Positions 1-64,000 of a DNA stretch of 64,000 nt are shown here, piece after piece (within the stretch, counting starts at the first letter, position 1; each line of letters starts with the position of its first letter). The notes beneath the pieces were generated by a model, which was given only the letters and a program-made list of their open reading frames with translations, was not told the DNA's origin and searched no databases. A program made the position numbers and the translations under genes. The stretch is taken from positions 3,751,001 through 3,815,000 of the forward strand of contig OZ037769.1 of the NCBI GenBank assembly GCA_964035545.1, in the 5' to 3' direction. Source of the stretch: Bugula neritina. Its lineage: Eukaryota > Bryozoa > Gymnolaemata > Cheilostomatida > Bugulidae.

Positions 1-76
1 TCAGCAGTGTATATATATTAGTAAAGTCAGCAGTGTATATATATTAGTAAAGTCAGCAGTATATATATTAGTAAAG
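1..76. repeat. short tandem repeat, about 26-bp unit, three copies
   Basis: Three near-identical copies of a unit containing TCAGCAGTGTATATATATTA followed by GTAAAG run from the left edge of the window. The array may continue to the left. The stretch from here to 774 shows no convincing coding exon and probably lies in the intron before the CD225 exon of gene A. Confidence 0.75.
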
Positions 77-774
77 CCAGGAGCATTAAGTATTAGTAGA
101 GTAAGTTGTATGTTACACATTCATAGAGTATCAGGAGGTTATATATTTGTAAAGTCAGCGACTAACAATAGACTATTAGTCAGCTGCATGGTGACAATTA
201 CATATTCCTATAGTTTGAAGTTGGTAATACTGTACTTTTGGTAGAATAGTCAGTTATAGTTAATGTGTTATTGTAGCAATATGGTAGTTGCACTTTAGTT
301 AATGTAAAGCCAGTGATATTGTGTTTTAGTTCTGTCACATTGGAAATTGTAATAACTTGATAAACAGAATCATTTACATTATTATACTTGAAAGATGGTT
401 TCTTTTAACTAGTAATTTAGCAGTTCAACTAAAAAAATCTTCATGTGTTCCCACAGCTACAGTGTTCACTGTAGCAATAATTCTTTTTAATTATAAGTTG
501 TTAATATTGTGTTATATATGTGTTAGATGATGTCTGCCACAATAACACTGGGTGTGGTGATTCCTATCTGCATGCATTTCTGTTTTATAAGTCGAATCAA
601 ACAAAGCCAATCAATCGAATAGTAGCTAGAATAACTTTTTTATTTTTATAAAGCATGCATACCATGACATTTGAAAACATCCTAATCACTTTAATTGAAA
701 TGATGATTTTTAAACAATGTTTGTATAGTAACGCAGTCATCGTCACATTTTATATATTGGTTATGTGTTTGTAG

Positions 775-3700
775 TCTGAACACGCTGCCTCTAAGACCTG
801 GGTTATTGTTGGCATCCTATCAACCATCTTCTGCTGCTTTCCCCTGGGACTTGCCGGTACTATTATAGCTCACATGTCTAGGGAAGATGCTGCTAGAGGT
901 GATGCCGGCAATCACAGACGTAGACTGTGTCAGGCTAAAGCTCTCACGGGGACGGCTATTGGAATTGGGTGTTTGGCCCTCATTGCCTTAGCAGTTAGTG
1001 TGAGTAGCAAATTTATCAGTAGGAGTTGAGTATTTGTTATTTCATATAATTACGCTATGATATACAATTAAGGGTGCTTTTGAATTCCCTAAGCGTATCG
1101 AATCCGAAAGCGCCTTTAATGAAACAGATAACCATTATATAGAATAAACAACCACATTTATATTGTATTCAAGTTATTACCCTAGTTGTGTAATAACATT
1201 ATGACAGTTGTTTTCTTTAATAAATACGCAATACTAAAAAATCATGTTAACTTTTCTAACTTATCTTCAGTTTTACATTTACTAGACTGAAAAATGTTCA
1301 CATTTCTTTTGTAGCTTGGACTAATTTTTGGACTACTTCACAACCAGGGAAATGATTATGAGTATGAACCCATTCCTAGTTTTACCTGGACAGGTTAAGA
1401 ATTTAATTACAATGCATTATAAGGCTTCTACAGGTTAATAGCTAAACATAGCAAAATGCTGATTACATTTTAGCTTGCCGAAACATAAAATTTTTAACTT
1501 GAGAACCTACTAATGTCTAAGAATCAATAGAGAAGAATATTTTGTTTATCTTTCTTTACTGTCTGTCTCTCTTTGTGTTTGTCTGTCTGTATTTATGTCT
1601 GTCTGTTGTCTTTATGTCTCAATATTTTGCATGTCATTAGTCCCATATCATGAAACCAGCTCACCAACTAACTTCGCAACCATTGGGCTGATTAAATACA
1701 TGTACGTATATAGATGACAGTGTGGGCCAGTTTCTGTACAATTGTTTCCTAGGTGTTTGTGGTCAAACCTCACTTTTTAAAGGCAGCAATACTTTGTAGA
1801 TAAGGGAATCTACCTAGGTTGCTATGAAGATGATCAGTTTCACAGAGATGTTTCTGGTATTAACACGGAGTTTGAAGACGATAATGATGTTGATAAATGT
1901 GTCTATTACTGTGCATCACATGGTACGTTGACATTTTAAACTTTATAGCAGTCGGCAACCTTTTGCTTTACAACTACATAAATATATACACTAAGTTTAA
2001 TGGTCCAAAAATCTGTTTAAGAGTTAAGTGTTTGCTATTATCGTCATGGTAACCGGCAGTTTATTGTACAAAGACAACAGCTGTTACTATAACACATTAC
2101 ACTATTCTTTAAAATGTTTAATTAGTTTTAAAAAGATTAGTATACATTAATGTACATAAAGTAAAACTTAGGTTTCTGTTTTGATGCAAATAAAACTCAG
2201 TGTTTATGCTAATGAAAATATGTATTTTATATATTGAAATTTGGTTGAATTGCCAATGCTGCTTCACTTACTATATGTAGAGCACGTTGAAAGAATAAAA
2301 GAGTTCTTATATTTAATTTCTTATTTATAACTATGTAACCAGTTTTGACAGCTATAAAAATATCTGATAATATTATTAATAGGTACAAAAATATAATTTT
2401 TAGCTGTTGCATTTGTCAGTTTATTTACAGAAAGTTTTTGGAGATGAGATCAATTGATTTTTAGTAAAAATGTCTATCATATTCTACCAAAGTATATTTT
2501 GTCTAATTTGACTTCCTTTATTGACTTTTTAAATGAATTCTAGTCCCTTGTTATTATGATGTTAGATTTCCACTACAACATGTTTATGCCTGCATAATAA
2601 TACAATGAAAAAATGTTACAACATCTACAATAAACATTGTAATTTGTACACATAACTATTTAGCTATTATATATTTATTAATACAATCAGCACACCTATA
2701 TATAGTGTGATAGTTATATTCATATAACTACATCAATAGAATTATCACATAGACAACATAATTGATACAATAATAATATATAATCTGTGCAATGCATAAC
2801 TATATAAGTATTATATTTATTAGTATAATTGAAATTACAGGCTACAAGTATGCTGGACTACAGGACTACTCTAAATGCTACTGTGGTAACTCGTACGGCA
2901 GCAATGGGAAGGCATCTGAAGACTCCTGTTACGCAACTTGCCCAGGAAATGCGGACGAAATTTGTGGTGGTTACTTGAAAAACTCCCTTTACCGGACTAA
3001 CTTCATCGGTGAATATATGAATCTATAAAACGCATATCTTTCCTTTTCATCTTTTAAAGTATTTATATTTTCAATTCAAAATGAATAATATATACCTTTT
3101 ACGGTGTGAATTAAAGTGATGAAACTTTGCTTCGTGAGATTTTAAAAATGTTCGACATGTGACAAACGTTTTGTAATACTCTAACTATACTGTTTAGATA
3201 AAAAATTTCGCCTGACTAATGTTCTATGTCCTGAAACTATTGTAGGGTGCTTTTTTGATGACGATAAAAGATCTTTGAAGGAATATTCATATGTGATAAC
3301 ATCCGGTGATGAGCTGAAGGATTGTGTAGAAACATGTGGCTATGAAGGTTAGAGCTTGATTGAGCTTGAGTTTGGGAATGGCTTTTGATTCTGCTCTATT
3401 TACCAATAGAAATTTATATTTTTTATTGGCTTTTAAAAAAACACTGTTTAACGAAATTTGTGCTATTGCATAAAGGGACACATAAACCTTTCCCTTATAA
3501 ATTTATACTCAAACTCAAGACTTAACACATTCAAAAGCTATATTAATTGTTTAGGTTATGAATTTGCTGGTTTGCAAGATTCTAACAAGTGTTATTGTGG
3601 ACAAGATCCCAACAGATATGGGGAGGCCCTTGCAACTGAATGTAATACATCGTGTGCAGGAAATCCCGAGTTAACGTGTGGTGGCACCTATAGGAACTCA

Positions 3701-6343
3701 GTCTACAAAACCTCCACCATTGGTCAGTAACTATCAATATGTCAATTTATTTCTTTACAATACTAGTTATGCATAAGATTATTATTTGCCCATTTTTATT
3801 TTTGTGATTTTGAACATTTAAATCATTGAAAGCAAGTTTGTTGTACTTTAAGTTTTTTAAAAATTTAAAACTTGACAAGAAACTTTTGCTAAGCTCTGAA
3901 ACTATATCTGCCTCCAGCAACTTATATATCATTTTAGCTATGAATTAGCTGAAGTTTCTAAAAAATAATAAAACTTATTCAAATTTGTCTTTTTCTGGTA
4001 TTGTTGTAATGTTGACGTGTACCAAGAATTTTTTTATAGAACTCAACTCAACTTTTAATACTTAATTAAATGGCTATTTATTTGTTTAGACACATATTTT
4101 GATTTCTAGCCTACTCAGGGGGACACAACTTAGGTTGTTATACTGATAAGCCTAGTGACAGAGATTTGACTGGGTACTACATATACCTACCAAATAACAA
4201 CAGCGTCAATCACTGTAATGATATCTGCTCTGCCCGTGGTAAAGTACTTATAAACTTTAAACTCCAAATATAGACTTAGTTTTCACAAATACAATGCAAA
4301 TCTTGTAGCTAAACATTCATAATATGCAACAAAACTAACAAACCATATCGTTTACAGGCTTTCAGTATTCCGGTGTCCAAGGCAGCAATGAGTGCTTCTG
4401 CTCAAGAAATTATGGCAGTCACGGCATCGTCCTTGAATCTTACTGTAACATTAGCTGCTCTCTCTATACATGGCAGAAATGTGGAGGAAATGTGAGAAAT
4501 AGGGTGGCTAGAACCAACTACTTGGGTAATGTGCTTCAATATTCTTCCTCGTGTAATCGATACTTACGTATAATAATAAGTGACTTATAAATTACATACT
4601 ATTTCATGTTGAACCAAATGTTTGAAAATGAAATAATTGGAAAAGATGAAATTAAAAGATGCAATTTTAGACTTGACTTTTGTCTTATTAAATTTGAGAT
4701 TTACAGTACATGTGTGGTTAATTTTGTTGTGTCATGTTATTATTAGGTATACGTTTTCAGAAATCAAACTATAAAAACTTTTGAACAAATCAAATGCCTC
4801 TGAATAAATTATTCCTTTACTATTCAACAGTGCAACGGGTCTTGTATAAATTTGACACCAATGATCATAGTCATATAAGCTCAACAGCGTTTATTGAAAA
4901 AAAGCCTTTAGAGACTTTTAGTTACTATATATGCTTATCTGGAATATATTGACATAATTTCTCTTTGCTTTAGTAAACCTATAATGCAGTATATTAATAT
5001 ACAGTATTTCTTTTAGCAAGTTTTCTGTAAACAATTTAATTAATTCCTTTTACAACATTTTTTTAGGTTGCTTTGAAGATAACCTTTCTCACAGAGCTTT
5101 GAATTAATCTGTATTACTGGACAGAGGCTTTCTCCCTGATGACTGCCGGCTAGCTTGTGAAAATCAAGGTAAATTATCAGATGTCTCAGAGTCTGATATT
5201 ACCATAAAGTATGTTCCTGCTCCAAAGTTCAATAAATAGTAGCATGTGCACTAAGTATAGCAGCATGTGCACTAAACAGTAGCATGTTCACTGAATAGTA
5301 GCACGTGCACTAAATGATAGCATGTGCACTAAATAGTAGCATGTGCACTAAATTATATAGCATGTGCACTAAACACTAGCATGTGCACTAAACAGTAGCA
5401 TGTGCACTAAATAGTAGCATGTGCACTAAATAATAGCATGTGCACTAAATAATAGCATGTGCACTAAATATAGCAGCATGTGCACTAAATATAGTAGCAT
5501 GTGCACTAAATAGTAGCATGTGCACTAAATAGTAGCATGTGCACTACACAGTAGCATGTGCACTAAATAGTAGCATGTGCACTAAATGATATAGCATGTG
5601 CACTAAACACTAGCATGTGCACTAAACAGTAGCATGTGCACTAAATAGTAGCATGTGCACTAAATAATAGCATGTGCACTAAATAATAGCATGTGCACTA
5701 AATATAGCAGCATGTGCACTAAATAGTACCATGTGCACTAAATAGCAGTATGTGCACTAAATATAGTAGCATGTGCACTAAATAGTACCATGTGCACTAA
5801 ATGATAGCATGTGCACTAAACAGTAGCATGTGCACTAAATAGTAGCATGTGCACTAAATAGTAGCATGTGCACTAAATAGTGTCATGTGCACTAAATATA
5901 GTGTCATGTGCACTAAACGAAAATGAAAACACTTGGTTTTTATTTATAGCTCATAAAAAGAATTTTCAATGCTCATATATAAAAATGATTTGTGAAATTT
6001 TATTAGCTTTCATGGTAACTTTATTTTTAAATTATAAAAAATTTATAAATTAAATTTTAGATAAGTTCATTAAAAATAGTATTAACATGAAAAAGTTGGC
6101 TTGTTTGGCTTAATAATTAGTATTAACCAATTGGAACACTCTATCTGACATTGTTGTGCAGGTTATTTCTTTGCTGGGATACAGAATGGAGACCAGTGCT
6201 ACTGTGGATATGATGTTAACAGGTACAAACAGATAGATGATGCAAAGTGTGACGTACCCTGTATTGGTGACTCTGACATCATGTGTGGAGGTTATCTTAG
6301 AAACTCTGTATACAAAACATTTATACCTGAAATAGTTTATTAA
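775..6343 (+). CDS. Gene A: CD225/dispanin-WSC fusion protein, 5' partial, in-frame stop in the fourth WSC domain
   Basis: Ten exons are seen: 775-999, 1315-1393, 1800-1922, 2841-3008, 3246-3347, 3555-3722, 4110-4238, 4358-4525, 5067-5168, 6162-6343. The first encodes a CD225 domain (WVIVGILSTIFCCFPLG, then an acidic/basic loop SREDAARGDAG, then a second hydrophobic helix). The second completes that helix and gives a short linker. Exon pairs then form four WSC domains, each starting with a GCY/GCF motif and ending with CGG..N S. Nearly all joins are phase 1 and the exon lengths sum to 482 full codons. TAA at 5105-5107 breaks frame in the first half of WSC4, although the following WSC exon is intact and ends at TAA 6341-6343. 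The product is probably a membrane protein with external WSC repeats. The N-terminal exon lies left of the window. The stop could mean a truncated protein, a young pseudogene or a sequencing error. Confidence 0.8.
1068..1119. repeat. small hairpin repeat, copy 1
   Basis: The left arm TTAAGGGTGCTTTT pairs imperfectly with the right arm GAAAGCGCCTTTAA around a short loop. A longer, better-paired copy is at 26413-26479. Both copies sit in introns of CD225-WSC genes and include GAATCCGAAAGCGCC. It looks like a miniature hairpin element. Confidence 0.55.
5232..5920. repeat. 19-20 bp minisatellite (AGTAGCATGTGCACTAAAT)
   Basis: More than 30 tandem copies of AGTAGCATGTGCACTAAAT with small variants (ATAGCAGC, ATAGTGTC spacers). 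The unit holds the palindrome GTGCAC. It fills the last intron of gene A, directly after the exon that carries the premature stop. Confidence 0.95.
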
Positions 6344-6429
6344 ACAGAGATGGCAGACTCAACCATTTAAGCAGGGTGATAAGTTTTTGGCTTCCTCATA
6401 ACATTATGTGCTCAGAAATTGCTTTTTGT

Positions 6430-6435
6430 AATAAA
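6430..6435 (+). terminator. poly(A) signal of gene A
   Basis: AATAAA lies about 87 bp after the terminal stop codon of gene A, at a usual distance for 3' end formation. Confidence 0.6.
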
Positions 6436-6966
6436 TATACTTTATGTTTTTATATAATAGATTGTTTTTATAATATTTTTGTAGCTATGTAATATTAATA
6501 GTGATAATTTTTGTTGATGACAAAATAAGAATTATGCTCATTGGTTGGCAGTATTATATAAGGCAAGAGTGAATACTATATATAAACATATTATGTGAAT
6601 ATTATAGTATTTACACTTCCTACACATTTGTGCAAATTTTATATGCTTAGGAATTCATAATTCTGTTTTTTTATCTTTTTAGTTTTGCTGGCATTATTTT
6701 ATATTTCAAAGTTTTAGCTTATTTTTAGTGGGAATTTAATATATTCAAGTTGTTATACTTAACTTTTTGAGTTTTAAAAATATAATATTATCAAGCCAAT
6801 AATTATATAATAACAGATTGATCCAAAATAAACTTCTAATAAAAATCAAGATATGCAATGAGTATTTGTTTATAGATGCAGATTGAGATATTTTTTAAAA
6901 ATTTTAATCAAAAACCGTCCAATTACTATAATTCACAGAATATTATAGAGATGCTACATAAATGAG

Positions 6967-6967
<1 letters not shown>

Positions 6968-7046
<79 letters not shown>
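6968..7046. repeat. (AT)n microsatellite
   Basis: An uninterrupted AT dinucleotide run of about 78 bp. Confidence 0.95.
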
Positions 7047-7670
7047 CTAGACTAGCTTATGACAATAAAATGCTCCATAATCTACAAACACCATACATAG
7101 CTGCAGCCAGCTCATATAATTAGGTAAACAAATGAAAAATCTGTGAATTTTATTTTACTAATGACGGGAGAGACTTGGTTTATACTTTGCACCTTGGGGT
7201 TCTTAAAAAGATAAGTTAAGTTATTTAGTATACTTATAATGTTAAATATGTAGTGTGCGAATGTTAGTGTGCATGATGGTGCAAGCATTGATGTGTGCAT
7301 CAATGTGTGTTAGTGAGTGTGTGTCTGTGTGTAATGCTATTCTAGCTCACTTTGAAAACTACTTGCAGTAGAATAAAGCTATTAGGTAAAGCTAAATGAA
7401 AAATCAATATATTTATTTAAAATCTTGAAAACTTTTTTGAATAGTTCAAATATTTGCATGAATATCAAATAAACAATGTTATTTGAATAAAGCCTTTCTA
7501 TAAAGAATGCTTTGTGTTTGTTAACTTGTTCAATATAACTGTATAATTTTAGCACAGGCAAGAGCACCTTTGCTAGTAGTTTTTAGTCTTTTAGTAGACA
7601 TATGTGATTATTGTACATTTTAATAATAACGCATATGCTATTAGATCTTAAAAGGTGATCAAATCGAATA

Positions 7671-7720
7671 CCAACCAACCAACCAGCCAGCCAGCCAACC
7701 AGCCAACCAGCCAACCGACC
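7671..7720. repeat. CCAA/CCAG tetranucleotide array
   Basis: Repeats of CCAACCAG and CCAG, about 50 bp. The reverse frame gives a low-complexity GWLVGWLAG peptide that is only a by-product of the repeat. Confidence 0.9.
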
Positions 7721-8705
7721 AATTTTCAGTTTTATATCAAAATCAGGTGAGTCTCCTATTTTGTTGAACAACAAATTTATTTAGTTATATGTATTCAATC
7801 ATATATATGACTATAAATAAGAGAGGATAATTAAATGCTGTAAGATTTCAGTCTTATATATTCTAGCTTAGCACAACTATATTTCTCAGACTAGTGTTAT
7901 AGTATTATAGCTCTCAGACTATATAGTAAGATCTAGCTACCAATCTGCATGGCAGTTTATACACTCAAAGTGGTTTATGAATATTTATTAGTTTAACTCC
8001 GGAGCTCTATTAAGTAAACAGAGTTGTCCTTTCAAATAACTTTATCTACTGACCGAAGGTTTTTTTTTGTAATTCATTGAAAATGCTATTAAGTACTCTA
8101 TAGGGAACATTGTTTAAGTTGCCACATTTTTCTTGATCAGTATGACTATTATGTGTTTTAGTTTATTTATAGTCATAATTAAAAGCTTATAGGTTAAACT
8201 AAATGTTATTAGCTAGAATTGCTTTACTACATTACTTTTAGATTAAGTTTTAGATAAAAAAAACAGTGAACTATTTGGACAAAATCCTTATAAACCTGAC
8301 CAAAACCTTAGGCAAGTAAATGATAATATTAAATAAAATAAAATAATCACTAAGATTTTGCAAGAAAGTCAGGTGAAACTAAGTTAAAAACTTTCCCTGT
8401 GTTGTCAATTGCTGGTATTTCTTGAATCTTGACATTTTGAAATATTCACTACTGCTTCAAAAGTTAATAGAAACTATTCAATAGCTTATGTATTTGCTGC
8501 GCTAATTTAATTTGTAGCTTAATGTAAATAAGCATTTTCTTGCATTCAAATAAGAAAAAGACTTTAATAAAAAAAGAACTCTCACTTAACACGCAAAACA
8601 TACAATACATGTACACACAACACAAAAACACAATACGTACACACAACACATAAAAACATTATTCATCAGCGCTTTACTGAATTATTGACAGCTTCCTGTA
8701 GAAGT

Positions 8706-11700
8706 ATGACCTCATCACCAACCACCGCAGCAGACCATAAGATGATGCGGAAACTTCCACCTATTGATAGTCTACCTGCCCAAAATGGTGGGCCTCTTTA
8801 TTCATCTAATGAGCTGACAAATAACAATCAAGATCAAACAGTTGCCATGGCAACAACTTCCTTCTCGGCCCAAGCAGTGCACTCAGAGCCTCTATATGTT
8901 CAAGCAACTTCATGTCAGCCAATATCGAAGGTTTGCCCATTTAATATATGTGTGGCGTGTGGCGTGTGCGTATGCGTGTGTATAAATATATTAAAAGTTT
9001 GATTTGGGAGTCAACATTTTATACAAAACATGGTTTGTTTTCAGGCTGAAGAGTCGGAATCTCTCACTTGGATCTTGGTCGGATCACTTGTGGCTGTAGC
9101 CTGTTTCCTTCCACTTGGTCTCCCAGGTGCTATCTGTGCTTGTGTAGCTAAAGGAGATGCTAAGAAAGGCAATGCTGCTGGTTTTAGAAGAAAGTTACAA
9201 ACAGCTAAGATACTTTCAAGCGCTGCTATTTGTTTTGGAGTAGCTGGCATCATTGCAGCTGGAGCATCGGTATAATTATTTAGCGTACCAAAACTATATC
9301 GTAGTCATAGTGCACTGTTCAATAATTATTTTAGCAATGATGCAGCTATTATATATTTTTGAAAATATCGCAATTATGACAATATTATAAAAAAAAATTC
9401 AAAAATGAAATTATGTTATATATTAATTTATTGATATTAAAACAAAATTCAAGTATGTGAAGCTCCTTAATATTTGAAAAATAACAAAGTTTAGCCAAAC
9501 CTTTATATTTCATAAAACTAAAGAATGTTTATACCTGAATCTACAGCTCGAAATTATTTTCTCACTAGAAGTCATTAAGTCTACCAATAATAAGTTTAGA
9601 GATATTTGGGTGTTGCAACCACAGTCACATTACCATACTCATGTTCTCTACAACAACATTCATCCTTGACCTTTCCAATTATCTGTGTCAGCTGACATAA
9701 TTGTATTGATGCAAGGAATGTTGATGTTATGATGTTTCAGCTAGGATTGATATTTGCCTTTATTGCTAGAATTAACAAGGAACCAACCACTGACTATTAC
9801 TATGAGGAGCCTCTACAGTGGAGAGGTAAGTTGGAGTTTATTTCATTATCATAATAAATTTATATGAAGAAACAGAGCTAATTGCTGACTTTGTTTATTT
9901 TATTTACTAAATGTAAATTTCTTAGAAATTTTAGAAATACTTTCTATAAATTGTGTTGCTTCTATGCAAGTTTTGTAAAAAGAATCTTGTGATTATGCAA
10001 CTTTCATCTTTCAACTTTCTGCATAAGACAAATAAGAAAAACTAATTTTTTTGGCATAAAGATTAGGTTTTGAGTTGAAAGAAATAGAATGACTATATTA
10101 TAGGAGTAGAATGTTGATCCTTTTCGAATGATTTTATTACCTTCTGCTTCTTCTTGCAACTATTAGGAAACCTGCAGGCTGATTGGCCATTCCAAAATTT
10201 TATAATAAAGATTTATTACAATATTCAAGTTATACCTGCTGTCTTAAAACTGCTAGCCATTGAAATAACCAACTATATTCATACAGTGATTCAGCATTTT
10301 TTCATAAATTTTGTCATCCAAAGTTGCATCAATTTCAACATCTTACAAATAGGTAAGGCATTTTGTTAAGGAACAGCTTGACAAAATGACAGTTGAATAC
10401 ATGCAGTATAGTAACTTCCTAAAGCAGCAAAGTGAAATTTATTAGTTATTATTTTAGATGAAGGAATATACATGGGCTGCTATGCAGATAATATGACTGA
10501 CAGAGATATCTCTGGTGTTTATATAAAGTTTGAAGCTGACAATGAGGTTTCAAAATGCACCAATTTCTGTGCTTCAAGAAGTATGTAAAACAAATTTTTG
10601 TATTTCAAATACATCAATTTTAGAGCTTTTTAACATCAATGATATATATAAATAAATATACAATATAATAAATATATATACGATGATAAATATATAATAT
10701 AATAAATATATAATATAAATGAACATATGATATAATGAATATATAATATAATAGATATATAATATAATAAGTATATAATATAATAGATATATAATATAAT
10801 AAGTATATAATATAATAAATATATAACATAACAAATATATAACATAATTAATATATAATATAATGAATATATAATATAAATAAAGATATAATACAATAAA
10901 TATATGACATAATAAATATAATATAACATAATAAATATGTAATATAATAAATATATAATATAATACATATATGATATAACAAACATAAATTATAATGAAT
11001 AATATGATAAATATATAATATAATAAAGATGATGTATATATTTGTATCTGTAGAATACAAGTATGCAGGCTTGCAAGATGCTGTCTACTGTTACTGTGGT
11101 AACTCCTTTGGGAAGTACGGCAAGGTTGATGAGAGTAACTGTACCACTAGTTGCCCCTCAATTGACTACTATAAGTGTGGGGGATATCTTAGTAACTTAG
11201 TCTACAGAACCAACTATTTGGGTGAGTGTTTTAATGAGTCCAGCGTAATTGTAGCTATGTAAATATAAACTCAATCAAAAGAGTAGTTTAATGAAACATA
11301 TTATATATAGTCTTTCATGTTCTATAGTTTCAAAAGTCAAGCAGAAATGTTAGTATTTTTTTGATTTAAATATGAAGTAAAAATTAGCATCGTGTAGAAG
11401 TTACTGTACAATTAAATTTTGTACCTGCATTTAATTTTAAACAATATACGAACATTTACCTAGTATTTAAATGTATATGTGTGCATATCTGTATATGAGT
11501 GTGTATATGTGCATGTGCGTATAATTATATGTGTGTATATGTGTGTATGTATATATATATGTGTGTGTATATATGCGTATATTATATATGTGTGTGAATA
11601 TGCATGTGCATGTGCGTGTGTGTATATACATATATGCATGCATATACATACAAGTATATGCGTGTATATATGTATATATATGCGTGTGTACATACGAGTA

Positions 11701-14700
11701 TATAATACACGTATGCAGTACATGCACTGTATGTATATAATAACTACATAGGTTGTTTCAATGATGATGCAGACAGAGCGTTGACAGGATATTCATACAC
11801 CATGACACTTACTGCATCTCCAAACATTTGCACAGAAACTTGCAATGCTGAGGGTAATCTTTGTATTTTTGAATACACTTCTTATATTTTATTGTAAAAT
11901 AAACCAAAGAAATTAACCAAAAAAAATTAATGTTACCAAAATTTAAAAAGAAATAGTTTATTATGATCAAATTGATTTCAGTTTTTAAGCTATTAAACAC
12001 TGCATAACTTTTTAAAATAATGTTACAATACTTGTTTTTCGTTTTGGAAGAGAAAACCAAAATGCTAATTGATATATAAATATATTATCATTATGAATTA
12101 TTTTAATAAGGTTTTGATTTTGCTGGAATCCAGAACTCTGATGAGTGTTACTGCGGAAACGATTTCAACAGATATGGTGAAGCGCTTACTTCCGAGTGTA
12201 GCAGTCTATGTTTCAACAACTCTGAAGGGCTCACATGTGGCGGAACATATAAAAACTCTGTTTATAAAACACATGTATTCCGTAAGCAATAATCAACGCC
12301 ATTGTGTCTTTCACTGAGCCTAAATTTAACTTATAGAATAATTTTTTAAATTAGATTGAAAATGATGCAAATTAATTATTAGCATTGATGACATATTATA
12401 GCAGTTTTTCTATTACTGCTTCTTTTATAGAAGAATCAATCAATTTATTCCAAGAAAAATTTTGTTTCAGGTTATGGAAGATTCATTCTTCTTAGTTGCT
12501 TTAAAGATGAAGAAAGTGATCGAGATCTTACAGGCTATTTTGTTGACTTGGGATCAGAAAATAGTATCAGCTATTGCAGTGACATTTGTGCTTCACCGGT
12601 ACAGATTTACTTTTTTTTTGCATTTGAAGAAGTCATATGAAATTATTTTATAGTTCAAGTCCTTGTGAAAATGTGTTATATGCTTCTAATTATTTTTTTG
12701 ACCATATATTATGGTCAAAAAATACATAAAAATGTATAATGTTGCTTTGATTATTGTCCTAATGGCATGCACCTCATAATGCCCTTTGTAAGATTTCTAC
12801 CAAATTGATATATAAAAGTGTTTTTATTTAGTAAATAAAGGTATCATAACAGCTTCTTATATCATTATCTTTCATCGTAATTGACTAATTGATATTTTTG
12901 ATTTTACAAACAAAGCAAATTAGATTTATACTAACTTATATTTTTGTGTTGTAAATAATTTTTGGTGTAGTTATAGCAAATGATAAGCTAACATTTAAAA
13001 ACCTACAAGGATTTTTTATATTTTAGATAAAACTATTATATGTGAAAAGAAAATGGTCAATTTGTTACAGTTTTCACTCTTCTTTAGGATTTCAGTATTC
13101 AGCCATGCAGAACGGTGCGGAATGTTACTGCTCCAGGGATTATGGCCGACACGGTAGTGTTCCAATGGATGAGTGCAATGTGAAGTGTCCCAGTAACCAG
13201 TAGAGTGATTGTGGAGGGGTTTTGAGGAATTCAGTCTACAGAACAGCCTACATAGGTATGACTCATACGTCTCAACACTGAAGAGAAACAGGAAACTTTA
13301 CACCATGCTTCAGTTTGGCAAGAGATTACTTACCAGTTATTAATATGTTGCACTTCTTTATACTGACTAATGCCCATTTCAAAATAATGTACATCTTTTC
13401 AGTGTTTTTCAATGAAAGTTGTGTACAGTGCAAAGTTAGCATAGGTATTTCATTGACAGTGTTACTGAAAATTATCATCAACTTTCTGTAAAGGATTTCA
13501 ATAGTTTTTTACACATCCATTTGAGCATTTGTTTAATTTTTTAGGGTGCTTTATGGACGATGCGGACAACAGGGCTCTGAACTATTCAGCTTCATTCAAC
13601 TCTAGTGTTACTTTACTCTCTTGTGCCGTCAAGTGTATGGAGAAAGGTTAGTGTGTTTGCCCAAACCTGGGCCTACTACTTTTAGCCTTATTATATATAA
13701 AATCACTAATGACTTTTTATACTAAAGATGGGATTCATGGAAACATTTTGACATTTTTTCAATTTTAAAATAGCACCCATATAACTCAAAATTTCTGCTA
13801 TAAATTTTCTATGGGCCAATAATTAAATTATTGCTCAGTAATCCATATATGATAAAATTGATGCAGGGTATGCTATTGCATGTTTGTGCTTTTAATTAAG
13901 TGCAAATATACTTATACTTAGTATTCATTTGATTAAATATTACACATAATTTAAGTGATAAGTGAAAAATTTATATTTAATGAGTTGAATTTTGTTGTAA
14001 ATGCTCATAAAATTAAGTAAATGGCAATGTTATTCATTTAAAGGGATACTAGCGGTAGAGCTGCTTTAGAATTTATCTGGTTGTTTTGAGATTGCTATTT
14101 TGAACAACAAAAATAATATGAAAGTGTAAAGGAACAGGAATCAACTACATTTGCAAACTGGAGTAAATATGGTCTACATGTATTGGGTGACAACTCCCTA
14201 ATGTTGTGGAGTTGTCATTCTATAGCATTGGTAAGATTGAATTTGCTGTAATTGAGATCTAAGATACATCTTTATAAATTGTCTTTTACAAAGTGATCCA
14301 AGGGTTGAAAAATGCAAAACGATCAGCGATCCGAAATAGTTTATCCGCAGTGTAAATTAATTTTGCCCCCACTGCAATAGGAATCGAACCCGAGACCTCT
14401 GGCTTGCAAGCAAGTGTGCTAACCATTACACCACGGAGACCACTGGGTAAACTCAACACTACATGCAAAATTTGTTGCTTTCATATATTATAGTTTATAA
14501 TACAGCAAACTGTAACAATTAACTGTCAAACACTATATTTAAAAATTAATACAAGTATTTGCATATTGAAGTAATTGGTTTTTGGAAGAATTGTGATAAA
14601 ATTTATAATTGCCTATCAAATTATTTTGTTACGATATGAAATAATAAAAAATGCTTCGAAAGTACGATAAAATCACTTTATCATTTGTATAGTTGTACTT

Positions 14701-14995
14701 TTTGCTTAAATAATTTATAATGTAAACAAACCTTAACATACTATTTTATGAAGCATTTCAAATAGAGAAGACAACTCTAATAATTCTCATATAAAATTAA
14801 CACCTGTGTACAGGTTATTTCTTTACCGGGATACAAAATGGAGACAAGTGCTACTGTGGATATGATGTTAACAGGTACAGACAGGTGGCTGATGAAGAGT
14901 GTGACATACCCTGTATTGGTGACTCAGAGGTGATGTGTGGAGGCCATCTTAGAAACTCTGTATACAAAACTCATCAAGATCAAATTATTTTATAA
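8706..14995 (+). CDS. Gene B: CD225/dispanin-WSC fusion protein, broken in the third WSC domain
   Basis: Eleven exons: 8706-8930, 9045-9269, 9741-9825, 10458-10580, 11054-11221, 11752-11853, 12111-12281, 12471-12598, 13088-13255, 13545-13646, 14814-14995. ATG 8706 opens a 75-codon Ser/Thr-rich N-terminus without the GYA repeats of C and D. Exon 2 is the CD225 domain (WILVGSLVAVACFLPLG, loop KGDAKKGNAAG, second helix ILSSAAICFGVAGIIAAG), about residues 76-150. WSC1 is about residues 179-275 and WSC2 about 276-366. The eighth exon is 128 nt where phase-1 homologues have 123-129 in multiples of three, so it joins out of frame. The exon total of 1679 is one base short of a multiple of three. The ninth exon also has TAG at 13201-13203. 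Later exons look intact. The gene probably yields a protein with about two and a half WSC domains, or is a recent pseudogene. Confidence 0.78.
10630..11035. repeat. AT-rich tandem array (ATATAATATAATAAAT-like)
   Basis: About 400 bp of imperfect ATATAATATAATAAAT-type units inside the intron that splits WSC1 of gene B. The array stops about 20 bp before the splice acceptor at 11053. The long reverse-strand reading frames here (runs of I, Y and L) come from the repeat. Confidence 0.9.
11470..11745. repeat. TGTATA / TGTGTA purine-pyrimidine alternating tract
   Basis: About 270 bp of alternating TG and TA steps (for example ATATGTGTGTATATATGCGTAT) directly before the exon at 11752 in gene B. It is open in several frames on both strands only because of its composition. 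Such tracts can adopt left-handed helix or hairpin forms. Confidence 0.85.
14365..14441 (-). mobile_element. tRNA-derived SINE head
   Basis: On the reverse strand there is a Pol III A box TGGTGTAATGG and a B box GTTCGATTC at tRNA-like spacing. The T stem is mismatched and the acceptor ends do not pair, so this is not a working tRNA. The 5' leader (GTAGTGTTGAGTTT) is shared with the element at 54549-54620, which marks a repeated family. It lies in the last intron of gene B. Confidence 0.7.
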
Positions 14996-15493
14996 AAATG
15001 AAACCTCAAAAAATATTTATAATTTTGCATCAATTACTAAATACCACTAACACCTATTATAGTATTATTGTTTTTTACAATTAGGGCTCATTTGAAAAAA
15101 TCGCACATTACATGTATTAATTTTTGATAAATTTATTAACGTTGTATTACTATATTTTTATGTACAATATGTAAATAATCTTAATTTATTATTTTACCTT
15201 ATTTTTATACCTTCCGATATACTTTGGGATCAAATTTTTTTATTGAACATGAAGTTATATTTAAAAAGCATTCTATTTCAGTAGCATTATTGCATAAAGC
15301 AGTAATCAGCAATTCTTTTGGTTGTCTTTCAAAACGAAATTAATCAGCACAACAAATTGCACCTGAGCATTCTGGTCTCTACTTCGCTTAAAGTCATGAG
15401 ATGAAGCTTTTCAGTCTGACCCAATCACAGCTTTTGTTATTGTTATTATAACAAATTCACAACTCAATTTTATTATAGAAAAAGCATATTATG
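14996..15493. other. intergenic, 3' of gene B
   Basis: AT-rich, no coding exon. No clear AATAAA is seen close to the gene B stop. Confidence 0.5.
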
Positions 15494-15498
15494 CTCTG

Positions 15499-16615
15499 TG
15501 TAAAGTTATCACATATACTCTAGAGCATAATTATTTCAAGTTGTAAAAGCAGAATAACCGAATGAATATTCAACAGTTTATTAAGCATTCAACGTTGCGC
15601 TTAGCGCAACGTTCTACTCAAATAGATGATCACGTCACGTGATTCTTGCCTATACACGCAATGCAACGACTGCAATAGTTGTCAATTCATTAATTAGATA
15701 ACAGCACGCCCTCGCCCATTGGCTGTAGCCTTACGTCTTGGCAGCCCGGATGTTTCAGTGCAGACGTTGACCCTACAGTTAGTAGAATAGTAGCACGCTG
15801 GCAATGCAAGTTCCATCGCATAAATAACAATAAATTTTAATGATATAATTAGCAAAATATAAATGAATTTGAATTGGAATTAACTTCAAGAGGCACAGGT
15901 TAGTTTTGTTTTTCAGTATTTGTATGATTTGAAGCTTTCCTTAAGTATTGATTATCTATTTCAACTTAATAATAAATATTTGGTTTATTTAACATGTTTA
16001 GGAGTTTAACAAGTTTGAAATACCAGTGTGGTGGGTGCATGATGAAATTCATGGCTATGTGTTTACTTTATATTAGATTTCTCATAAAATTACAATTTCT
16101 TAAGACAGGCTCTCCAGTTATTGATCAGATTGTCACAAGATAGAATCCTAATTTGTAGCTTAAAGTTTTACTTTTACTCATATCAGTAATTTACTGCAAC
16201 TAATAATTCAAGTCAACTTTTAATACAAGTTCAATCTTTGTTTATGTTACATATGCACTAATACTTGTCTTAACTGATAATTAATTAACTTTGTCTATGG
16301 CAGTTATCATTTGTTGTCATTTTTATTATAAACTTTAATATTTTTAGTAGACCTACAATGTCATTTCCTAGAGTCAAACTCACCCTAGCTAGCCACTAAA
16401 AGAAGGCAAGAGGTGATTAATCTAAAATCCGCATATATGTTTGAATACTTTACAATGTCATAAATAATTTTTGTTTGTTAATTGTTTTAAAAACCTATTA
16501 TAATTGTATATATTAACCTACTTTTATAGTTTCTTACGGCAGTTGGAATACGTAAAAATAAAGTTACGAAAACCAACACCAGTACAACTCATCTATAGTT
16601 AGTGGCGACGCTACA
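15499..16615 (+). repeat. 5' LTR
   Basis: 1117 bp, TG...CA. It contains a perfect inverted repeat with 10-bp arms (15591-15613, arms AACGTTGCGC) and the CRE/E-box-like palindrome ATCACGTCACGTGAT (15629-15643), probably U3 regulatory sites. The TGGCGAC motif often found at a tRNA primer site lies within the LTR end, so the primer-binding site is unresolved. Confidence 0.9.
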
Positions 16616-17253
16616 GTAAGAAACTCAACCATCTGTGAGACAAAAGCTAAAGAATTCAATAGAGGCCTGTCCTGAGAAATTTTAGCAAACCACCAGGAAG
16701 TTTCAGCAATCAACTCCTTAGAGAGGCAGCTGAGTACCCCTGCTCCATATATCATACAGTATTAGCTGATAAGGCTAGTTGACTGTAAAGTCCAAGTGAC
16801 AGTTTTAAATGAGGAATTAATTAAAAGGTCATTTTAATTGTTTTGCCCTAGCTCTTATGAAAGAGCAATTTACTATCCTAAGTTATTATTAAAATATTTG
16901 ATGAGCTGATTTAAAATATTTGAATAGAGTCACTCTGAATATTGTTTGTTTTTGATAAAATAGTGTGCTACTTTTCATACCTATTGTAAGTGGGAAACTG
17001 ATCAATTAACAGGGAGCTTGCAATGTCACCATAACTAAACAAACTAGTAGGTAAACAGCACTCGCAGTGCATTGTAGTTCTGCAATTCACATATCCTTGA
17101 ATTTGCCTTGTGCATAGATCACACTGTGTGCCTGTGATTTTTCCCTTCGCATTGTAGTCAGGTTTTTGTTGCAGCCTCACTAGGTACTTATTCAGTGTTT
17201 TCTATTGTTTACAGTAAAATTAGTATCTCTGTCATACTGAATTGAAAATAACC

Positions 17254-18621
17254 ATGAATAGGTTACATGCCGATCAAGATTATCTCGTACAAACAATGGA
17301 AAGACAACTTTACTTAAAGACCCATAATGTTCATTTTGGAACAAATAAATTTAGTTCTATAAACAAAGCAGATAAATCCTCTAGGCGACTGCGACAAGCT
17401 GCTGCCAATGCTGAGGCTAAGATAATTGAGTTACAGGCTAAACTAGAAGCTGAAAAGAAAAATGAAGAGCTAGAAATCCAAGAGTAAGAACTTGCATCCA
17501 AGAAGCGGCAAGTCAGTCAAAGGAAGCTAATGCTGAAAATCGAAGCTGAGAGACAGAAATCTAAACTTCTCAACAATGAAGCAAAGAAGCGGGAAAGTGA
17601 GAACAGTCTCTTTCTGACACCCTCAAAACAACAAACATCTCTTCAACAAGATTTCATATTTGATGAAACACTATTATACGACAACATAAATCTCAAGCCC
17701 AATTCAACTGAAGTGCCAGTGGCAGTGGCTATATCAGCTGAACAAGCATCTGAAGTTTCTCCACCACCCGAAAATAGGTTAACAAGTCATCCCAAGACAT
17801 CTGCAAAAACAATAACTGAATCCATGAAAACAACTAAAACTCCTACAGCAGAACCAACAGTCTTTGATGGTGATTCTCTAAAGTATAACAAGCGAAAGCA
17901 CAGTTTCAATGCTCCAATGGTGTGCAAGGCTATATGTAATGAAGAAAAACTGAGTTATTTACCCAAATACATCTCACCAGTAGTTGAGGAAACCATGTCT
18001 GTACAAACACCTCTTGACTGGAACATTGTAGGTCAAGTAAATAAGAGAAACCTAAAACATAAACCCCAAAGAACTCACTTTAAATCTAAGAACAAGTCCC
18101 CATCCTGCAAGATCATATATTCTCTTGAAAAAGACTCTGAGAACACTAAAGACACCACACAGAATACTCTCTCTCAGGGTGATAATAAATTGATGAATAT
18201 CACTCATGACGGCATCAAACGAGAAAATGGAATCTACACTATTTTTCTAACCTTGAAGCCGAAGCTGGACACATCCAATACTAAATTGATCCCACAAAAA
18301 AGGTTCCGCTTGTTAAAACAAAAATCATCAAAGCAGCCAGAAATCATGCAAGAGTATACAGCTTTCACAAATGACGCCATACTATGTAAAGGCCACCCTG
18401 AGACAATCCCAGACGAGAAATCTAACATCCTGCTACAGGAAACAAGCTGCAAACACCGTGTTGGTTTACGCCCGCCGAGAAAACGTTGGCGGCAGGTCCG
18501 AAAGGGTAAACTACTCTTAGCTGACGGCAGTCTAGATAAGAACGGGAAACTGAAATCTAACTTTAGCTACCTGGAGAGACCAAGTCACTCTATAGTAGTA
18601 ATTCAAAGGGCGCAGTATTAG
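17254..18621 (+). pseudogene. Deleted BEL/Pao-like Gag-Pol remnant ORF
   Basis: A single frame of 456 codons with one internal TAA at 17485-17487. The N-terminal third is a charged coiled coil rich in Ala, Glu, Lys and Arg, typical of BEL Gag N-termini. Further on, a PTVFDGDSLKY motif resembles the start of the conserved BEL Gag segment. A TPLDWNIVG motif resembles the end of the aspartic protease region. The C-terminal 50 residues (WRQVRKGKLLLADGS, then RPSHSIVVI) resemble the BEL integrase tail. No reverse transcriptase, RNase H or integrase catalytic core is present, so the ORF seems to be the fused leftovers of internal deletions. The assignment is by motif resemblance only. Confidence 0.6.
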
Positions 18622-18650
18622 GTTTTGATTCGCCAATTTAGGACGAATCA

Positions 18651-18660
18651 AAGGGGGGAG
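18651..18660 (+). other. polypurine tract of the LTR element
   Basis: AAGGGGGGAG ends exactly at the first base of the right LTR, where plus-strand DNA synthesis of LTR retroelements is primed. Confidence 0.8.
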
Positions 18661-19777
18661 TGTAAAGTTATCACATATACTCTAGAGCATAATTATTTCA
18701 AGTTGTAAAAGCAGAATAACCGAATGAATATTCAACAGTTTATTAAGCATTCAACGTTGCGCTTAGCGCAACGTTCTACTCAAATAGATGATCACGTCAC
18801 GTGATTCTTGCCTATACACGCAATGCAACGACTGCAATAGTTGTCAATTCATTAATTAGATAACAGCACGCCCTCGCCCATTGGCTGTAGCCTTACGTCT
18901 TGGCAGCCCGGATGTTTCAGTGCAGACGTTGACCCTACAGTTAGTAGAATAGTAGCACGCTGGCAATGCAAGTTCCATCGCATAAATAACAATAAATTTT
19001 AATGATATAATTAGCAAAATATAAATGAATTTGAATTGGAATTAACTTCAAGAGGCACAGGTTAGTTTTGTTTTTCAGTATTTGTATGATTTGAAGCTTT
19101 CCTTAAGTATTGATTATCTATTTCAACTTAATAATAAATATTTGGTTTATTTAACATGTTTAGGAGTTTAACAAGTTTGAAATACCAGTGTGGTGGGTGC
19201 ATGATGAAATTCATGGCTATGTGTTTACTTTATATTAGATTTCTCATAAAATTACAATTTCTTAAGACAGGCTCTCCAGTTATTGATCAGATTGTCACAA
19301 GATAGAATCCTAATTTGTAGCTTAAAGTTTTACTTTTACTCATATCAGTAATTTACTGCAACTAATAATTCAAGTCAACTTTTAATACAAGTTCAATCTT
19401 TGTTTATGTTACATATGCACTAATACTTGTCTTAACTGATAATTAATTAACTTTGTCTATGGCAGTTATCATTTGTTGTCATTTTTATTATAAACTTTAA
19501 TATTTTTAGTAGACCTACAATGTCATTTCCTAGAGTCAAACTCACCCTAGCTAGCCACTAAAAGAAGGCAAGAGGTGATTAATCTAAAATCCGCATATAT
19601 GTTTGAATACTTTACAATGTCATAAATAATTTTTGTTTGTTAATTGTTTTAAAAACCTATTATAATTGTATATATTAACCTACTTTTATAGTTTCTTACG
19701 GCAGTTGGAATACGTAAAAATAAAGTTACGAAAACCAACACCAGTACAACTCATCTATAGTTAGTGGCGACGCTACA
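18661..19777 (+). repeat. 3' LTR
   Basis: 1117 bp, same length as the 5' LTR and identical in every segment compared, including both palindromes (18753-18775 and 18791-18805). It lies about 0.2-0.6 kb upstream of the likely promoter and start codon of gene C, so LTR signals could influence that gene. Confidence 0.9.
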
Positions 19778-19954
19778 CTCTGCAAAGCATCGTATAAATG
19801 ACTGCATTAAAGGAATAGACAAATTAAAATAACTTAGGTGAAGCTATAGAAAATATGTTGATCATAATTTGATCAGTATAATATGTTTGAATAGGTAGGC
19901 TTTGCATTCAATTCCTTTGTACAAAAGAACTGGTTGCACGGCATAATTGTCCTG

Positions 19955-20030
19955 TGTATTGATTTATTACGTCATTCATATTATTGTGTAACACGGCATC
20001 AGTTTGCAATATAGACTGCAGCTACAGGCA
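19955..20030 (+). promoter_or_regulatory. Conserved promoter and 5' noncoding exon of gene C
   Basis: GTATTGATTTATTA, then CATTCA, then TTGTGTAACACGG.ATCAG, then CAATATAG is shared almost base for base with the region upstream of gene D (56786-56862, reverse strand). The block ends in a splice-donor-like sequence (GCAAGTATGT). An acceptor (TTATAG) at 20391 precedes the start codon by 18 bp, which implies an untranslated first exon. Copy C contains TTACGTCA, a CRE-like site that copy D lacks. Confidence 0.65.
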
Positions 20031-20409
20031 AGTATGTCTAAACTTATTGCTTGGCTACTAGTATAGGAGTTGAAAAGTAGAATGAATTATTACCATAAGA
20101 TTGACTATACAAATGTGTTAGGCCTTCAAAGCATCAGCCCTGTTAGATGGTTATAGCTGATGAGAAACTGTTACAAACTATAATTAGGTAATGTAATATT
20201 TGTAAACTTTTTTAAAACAGATCATTTAGTGTAAAAGTAGAAATAGTTTTCATCGTTAAACTGCACGTATTGTTACTAGAGCTTTCCTAGGCAGCTTATA
20301 GAATTCGAATACAATACATTTAACATCTCACTATAGTATGTCATCATTCATCTTCCCAGTCACTTGTCAGGTATTGGATATCTTATTATAGGGACACTAG
20401 AGTGGCAAA

Positions 20410-23400
20410 ATGACTGAAACAGAAATGAACGAATATGCAGCTATTAAAGACCAGAATAATTATCAGGGTTTATCAGCACCTCAGCCTGTGGGAAACATAC
20501 CAACACATGCATTAAACCCTCAGCCTGGTCAACCCTCTCCAGGTTACCAACAGCAGTTTGTACCCCAACAAGGATATGCCCCTAATATGCAGCCTCCACC
20601 TGGATATGCCCCTCATCCACAACAGCAGCCTGGATATGCCCCTCATCTACAACAGCAGCCTGGATATGCCCCTCAGATGTACATGCCACCTGAATATGCC
20701 CAACACACATACTTCACGAAAAACACAAATGTTCACCAACCAAATAACAACCAATTAGCTTCTATCCCTCAGCCAGTATTTGCCACTCCTAGTTCTGGAG
20801 TAGCACCTGCACAAGCACCTGCTTATAATGGACATGGCACTGGCCAGCAGGTGGTGACACAGACGACTCAGTCTCTTCTAAATGTGAGTTTCTATATATC
20901 TATCCCATAGTTATATATGTATTTTTGTTATTAGATTTGCATATATATAATAAGACAATAATTATTATGAATATTATACAAAAAATGCAGTTATGGCTTG
21001 GAAGTTTCAATATAAGTTGATATCAAATGTGCTCACATGCACAAATATTCTTAGTTTAATGTAAACAATGCTTTACATAATATTATTCTTACTGTATTAG
21101 GGTCTTTAATCGCCTAAAATTATTTAACAACTTAGTTTAGACTTTAGAGTAAGTATAATAATCATATTAAAAATTACAGTATAAGTTAAATAGCATGTTT
21201 TTCTGTAGGTAACAGACACAGGTTCAACATGCTGGATGGTTGTTGGAATTCTGACGGCCATATTGTGCTGCCTGCCACTGGGAATTGCTGGTGCTGTCAT
21301 GGCATTTTTATCTGGTGAAGATGCTAGAGGAGGAAATGCTGCTTCCTACAAGACAAAGATCTGTCAGTCTAAAGCTCTGACACTCACAGGACTAGGAATT
21401 GGGTTGGCGATAATTATAGCTGCAGTAACTGTGGTGGGTAATTGTTGAAATACTTTTTCTAAACAAACAGTATGCATGTGATGCACTATAAAAAGTTTTA
21501 CGGTATAATCAATATATTCCTAAGCAAGATATTCAAAACTGAATCTAAAAACTTAATCAATGCCTTTAAATTGATTAAAAACTAACATAGGTAACTCTAG
21601 TACTTTTTCCAAAAAGCTAAGCTAGTTATTTGAATTGATGACTAATTGCATGATAAGTTTATATAATAGGCTCGCTGCTAAGAAGCCAAAACATGTGTCT
21701 AAAGTTTTCAGCTGAATATAGACACGATTGAATTAGCAAAGAAGACTGTCAAGTTTTATTTTTATAACTATAATAAATGGGTTTCAATACAGGAATAAAA
21801 AATGAATGCATTGCATTGTATACGTTCACTTCAGTATTGTATAATCTCTATTTCTATGCTATATTGTAGTACGTATTGCATATCTGTGTTTATATATATA
21901 TACATGGTATTACTCTACTGTTTTATATCTGTGTATATAACATTAATTGCAGGTCTTATATACAAATGTCTATAGTAATAATATCTAGAATATAACGTGG
22001 GTATATTTTCATGATTGTAATGTATATGTGTTTAGATATAGGTATATAGTAGTCTACACTGCATAAATACTGTATATAATATATACTTATGTCTAAATGA
22101 TCAATTTAAAAGGAAATACTATGTTAAATTTGTTTGGTAAGCTCTCTTTATAATTCATTTTATCTAACTTATTGTATTAATTTTCAAATTTTATGGTTTT
22201 AATTTTTAGGGTTTGGTAGCAATAAACAACGATTACATTAGTTATGATGTCATAACTCCTGAATATTATACTCAACAATGGACAAGTAAGTATTATGCTG
22301 AATAGTAGATAAATGCTCAGTCACTTAATTATAGGTACATAGGATTGTGAAATGATTTAATTAGATGACTTTTGGTGTTTATTGATTCGCATATGATCAA
22401 AAATGAATATATAATATTATCCAATCTGAGTTATTTAATTAAATATTTTATATAAAAATAAATTTATTATCAAAAAGCAGATAAAATTTCATACAAGTAA
22501 AAGTCAAAAATTAAAATGATTATGTCAATTGTTAACGTATAATTTTTTTATTTATCTTATAAAAATATTATATATTTCAGCATTTTTGTTTGGTTAAAAG
22601 ATGAATATTTTCTTTAATCAAACAACGTAAAAGATTACAATAAGTAAAACCAAATAACATACAATACATCTTTGTCGTTACATTATAGCTGAAGCCATTT
22701 ACATGGGATGCTATGAGGATGATATCATATTCCGAGATCTTGATGGAGATTTCTATGACTTTGGAACAGACAACTCCGTCTCAAAGTGTAGCAGTTACTG
22801 CTCTGAAAGAGGTAAAAGAAGTTGCTGTTTAGTTTTAAATTCCGACATTGTTGAATATAAGCCCTCTTCATGTGAGAAGATGAAATCTTCACTTTATGTT
22901 GCTTTTAATAATTTACTATTCTAGATAAAACTTATTCTTAATAATATGAACTAGAATAAATTTACTTCCAGTCAAAAGTAAAATAATTTTCTTTTAAAGT
23001 TACCTATTTTGTTTGACAGAAATTTTGCAAAATGCATCATCAATAAAGAAAAGTTCAAATATGTGCATAGCTACAAATTGTAGCCACAGAAACAAATTAC
23101 CTTCCCTGTCATTATTCCCACAGTTATTTTTATCCTGTAATATGGCAATAGCTTCGTTAGCATATAGCAATTGTTTTGTAAACTTGTATTCATTGTCCAT
23201 CAATTATAGTTGGATTAAACATTGATAAGTGTCTATAAGTTCAATACATTGTATTCTAAATTATATGTAAAAAAGTATTTTTTCAGGTTACAAATATGCA
23301 GGCCTGCAGGAAGGAAACCTGTGCTACTGCGGATACTTTTTTGGCTCAATTTCTCCGTTGGATCAGACTCAATGCGACTCTCGCTGCCCTGCTGATAACA

Positions 23401-26400
23401 GAGAATGTGGAGGGTATCTCATCAACTCTGTGTACAGAACAAACTATCTTGGTGAGTATCTTTAATATATCACTTTCTTGACTTATAATTCTTGTAGTGC
23501 TTAGTACATATGTTGGTTTGAGCTTATAGTTTTAATTCTGGTTTGTATTTGTATTTCAGTAGTATCTAGGGTAAAATAAACCTATCGGCATAAGCTAATG
23601 CTTTGAAGTGATGTGTGTCAGCTTTGTTTAGTTTCTTATGATAGGTCACATGACAGGTTTTGATGTAGCTGAGTAAATTACCAATCTTATAGATTATTAT
23701 AAACTAGTACTTGTAACATATATGTACACATTCTAGTTTAGTATTACTTTTGATTTGTATTTTAAACCCAATCCTAATTATTACCAAGAAATCTGATCAT
23801 ACTAATTGTTATTGGTCAGCACACAATAAAGGTTGGTTACAGAGCTGTTTAAGTTGTTTAATAATTCCTTTTTTCAAATTTATTTGCTTGATTTTTTTCC
23901 AAATACAAGTATATGCTTTATTAAATTCAATAAACTACATATACACATAAATGTAAGCTAAAATATTTTTAACTATTTTAGCAGAAAACTTCCACTAACG
24001 GTGCATAGCGTACTTACAAAAAAATTAAATATGATTGCCAGAGATCTGTCAAAATAGTTTCTGTCATTTGGGCATAATTTTCTGTCATTTGGTTATAATT
24101 TTTACTATATCATGCACAATGATGTCTCCAGAAATTTTGTGCCAACTTAAAATAAAAAAGCATTTGTTTTCCAGCAGGACTGTCAAACTGCTTAGCGCAA
24201 TGACTAAATATTTATATATCACTACGAGAACTATACAGCTTTCTTGTAAACAGCACTTCAGCATTGAAAACTAAGCCAAAGATTATACATTAATTAGCAA
24301 TTTATACACTAATATTATGTAATTGCACAAATTTATTTGCAGGTTGCTTTAAGGACATCAGTTTCGATGTATCTTTAGATTCCCAATACTATTTAGACTA
24401 CTTTGACGCTGTACCACAGGTCTGCACATCAAAGTGTGGTGATAAAGGTAAGTGAAATGCATTATTATTTTCTTTTGGTATACAAAACTATACGTGAAAC
24501 TCGCAATAGTTATCATCAGTTTCAGATTTGGAGCTCAACAAATATTGACAACAATTATAAGAAATGACTCTAAATCGAAATGGAAATTAATTGCAAAGAC
24601 TAATTGATGGAATACTCAAACGACTGAGTAGTGATCAGATAGTTTAGTATTATGCCACATAGTAATGCAGAAACGCTAAAGTATACTTTTTCATTGCACA
24701 TATTATAATGCTATGTTTGAAAACCTGCAAAGGTGGGCATCTGCTTAAAAAGTCTTAAAATAAAAATCACGGCAAAGTTTCAAATTTTCAACACCTTCTC
24801 AATGAAATGTGTTTTAGGATTAAAGTTTGCGGCACTAAGTGGTAGGTACTGCTACTGTAGCAATGACCCAAACAGATATGGTGAAGTTTCCTATGAAGAT
24901 TGTGATGTGAAATGTAGTTCCAACAGTGAACTTCTGTGTGGTGGTAGTAGCGAGAATTCAGTGTTCAAAACTGATGCTAATAGTAAGCCCCTACCTATAT
25001 AATATTCAGGAAATATTGTAGAAAGCTCAGTCTACTTTTAATAGCATATACGATTACATCACACAGCAAAATTTCGATAATATGCCTATATAATAAAACA
25101 TACACCAATATATCAAATGAAAATAACAATATATTTGCTTAAAATCATTTTGCTGATGTGTACAGTTTATTTATAATTGCATTATTATAAAACTATGACG
25201 CTGGCCACAGTTTTGATAAAAGTAATTATTGCTGAATTGAAATATTTAGTTGTTGCAATTATGTTTATTGAGATTTACTTCCTTCAAAACTGACCTAAGA
25301 TAATCAACTTTGCAAGATAAAGAGCCATTGCCGTAAACAAAAGTAAAAATGTCCATCCAGGATTACAGATAATGGAAAACCAGCTACGCATACCGGGCAT
25401 GTTTTACTTCGGAGGCTGAAGTTTTTAAGTACCCTTAGAGTACTATAGTTTTTCAAATTAACCAAGTACACTTTAGGCTTTTGAATAAAGTTAAAAATAA
25501 TTAAAAGCTTCAATATACTAAATAATTATGAAATTCTTTTACCTTATAGCTCTAATCAAACAAACAAAACTAAAACTCTCACATGTATAAACTATTGCTT
25601 TAGGTGATAAAACATATCACTATCTTGGCTGCTACAAAGATTCTACTTTTACAGATGAACTACCAGAGTATATATACTCTTTGGACAACAGCCCCAGTTG
25701 GTGCGCATCTACATGTTCAACTAGAGGTAAGTAAGTCGTGCTACGAGTCATACTTTGGTTGCTAAAAATACTTCGAGAGTTGAAGAGAGTTTTTATTAAA
25801 ACAAAATAGCTGCTGGTATTTACAATTAACAATTTACAGTTGATAGGTAACTATTAAGCTTGACCATATAGAGTAGTTATATTAACCTATGTCTGATAGT
25901 CAGGTTATAGGATGCCATCTTCAACTGTATAATTCTAAATTAGTTGCTGGAAAAATAAACATCATGCACTTTGATAAAAACATGAATTTAAACTAAAGCT
26001 AAATCACAAAATTAAACGTTTAGTTTTTTCAGTGTGCACAAAAGCATGGTTAAATAGTAGTATATATTAGTAGCTAGTTTATTGCAAAATTTTAGTTGTC
26101 ATGGTTTTTAGTTGAATTAGTAAAAAGTTAGCTCAATATATTAATTTAATGAGTTTATTATTACCAGGTTACAGATATGCTGGACTACAATCAGGGACTG
26201 AGTGTTACTGTGGACAGTCTTACGGTTCGTATGGTGAGTCATATGATTGTTACTCAAATTGTCCAGTTGGAAATGAATTCTGTGGAGGACCATCATCCAA
26301 CTCTATCTACAAAACAGACTACTTCGGTAAGAGAACATTTAAAGTTATTCATCTTAGTTTTATTCAACAATTTAAAATTTGAATTAAAGCCATATTTTCA

Positions 26401-27288
26401 AGCTGAAATTTGTTAGGGCGCTTTCAAATTTTCTCAGTGTAGCCCACTGGGCTCATCGATGAATCCGAAAGCGCCCTTAATTGTGAAAATTTGAAAAGTC
26501 TCAACAGAGAAAGCAATTTGAGTTTTAACATAATTTAATGCTAATTATTTGCTCTAATTTATAAAAAAAATTCAAGTATATATTAGAATAGGTTAAATTG
26601 AATTTCAACTGTTTTTAGGCTGTTTTAAAGATGATTTCTCAATTGAGGCCATGAACGTCTCTGTCTTCATGTCAAATTATGAGTTGTCTCCTACCGAATG
26701 TAAGAGGAGATGCAGAGATCAAGGTGAGAGGATATTACATCATGTTATTCATCATGTGCTTAAAGCATTACTATAATATTTTCGATTACATCAAAAAGTA
26801 TAACACCAAAAGCTAATAAGGTCTATTTTAATTCAATACTTATCAACTATAAGTTTGGCCGTAAACGTTTTGCAGTTATATTTTCTGTAACAAGTAAAAT
26901 TTATGAATTGCTGTTAAAGAAATATACTTGAACTGCTGGAATAGGTTCAAATAGTCAGCAACGTGTTTTGCATATAGAGCAAGATGTAATTTATAAGCTC
27001 AAATATTTACATTAAATCACACTTTTGAACAAAGTATTAAAGGCAAGATTTATTACTATAAACAGAATTTATATTATTATAAATAATTATTTTACATTTT
27101 TGGCACACTTTTTTGTAGGTTACTTGTTTGCTGGAATTGGACAACCAAATGGATGTCGTTGCAGTCACGATTTCAACAAATACTATCAGGTTTCGGATTC
27201 GGAGTGTGATGAATTGTGTACTTCAGACTACGAGAGTACATGTGGTGGTTACAGCACACTGGCAGTGTTCGAGACAGGCTTGAGTTAG
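20410..27288 (+). CDS. Gene C: intact CD225/dispanin protein with four WSC domains (629 aa)
   Basis: Eleven exons: 20410-20883, 21209-21433, 22210-22285, 22689-22811, 23287-23451, 24343-24447, 24818-24982, 25604-25726, 26168-26326, 26619-26723, 27119-27288. All have GT-AG ends and the total is 1890 nt. Residues 1-158 are a Pro/Gln-rich disordered tail with repeated GYAP units and PPxY motifs (PPGY, PPEY). Residues 159-233 are CD225: helix MVVGILTAILCCLPLGIAG with a CC pair, loop GEDARGGNAAS, second helix LTLTGLGIGLAIIIAAV. Residues 234-258 are a linker. WSC domains span 259-354, 355-444, 445-538 and 539-629. The protein ends with the last WSC and has no further membrane segment. By analogy with IFITM proteins the tail is cytosolic and the WSC array external. 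WSC domains bind glycans in yeast sensors and occur in Kremen and polycystin-1. The ligand here is unknown. Confidence 0.9.
26413..26479. repeat. small hairpin repeat, copy 2
   Basis: Perfect 13-bp inverted ends TTAGGGCGCTTTC / GAAAGCGCCCTAA-type (right arm 26467-26479) enclose a loop of about 40 bp. It matches copy 1 at 1068-1119 and sits in an intron of gene C between WSC3 and WSC4. It looks like a miniature inverted-repeat element. Confidence 0.6.
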
Positions 27289-30200
27289 GCATCAACTCAG
27301 TAAATGCTGTTTTGATAGATGCTGTCTTGCAATGGTTGCATTTATACAAATTTGGTCCGTAATTGTATTTTTCACCTGTCACTATATTATATTTTTGAAA
27401 TCAAAAACCATGGATTTATAAAAACATAGAGTGCTGCCTGGGTTATATATATATTCAAAGGAAACTTTATATATATGTAGTTGTATATATATATTGCATT
27501 CAAATGGTATATATATCCACTGTTGTACTATATTTTATGGGTTGAAAGGATACATAAAATTGTGCGAATGCTGAAATTTGAAGCCGTTATCTTTTCTACG
27601 AACCTTTTTACTCAAAATTAAGCTCGAATTGCTTACAAAAATCTTTATGCTTCAGATCATATTTTTTATTTTACACATCTTTAATACTTTTACTAGCGTT
27701 CAGATTTTTAAAAATATATTTTGCACAATATATAAACTTTTTAAAATAATAATGCCTTGAAATCTCTTAACAAATCTAAAAGATTTACATGTGACACTTT
27801 TCTTCAACTGTTAGAATTGTATGCTATACAAGAGGTACCTAAATATAGTAGACATAAGTAGAAATAGTATAGAAATCAGGTCACATATGTTCTAATTTTT
27901 TACATTAGCTCCGTGTTTCCAATAGCTATCGCAAAATAAACACATATGGCTGTAGTCTTCATGCATACACTGGACCATGTGCTTATGTAAGTGCCAGCAA
28001 CATATGTTATGTTTAAAAGATTGTCAAAGGCATCGGGCAGCTAATGTGTTTGGTAGTCTTAATCTTTTTGCAATTTATAACTGCATCTTGGGAATAATTT
28101 GATTTCTTTTTGTTAGTGCAGAGCAGTTTACCTGTTTTAAATCATAATGAAAATTGTAAAAATTTCAGCTTTACTGCTAACTTTTAGCAACATCCAATAA
28201 TATTGCAATATATCTGCAGCTTTGTTTAAATAAAATCTGTCATTAAAGTATGTAATATCTAGCACCGCAAAGAAATATAAAAACACAATTATAAATTATT
28301 GTTTAAATATTATAGTTTATTATTTTTATTTTTCTGTAATTATTATACTGATCAGCTATGATCACAATTTTACTCGGAAAGTAGAGAGAGATATTTTCAT
28401 GGGGATATAACACTTTCCATTGTTTTCATAGAATATGTATGGAATTAATCAAAACAATTAAGATAACTCCAAACTGCAATATCTAAAGATTTATTTTTAG
28501 AAAACTGCCAACAATCACACATTCTTTGTTGAATGCAACAATCAAGATAATTGATGACATCACCGATTGTTGTGTACATTTATAAACAGCACTGCAGCTA
28601 TTAGTCAGGTATTCAAAGTTAATTTTAGTTCATTCAATATGATTATTATTGAAAGTATAATTGCATCATATTATCTTGCAAGACTAATATCACTTTCATA
28701 TAATACTTGAAATATACAAAAGCTAGTCTCTGATAGCAATCAGTTGAAACCCGTGGTAAGTCAAAATCTATCACACATAATTTGAATTTGTTCTTGACAC
28801 ACTCTTGACTTAAAATTGGGCTAAATAGATTTTATCTTAAAACATTATGAATAATTGGTTGTAGTTATATAATATTACATACTTTACGCAAATTCACATG
28901 CTTATGTTATTTATGAAACTCTTAAACTTTTGTCTAAATTGTACCAAACTAGTACTTAAACTATTTGATATGTCAATAGCATTATACTTTGATGATCAAC
29001 AGTTTTGTTTTATGTTGAATATATTGTGGATTCCCATAAAAAAGTTAAAAAACTAATTTGAACTATATTATACAACTTTTATCAATATTTACTAACAAAG
29101 GCAAAATAATATATTGTCTCTGGCTTAAGCTTTCATATGCAAAATGTTTTAGGCGGTGTTTAAAGAAGAACTTTAGAATAGTACGTGATGATCAGATGAG
29201 AAAACAACTATTTTATAGAAAAAGATAAATTGAGCTCGGTGTCATCACTGGTCAGTAAGTTGTAATCTATAAAAATGCCTATTGACTCATGTCAATTCAT
29301 TCATGGCAATTCATTTAAATAAATTTTCTCTCTGATATTTTTATTAATTATGGTAATATTTGTAGTGATGATAATAAGCAAGTTGGTGAATTTATCGATG
29401 AATTTTAAAGATATTTCAACAGCAAAGGGTATATGGAGATGCTTTTATTAAGATGACAACCATTAGTATAAAGAGTTGAGCCCCTGATGTTGAAATCTGG
29501 TTATGGTAACCAACAATTATAAAGAAGGAAAAGTAATTATTCTGCTGTCTTGTATGTATGTTCATGCAGAAGTTAGTGCAAATCAAATTAAACAGGTTGA
29601 ACAATTAGATATATTTAATTAACATTGAATATGCATTATCTTGTTGCCTGTCAACAATCTTTCACTATTCCGCAGTAATATATATATAATATACTATTCT
29701 TTAAAACCTGCTCCACACATTTTCACGCAAAATATTTCCCTATATGTTTTGCTAAAGGAAAATCTCTATCATGGCTGTAAGAGTGTGCTTTTTTATTCAT
29801 AAATATATGACATAAGGTTTTTTTATTCATTAATTATAGCAAAATGTTAACTAAAAGCCTTTGATGATAATGTTATCAGTTTACAAATAACGTTGAAGTT
29901 CATGTGCTGTGGTTAAAAAAATGGTAATTTCAAATGCACCAGATATTGTGAAGACCATGTTTGTGGTGAGTTGCAACATCATTTAATACTTAGTCCAAAC
30001 TAATGATCTTTTAAAATATAGTTTATAATTCGAGTGAAAGCTATAAGAAGTTGAAATATATATCCACTGCCATAACTGTTTGATATATATATAGTCATGC
30101 AAGTATAGTATACATATTGTATATGCTGTATAAACAAGAATCAATATATCTGTAAGATCTTATAGTACAGCTAGCTGCTGTAACAATTCTTTGCATAGGA

Positions 30201-30362
30201 TGAGATTCTATTACACTGAGATTTCTAAGGTAGCTGCAGAGAATTGATCATTGTTTGAGGAATTATATAAAGATATTGTTTACAGAACATGGAAGCTTCC
30301 TAACTATAATGATATAATCTTGTAGTGATCTTTCCTTTCCGGTATAGTGTTTCAATTACTAG
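27289..30362. other. intergenic relic zone downstream of gene C
   Basis: No intact exon was found in about 3 kb. Two short stretches recall WSC exons: 29931-29960 (AAATGCACC..ATATTGTGAAG, like the end of a first-half exon) and 30256-30290 (GATATTGTTTACAGAAC, like the end of a second-half exon). They are too decayed to model. The rest is AT-rich unique sequence. Confidence 0.35.
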
Positions 30363-31780
30363 TTTTTTAAACATGTCTGGCATTGAGCCAGGAGTGAATG
30401 TGTTACAATCTGATTTGTTTGAGTCTATGAATTGTTTGTAATAACTTAAGTAGAATATATCTGGCATTGAACAGAATGTGATGCCATTTCGTATTTCATT
30501 GAAGACAGGGCGTACATGAAGTTGGCTATCTGACTGGGATCTACAAGGTAGTTGTGTAGCAGTGTTATCAGGTGGGGTGTAGGCTTTGAATTGAGGAGTG
30601 GTTATCGAAGTTGTCTTCTTCCAATAAATACATTGAGCGATGCAGGAGTAAATGTGTTGCCTGTAAAAGTTAAATTAAATAAAATATTTCATGCATTGAA
30701 CATAGCTGCTGGTAGTATATTGCGCATGAGGTGGAATTTTACCACAAAGTTAAGATCTGTAAGGTAGTTGCGTAACACTAAAGTTGAGTTTACACCTTCA
30801 TGCTACTTTTTTCAGCAGAGGTATAAACGAAACTTTATTATAGCCTGCTTGTAAGACTATAAATATTGAAATAATTTGTAGTAAAAAAAGTTTTCTAATT
30901 ATGCATGCTGCGATAATTTTTTTTTGTTTAAATGATGTTGTTTGTGCTTTTGGCACTATTTTCATAATATAGAAATAATATGATAAATATATTTATAGCA
31001 TGAATGCATATATTGCTTAGATATAATTTAGTTGTACAGGAAGAGTGAATCTATATCAAATACAGAAATCTGCTTTTGGTAGTATTTCAGAGCTTCTTCT
31101 CTGAAGGTTGTATAGTAGCAATGCTCTCTAAAACAAAACTTAATATATACTTAATTGTTTTGCAAAAGTTCAGGAGAATAATTATCTTCTTCTTTTGCAG
31201 AGCAGACAACCCTAACTTTATTGTTTTGTGGGTGTTTGTAAAAAGAGTTCACAGTTTGAATAAAATAAGAGGCTAAATGCTCTTTCTCTTGTTTTATTTT
31301 GCAAATATAGTTTTTGGAAGTCATTACAATTTATAGTCCTGCAGTAAAAGTGTTGCAATCTGATTTCCTTGTGTCTATATGGAATACTTGTAAAAACTGA
31401 GGTAGAATAATTCTGGCTCTGTAGCTCTTTGGTTCGGTATGATGGAAGCACAAATTTCTGACATTGGGCTGCTGGTGAAAGAAGTGATGTTTGTTGCTGA
31501 GGAAGAAGGAATAGTGTTGTTATTTTTTATCTTTTTCTTATAGCAGCTGAAATCGGATATGTCTGGCATTGAGCCAAGAGTGAATGTGTTACCATCTGAT
31601 CTGTTTGAGTCTATGAATTGTTTGTAAAAACTTAAGTAGAATATATCTGGCATTGAACAGAATGCGATGCTATTGCATATTTCATTGAAGACAGGACGTG
31701 TATAAAGTTGGCTATCTGACTGAGATCTATAAGGTAGTCGTGTAGCAGTGTTATCAGGTGTATATTGGCTTTAATATTTT
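30363..31780 (-). pseudogene. Broken copies of the F/G gene family
   Basis: On the reverse strand, 31375-31653 still reads a stretch equivalent to the middle of the last exon of gene F (SMPDI, FIDSNRSD, NNNTIPSSSATN, IPNQ). A second fragment at about 30363-30620 matches the same exon (SMPDI, FNEIR, SQSDGQLHV region). Short pieces of the same text recur near 30750 and 31690-31770. Order is scrambled, upstream exons are missing and stops and frameshifts occur. These are pseudogene fragments, not a gene. Confidence 0.75.
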
Positions 31781-32616
31781 GACTTTCTGTCCTCTTCCAA
31801 CAACAGTAATTGTGTTGTATCTAATTTACCTGTTTCTATAAACTAGCTATAAAATCTAAAATTTGAAATAAAATGTTTTGAATAAAGACTGAAAGAAAAT
31901 TTAAAATCAATTAACATACGTCTATTTAAAATAAAAGTGCCATAAGAGCATAATTCTTCAAAGTTTTTATAGTAATACAAAATATTTTATTTATTTTCAT
32001 GCGAAGAGGAGTTTTACAAACTAAAAGTTTTTTAAACTTTTACTCACCAATTGGTCAAAGGATCAAGTTAAGCAGATTTTTTCTTTATTAATTTTCTATT
32101 TTAAATACAAACAAAATTTGGCATCAAAAAACTTCTTTTTTAGCAACAGCACATGAACAACCTATGCATGTTTTTCGATAAGCTGTAATCTGGTAAACTG
32201 AAATAGTTTGTCTTATAATTATATTAATAATTTTTTCTGCATGTTTTACTAATTCACAAGTTGTCAGACTGATAAACTTTGTGTTTTTATTTAGTTATAA
32301 ACCATTTTTTGTTTAAATTAATTAATGTTGTAACGATCAATTTTGTGCAGAAATAAAATTCAATTATAAAGCCAAATTCTTATAGCTTATTTTATTTCTT
32401 AAAATCTAACTTAATGGATTATATAGGCAAGAATGTATAAATACAATAAAATGTTAATAATATACCTATAACTGGAATATAACCAATATAAAGTTACACA
32501 CTATCTGCATATAACTAACTCTTGACTAAACACTGGAAATTATACTAAACAGTTTCCAGAAACAATATAATGAATGCCTGAGTGATGCTAAAACTGCATC
32601 AAATTGAACATATACT

Positions 32617-32860
32617 TATGAGGCTATTAAGGAGCAGCTGTGGTTTAGGGGTTAAAGCGTTTGCTTAGTAAGCACAAAGGTCATGGGTTCAAGCCCAGAC
32701 AAATGCCATTGGTGATGTTAGGAAGAGCATCCAGTCATAATTGCTCCTGCGCCTCATCTTAATAAGTCCTTAGCCCGTTTTAACAAAAACCCCTTTTATC
32801 AGGAGTTTTCTCACAGGGATAAAGATTATAAACCTGTGTGAGTTTTTTTATGAGGCTATT
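32617..32860 (+). mobile_element. tRNA-derived SINE with 12-bp target duplication
   Basis: Element body 32629-32848, flanked by perfect direct repeats TATGAGGCTATT at 32617-32628 and 32849-32860. The head has an A box (TGGTTTAGGGG) and a B box (GTTCAAGCC). The body has a conserved core, GGAAGAGCATCCAGT, like the one seen in several invertebrate SINE families (Nin-type central domains, from memory). The tail ends in a T-rich run. A second copy, reversed, is at 38488-38723. Confidence 0.88.
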
Positions 32861-33289
32861 TACAGCGCTGTAACATATAGCTATATATTAGCCACATGAA
32901 CCTCGTTTTTTCAGCAGGTATTTGGAATTTGCAGTTTGATCTAACGTAACTTTTAGACAGCAGTTTTATCATTGACTTTTGACGAAACCAATCAATATTT
33001 CAGTCTATAACAACTATTATTTATACAAATTATATATCAAAAAAAAGCAGTAGGGCTTTGGTAAAATAACCAGTACACCAAAAGAGTATGCTTTGAGACT
33101 CCCTGAAGTCATAAATAAATATTCCACACTGTTAACAGTTTAATATACTTTTCACTCAACAACCTGGCCTATCGGTATCAATAAATGCTTTTGTAGTCCA
33201 ATATGAACATGGTAACCGAAACAAAATATATACTTGCTGCTAAATATTCATGAACTTGGTTGGCTATAGCTATATTGTTTAAGCGATGT

Positions 33290-33370
33290 TTTATATAAAC
33301 ATAACACTGAGTGAAACTCTCCTGTTGGAATAAGCTGCTAACACACAGAAGTAGAGCAAGTTACCTAAAC
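33290..33370 (+). promoter_or_regulatory. Core promoter of secreted WSC gene 1
   Basis: TTTATATAAAC, a TATA-like box, is followed by a block (CTCTCCTGTTGGAATAAGCT, then ACACACAGAAGTAGAGCAAG) that recurs just before the ATG of all four array genes. TATA-like boxes are also at 39761-39766 and 42128-42133 for genes 3 and 4. In gene 2 the box is altered (TTCTATGAAC near 36371). Confidence 0.6.
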
Positions 33371-35016
33371 ATGAAGGTCTTGTATTTGCAAACACTTTGC
33401 ATTTTTGCTTGCATTGCTTCTATCAAAACTGAACGAGGTATGTTCAAGAATTTACTATCTTAATCTTCAATCCTTTTTACAAACTTTGACAGCTAACTTG
33501 TTAACAAATTATTTAAAATCATTGCCTTATTTTGCTATATTTGCTAAATTAAATCATTTGTCTATTCCAGCATATTTCATGCTTAAAGTTACAACTTTGA
33601 TTACATGTAAACTAAGTTCTACAAGCTTATACTTTCATTTTGACAATACTAGTGTTGTTATAATATATTTAATTGTTAATTGTTATAATAATATCACGCT
33701 ATAAGTGTTTTAAAGAAAAAGCTTGGAAACCACAGCTAAAAGATTTAAGAGTGATAATATTTCAGATTAGTGTTGCACAAAATTATAGAAATTTACACGT
33801 TTCCAGTTGAAAGCTAATGCTATACATATGTATAGTATTGTTTTAAGGTTGGCAAACTGAAATTCAAAAGATTTTTCTGTAACACCATTATAGCAATTTG
33901 GCATTTGTTAAACAAATCCGAAGTTGTCAGCAGTATTACACTTGTTTATGTAAGCAGGCTTGCATAGAGTTTAATGAAATTAATTTAAGACTGAAAACTG
34001 CTTATTTTACTTTAAATATAAATGCAAGGAGGGCAGAGGGGAAAAAATAAACACATTTATCTAGCTTGATTCCTTTCCTAAGTTTTAGCATATGATACAA
34101 ACTTGATAGGAAAGAGGCTATACAATATATAGAAGCTTTTTACCAGTTTTGTCGTGAGAAGACAATTCCCTACTTATTTTGAAAAGCTCTTATATATACC
34201 ACATTCTCAGTGTATACATATGAAACACATTATCTAAAAAGAGCAACTTTTTAACTTGCGATTTCATCAGCAAAAGTTGTCACTTGTTTTGAATTTTCTA
34301 AAATGTGAATTATAGTGATTGGATACAGAGGGTGTTATAGAGATGAAAGCAACAGGGATTTACCTTATAAAACTGATTTTACAGACAACTCTGTAAGGAA
34401 ATGTATTAGCCACTGTCAACAAAATGGTAAACAATTGCTTTTAATACTATGATATTTCTTACTCTTGAAGTGTCACTAATCTTAGTTTCTACATATGGTG
34501 CCTAATACTGCTTATATATATAGTACAACTGAGAAAACCTATGGCAGACCTCAACACTGTACAAAACTGTATTAGCTATACTGTCAAACACAAGGTAAAC
34601 AGCTATTACAGTAGTGTGGCCTTGCTCACTCTTGAAGCATCACTAGGATTAGTCTTTATAATAACCTGTTGATTATATTATATAACTGAGAGAGAATATT
34701 TATGGCTTACTTCATATAGTATTCATTTAGGAAGAAAAATTACTTCATAGGCATTTTAAATTATCAGATCTGAAGCTGAATTTAAGTGACAATTTTTTTT
34801 AATTTTGTAGGCTATGACTATGCAGGTATGCAAAGCTCTAATCAATGTTTTTGTGGAAACCGATATGGCAGATATGGAAGGCTTGATGAGGCAGAGTGCA
34901 ATAGATCATGCAGGGGTGATTATAGTAGTGAGATATGTGGGGGTCATTATGCTAATTCTGTGTACGTTGTGCCTAAATGTTCATGCATTGGGTCTCAAAA
35001 TATTAATGAAAATTAA
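33371..35016 (+). CDS. Secreted single-WSC protein 1 (127 aa)
   Basis: Three exons, 33371-33437, 34316-34426 and 34811-35016, with phase-1 joins. Exon 1 encodes a signal peptide beginning [10 protein letters not shown], with probable cleavage before KTERG. Exons 2 and 3 make one WSC domain: GCYRDESNRDLPY..., two C's in KCISHC, CFCG, ECNRSC, ICGG, giving the usual eight cysteines. The tail adds KCSC and is longer than in the other three copies (68 codons in exon 3 against 61), because the stop found there is replaced by readthrough to INEN. Probably a small secreted glycan-binding protein. The function is unknown. Confidence 0.85.
34551..34594 (+). pseudogene. partial duplicate of WSC exon 2
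   Basis: About 44 bp match the 3' end of exon 2 of the array genes (AACACTGTA..AACTGTATTAGC, then a GTAAAC donor). It sits in the second intron of gene 1 and has lost the start of the exon and the second conserved cysteine spacing. Confidence 0.55.
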
Positions 35017-35214
35017 TGATCGTTGAATATTTGATTTTGTATAAACACTGCAACAATACCTGATCACAGTTTAAGTAAAATAGTTCATTCGAGAAAAGAT
35101 ATAATGTTTTTATTTTCTAGTTGTACTGCAATTGTCACTTTTGTTATATTTAGAAACTTGAATAACCAAGAGTTTTAACTAAATTTGCACAATATTTTTA
35201 TCATTTTACTAGTA

Positions 35215-35340
35215 GGTTATCTGACTGAGACCTATAAGGTAGTTGTGTAGCAGTGTTAGCATGCAGGTGGAGTGCATATTATAGGCTTAATTGATATTTT
35301 AAATTCTTGTCTTGTTCCAGTAACAGTAATTGTATTGCCA
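35215..35340 (-). pseudogene. F-family fragment carried in array unit 1
   Basis: The reverse complement of the SQSDGQLHV coding region of gene F (CTGACTGAGACCTATAAGG, AGTTGTGTAGCAGTGTTA) lies 0.2 kb downstream of gene 1. It shows that this fragment was part of the duplicated unit. Confidence 0.6.
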
Positions 35341-36449
35341 CTTGGGGCATCTGTTTTTATGATATGCTCGTAAAAATTGAAATAAATTATTTTGGATAAA
35401 AGTTTAAAGAAGGGTGAAGTTTAGAATGTATGAGCATAATAAAACTACCAGCACATATGCATATTTAAAATAAAAGTGTTGAAAGTGAAAATAGTTCTTA
35501 AAAGTTTTTGCAGTAATGCAAGAATATTCCATTAGTTTTGTTGCAAGGAGGGATCTCAAAAACCAGATATTTTTAAACTTTTATTCGATAAAGAAGTACA
35601 GTTAATAATTTGAGCAGATTAAACCTGGTATTCTTATCAGCACAAAGCAATAACTCGTTACTTAGAACACTCCTATTTTTAGTAACAGTGCACGAACAAC
35701 CAATTTCTTTGATGAGCTTTAATTGCAGGTAGGTTAATATGGTTTGCTTTTTTGATCAACTACTTCTGTTGTATTTAATGCAGGTTTTTTAACTAATAAA
35801 TTTAATTTTTTTGATCAATGAATGCTATAAAATAAAATTTGTACCCAAAAATAAAAATAAAATATGACGAATGCTTAAATCTTGCTAAAAATGCATCAAA
35901 GTGAGCACACATATACTTATGCAAAACTTATTAACGGTACCATTACATAGCTACTATAGCTTCATGAATTTTGTTTGTTTAGCAAATATATGGAATTTGC
36001 AGTTTAATTTAACCTAACATTCAAACAACATCTCTATAATTGACTTTTGCTGAAGCAAATCAATATTTCCGACTAAAAAGGCTATAATACAATTCACAGA
36101 AGTTATAATATATTAAAAATCTAATACTAGGATTTGGCAAAGAATCAATTAATAGACTAAAAGAGTTATATGCTTTGAGACTCCCTGAAGTTATGAATTT
36201 ATACCCATACCTTTGCTATAGCAGTTTATTATACCCTTTCACTCAATAACCTCATCTATATGTTCACATGATATTGCAATCTAACCAACCTAGTAACAGA
36301 AATGAAAGATATTTGTTAACTATTCATGAATTCATAAATTAGTCATCACCTTAATCTTTAAAGCAATGTCTTCTATGAACCTGACACTGAATGAAACTCT
36401 TCTGTTGGAATCAGCTGCTAACACACAGAAATAGAACAAGATACCTAAA

Positions 36450-37956
36450 ATGAAGGTCTTGTATTTGCAAACACTTTGCATTCTTGCTTGCATTGCTTCT
36501 ATCAAAACTGAACGAGGTATGTGTAAATACTGATTTTTAAAACCTAGACTGCATATATGAGAGTCATAAGTTCAAATATTACAAACTTTGTTTGACAGCT
36601 AATTTACTAACAACCTATTTAGGGCAACTGGGTCAATTTTTTTTATTTGTTAAAATAAATTAGTTTAGTAACTAGCTAAGTAACTTACTAAAAACGTATT
36701 AGAGCAGTTGCATCATTTTGCTATTTGCTAAAATGAGTTTATCTATAATTCTAGCATATTTCTTGCTGCAAAATTACAAATTAGATTATGTGTAAACTTA
36801 GTTCAACAACCATATCTTTTATTTAAATTATATGAGTGATTATGATGATGATTCAATTCATAGATGATTTATATTAGAAGCATTCTAAAGAAGACAGGAA
36901 ATTGCAACTAAATTTTTTTAGAACTGCATGCTTGAATATATTTCAGGTTTGATGAATTGTTACACGTTGAGATATATGTTTCTAGTTGGTGACGAAAACT
37001 GCTTTTATATGCGCTATCAATTGAGTTTGACAAACGAAAAACAAAAATGTTTTTCCTAATAATGTTTTAGGGATAGCATAATATTATGTTAAGCAAACCA
37101 AATTATCAGCACTTTATAACTTGCTTATGTACTGTACATGCAGGCTTATATACAGTGTAATATAGTGAATTGAGGATTGAATTTTTTATTTTAAACACAA
37201 ATGCAAGTAGAGAAAAGTGAAAATAATAAGAAGCACATTTATCTAGTTTAATTATTGTCTTAGTTTCTAGCACATGATGAATCACTTGATATGAAAGAGG
37301 CTGCAATAGGAGCGCTTCACCAGTTTTGTTATAAGAAGACAACTCCCAATTTCATTTTGCACATTGTCAGCAATTTATCAAAGTATACATGAAACTTATT
37401 GCTTAAAATGCACAATATATTGTAGTTTGTGATTTCATTCGCAAGATATATTATGTTACCGATGTTGATTTGTAACGTAAATTACAGTGATTGGATACAG
37501 AGGGTGTTATAGAGATAACAGAAGCAACAGGGATTTACCTTATTTTACTGCTTTTGAAGACAACTCTGTAAAGAAATGTATTAGCCACTGTCAAAAACAA
37601 GGTACAAAAGCCTTAAAAATAGTTTCTATTGCATATAACTGCTTATATCGGGAGTGGGGAAGTCTGCAATTTACTTAACGCAAAATTACAAAGAAAAACT
37701 GATTTCATAGACACTTTAAACTTTCAGATATGAAGCTAGATTTAAGTGACAGTTATAGTTTTATTTTGTAGGCTATGACTATGCAGGTATGCAATACTCT
37801 TCACAATGCTTTTGTGGAAACGGATATGGTAGATATGGAAGGCTTGAGGAAACAAGTTGCAATAAACCATGCAACGGTAATAGTGATGAAATGTGTGGCG
37901 GCTATTTAGCTATTTCAGTGTACGTTGTACCCAAATGCTCATGCAACATACCTTAA
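36450..37956 (+). CDS. Secreted single-WSC protein 2 (121 aa)
   Basis: Exons 36450-36516, 37488-37601 and 37772-37956. The signal exon is the same as in copy 1 except one Phe-to-Leu change. The mature domain reads [20 protein letters not shown]..., then [11 protein letters not shown], then [11 protein letters not shown], then [18 protein letters not shown]. All eight WSC cysteines plus the two C-terminal ones are present. AATAAA is at 38031-38036. Its last exon is closest to copy 4, not to its neighbours. Confidence 0.87.
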
Positions 37957-38208
37957 AATATAATTAAAAATTGGTGATCATTTTTCATTTGATTTATATA
38001 AATGATGCAATGATACTCGACTACAGTTCAAATAAAATATTCCATACAAGTTGAACTGAAAAACAAAAACAAGGTATAATCTTATATTCTATAAATAGAC
38101 TGCAATTTTTCTTATATTTATAAACTTGAATAACCAAGAGTTTCAAACAAAACCACACAACTGCACGTTCATTTAAATTACACAATATTTTTATTATTTT
38201 ACTATAGT

Positions 38209-38330
38209 TGGCTATCTGACTGAGACCTATAAGATAGTTGTATAGCTTTGTTATTAGGTGGGGTTTAGGCTTTGAAATTGAATATTCTTGTATGCATGTC
38301 TTTTTCCAAAAATTATAATTGTATTGCCAT
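38209..38330 (-). pseudogene. F-family fragment carried in array unit 2
   Basis: Antisense match to the same F region as in unit 1 (GGCTATCTGACTGAGACC, then GGTGGGGTTTAGGCTTTG), placed at the same position relative to gene 2. Confidence 0.6.
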
Positions 38331-38487
38331 CTGTTGTATCTACATGTTTCTATATGAATTGCCTGTAAAAGTTAAAATAAATTATTTTGAATGGAAATTT
38401 CAAGAAAGCTGAAGTTTAAAATGAATGAACATAGTAAAACTATCATGCAGCATGTTATACTTATTTAAAATAAAAGTGTTAAAAGCA

Positions 38488-38723
38488 TTAGTAATGCAAA
38501 ATCTCACAAAAGTTTATAGGCGCTACCCCTGTGAGAAAGGGTTGTTTGTTTTATCGGTTAAGGATTTATTCAGATGAGGCACAATAGCAATTATAACTGG
38601 ATGCTCTTCCTAACATCACCAATAACTTTTGTCACAGTTCGAACCCATGACTCCGTGCTTAAACTATAGAAAAATGATCTATAACCCTTTATAGACCACG
38701 GCTGCTCCCTTTTAGCAATGCAA
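38488..38723 (-). mobile_element. tRNA-derived SINE, second copy, reverse orientation
   Basis: Reverse-strand copy of the SINE at 32617-32860: GGAGCAGCCGTGG head, GGTTCGAAC-like B box, AGGAAGAGCATCCAGTTATAA core. It is flanked by TTAGTAATGCAA (38488-38499) and TTAGCAATGCAA (38712-38723), one mismatch. The site is intact in the homologous place of unit 1, which supports insertion after duplication. Confidence 0.82.
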
Positions 38724-39832
38724 TAGTATTCTATTTATTTTATATGCAAGGAGGAATCCCACAAACCAAGATTTTTCAAACTTTCATTCACCTAAAAAAA
38801 TTTATTTATCGATTTGCGAAGATTTAATCTGCCATTCTTTATTTAAACATGATGCAACACTTGACGTAGGAAATTCTTATCTTTAGCAACAGCACACAAA
38901 CAACCAATAATTTCTTTGATGAGCTATAATCTGATAAATTGAAATAGTCTGCTTCCGTGCATAATCAATTATTTCTTTTGTTTTTATTGCAGATTTTTTA
39001 ACTAATAAATTGTTTAATTTTTAGTTAGTCAAGCTATCTCTAGTATTTTCTTTTAAATAATTAATGCTATAAATAAAAAAAAAATATAAAGCAAAATTTA
39101 AAAAATTTAAATTATATCAGAGACAAGAATCTATTATGAATAGTGCGAAAAATTCTCTGATATGGTAGCCTACCATATAATCAATATAAAGTTGTCTGTA
39201 TAACTAAAGCTGTTAATTAAATATTGGAAATATTATTAAGCGTTCGTAATAAATATATAACAAATACTTAAGTCTTGCTAAAATGTTTCAAAATGAGCAC
39301 ATATATACTTATGAGACTTGCACAGCACTATCACATAGGCAATTGCTGTATAAATTTGGCTTTTAAATTCAGCAGATATAGCATGAAGTTGGCAATGTCA
39401 TTTAACACAACTTCCAGGCAGCATTTTTTATAACTAGCTTTTGCTGAAACAAATCAATATTTCAGTCTATAACAACTATCATTCATACAACTTATATATT
39501 AAATATAAAGCGATACGTCTTTTGCAAAATATCTGCAGCAGCTCAAAAGAGTTTGCTTAGGGAGTCTCTGAAGTTATGAATATAAACTATAATAATACTC
39601 ACCTTTGTTAACAGTTTAATATACGTTTTCACTCAATAACCTCATTTACCTGTTTCATGTGCCTTTGTAATCTTATCAACAGGGTAAAAATACAAAACAT
39701 ACTTTCCAATTATTTATGATTCTAGTTTGCTGTATTCTCTGTTGGTTAAACAATATTTTCTATAAACACTTAATGAAGCTCTTCTGTTAGAATAAGTTGC
39801 TAACACACAGAAGTAGAGCAAGTTATCTAAAC

Positions 39833-41005
39833 ATGAAGGTCTTGTATTTGCAAACACTTTGCATTCTTGCTTGCATTGCTTCTATCAAAACTGAACGAGG
39901 TATGTCTAAATATTCATTTTCAAAGTTTTATATGAGTGTTATAAAAGTGGAAATGCATGGAAATTACAGCTAAAAAGTTCAAAATTGTTTGATATACTGT
40001 TTCCACGTTGTAGTTGAAGTTGATATTTGAGTCTAAAAAACCCGAAAAAAAATATTTTGCTCAAAACTGTTTTAGCAATGGCATATGTTAAGCACACAAT
40101 GTCAACAGCTGAAGTATATTACATTTATTTATGTATGCAGGCTTTCAATTTGATAAAAATGAATTTAAAACTGAATTGCTCATTTTATCTTAAATTTAAA
40201 TACAAGCAGGACCGAGGCAAAAATCTCATTTATCTAGTTTAATTCCTGTCTAAGGTTTCAGCATATGGTGAAACACTTAATAGGAAAGAAGCTGCAATAT
40301 ATGAGCCCTGCACCAGTTGTGTTATAAGAAGACAACTCCCAATTTCATTAAAAACTTATCATCACATTCTCAAAGTATATACAATATACATGAAACACAT
40401 TGCCTAAGGTGGAAATATATTGTAATTTGTGATTCGTTCTATTATAATAGTAAAAAATTGTCACTGCCATTAAAATTTCTAAAATGTAAATTACAGTGAT
40501 TGGATACAGAGGGTGTTATAGAGATGAAGGCAACAGGGATCTGCCTCATCGGGCCTCTTATCACGGAGATGGTTCTGTAAAGAACTGTATTGACTATTGT
40601 CAGCAAAAAGGTAAACAAGCTATCAGTGTGAGCTTTTTCACCCTTAAAGTGTGACTAATTTTAGTTTTTATAACTTAATATTTTTATAATACTGCGGCTG
40701 AGAAAATCTATGGTTTATATAGTATCAAATTATAGCAAGAAAAAACAATTTTATTATAGACAGTTTAATTTATCAGGTCTAAAGCTAGATTTAGGAGACA
40801 ATTTTAATTTAATTTTGTAGGTTTTGACTATGCAGGATTGCAGCATTCTGGAGAATGCTTTTGTGGAAACCGATATGGCAGATATGGAAGGCTTGATGAG
40901 GCAGAGTGCGATAGATCATGCAGGGGTGATAGTAGTGAGATATGTGGGGGTCATTATGCTAATTCTGTGTACGTTGTGCCTAAATGTTCATGCAACATAT
41001 CTTAA
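39833..41005 (+). CDS. Secreted single-WSC protein 3 (121 aa)
   Basis: Exons 39833-39899, 40497-40610 and 40821-41005. Same signal exon as copy 2. Exon 2 is the most divergent of the four (GNRDLPHRASYHGDGSVKNC, then IDYCQQ). Exon 3 starts differently (FDYAGLQHSGECFCG) but then matches copy 1 (DEAECDRSCRGD..SSEICGG, HYANS) almost exactly, which suggests gene conversion. A TATA-like box is at 39761-39766 and AATAAA at 41036-41041. Confidence 0.87.
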
Positions 41006-41399
41006 AATATTAATGAAAATTGGATACTCATGTTCAATAAATTGTTCTGCATAAATAATACTTCACGACAGCTTAATTAAAGATTGCAATTTAAACTGAA
41101 ACACTAAGAAAAGATGTTTTAAATTTTTTATATTATAAATGAACAGAAGTTGTCATTTTTACTTTATTTTGAAATTTTATAGTATTATAGACAATTATAT
41201 TTTAATTATTTTATGCACTGTATGTCTGTTATATAATAATGATAAAATGCTTCACCTGATTACGACCCCCTGCAGAAAGTTGAGAAAGTTCAACCTTGCT
41301 AACACTGCCTATACACTAATAAAAATAAATCAATATGAAACTAAATCTGTGATGTTTTACTGTATATAGCAAAAATAAACAATAGAATGACACAAATTT

Positions 41400-41560
41400 T
41401 CATATGCTGCAGGCATACAAATATAAAACCCAAGAGAGTTAGATATTATAAAATACTTTATTTATTTATTAAGCTATTACAGTATCATTCAATTGGTCAA
41501 TAATGTACCTAAATTGAGTTTGAAACATATAAGCCAACAATATTCACAAGCTTATCATAA
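41400..41560. repeat. unit-end direct repeat, copy 1 (partner 44060-44210)
   Basis: A segment with GAGAGTTAGATATTA, AAATACTT.ATTTATTTAT and AATGTAC..AA.TGAGTTTGAAA is repeated at 44060-44210. It marks the shared 3' flank of array units 3 and 4 and so the extent of that duplication. Confidence 0.7.
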
Positions 41561-42204
41561 TATGTTTGTGTTAGAGAATTAGAATTTATAGTAGGCATCC
41601 ATCAGTCAGTCCGATTATGGGTGACACATCCTGTGGTGGGGAGTCTTGCTAAAAATGCATCAAAGTAAGCATATATACTTATATATAAGATATAGTAACG
41701 GTACCATCACAAATATAGCTATACTAGCTGCATGAATTCTGTTTGTTTAGCAAATATATGGAATTTGCAGTTTAATTTAACATAACATTCAGACAACATC
41801 TCTATAATTGATTTTTGCTGAAGCAAATCAATATTTCGGTCTAAAAACTACAATTCACACAAGTCATATATTAAACAAATAATACTATAGGATTTGGTAA
41901 AGAATCAATAGACTAAAAGAGTTATATGCTTTAAGAAACTCCCTAAAGTCATGAATAAATACTCACCTTTGTTAGCAGTTTATTATACGCTTTCACTCAA
42001 TAAACTCATCTATCTGTTTTTGCATGCCTTTGTAATCTAATCAACAGGGTAAAAATACAAAACATACTTTCTAAATATTTATGATTTTTAGCTGTATAGC
42101 CTTTGTTTTTAATTAAACAATATTTTTTATAAACGTAGCATTTAATGCAACTCTCCTGTTAGAATTAGCTGATAACACACAGAAGTAGAGCAAGTTATCT
42201 AAAC

Positions 42205-43664
42205 ATGAAGGTCTTGTATTTGCAAACACTTTGCATTCTTGCTTGCATTGCTTCTATTAAAACTGAACGAGGTATGTTCAAATATTCATTTTTAAAACCT
42301 ATATAAAGTAGATTGCTAATTTGAGAGCCATCAGTTCAAATTTCACAAATTTTGTTTGACAGCTAGCTTACTAACAACCTATCTAGGACAGCTGGCTTAT
42401 TTTGCTATTAATTGTTAAAATAAGTTTGTCTATTCTAACATGTTTCTTGATGCAAACTTACTGCTTTGATTATGTGTAACTTAGTTCAACAATTATAGCA
42501 TATCTTTTATTTAAATTATATTAGTGATTACGATGATGATTCAATCCATCAATGATTTATATTGGAAGCATTTTAAAGAAAAAAGGAAATTGCAGCTCTA
42601 AAATTTTTAGAATTGCTTGAAAATGTTCTAGGTTTGATAAGTTTTTATACATTGAGATATATATTTTTCTAGTTGATAACGAAAACTGCTTTTATATGCA
42701 CTATCTTGAGTTTGACAAACGAAAAACGAAAATGTTTTTCCTAATAACGTTTTAGGGATAACATAATATTATGTTAGGCAGAAAATGTTATCAGCGGTAT
42801 TATATAACTTGCTGGTGTATTGTGCAGGCTCACGTACAGTGTAATGAAGTGAATTTAAGACTGAATTTTTATTTTAAATACAAATGCAAGCTGGAAAAAA
42901 TTGAAAATAATAAGAAGCACATTTATCTAGTTTGATCTCTGCCTTAGGTTTTAGCATATGATAAAACACTTGATATGGAAGAGTCTGCTATAGGAGCTCT
43001 TCACTAGTTTTTTTATAAGAAGACAACTTCCAATTTTATTTAGAACATTGTCAACAGATTATCAAAGTATACATGAAACTAATTGCTTATAGAATGCACA
43101 ATATATTGTAGTTTGTGATTTCATTCGCAAGATAATGATTTCTAATGTAAATTACAGTGATTGGATACAGAGGGTGTTATAGAGATGAAAGCAGCAACAG
43201 GGATTTACCTTATAGAACTGACTTTAAAGACAACTCTGTAAAGAAATGTATTAGCCATTGTCAAGAACAAGGTAAACAAGCTATTAGTGTGACTTTTCTC
43301 ACTCTTAAAGTGTGATCACTAATGTTAGTTTCTAGTGCCTAATACTGTTCATAGTACAACGGAGAGATAATATCTGGCTTACTTATACAATCATGAAGAA
43401 AAAATGATTTCATAGACACTTTAAATTGTCAGATCTGAAGCTAGGTTATTATAGGGACAATTCTAATTTAATTTTGTAGGCTATGACTATGCAGGTATGC
43501 AATACTCTTACGAATGTCGTTGTGGAAACCGATATGGTAGATATGGAAGGCTTGAGGAAACAAGTTGCAATAGGTCATGCAACGGCAATAGTAATGAAAT
43601 GTGTGGCGGCTCACTGGCTAATTCAGTGTACGTTGTACCCAAATGCTCATGCAACATATCCTAA
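42205..43664 (+). CDS. Secreted single-WSC protein 4 (121 aa)
   Basis: Exons 42205-42271, 43158-43271 and 43480-43664. Signal exon as in copies 2 and 3. Exon 2 resembles copies 1 and 2 (GCYRDESSNRDLPY, then [10 protein letters not shown]). Exon 3 resembles copy 2 (EETSCNRSCNGNSNEMCGG) but has ECRCG where copies 1-3 have QCFCG or ECFCG. A TATA-like box is at 42128-42133 and AATAAA at 43695-43700. Confidence 0.87.
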
Positions 43665-44059
43665 AATGTTAATGGAAATTGAATGTTCGTGTTCAATAAA
43701 TTGTTCTGCATAAATTATAATACTTCATCACAGCTTAATTAAAGAGTGCAATTTGAACTAAAAAACTAAGAAAATATGTTCTTTTTTAAATAAAATATGT
43801 AACTGTCATGTTTGCTCTATTTCCAAAACTGAATATAAGCAAGAGTTTTACATTGTACTAGACAATATTTTTAATATCCGGTAATAATTATTTAATGCTT
43901 CACATAATTTATATGACCATTGTGATAACTTGACGTAGCTTTATTATAACACTGCCTATATAAGTGAACAAATATAAATAAATTATTATAAAACTAAAAT
44001 GTGACTTTCTCTGTATGATAAAAATAAATGATAAAATGATGCAACTACGCATATAATAC

Positions 44060-44210
44060 ATTACAGACTAACATATCTGTAAGTGCAACACCCAGGAGAG
44101 TTAGATATTACAAAATACTTCATTTATTTATTAAGCTATTGCAGTATCAAATTAGTCAATAATGTACTCAAACTGAGTTTGAAATATATACTAGCCACTT
44201 ATGTTAGAAA
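44060..44210. repeat. unit-end direct repeat, copy 2
   Basis: Partner of 41400-41560, downstream of secreted WSC gene 4. The remaining sequence from 43701 to 44605 shows no coding exon. Confidence 0.7.
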
Positions 44211-44605
44211 GTTGGGTTACACAGCCTTTATACATGCACAGAAACTTAGCCCAAGCACTAAGGCCTATATTGATAGCTGATGTTATGGCTAAAAGTTCTA
44301 GTTGTTATAAATTGCTTTGGCCTTAAGCTATGCTACTATTGAGTTTACTAAATGGCTTCCATGTGAACTAAATAATCAGTTTTAAATTAGCAGCTTCAAT
44401 TGTTTCATGAGGGTGAAGAATGACTTTAGTTTGAGGTCTCAAGTTTATAGAGTTAGGTCCCAACTATGAACTTCACCCCTAATTTGGAGAACCCTTGAAC
44501 ACTACCTCAACACAATGCATGTTGAGCTAGGGCTTTTGGTTTTTTTAAATTATATAAACATTGATTGTATATATTAAATCATTAAAATTTGTTGTAGAGC
44601 GAAAG

Positions 44606-44842
44606 CTTTATAGCAGGGGTGGACAACTTTGTTTGCTCCGATGGCTAAGTTTAGAAGTCAGCCACATGATTGTACACATAATGAATTTAATTATAATGGA
44701 GTATAGTTTGAACTTATACTGTGCTTATCAGAATAACTATGACAGTTTTTACTTATGTCTTCAGCATTAAAAGAGCCACTAGAAAATGGGCAAAGGGCCA
44801 CAGGGGACCTTAGGGCCCCAATTATCCACCCCTGTTCTATAG
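44606..44842. mobile_element. hAT-type MITE (221 bp) with 8-bp target duplication
   Basis: Body 44614-44834 starts CAGGGGTGGACAACTT and ends AATTATCCACCCCTG, typical hAT terminal inverted repeats. The flanking octamers CTTTATAG (44606-44613) and TTCTATAG (44835-44842) match at six of eight bases, an aged target duplication. No transposase is present. Confidence 0.85.
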
Positions 44843-44989
44843 CAACATTTAGCATTGCTTTAAATTCTACATTCTATTATGATAACAAATGCGTTAGCCT
44901 TTAAAGATTAAATTAATAATGCATATTTAGGCTGCACATTCTTTAACTTTTGGAAATTTGCCAATAATTATATTTCTGTATATAATAAA

Positions 44990-45198
44990 TTTGTAACAAT
45001 GAGAGTTGATGACATCATTTCATTGTTGAACACATCTCAAAGCATCTATTCTGATTCTCAAATGATCAAAGCTAGTTTTCATGCTAATAATATTTTCTGA
45101 AGATTTCTGTATAATTTGTTAGATTTAGTGTTACTTAAACTCTGTATACTGAGGTGTATACTGAAGTATCTGTAGTTCTCAACCCTGACGTCATTATC
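44990..45198 (+). promoter_or_regulatory. Conserved promoter of gene F
   Basis: About 200 bp are nearly identical to the region upstream of gene G (61059-61262, reverse strand). Shared motifs include GATGACATCAT, CTCAAAGCATCTATTCTGAT, TTTAGTGTTACTTA, CTGTATACTGAGGTGTATA. A perfect CRE, TGACGTCA, is at 45187-45194, a few bases before the ATG. In G it is TAACGTCA. Confidence 0.65.
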
Positions 45199-47336
45199 AT
45201 GGTGAGTATCACTCAGTCTAAATATTTCTGTTGTGATGGTCAAACTGTACACATTACTGTTCCAACAGTAATAGTGACTATAATAGTATTATTACTGTAT
45301 TAGTTTTAGTATTAGTTTTAGTATATTACTAAATAATAGTTTAGATGACAGTAGTGGAAATTAATAGTCACTATAATAATTACTATGCCAATAGTAATAG
45401 TTACTTCTATTAGTACTATATAGTATTAGTGTTAGTGTTAGTACTATAATATTGCTAATGCAATTTAGACATTTCAGTATATTTTTGTAATCTTCCATTT
45501 TCTAATTAATTATTCACGAATTTGTTTACTGGGAGGTGATGAAAAAAAAGGTTATAGTAAGATTTAGTTTGATGGAATGTAACCATGATTGAATAAGAGC
45601 CTCTTTTATATTAGATTACAATTGAATAACAACTTATATGCTTCTAGAGTAATTAATAATAATATAATATAACATATATTATATATATATAGGGTGGGAT
45701 TGGACAAATTCTCCCGATAGTAATGATGTTAGGACTATCAGCACGTCAAAGAAAAATTAATGAGTAAGTATTTTGAGTTTGTCTTATATTTTTGTGAGGT
45801 GCAGTACTTTTTCATTTATGTTAACTTAATTAAAAATTAGAAATACATGTATCGATAATCTTAATATACAGTGACGCTCAAGGAAGTAGTGGAAATAGCC
45901 GTAGTCGAAGGAGTAATGGCAGAAGAAACTGTGATGACTTAAACTCTTCACAGCAGTCTCGATCTACATCTAGTGGTACACCTACTTCAAGGACAGCTAA
46001 TAAAAAGGAAAAGTAAGTTGCTAACTTAGCGTTTCAAATTTTTATAGCTGAATATTTTGAGATCGTATCAAACATTAGTTAATGCATGCTTTAATTGTGA
46101 ACTGGTGATAAAGGCTCCATAACTTATGAACAATGTCTACGTGTTATAAATTGTGACATTATAATATATTTTGAACCAGTTATTAAAATGTTTGCAGACA
46201 ATGTACCAGTACAACAGGCAATGTGCCTTCTCATTCATTTGAAAAATGTTCAGCACCTGCACAAAATGATGGAGAACAAAGGACTGGTGTGAATATCATG
46301 TTTGGATCTTTTGCGGAAAGCTCTAATTCTCGTAGCGGTGATCAAGGAGAAGCTACCAGATCTATCAACAGAAGAAACATAGGGTATTGCGATAGTGTCT
46401 TAAATCATAGATAATAGAAAAGTGTAACAGCATGGTTTTATGATGTTACTTGTACATGGTTTTCAGTAAGTTAATTAGTGAACAAACACAATATTCAAAT
46501 CATGCATGTATTTTAGTAACTGTTGAGTTGTTGTTTAACTGGTCTCAAATTTTTTGAAACATTTGTAAGATCCACAAAATTAAATGTATAACCTGTTTTT
46601 CTATAGGTTACCACCAGTACAGCCAAACTTCAGAGTTTCTTCCAGCTCTTCTGGGCGTGATGAGACTACCAGGAGTTTTCCTAACATGTTTGTTCCACAG
46701 TTTGGGCGACTAGCAGCCGATATTCACAAAGACCAAAGTATAAATTTCACAACCACTCCTCAATTCAAAGCCTACACCCCACCTGAAAACACTGCTACAC
46801 AACTACCTTGTAGATCTCAGTCAGATGGCCAACTTCATGTACGCCCTGTCTTCAATGAAATACGAAATGACATCACATTCTGTTCAATGCCAGATATATT
46901 CTACTTAAGTTTTTACAAACAGTTCATAGACTCAAACAGATCAGATTGTAACACATTCACTCCTGGATCAATGCCAGACATATCCGATTTCAGCCGCTAT
47001 CAGAAAAAGATAAAAAACAACAACACTATTCCATCTTCCTCAGCAACAAACATCACTTCTTTTACCACTAGTCCAATACCAGAAATTTCTGCTTCCATCA
47101 TGCCTAACCAAAGAACTACAGAGCCCGCCAGATCAAACTTATCCGCAACTGATGTAACCAGCAATGACCTCACTGCAGCTTCAGCAACTTATCCACTAGC
47201 ATCTGGAAACTCTGCCAACCCTCCACCTGCTCCAATTTCACTTTCAGCTCTTTTCAGTAGCTTCTGTCGTCTCACCAACACTATTGTTACCTGGTCATGT
47301 CGTTGGCTCCGCCTCATGTTCCACTGGCTTCTCTAA
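45199..47336 (+). CDS. Gene F: unrecognised protein with hydrophobic ends and disordered middle (376 aa)
   Basis: Exons 45199-45201, 45693-45763, 45872-46012, 46198-46383 and 46607-47336, all with good GT-AG sites, total 1131 nt. Exon 1 contributes only the ATG. The N-terminus MGGIGQILPIVMMLGLSARQ is a short hydrophobic helix followed by basic residues. Residues 25-345 are rich in Ser, Asn, Thr and Arg and likely disordered. They contain a repeated motif, SMPDI..., at two sites and a variant SPIPEIS. The last 35 residues are hydrophobic and aromatic (FCRLTNTIVTWSCRWLRLM), a possible tail anchor or amphipathic helix. I recognise no known domain. The paralog G, same exon lengths except the last, supports the model and shows selection for an open frame. 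Function unknown. Confidence 0.85.
45240..45470. repeat. low-complexity TAGTATTAGTGTTAGT tract
   Basis: Imperfect AGTATTAGTTTTAGTATTAG repeats in the first intron of gene F. A similar tract is in the matching intron of gene G (about 60940-61000). Confidence 0.6.
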
Positions 47337-49237
<1,901 letters not shown>

Positions 49238-49243
49238 TTTATT
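49238..49243 (-). terminator. poly(A) signal of gene D
   Basis: AATAAA on the reverse strand, about 14 bp after the stop codon of gene D. This would give a very short 3' untranslated region. Confidence 0.55.
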
Positions 49244-49256
49244 GAGTAGTTTATGC

Positions 49257-51664
49257 CTAACTCAAGCCTGTCTCAAACACTGCCAGTGTGCTGTAACCAC
49301 CACATGTACTCTCGTAGTCTGAAGTACACAATTCATCACACTCAGAATCTGATACTTGATAGTATCTGTTAAAATCGTGACTGCAATAACATCCATTTGG
49401 TTGTCCAATTCCAGCAAATAGGTAGCCTACAATAATAAATGTGATTTATAGTTATCAGTCAATAAAATAGTGCAAATATATTATCAGGCTTTGAGTTAAA
49501 TTTAATATTATTTATTTTATTCTTTTTGTGAGTTACAATTCATATTCATTTGACATTAAAGAGGCATATAATCAACCTCATATGTTCTCATGTTGTGCCA
49601 AGTTGCTAAGCTTTAATTTATTTATATAAGACAATAAATGCAATACATATAACACCAGATATAACAAATTGCTTGTTTAAAAGCAAATAAATTTTGCAAA
49701 ACAGTGAATAATTGTGCTTTATAAGTGATATTCTTTTTTAAAATTGTTGCAAAAACTAAATCTTATTCTGACTAATTTATCATAAATTCAGCAGATTGTT
49801 AGATTGTCATATTCTCTCACCTTCATCTTTACATTCACTCTTACACAGTGTAGGAGTCAAGTCATAATCTGAGATGTAAATAGAGACATTCATGGCTCTG
49901 TTTGAAAAATAATCTTGATAGCAGCCTAAAAATACAGTTGGAATCTAAGTTTAGTCATCAGCTTACACTTTATAAGCAGTATGTCAAAATATTTATTTGT
50001 TTTTATGAAAGTGTTTAAATCATTACCATTAAAAACATAATATTATACTTGGTGTTCGATTGTAAGCTGAAAATTTGATATATGGCATGGCTTTAAGAAT
50101 AATCGTGAATGTTTTCTCACCCAAATAGTCTGTTTTGTAGATAGAGTTGGATAAAAATCCTCCACAGTTCTCATTCCCAACTGGACAATCAAGGTTACAA
50201 AAATACGATTCACCATATGAACCGTAAGACTGTCCACAGTGACATTCAGTCTCTGATTGTAGTCCAGCATACCTGTAACCTAACAATTGTAAACTTATTA
50301 AATTATTCCTGCACAAAAGTTTTGTGTAATGTTTTGGCTCAATTTGATTAAAAAAACAAAACTGAGCAGGCATAGTTGTTAGTTTTTACACACTAAAGTA
50401 GAGCCCGAAAATTTATATGCCGCTTTTATAATTTCAATCTGGCCTATTTGCTACTTTTAGAAATCTTCAGTTATAGCTAAAAAAAAGAGTACTTCATGAA
50501 TAATCAGCAACTGTTTGGTCAACTAGAGAGCTGTATTTCACACAAGGCAATAGTAGACTAAAAACACAGCTGTAATTATAATATGTTTAGAAATTAAAAG
50601 TCTTGGAGGTATACTCACACTGACTAAAAATAAAAATTAACAATTTTTTTTTGATTTGTCAGATTCAAATTAGTTTAGTTACAATGGGTTGATATTTCAC
50701 ATTACTTTTACTTTTACGTTATGTAATCATGCCTAAAATTTAACTTTTCAATTGTTTCCAACTCCCAGCTTTTCTAGCAATTATATTGAGACTCGTATAG
50801 CAATGTTTTGCCTACCTTTGTTTGAACACGTAGAAACACACTGGCTGGGGTTGTTGTCCCAAAAGTATGTTAACACTGGTAGGTCATTTGTCCAAAGAGA
50901 ATCTTGGTAGCAGCCAAGATAGTGATACTTCTGGTCTTCTACAGCATTGTTTTATTATACATAAAAGGTTTCACACAAATATATGTTCATCAAAATGTGT
51001 ATATTATTTTTCAAACCTTGATAGTACAAAATTAAAACTACCATTTTTGAAGTAAAACTAGAAGCAAAAGAAAGTTATATTTATTTAATAATCACTGGCA
51101 AATTAGTAAAACGAAATTAAAAAATATCAATTTTAATTGCATTTTGATTTTAATAATCAGCTTAAAACATTCTCAATAAATCAGACCTAATAATAGTATA
51201 TTGAAAGTCTTTAAACTTAGACTTAAAATTATTTAAACCAGAGCCTATAATTGAGCTCATTCATTTGAATATTATTATAAATTGACACTTTTTATTCACC
51301 GCTATACTACAGCACCTATACAAGTATAGCTTTAGATTAAATAGATAAAAGCAACCTCAGGTTTTCAAATGATAGTAGAAAACTGTTGGTTTATAAATAT
51401 ACATTAGTATATTTTGATTTTACTTCAACTGCATTCAGGTAATGTTTAAAAATAGAATTTGACATCTGCATAGATCATCAAATGTCTTTTTTAAACAACA
51501 TTTAAAAGTTATAGAGTTAAAAGATAGGATATTTTATGCTTTCAATTTAATATGCTTTAGTAAAACTATAAGTTTTACTATTGCGAAGGTGTGGGCCATG
51601 GTACTCTGTTCTGTGCTGATGAGGGGACAAATCCCGAAACAGCTGCTGTCCACAGATTGAGATA

Positions 51665-51724
<60 letters not shown>

Positions 51725-54700
51725 ATGGGCAACTTGGTTATTTATATATGTTTTACATGTTGTGTAAATTTTTAGCCCATGTAGTTTACAAATATCTAAA
51801 GCTTAATGCAACAGTTACTTGCATACACTTACTATTGGCATCAGTTTTAAACACTGAGTTGAAGTTGTCTCCCCCACATGTGAGGTCGCTGTAGTAGTCA
51901 CAAGCTTCATCACAAGATTGTCGGAGAGATTCGCTATATCTGTTTGGGTCGTTGCCACAGTAACAGTTCCTGCCACTCAAACCAGCGAACTCATATCCTG
52001 CAACGAACTTGATAAATAAACAAACCCAAGCTTATGTGGTGGTTTGTAGAGTAGATATATTTGAAAAGTGTTTTTATATTTGAAGCTCTTATAACCCATT
52101 ATATAGTTTATCTACTTAAGATAATTCTAGAAGATGTTGTAATTTTATATTAAATGTTGTATATTGCAATTTTGAATGCAATTTATTGCAACAGTATTTT
52201 TCTTTCAGCATATCAAATATATAATATATAATATGATATAAAGAGAAAATTATACATTATTATATATTATATACAACAAATGAGCATAAACCTAGGCTAT
52301 TTACTGTTTGAATTTAGCATTTTTACTTCAATGACTTTTTTCTTATTAGCTGAGAAAATTTAGACTGTTTTTATCTTGAAAACTATTAAAACCGAAAGAA
52401 ACAATATAATAGAGTATAGAGGTTGTTGCAAGCACTTTATAATATACAAAATTTGTGTAAACTGAATAAAGAAGGTGTAGTAACTGTAGTATTAAGATTA
52501 GCCAGTGGTGTAATGGTATAGTGCATGCATGCAAGCCGGGAAGGTTTCGAGTTTGAATCCCAGTGGGGGCAAAAGTTTGATAGTATCTCACTTACCATCG
52601 TCACCACACCGAGATGTGCAGGTTTGTGGAGTAGCATCATAGTAACCCAAATAGTAGGAGGTATCATCTAAAGCTGATGAGAATGTAGAATCAGCAAAGC
52701 AACCTACAAATACATTTAGATAGTCAGCTAGTTCTCCGTAAATATTATGGAATTCATCACTTCGTTTTGTGCAACGATGCCATGTTTTGACAAATTTAGT
52801 ACTATATATATACAGTGATTTAACCTATCTCACAGTCTCAGTTCTCACAAGAAAGCTTAGACCTCCCCCCCCCCCTCTTTTGTGGCTTATGCATGTGTAT
52901 ATATTAGAACAAAATGAGAAAAATTGACAAATCCATGAGTTAAATCTGATAATGAGGTTTCTAGACCTGCAGCTCAGTGAGATACAGAGAGAGCACTACG
53001 CATTAATATTCATGTTTTGTGCCAATCAATGTAGCGCAGGTCGTTATTCGTCAGTCAAATTCTTATAATTCTACAATATCTATAATAAACTTTAATGAGC
53101 CTAAAGAAATGTTATTTGTATGCACGTTACATTTGAAGGATGCGATTTATAATAGCAGATCAAATGATAGTATTGAACTGCATTTCTAAAGAATTTAATC
53201 AGTTGTATAGAATTTTGTTTATTTTATATGTCTATATAAACTATAAAGTTGCAAAAAATATAATATATACTGCATCAAAAAAACTAATTGGCAAGCTTAA
53301 GTTCAATAGATTAAAAGAAAATTAGCTTTCAATCATTATATTTTTATTATAAAAGTTATCAAATATATACTATTGTTTTATTGTACAATATTTAAAGAAT
53401 TTTGCAATAAGTATAATAAATCCTTTTACACAAACTAAAATTTAAATATTGATTAGTTTGTTCATGTGTAATAAACTGATAACCAGAAATAAAACTATAA
53501 GCTTAAATAAACATATGTACTGAGCATTACAAGAATTATAAGTCAAACAAGTGATGACACAGATACTCACCAAGATAGTTTGTTCTGTAAACCGAGTTGA
53601 TATAACTTCCCCCACATTCTCTGTTGTCAGCAGGACAAACAGAGTTGCAATCACTTTGATCTAACTCAGAATATGAGCCATAAGATGAGCCACAGTAGCA
53701 GAGATATTCGTCCTGCAGGCCTGCATATTTGTAACCTGAGAAAAACGCAATTAATTCAATTTAATTTAATTTGATTGTTTTAATAAAAGATATTTTAAAA
53801 AACACTGGTTATTATTTGTAAATAGTATTTGCTAGCAGCTTATATTTTATTCAATTAAGTTCCTCTTGTAATAATTCATATTAATTTAATCTAACGGTAT
53901 TGCTACAATATATGGCAGTTTGAAAGAATTTTTTGTACAACAAAAAACACAAAGTTGTTCAATTATTTTGAAAAATAAAATAATTCTTAGAATCATTAAA
54001 ACTACTTTCAGTGAAGTTATAACGTGTGAAGTGTGAAGCTCAGTCAAATTTTAAAAATTTATTGCAAAATAATGAAAATTGTTACAAATCTTGTTTAAAA
54101 TTTATTGATATTGCAATAATATCTCAATTTAATACTTAACAGTGCTGCAACTCACCTCTTTCAGAGCAGTAACCGCTACACTTTGAGACGGAGTTGTCTG
54201 TTCCAAAGTTGTAATAGTCACCATCAAGGTCTCTTATAAATGCGCTATCATCATAGCATCCCATGTAAATTGGTTCGGCTAATAATTAACAAGAAAAAAA
54301 ATTTGTACAAGCTTTTCTTAAACATTGATAAAATTCACAACATTTAAAATACTTTGTCTTAATAATCTATATAAGGAATAAAAATGTACAAAATAATTTC
54401 TCTTTTTTGGCTTCAATATATACAATGGCTTTTTTATTAGCAAATACTTTGTTAAATAGAGTACAGCAAAAATAGTTAAATTTAGTAATTATTTGATTAT
54501 ATGCAAGGCTTACAAACAAACATGCACCTATAATATTTGTAAAATAATTGCCACCACTGGGAATCAAACCCAAATCCTCTGGCTTGCAAGCAAGTGTGCT
54601 ACCATTACACCACAGAGGCCACAAGGCAAACTCAACACTACAATATTATAACTGTTAGATATAATACTTACTTGTCCATTCCTGCGTGGTGTATTCAGGA

Positions 54701-56136
54701 GTTAAGTCACTCCCACTACCGACACCAAATATGATTACCACAACCTGTAAAGTTCAACAAAATATATATAAAACTTTTGCAGTTCGAGCTAAATAAATAT
54801 ACATAAATTACTAGACTTATAGAACTATCTAGGAAGCTATTTTAGTCCAATTTTTGCAAATTAAATATCATATATAATAACTAAGTAGCCTAATACAATA
54901 GACATAAGTATATATAATACTTTAGTAATGTCATAGACATATAGGTATATAATATATACGTACACGTAGGTAAACAATATATTATACTGAAGTAATACCA
55001 TAGACATAAGTATGGGGTGCTAAAATAATATCATTTTCAGAAATTTGAATTTTTAGACTGAATTACATTTTCCAATGCATCTCGTGCATATTCTTGCAAT
55101 AATACTGTACATACACAGAGAATATTTGAACAGCTACCTACCACAGTTACTGCAGCTATAATTATCAACAACCCAATTCCTAGTCCTGTGAGTGAGAGAG
55201 ATTTAGACTGGCAGATCCTTGTCTTGTGGGCAGCAGCATTTCCTCGTCTAGCATCTTCACCAGATAAATATGCCATGACAGCACCAGCAATTCCCAGTGG
55301 CAGGCAAAGTATGGCTGTCAGAATTCCAACAACCATCCAGCATGTTGAACCTGTGTCTGTTACCTACAGATAAACATGGTATTTAATTTATACTTTAATT
55401 TTTAATATGATGATTACTTACATTAAACTAAGTTGTTAAGTAATTTTTAATAAAAAAAAAACTGTGATGCAGTAAAACTTGTGAAATACTTTTTTTGCTT
55501 TAAATTAAGAATATTCTTGTAAGCTCAATCTAATAATAATTAGCTTTAACTTTAGCTACAACTTATATTGAGCGCTTCTACATTACCTGTATTTTTTATT
55601 TATTTACACTGTTACACTATATTTATAGAAATACATATATGCAAAAAAATCATACATGAGCTCATGACTGAATGAGGCTGAGTTACCTGTGTCACCACCT
55701 GCTGGCCAGTGCCATGTCCATAAGCAGGTGCTTGTCCAGGTGCTACTCCAGAACTAGGAGTGGCAAATACTGGCTGAGTGGCAGGTGCTACTTTATTATT
55801 ACTTAGACCATTTTGTGAGAAATGGCCATGGTGAGCATATCCAGGTGGTGGCTGTGTTTGAGGGGCATATCCAGGTGGTGGCTGTGTTTGAGAGGCATAT
55901 CCATGCGGTGGTGGCTGTGTTTGAGAGGCATATCCAGGTGGAGGGGCATTCCCTTGTTGGGGTACAAACTGCTGTTGGTAACCTGGAGAGGGTTGACCAG
56001 GCTGAGGGTTTAAAAGATGTGTTGGTGCATTTCCCACAGGCTGTGCCTCAACTGGCTGTGGTGCTGGAACACACTGCTCGTTACCATAATTCTGGACTCC
56101 ATTATTAACATAATCTTTCATTTCCATTTCTGCCAT
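49257..56136 (-). CDS. Gene D: intact CD225/dispanin protein with four WSC domains (620 aa)
   Basis: Exons in transcript order: 56136-55687, 55363-55142, 54744-54672, 54278-54156, 53735-53571, 52703-52596, 51997-51833, 50938-50816, 50279-50121, 49925-49821, 49426-49257, total 1863 nt. Exon number, phases and most lengths equal gene C, its inverted paralog. Residues 1-150 are Pro/Gln-rich with three PPGY motifs in GYAP/GYAS repeats. Residues 151-224 are CD225, one codon shorter than in C because the CC pair of the first helix is a single Cys (ILCLPLG). WSC domains are at 249-344, 345-435, 436-529 and 530-620. All first-half exons start GC[YF] and second-half exons hold YCG/HCG and CGG. The acceptor 18 bp before the ATG implies a noncoding first exon ending at 56786. 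Introns carry two SINE heads and a MITE. Confidence 0.9.
51661..51722. repeat. (AT)n microsatellite
   Basis: About 60 bp AT run inside the intron of gene D between WSC2 and WSC3. Confidence 0.93.
52499..52570 (+). mobile_element. tRNA-derived SINE head
   Basis: A box TGGTGTAATGG at 52506-52516 and B-box-like GTTTGAATC. The anticodon arm GCATGCATGCAAGC cannot form a normal 7-base loop, so it is not a working tRNA. It lies 25 bp from the splice donor of gene D exon 6, antisense to the gene. Confidence 0.65.
54549..54620 (-). mobile_element. tRNA-derived SINE head
   Basis: Reverse-strand A box TGGTGTAATGG and B-box-like GTTTGATTC. It shares its leader (GTAGTGTTGAGTTTGCC) and the ACTTGCTTGCAAGCCAGAGG core with the element at 14365-14441. 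It lies in the intron between CD225 and WSC1 of gene D, in sense orientation. Confidence 0.7.
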
Positions 56137-56219
56137 TGTCCTACTGAAGTGACCCTAAAAAATGATGATTATTTTTGAAGAAGAATAGTATTATACTTGG
56201 AACATCGGTTAACTACAAA

Positions 56220-56507
56220 TTACCCCCTATTCACACTTACCGTAACAGCAAATATCAGCCATTATTAATGGCTGCAGTTTTCAAAGTCTGCAATTAGGTA
56301 CGATCTATGACACTTCATTGGACAATTATATCTAATGAATTAACGCAAAAGTTTTTCTGTTCAATAGGAGTCCGCCGCAACTTATTTGAATCAAGCAGTG
56401 CTTGATCCTACCGTACCGCAACACCGTACAGGAAGCTCAGACATTTGTAAAAATAGCTGATATTTGCTGTTACGGCGTATAATACAGTAAGTGTGAATAG
56501 GGAGTTA
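56220..56507. mobile_element. MITE in the 5' intron of gene D, TTA target duplication
   Basis: Terminal inverted repeats CCCCCTATTCACACTTAC and GTAAGTGTGAATAGGGAG bound a 282-bp element (56223-56504), flanked by TTA on both sides. A 3-bp TTA duplication suggests PIF/Harbinger, but TA alone would fit Tc1/mariner. Inverted similarity extends inward (GTAACAGCAAATATCAGC / GCTGATATTTGCTGTTAC). No transposase is present. Gene C has no counterpart, so the insertion followed the C/D duplication. Confidence 0.8.
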
Positions 56508-56785
56508 TATTCTGACAATAAAACTCGATATATGTAGTAGATAGCAAGTTGATATGAGTTTAAAGCTATAAAGCTGCAGTTTTTCTTTTAGAGAAGATAA
56601 ACAGTTGAACAATGATTATTCTTTCAATATTTATTTTAGTGAATTAGTTTTTTAAAAATATAATTAAACCTAATCACACAAGCATCACTAATTATAATGT
56701 ATTGCTTAAGATTGTAAATCATGGGCTATACGTTTTATGCTGGTTTAAACTCAACGTAGTAACTAAGCAGTTAGTTTATGCTTAC

Positions 56786-56862
56786 CTGCAAGTAGCAGCA
56801 ACCTATATTGTGTAGTACTGATACCGTGTTACACAAGAATGTGAATGCCTTAATAAATCAAT
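56786..56862 (-). promoter_or_regulatory. Conserved promoter and 5' noncoding exon of gene D
   Basis: Reverse-strand match to the gene C promoter block (19955-20030): GTATTGATTTATTA, GGCATTCA, TTGTGTAACACGGTATCAG, CAATATAGG. It ends in a consensus donor CAG|GTAAGC at 56786/56785, which pairs with the acceptor before the ATG exon. Confidence 0.65.
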
Positions 56863-57959
56863 ACGTAAAACAATTATGCAATTATGTTATGCTAAACATT
56901 GCTTTTGTGGAGACAAAGAACTCAAAAACGCAATTAACGTATTAAAAAGTTGTGCCGAGTTACAGTCAACAAAGTATCTATTGTTCAACTATGCTATTCA
57001 AATATATTTGTTTCCTAAAAAATCAATAGCACAATAGCCGCCATAGTATTAATTTGTTTTTACGTGATTAGCCTTTTAATAAAATTAGACTAAGGTTTGC
57101 GATGTCAGCACGGTAATGAACAGTGAGATAAAAACAAGGCGATAGAAGTTGTTTCATTTTGTGACTGAAGTAGAAACATTGGTTCACGATGATTTTGACC
57201 GACTAATTTTATTCAGGGGAAAGACTAAATAATAACATATTATACATATTTAGTCTAGCTGACCTTACAATGATAAGACGTAAAACACAATGATCCTAAT
57301 AGTAATAGTGACAGCTAGCTCAGTTTTAGCTGTAACGTGATTATATATGCTAACTCAGGAAAAATATTACTGAAGGCAACAGTATTGGTTTTAGAGTTTC
57401 TTTTGTCCTGAAAAATATGGTATAAGTAATTTTTTTTTAAATATTTATTTAAAATGAAATCCAAAATATTGCATCATAACATAATAACAAAATATATAGT
57501 AATTTTATTTATGAAGCAAGCTAACAGTTGCATATAATATTATAGTGTTATACTGCATGCTAGTTACGCAACAAATCAATAACCATGAAATAATGAAAAT
57601 CCATTTGATTATAATGTCTAACGAGGAATGTTTATTCAAACTGTTGACCATTGGTATAATATATTAACACTGTCAGAAATTTTCATAGATCTTTATGCTA
57701 ATTTAACAGTTAGTTTCATGTTATCTGACCACTTTGTTCTGAGAAGATATCAATTAGTAAGCAATAATAAATGTTTGGTGACTCTGAAGGATACAATAAG
57801 AAAAAAGAACAGATAAACAGGAACATTCTAGTAATAAGCCTTATAGCTAGAACGACAAAATTATATGTAGTATAGATGAAGAAAGCAATAGTGTTCAATG
57901 TTTCATAATACTGAGAAAAAGGACAGCCAGAACAAGTCACGGCATGCAATAAGCAAGTG
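56863..57959. other. intergenic, no gene seen
   Basis: AT-rich sequence between the gene D promoter and the minisatellite. The open frames here are short and show no family resemblance. Confidence 0.5.
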
Positions 57960-59033
57960 TGTTGACTCTCTACAACAGGTGACAGTAGTGTAGAGACTAG
58001 ACACTATCTAACAGGTGACAGTAGTGTACAGACTAGACATTCTATAACAACAGGTGACAGTAGTGTAGAGACTAGACACTATCTAACAGGTGACAGTGGT
58101 GTACAGACTAGACACTCTATAACAACAGGTGACAGTGGTGTCTAGACTAGACACTATCTAACAGGTGACAGTGGTGTACAGACTAGACACTCTATAACAA
58201 CAGGTGACAGTAGTGTAGAGACTAGACACTATCTAACAGGTGACAGTGGTGTACAGACTAGACACTCTATAACAACAGGTGACAGTGGTGTCTAGACTAG
58301 ACACTATCTAACAGGTGACAGTGGTGTATAGACTAGACACTCTACAACAGGTGACAGTGGTGTACAGACTAGACACTCTATAACAACAGGTGACAGTGGT
58401 GTCTAGACTAGACACTATCTAACAGGTGACAGTGGTGTATAGACTAGACACTCTACAACAGGTGACAGTGGTGTAGAGATTAGACACTCTACAACATGTG
58501 ACAGTAGTGTAGAGACTAGACACTATCTAACAGGTGACAGTGGTGTACAGACTAGACACTCTACAACAGGTGACAGTGGTGTAGAGATTAGACACTATCT
58601 AACAGGTGACAGTGGTGTATAGACTAGACACTATCTAACAGGTGACAGTGGTGTACAGACTAGACACTCTATAACAACAGGTGACAGTGGTGTCTAGACT
58701 AGACACTATCTAACAGGTGACAGTGGTGTATAGACTAGACACTCTACAACAGGTGACAGTGGTGTAGAGATTAGACACTCTACAACATGTGACAGTAGTG
58801 TAGAGACTAGACACTATCTAACAGGTGACAGTGGTGTACAGACTAGACACTCTATAACAACAGGTGACAGTGGCGTATAGACTAGACACTATCTAACAGG
58901 TGACAGTGGTGTACAGACTAGACACTCTATAACAACAGGTGACAGTGGTGTATAGACTAGACACTATCTAACAGGTGACAGTGGTGTATAGACTAGACAC
59001 TATCTAACAGGTGACAGTGGTGTATAGACACAT
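57960..59033. repeat. 35-38 bp minisatellite (ACAGGTGACAGTGGTGTA...)
   Basis: About 1.07 kb of units such as ACAGGTGACAGTGGTGTACA then GACTAGACACTCTATAAC, with two alternating subtypes (CTATCTAACAGG and CTCTATAACAACAGG) that form higher-order blocks. The array ends about 17 bp from the stop codon of gene G, so the G 3' untranslated region probably runs through it. Confidence 0.95.
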
Positions 59034-59049
59034 GTAGAGAAGTTAGTAG

Positions 59050-61058
59050 TTAGAGAAGCCAGTGGAACATGAAACGGAGCCAACGACATGACCAGGTAAC
59101 AATAGTGTTGGTGAGACGACAGAAGCTACTGAAGAGAGCTGAAAGTGAATATGGAGCAGGTGGTGGGTTGGCAGAGTTTCTAGATGGGAGAGAATAAGTT
59201 GCTGAAACTGCAGTGAGTTCATTCCTGGTGACATCAGTTGAGGATAAGTTTGATCTGGCGGGCTCTGTAGTTCTTTGGTTAGGTATGATGGAAGCAGAGA
59301 TTTCTGACATTGGACTATTGGTAAAAGAAGTGATGTTTGTTGCTGAGGAAGAAGGAATAGTGTTGTTGTTTTTTATCTTTTTCTGATAGCGGCTGAAATC
59401 GGATATGTCTGGCATTGAGCCAGCAGTGAATGTGTTACAATCTGATCTGTTTGAGTCTATGAACTGTTTGTAAAAACTATTGCGGATTTCATTGAAGACA
59501 GGGCGTACATGAAGTTGGCCATCTGACTGAGATCTATAAAGTAGTTGTGTAGCAGTGTTTTCAGGTGGGGTGTAGGCTTTAAACTGAGGAGTGGTTGTGA
59601 AATTTATACTTTGGTCTTTGTGAATATTGGCTGCTGGTTGCCCAAGCTGTGGAACAAACATGTCAGGAAAACTCCTGGTAGTCTCATCACATCCAGAAGA
59701 GCTGGAAGGAACTCTAAAGTTTTGTGGCACTGGAGGTAGCCTATAGAAAAACAGATTAATAATTTAATTTTGAGGATCTTACAACTGTTTCAAAAGATTT
59801 GAAATGACAAACAACAATTTAACAGTTACTAAAATACATCCATGGTTTGAATATTGTGTTTTCACTTATTGAAAACCATGTTCAAGTAATATCAGGAAAT
59901 TGTTACACTTTTCTATTATCTTCAAGACATTATCGTACTATACCTTCTATTTCTATTATTGATAGATCTGGTAGCTTCTCCTTGATCACTGCCACGAGAA
60001 TTAGAGCCTTCTGCAAAAGATCCAAACATGATATTCACACCACTCCTTTGCTTGCCGCCATTTGGTACAGGTGCTGGACATTTTTTAGTTGAATGAGAAG
60101 CCACATTGCCTGTTGCACTGGTATATTGTCTGTAAACATGTTAATAACTGATTTAATATATATATAATGTCACAATATAGCATATGGGCATTGTTCACAA
60201 GTTATGCAGTCTTTAGCAACTGTTCACAATTAAAGCATGCATTTATAACTAATTAATGTTTGATACGATCACAAAGTATTAAGCTATGAAAATGAGAAAA
60301 GCTAAATTAGCTACTTACTTTTTCTTGTTATTAGCTGTCCTTGAAGTAGGTGTACCACTTGGGGTAGACTGAGACTGCTGTGGAGAGTTTAAGTCATCAC
60401 AGTTTCTGCTGCCATTACTCCTTTGACTACGGCTATTTCCACTACTTCCTTGAGCCTCCCTACATCGGGATTATCAGTAGGCTACATGCATGTATTTAAA
60501 ATTCCCAATTAAATTATCCTTTTAAAACAAACTACAACTTATAAAAGGCAAAGCAAATCAAAATACTTACTCTTTGTTTTTCCTTTGACGAGCTGATAGT
60601 CCTAACATCATTACTATTGGGAGAATTTGTCCAATCCCACCCTGTATAATTATACAAAATTTATGTTATAATTATATATTATTATCTATTATTCTAGAAG
60701 CATATAAATAAGTATAAAGGAGAATCTTATTTAATCATCATTACATATTACTGCTTAATAAATTTTGCTTTTTGACTACCACAATTGTTTCCCAGTTTTT
60801 CAAACCATTGCAGTAGAATGAGCAAAACCTATCACTAGTTATTCTTATTAACTTTTAGTAAAAAATTTTATGAATCATACATTAAGAGCTAGAAGGTTGC
60901 AGAAGACTGCTGACATCTATAAATTAGAATAGTTATACTAAAACTAATACTAAAACTAATACAGTAATAATACTATTAGTCACTATTACTATTGGAACAG
61001 TATTGTGTATAGTTTGATTCTCACAACAGAAATATGTAGAATGAGTGATACTCACCAT
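59050..61058 (-). CDS. Gene G: paralog of gene F (363 aa)
   Basis: Exons in transcript order: 61058-61056 (ATG only), 60641-60571, 60459-60319, 60129-59944 and 59740-59050, total 1092 nt. Exons 1-4 have exactly the lengths of gene F (3, 71, 141, 186). The last exon is 39 nt shorter because 13 codons including the first SMPDI motif are missing (EIRN joins SFYKQFIDSN directly). The N-terminus (GGIGQILPIVMMLGLSARQR) and the hydrophobic C-terminus (FCRLTNTIVTWSCRWLR) are almost unchanged, while the Ser/Thr-rich middle varies more. No known domain is recognised. It is transcribed away from its conserved CRE-like promoter toward the minisatellite. Confidence 0.85.
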
Positions 61059-61262
61059 GATAATGACGTTAGAGTTGAGAACTACAGATACCTCGGTATA
61101 TACACCTCAGTATACAGAGTATAAGTAACACTAAATCTAACAAATTATACAGAAATCTTCAGAAAATATTAGATTGAAAACTAGCTTTGATCATTTGAGA
61201 ATCAGAATAGATGCTTTGAGATGTGTTCAACAATGGGATGATGTCATCCAATCTCATTGTTA
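61059..61262 (-). promoter_or_regulatory. Conserved promoter of gene G
   Basis: Reverse-strand counterpart of 44990-45198, with GATGACATCAT, CTCAAAGCATCTATTCTGAT, TTTAGTGTTACTTA, CTGTATACTGAGGTGTATA and AACGTCATTATC directly before the ATG. The degree of identity is higher than in the introns. Confidence 0.6.
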
Positions 61263-62365
61263 CAAATCTTTTTATATACAGAAATATAATTATTGGCAAC
61301 TTTCCAATAGTTCAAACAAACAAAATGTTAAAATAATATGCAGTTATTAAATAATTTTCAAAGTCTAATTTTAAAATTCAGTATAACTGTTTGATAAATA
61401 TTAATACTAACAACAAGCTTCGTGGAGTTTTGTCATATGCTTATAGTGCGATATATTTTTAGCATTATACATCATGTTAAAGACACCAGATTAGTTCATA
61501 AGTATCCTTTATGACTTCAGTATGATCTCATCCAACAGTACTATAGTTTTTCAGTAAGTTAGCCCTTCTGTTATAATCTTCCATTTTATATGATCAACAA
61601 ATAATACGCTGACTGCCAACCATTCATAGCTCGCTGCCTCGACTAGCTGCAGTTCTACTGCACTATGGGCCTTGTCATTTTGTTTATTTTTCTCAACTGT
61701 ATGTATTTTTTCCGTCTGCGACAAAATAAAACAATTAACAAACAAACAAACATTTTGCTATTTATAAAATAATGTAACTTTATATATAAAATAATATGTT
61801 TACTGTCACTGCCTCTGTTAAAAATTTATGTATAATTAGAATCATAGCTTTGCCACATTGAAATCTGTAAATGGTCAAGTCTTCACATTTATATATTTGA
61901 AAACTTTTTTTAAGCAGTTCAGAAAAATAATATTTTTTTGAATATATAATTTATTTATATAAAGCAGTTGCATTAAAGTCTAATAAATATTATCATATTA
62001 GGGTCAAAGTAGAAAATGAGAAATTGTAAAAATATATTGAGTATATAAATCAATGCACAAGCAATTATATAAACATATAATATGCTAAATATATGTTTTT
62101 AGTTTTGAAGTAACAGTCTGCTGAAAATGAATCACTCAACTTTTATAAATATAACTTGTATGGGTGAATTTGTGGTTGTGGTTTGCATGAACTTATGATT
62201 GTGGATTCATTTGATGCAACTGTTTCGAAACCTCGACTGAAAATGCGTAGCTTGAAAACACAGTGATAGTGACAGGTATAAAATACAATTATGAACCTAA
62301 TCTACATGGAGCTACGAAGCAGTTCTATTAAATTGTTATTTTTTTCCAAGCATAATAAGTTTCAA
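61263..62365. other. intergenic G-E
   Basis: No exon recognised. AT-rich, with no clear repeat. Confidence 0.45.
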
Positions 62366-64000
62366 CTAATTCAAGCCTGTCTCAAACACTGCCAGTCTCT
62401 TGTAACCACCACAAGTACTCTTGTAGTCTGAGGTACACAACTCATCACACTCGGAATCTGATACTTGATAGTATCTGTTGAAATCGTGACTGCAATGACA
62501 TCTAAATGGGTAGCTTATTCCAGCAAACAAGTAGCCTACAATAATAAATACAATTTGCAATTATTTTTTAATACATTATTAGTGCATATATTATCAGACT
62601 TTGAGTTATTGTAATTTTTATTTGAAACCTTTTGCTGTGCGTAATTCATTACATATGCATATGCTCAGACTCATGTTTCATGTATTATTTTCATTGCATA
62701 GTAATATAAACAGCTTGCGAAGTTTAAATTTATTTATGTAAGATAATAAATGCAATACTATAACACTAGAAATAACAAATAAATTTTTAAATAAGAAAGC
62801 AAATCTTTAAACAATGAATAAGCGCTCTTAGTGATATCTTTATTTAAAGTTTTTGGAAAAACTCAATCTTATTCTAACTAATTTATCATAAATTCAGCAG
62901 ATAGCATATGATTGTCATATTCTCTCACCTTCATCTTTACATTCACTCTTACACAGTGTAGGAGTCAAGTCATAATCTGAGATGGAAATAGAGACATTCA
63001 TGGCTCTGTTTGAAAAGTCATCTTCATAACAGCCTAAAAATACAGTTGGAATCTGCCATCAACTAGCATTGCATTCTATTACATTGGATTGTTTGTATGA
63101 GAATTTTTAAAATTATTACTATTACAAAAATAAAGTACTATATTATACTTAGCGTTTAATTTTTAGCTGAAAAACTTGATATGGCATGTCTTTAAGAACA
63201 ATTGTGAATGTTTTCTTACCCAAATAGTCTGTTTTGTAGATAGAGTTGGATGAATATCCTCCACATTTCTCATTTCCAACTGGACAATCCGTGTTACAAT
63301 CATATGACTCACCATACGAACCATAAGACTGTCCACAGTAACACTCAGTCCCTGATTGTAGTCCAGCATATCTGTAACCTGGTAATTGTAAACTTATTAA
63401 ATTATTTTCTGCTAAGTTCCTACATAATGTTTTAACTCAGTTTGATCAAAAAACATCACTGAGCTTGGCTATTAGTTTTTATATACTAAAGTAAAACTTG
63501 CAAATATATGCCACTGCATGTAATTTCAATCTAGCCTATTTACTACTTTTGGAAATCTTCAGTAGCTGAAAAGAGCATTTTGTTTAAATAGAGAGCTGTA
63601 GTTACACATGACAGTTTTAGACTGAAAATATGGCTATATTTATGTTTACAAACTGAAAATCTTGAAAGTATACTCACACTGATTGAAAATAAATAAACGG
63701 ACACTATAAAAAGACACAATTGCTTTTGATTGGTTAGATTCAAATTAGATAAGCTACTTAATAAATATTTTATATTACTTTACCTTTATATTATGCAATT
63801 ATAACTAAAAATGCAATCTTTAATTGCAGTCAACTCACACTTTTATAACAACTATATGTTATGACTTGTAGCAATGCTTACCTCTGTTTGAACATGTAGA
63901 AGTACACTGGCTGGGATTGTTGTCCAATGACAATGTATATCCTGGTAGGTCACGTGTCCAAAGAGAGTCGTGGTAGCAGCCGAGATAGTGATACTTTTGG
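62366..64000 (-). CDS. Gene E: CD225-WSC paralog, only the last four exons in the window
   Basis: Exons in transcript order: 64000 (continuing beyond the window)-63882, 63378-63220, 63033-62929 and 62535-62366, ending in TAG. They match exons 8-11 of genes C and D in phase and length (159, 105 and 170 nt). They encode WSC3 (YHYLGCYHDSLWTRDLPGY, then RYAGLQSGTECYCG) and WSC4 (GCYEDDFSNRAMNVS, then YLFAGISYPFRCHCS, CGGYKRLAVFETGLN). The CD225 part is inferred from the paralogs and should lie beyond 64000. The copy is intact as far as seen. Confidence 0.85.

Follow-up and report, generated by a model that had tools for sequence, protein, structure and literature searches.

Two genes of the bryozoan Bugula neritina, here called C and D, each carry one CD225 domain and four WSC domains in a single spliced open frame, and the same order recurs in genes around them. 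The observation, first made for C and D in a preliminary description of this DNA, is confirmed and is larger than was first noted. The window, meaning the whole 64-kb stretch that was analysed, is C5:3751001-3815000; the genome assembly totals 215,847,546 bases over 295 contigs. Gene C, on the forward strand, runs from an ATG at 20410 to a stop at 27288, and comprises 11 exons with an open frame of 629 aa and GT-AG boundaries at all 10 introns; the exon junctions proposed earlier, 21433/22210 and 22285/22689, are those of this model. Gene D, on the reverse strand (56136-49257), has the same 11-exon plan and an open frame of 626 aa, with a weak exon-1 donor (GTCATG). The coordinates 20410 to 27288, originally offered for both genes, are right for gene C and not for gene D. 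The exon limits of both genes were set by eye, and are collected in Table 1. In each gene a Pro/Gln-rich N-terminus with PPxY motifs precedes one CD225 exon, a linker exon and the four WSC domains; the single spliced frame with CD225 and four WSC domains was thus described correctly, while the Pro-rich part that had been called a tail is the N-terminus. In gene D, the second hydrophobic helix continues from exon 2 into exon 3 (...IIIAAVTV/VVVIIFGVG...). Since the same exon order is found in seven fully open models, we consider it to be more than chance.

Table 1. Positions of the CD225-WSC genes and of the stand-alone WSC genes within the 64-kb window.
Feature	Position	Strand	Details
Gene A	775..6343	+	CD225 exon 775-999 (37.5 bits); WSC halves 1800-6343
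Gene B	9045..14995	+	CD225 exon 9045-9269 (27.1 bits); linker candidate 9741-9825; WSC halves 10458-14995
Gene C exon 1	20410..20883	+	Pro/Gln-rich N-terminus; PPGY and PPEY; phase 0-0
Gene C exon 2	21209..21433	+	Whole CD225 domain; phase 0-0; Pfam CD225 24.6 bits on exon
Gene C exon 3	22210..22285	+	Linker, with the last part of hydrophobic helix 2 followed by acidic residues; phase 0-1
Gene C exons 4-5, WSC1	22689..23451	+	22689-22811, 23287-23451; phase 1-1
Gene C exons 6-7, WSC2	24343..24982	+	24343-24447, 24818-24982
Gene C exons 8-9, WSC3	25604..26326	+	25604-25726, 26168-26326
Gene C exons 10-11, WSC4 with stop codon	26619..27288	+	26619-26723, 27119-27288
Gene D exon 1	55669..56136	-	Pro/Gln-rich N-terminus; three PPGY; weak donor
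Gene D CD225 exon	55142..55363	-	Pfam CD225 22.9 bits on exon
Gene D linker exon	54672..54744	-	
Gene D WSC1-WSC4, eight exons	49257..54278	-	54156-54278, 53571-53735, 52596-52703, 51833-51997, 50816-50938, 50121-50279, 49821-49925, 49257-49426
Gene E, 3' part (WSC3-WSC4)	62366..64000	-	Remainder beyond window end
Stand-alone single-WSC gene (control)	33371..34965	+	Signal-peptide-type exon
Further stand-alone WSC genes of the same kind	36450-37923, 39833-40972, 42205-43631		

The Pfam CD225 profile scored 18.6 bits on the full gene C protein and 24.6 bits on the CD225 exon alone, both below the curated cut-off of 27.1, and among the relatives the exon scores were under the cut-off in D (22.9), at the cut-off in B (27.1) and over it in A (37.5); the CD225 call in gene C rests partly on the paralogues. 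A CD225 match at E<=0.01 was obtained for all 13 aligned family exons. The Pfam CD225 match covers profile positions 6-67 of 68, and hydropathy in the seven open models gave two hydrophobic segments flanking a basic loop. The Pfam WSC profile (PF01822) matched the spliced gene C protein over its cut-off, with 176.7 bits in 4 stretches, and also matched each of the seven members of alignment A1. When the profile of A1 was compared with PDB sequences, matches were found to Kremen-1 (best E 1.1e-10), to 7pz2 (3.2e-7), which we take to be Wsc1, and to 9n3u (7.3e-5). There are 8 Cys per WSC domain: beyond helix 2, genes C, D and E encode 32 Cys, the two-WSC models have 16 and the one-WSC model has 8. 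Such Cys-rich WSC parts would suit an oxidising compartment.

Within the window, A, B and E share the order found in C and D, and A and B carry stops. The stop in gene A falls within the first half of WSC4 (5069-5167), and neither a linker nor the first half of WSC2 was found for this gene. A candidate exon 1 for gene A lies upstream of the window. In gene B, WSC3 is interrupted in its second half by a stop, with a phase break ahead of it, and exon 1 is tentative. Gene E, completed with neighbouring sequence, gave an open model of 699 aa with four WSC domains and a poor acceptor ahead of CD225. Over 254 kb (C5:3601001-3855000), our own exon models placed 19 CD225 exons. For 16 of them, WSC halves come next on that strand, ahead of any further CD225 exon, as called with E<0.05 and gaps <6.5 kb; by this call no WSC follows the CD225 exons at 3632531, 3704978 and 3622459, the last of which has a single weak half (E 0.6). 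Full models were made for nine of the 19 (A, B, C, D, E, g3714, g3722, g3734 and g3699), and all except A and B are fully open, with four WSC domains in C, D and E, two in g3714, g3722 and g3734, and one in g3699. The phases in these seven models (exon 1, 0-0, CD225 exon, 0-0, and linker, 0-1, in 7/7; internal WSC exons, 1-1, in 31/31) agree in a way that is partly built in, because in the five other models exon boundaries were sought under the requirement that they have the gene C phases, so that the count means that fitting sites exist and is no independent agreement. When the genome was searched with the CD225 exon of gene C, 12 of the 21 matches fell within this cluster; 2 more lie at C5:260-270 kb, and the remaining 7 at C4:17.28-17.31 Mb. 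At the second C5 locus, 3.3 Mb away, two CD225 exons are followed by WSC halves (these are not full models), and no WSC was seen beside the C4 CD225 genes among the matches listed, the WSC matches on C4 lying near 10.1 and 23.06-23.12 Mb.

The dN/dS was taken for pairs of paralogues. Values for WSC were 0.27-0.34 in C/D/E pairs and 0.33-0.56 in g3714/g3722/g3734 pairs, and those for the CD225 exon were 0.47-0.53 in two of the g37xx pairs and undefined in the third. The CD225 exon gave 0.65-1.02 in C/D/E pairs, with few changes (4-7 synonymous), and these three genes therefore give no demonstrated constraint on it. There was no overall sign of diversifying selection in the dN/dS of the C/D/E and g37xx pairs. 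The dS values were uneven by exon (WSC1a, 0.10 in C/E vs 0.69 in C/D; WSC4a, 0.11 in D/E; CD225, 0.07-0.13 in C/D/E), a pattern that fits gene conversion or exon exchange between paralogues.

The loop between the helices in C, D and E contains 4-6 K+R and 2 D+E, and the 25 residues after helix 2 contain no K+R and 4-6 D+E, as would be expected for a cytosolic loop with the WSC domains outside; the charge pattern is less clear in the g37xx models and g3699, where helix 2 is not followed by acidic sequence. Passages in the literature give several arrangements for CD225 proteins: a newer IFITM3 model with an intramembrane segment, in which the N-terminus and the loop are cytosolic and the C-terminus is luminal or outside (PMC7665892), a set of three competing IFITM3 topologies, one of which has both ends cytosolic (PMC4820770), and a dispanin scheme with both ends outside (PMC3282796). 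Two of three CD225 topologies would place the WSC array outside the cell or in a lumen. In the N-terminal part, 18 candidate first exons, read to the next stop and thus partly past the donor, contained 33 PPxY motifs, compared with a mean of 4.05 and a maximum of 10 in 1000 composition shuffles; at least one motif was present in 16 of the 18, with none in A and 3687264, and B was not scored. When the count ends at the donor, 1-5 PPxY remain in every one of the seven models. The PPxY of IFITM3 is described as binding NEDD4 in a passage of PMC4532365, and PMC9252488 calls the WSC proteins of a fungus lectins that bind beta-glucan.

In the mechanism that we propose, the N-terminus would face the cytosol, where PPxY could bring in proteins with WW domains, for example ubiquitin ligases of the NEDD4 type, that set turnover and endocytosis, the CD225 hairpin would anchor and perhaps cluster the protein, and the disulphide-rich WSC array, outside the cell or in a vesicle lumen, would bind polysaccharide of microbial, algal or self origin. 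From the Cys content, the loop charge, the IFITM3 topology, the binding of NEDD4 by PPxY and the beta-glucan binding of fungal WSC proteins, we infer a putative glycan receptor, which would be a type II-like membrane protein regulated through PPxY; its glycan binding is proposed by analogy with the fungal proteins. The best explanation overall, to which we give about an even chance when its two parts are taken jointly, is that the intact genes C, D and E belong with the flanking cluster and their damaged relatives, A and B, to one family of fused membrane proteins, whose most likely work would be glycan recognition or uptake, at the surface or in endosomes. The family may make cell-surface or vesicle receptors, and would be a candidate recognition-receptor family in Bryozoa, a phylum whose immunity is, to our knowledge, little studied. 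CD225 proteins, IFITM3 and PRRT2 among them, are familiar as short membrane factors of antiviral defence and vesicle fusion, and a lectin-type array on such an anchor would also be a natural experiment on the function of the CD225 hairpin.

A real fusion might instead be structural or adhesive, with WSC domains that hold glycans of the bryozoan's own cuticle or matrix, CD225 acting as a mere anchor. Bryozoans have a secreted body wall, the WSC dN/dS of 0.27-0.34 in C/D/E suggests constraint over an arms race, and paralogues exist with 1, 2 and 4 WSC domains, all in keeping with such a role; repeated PPxY would be needless for anchoring alone, and we regard the structural role as unlikely, although it is the likeliest of the alternatives. 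Somewhat more doubtful is a fusion protein that works within vesicles or along the secretory pathway, where it would take part in trafficking much like PRRT2 and sense luminal glycan cargo. Passages of PMC7665892 state that PRRT2 regulates neurotransmitter release and that IFITM3 acts on membrane fusion, which would suit this role, and what speaks against it is the distribution of YxxPhi, which is present within the N-terminal 240 residues of four of the six models scanned (C and the three g37xx) and absent from D and E. The family could also be read as lineage-specific, lectin-guided restriction factors, in which WSC would bind glycans of microbes or viruses and so bring a membrane-stiffening CD225 hairpin to the contact site, while the tandem, exon-swapping cluster would vary the range of ligands. 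We hold this reading to be improbable.

CD225 and WSC very likely form a single gene. Using fixed criteria, a signal-peptide-type exon with a phase-1 donor was sought in the gap between CD225 and WSC1, and none was found in C, D, E, g3714, g3722 and g3734, six of the seven open models, whereas all four stand-alone WSC genes of the window (at 34.3, 37.5, 40.5 and 43.2 kb) have such an exon before their WSC exons; on this comparison a reading as separate genes was rejected. The g3699 gap contains one signal-peptide-like exon candidate, which overlaps the top-ranked linker candidate (3700533-3700632), and the g3699 model uses the second-ranked linker, which by eye resembles that of the public model P0021 (...TSTPGYSGTLP... 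/ ...TSTHGYPGTLP...). A looser scan detected hydrophobic starts in the gap, one in C and two in D, that were removed by the stricter criteria, and the start beside WSC1 in gene D is out of frame with WSC1 (offset 49 bases). Linker candidates of phase 0-1 in the gap are alike within C/D/E, within 3639/3647/3655 and within 3714/3722/3734, and no trustworthy candidate was found for A, 3687839 or H1. AATAAA occurs 18 times in the 7256 bases of the junction introns on either side of the linker and 40 times in 15732 bases of later introns, an equal density that decides nothing between one gene and two.

Public data also contain the fusion. Among proteins, gene C is best matched by one from Bugula neritina, and five public models from this species, all of them predictions, have both CD225 and WSC (P0001, P0003, P0020, P0021 and P0022), with CD225 detected at E 4.1e-21 to 1.4e-37 by a model from alignment A3, in which none of the five was included. 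Their precomputed Pfam annotation is WSC only, and three are named LIPI and two hypothetical; in these public models the fusion is already present with its CD225 unmarked. Despite the LIPI naming, a Pfam scan of P0001 within alignment A1 detected no lipase domain, and NCBIfam gave no match on P0001 and P0021. The five lie on contigs of 23.6-187 kb, which indicates another assembly, and gene D is 88% identical to P0001 over 187 residues. The order in P0021 is N-terminus, CD225, linker and WSC; its structure prediction, from a five-row alignment, had a mean pLDDT of 35.4 and was set aside. That two neighbouring genes, one for a short CD225 protein and the other for a secreted protein with WSC, were duplicated in tandem, and that the joined frame is an accident or occasional read-through, would accord with the g3699 exon candidate and with a first WSC half that is skipped in P0001 or misframed in P0020, yet is highly improbable given the other six gaps set against the stand-alone genes, the likeness of linkers within three paralogue groups (a fitting phase being required in that search) and the reading of P0021 through a matching linker.

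Using a local CD225 model, CD225 was detected in five of 35 retrieved proteins, each from Bugula neritina, and the fusion appeared in none of the proteins from other species. This negative is weak, as candidates had to share exact words and, in two of the searches, the best 7997 and 7993 by shared words were scored. A metagenome protein, P0023, is alike in the N-terminal exon only. The pairing of CD225 with a WSC domain is not named in the open-licence papers searched, nor is that of a WSC domain with interferon-induced transmembrane; the preliminary description, which knew of no CD225-WSC architecture, agrees with those papers and is qualified by the five public models. For another bryozoan, Fredericella sultana, a passage of PMC7460649 lists a CD225/dispanin gene whose level is 2.18-fold down when the zooids are infected.

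The Bugula proteins resemble the dispanin/IFITM group (IFITM1-3, PRRT2, TMEM233 and others; PF04505) in having two hydrophobic segments with a basic loop, a CD225 match and a long N-terminus, and, like IFITM3, they have an N-terminal PPxY. One loop Gly is invariant in all 13 aligned CD225 exons, and presumably corresponds to the G95 site of IFITM3. Unlike IFITM3 (G91/G95), there is no loop GxxxG, with Gly at -4 from the invariant Gly in 0 of 13, and a passage of PMC7665892 describes the motif as also missing from human IFITM5 and IFITM10. In the account of dispanins given in PMC3282796, the C-terminus is shorter than 10 residues and a conserved splice site lies in the loop between the two helices; in contrast, 396 residues follow the CD225 exon in C and D (138 to 396 across the seven models), and both helices are in one exon, without a loop splice site, in all seven. 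In this genome, 8 of 33 CD225 matches end at profile position 38-41, which in our own reading is as a split form would. Because the short C-terminus, the loop splice site and GxxxG are all lacking, the predicted proteins are filed as CD225-domain proteins of a new architecture, and not as IFITM proteins or standard dispanins; the label IFITM-like, used in the preliminary description, holds for the CD225 domain and not for detailed membership, given the lack of the loop splice site and GxxxG. The presence of WSC domains further separates the Bugula family from dispanins and IFITM proteins. Among WSC proteins, the animal proteins WSCD1/2 combine a type II topology with a pair of WSC domains and a sulfotransferase domain, and fungal Wsc1 sensors and animal Kremen-1 are type I with a signal peptide; unlike Wsc1 and Kremen-1, the anchor in the Bugula family would be an N-terminal CD225 hairpin.

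In-frame stops were found in WSC exons of genes A and B (window 1-15000), two members of the CD225-WSC fusion family, with the stop located in the fourth WSC domain in gene A, and in the third, accompanied by a phase break, in gene B. These stops may mean that the two copies are decaying or that the genes have alternative ends, or they may reflect errors in the assembly. In another family member, gene D, a tRNA match sits within intron 3.

The window also contains WSC genes without CD225, four single-domain genes that are alike and arranged in tandem. All four carry a signal-peptide-type exon (11 residues, L or F, then 10 residues), and their products are probably small secreted WSC proteins.

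Features in the window and elsewhere in the B. neritina genome
Feature	Location	Strand	Detail
Long reading frame	46584-47336	+
Long reading frame	59050-59763	-
Open frame	17488-18621	+	377 codons
Tandem array	57964-59029		units 36/75/111 bases
Tandem array	5233-5917		units 19/97 bases
Single-WSC genes	33371-43631	+	n=4
tRNA match	54549-54619	-	Rfam 42.7 bits
CD225 exons	C4:17284410-17308519	both	n=7, tandem
Large WSC cluster	C4:23.06-23.12 Mb
Large WSC cluster	C3:15.15-15.90 Mb

The two long reading frames are mutually related and, together with similar pieces near 30.3-31.8 kb, constitute a dispersed repeat that may be a mobile element. A Pfam search with the 377-codon frame gave no match, and both tandem arrays are long. 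Elsewhere, no WSC domain lies near the seven CD225 exons among the matches listed for the genome, which contains further large WSC clusters on two contigs.
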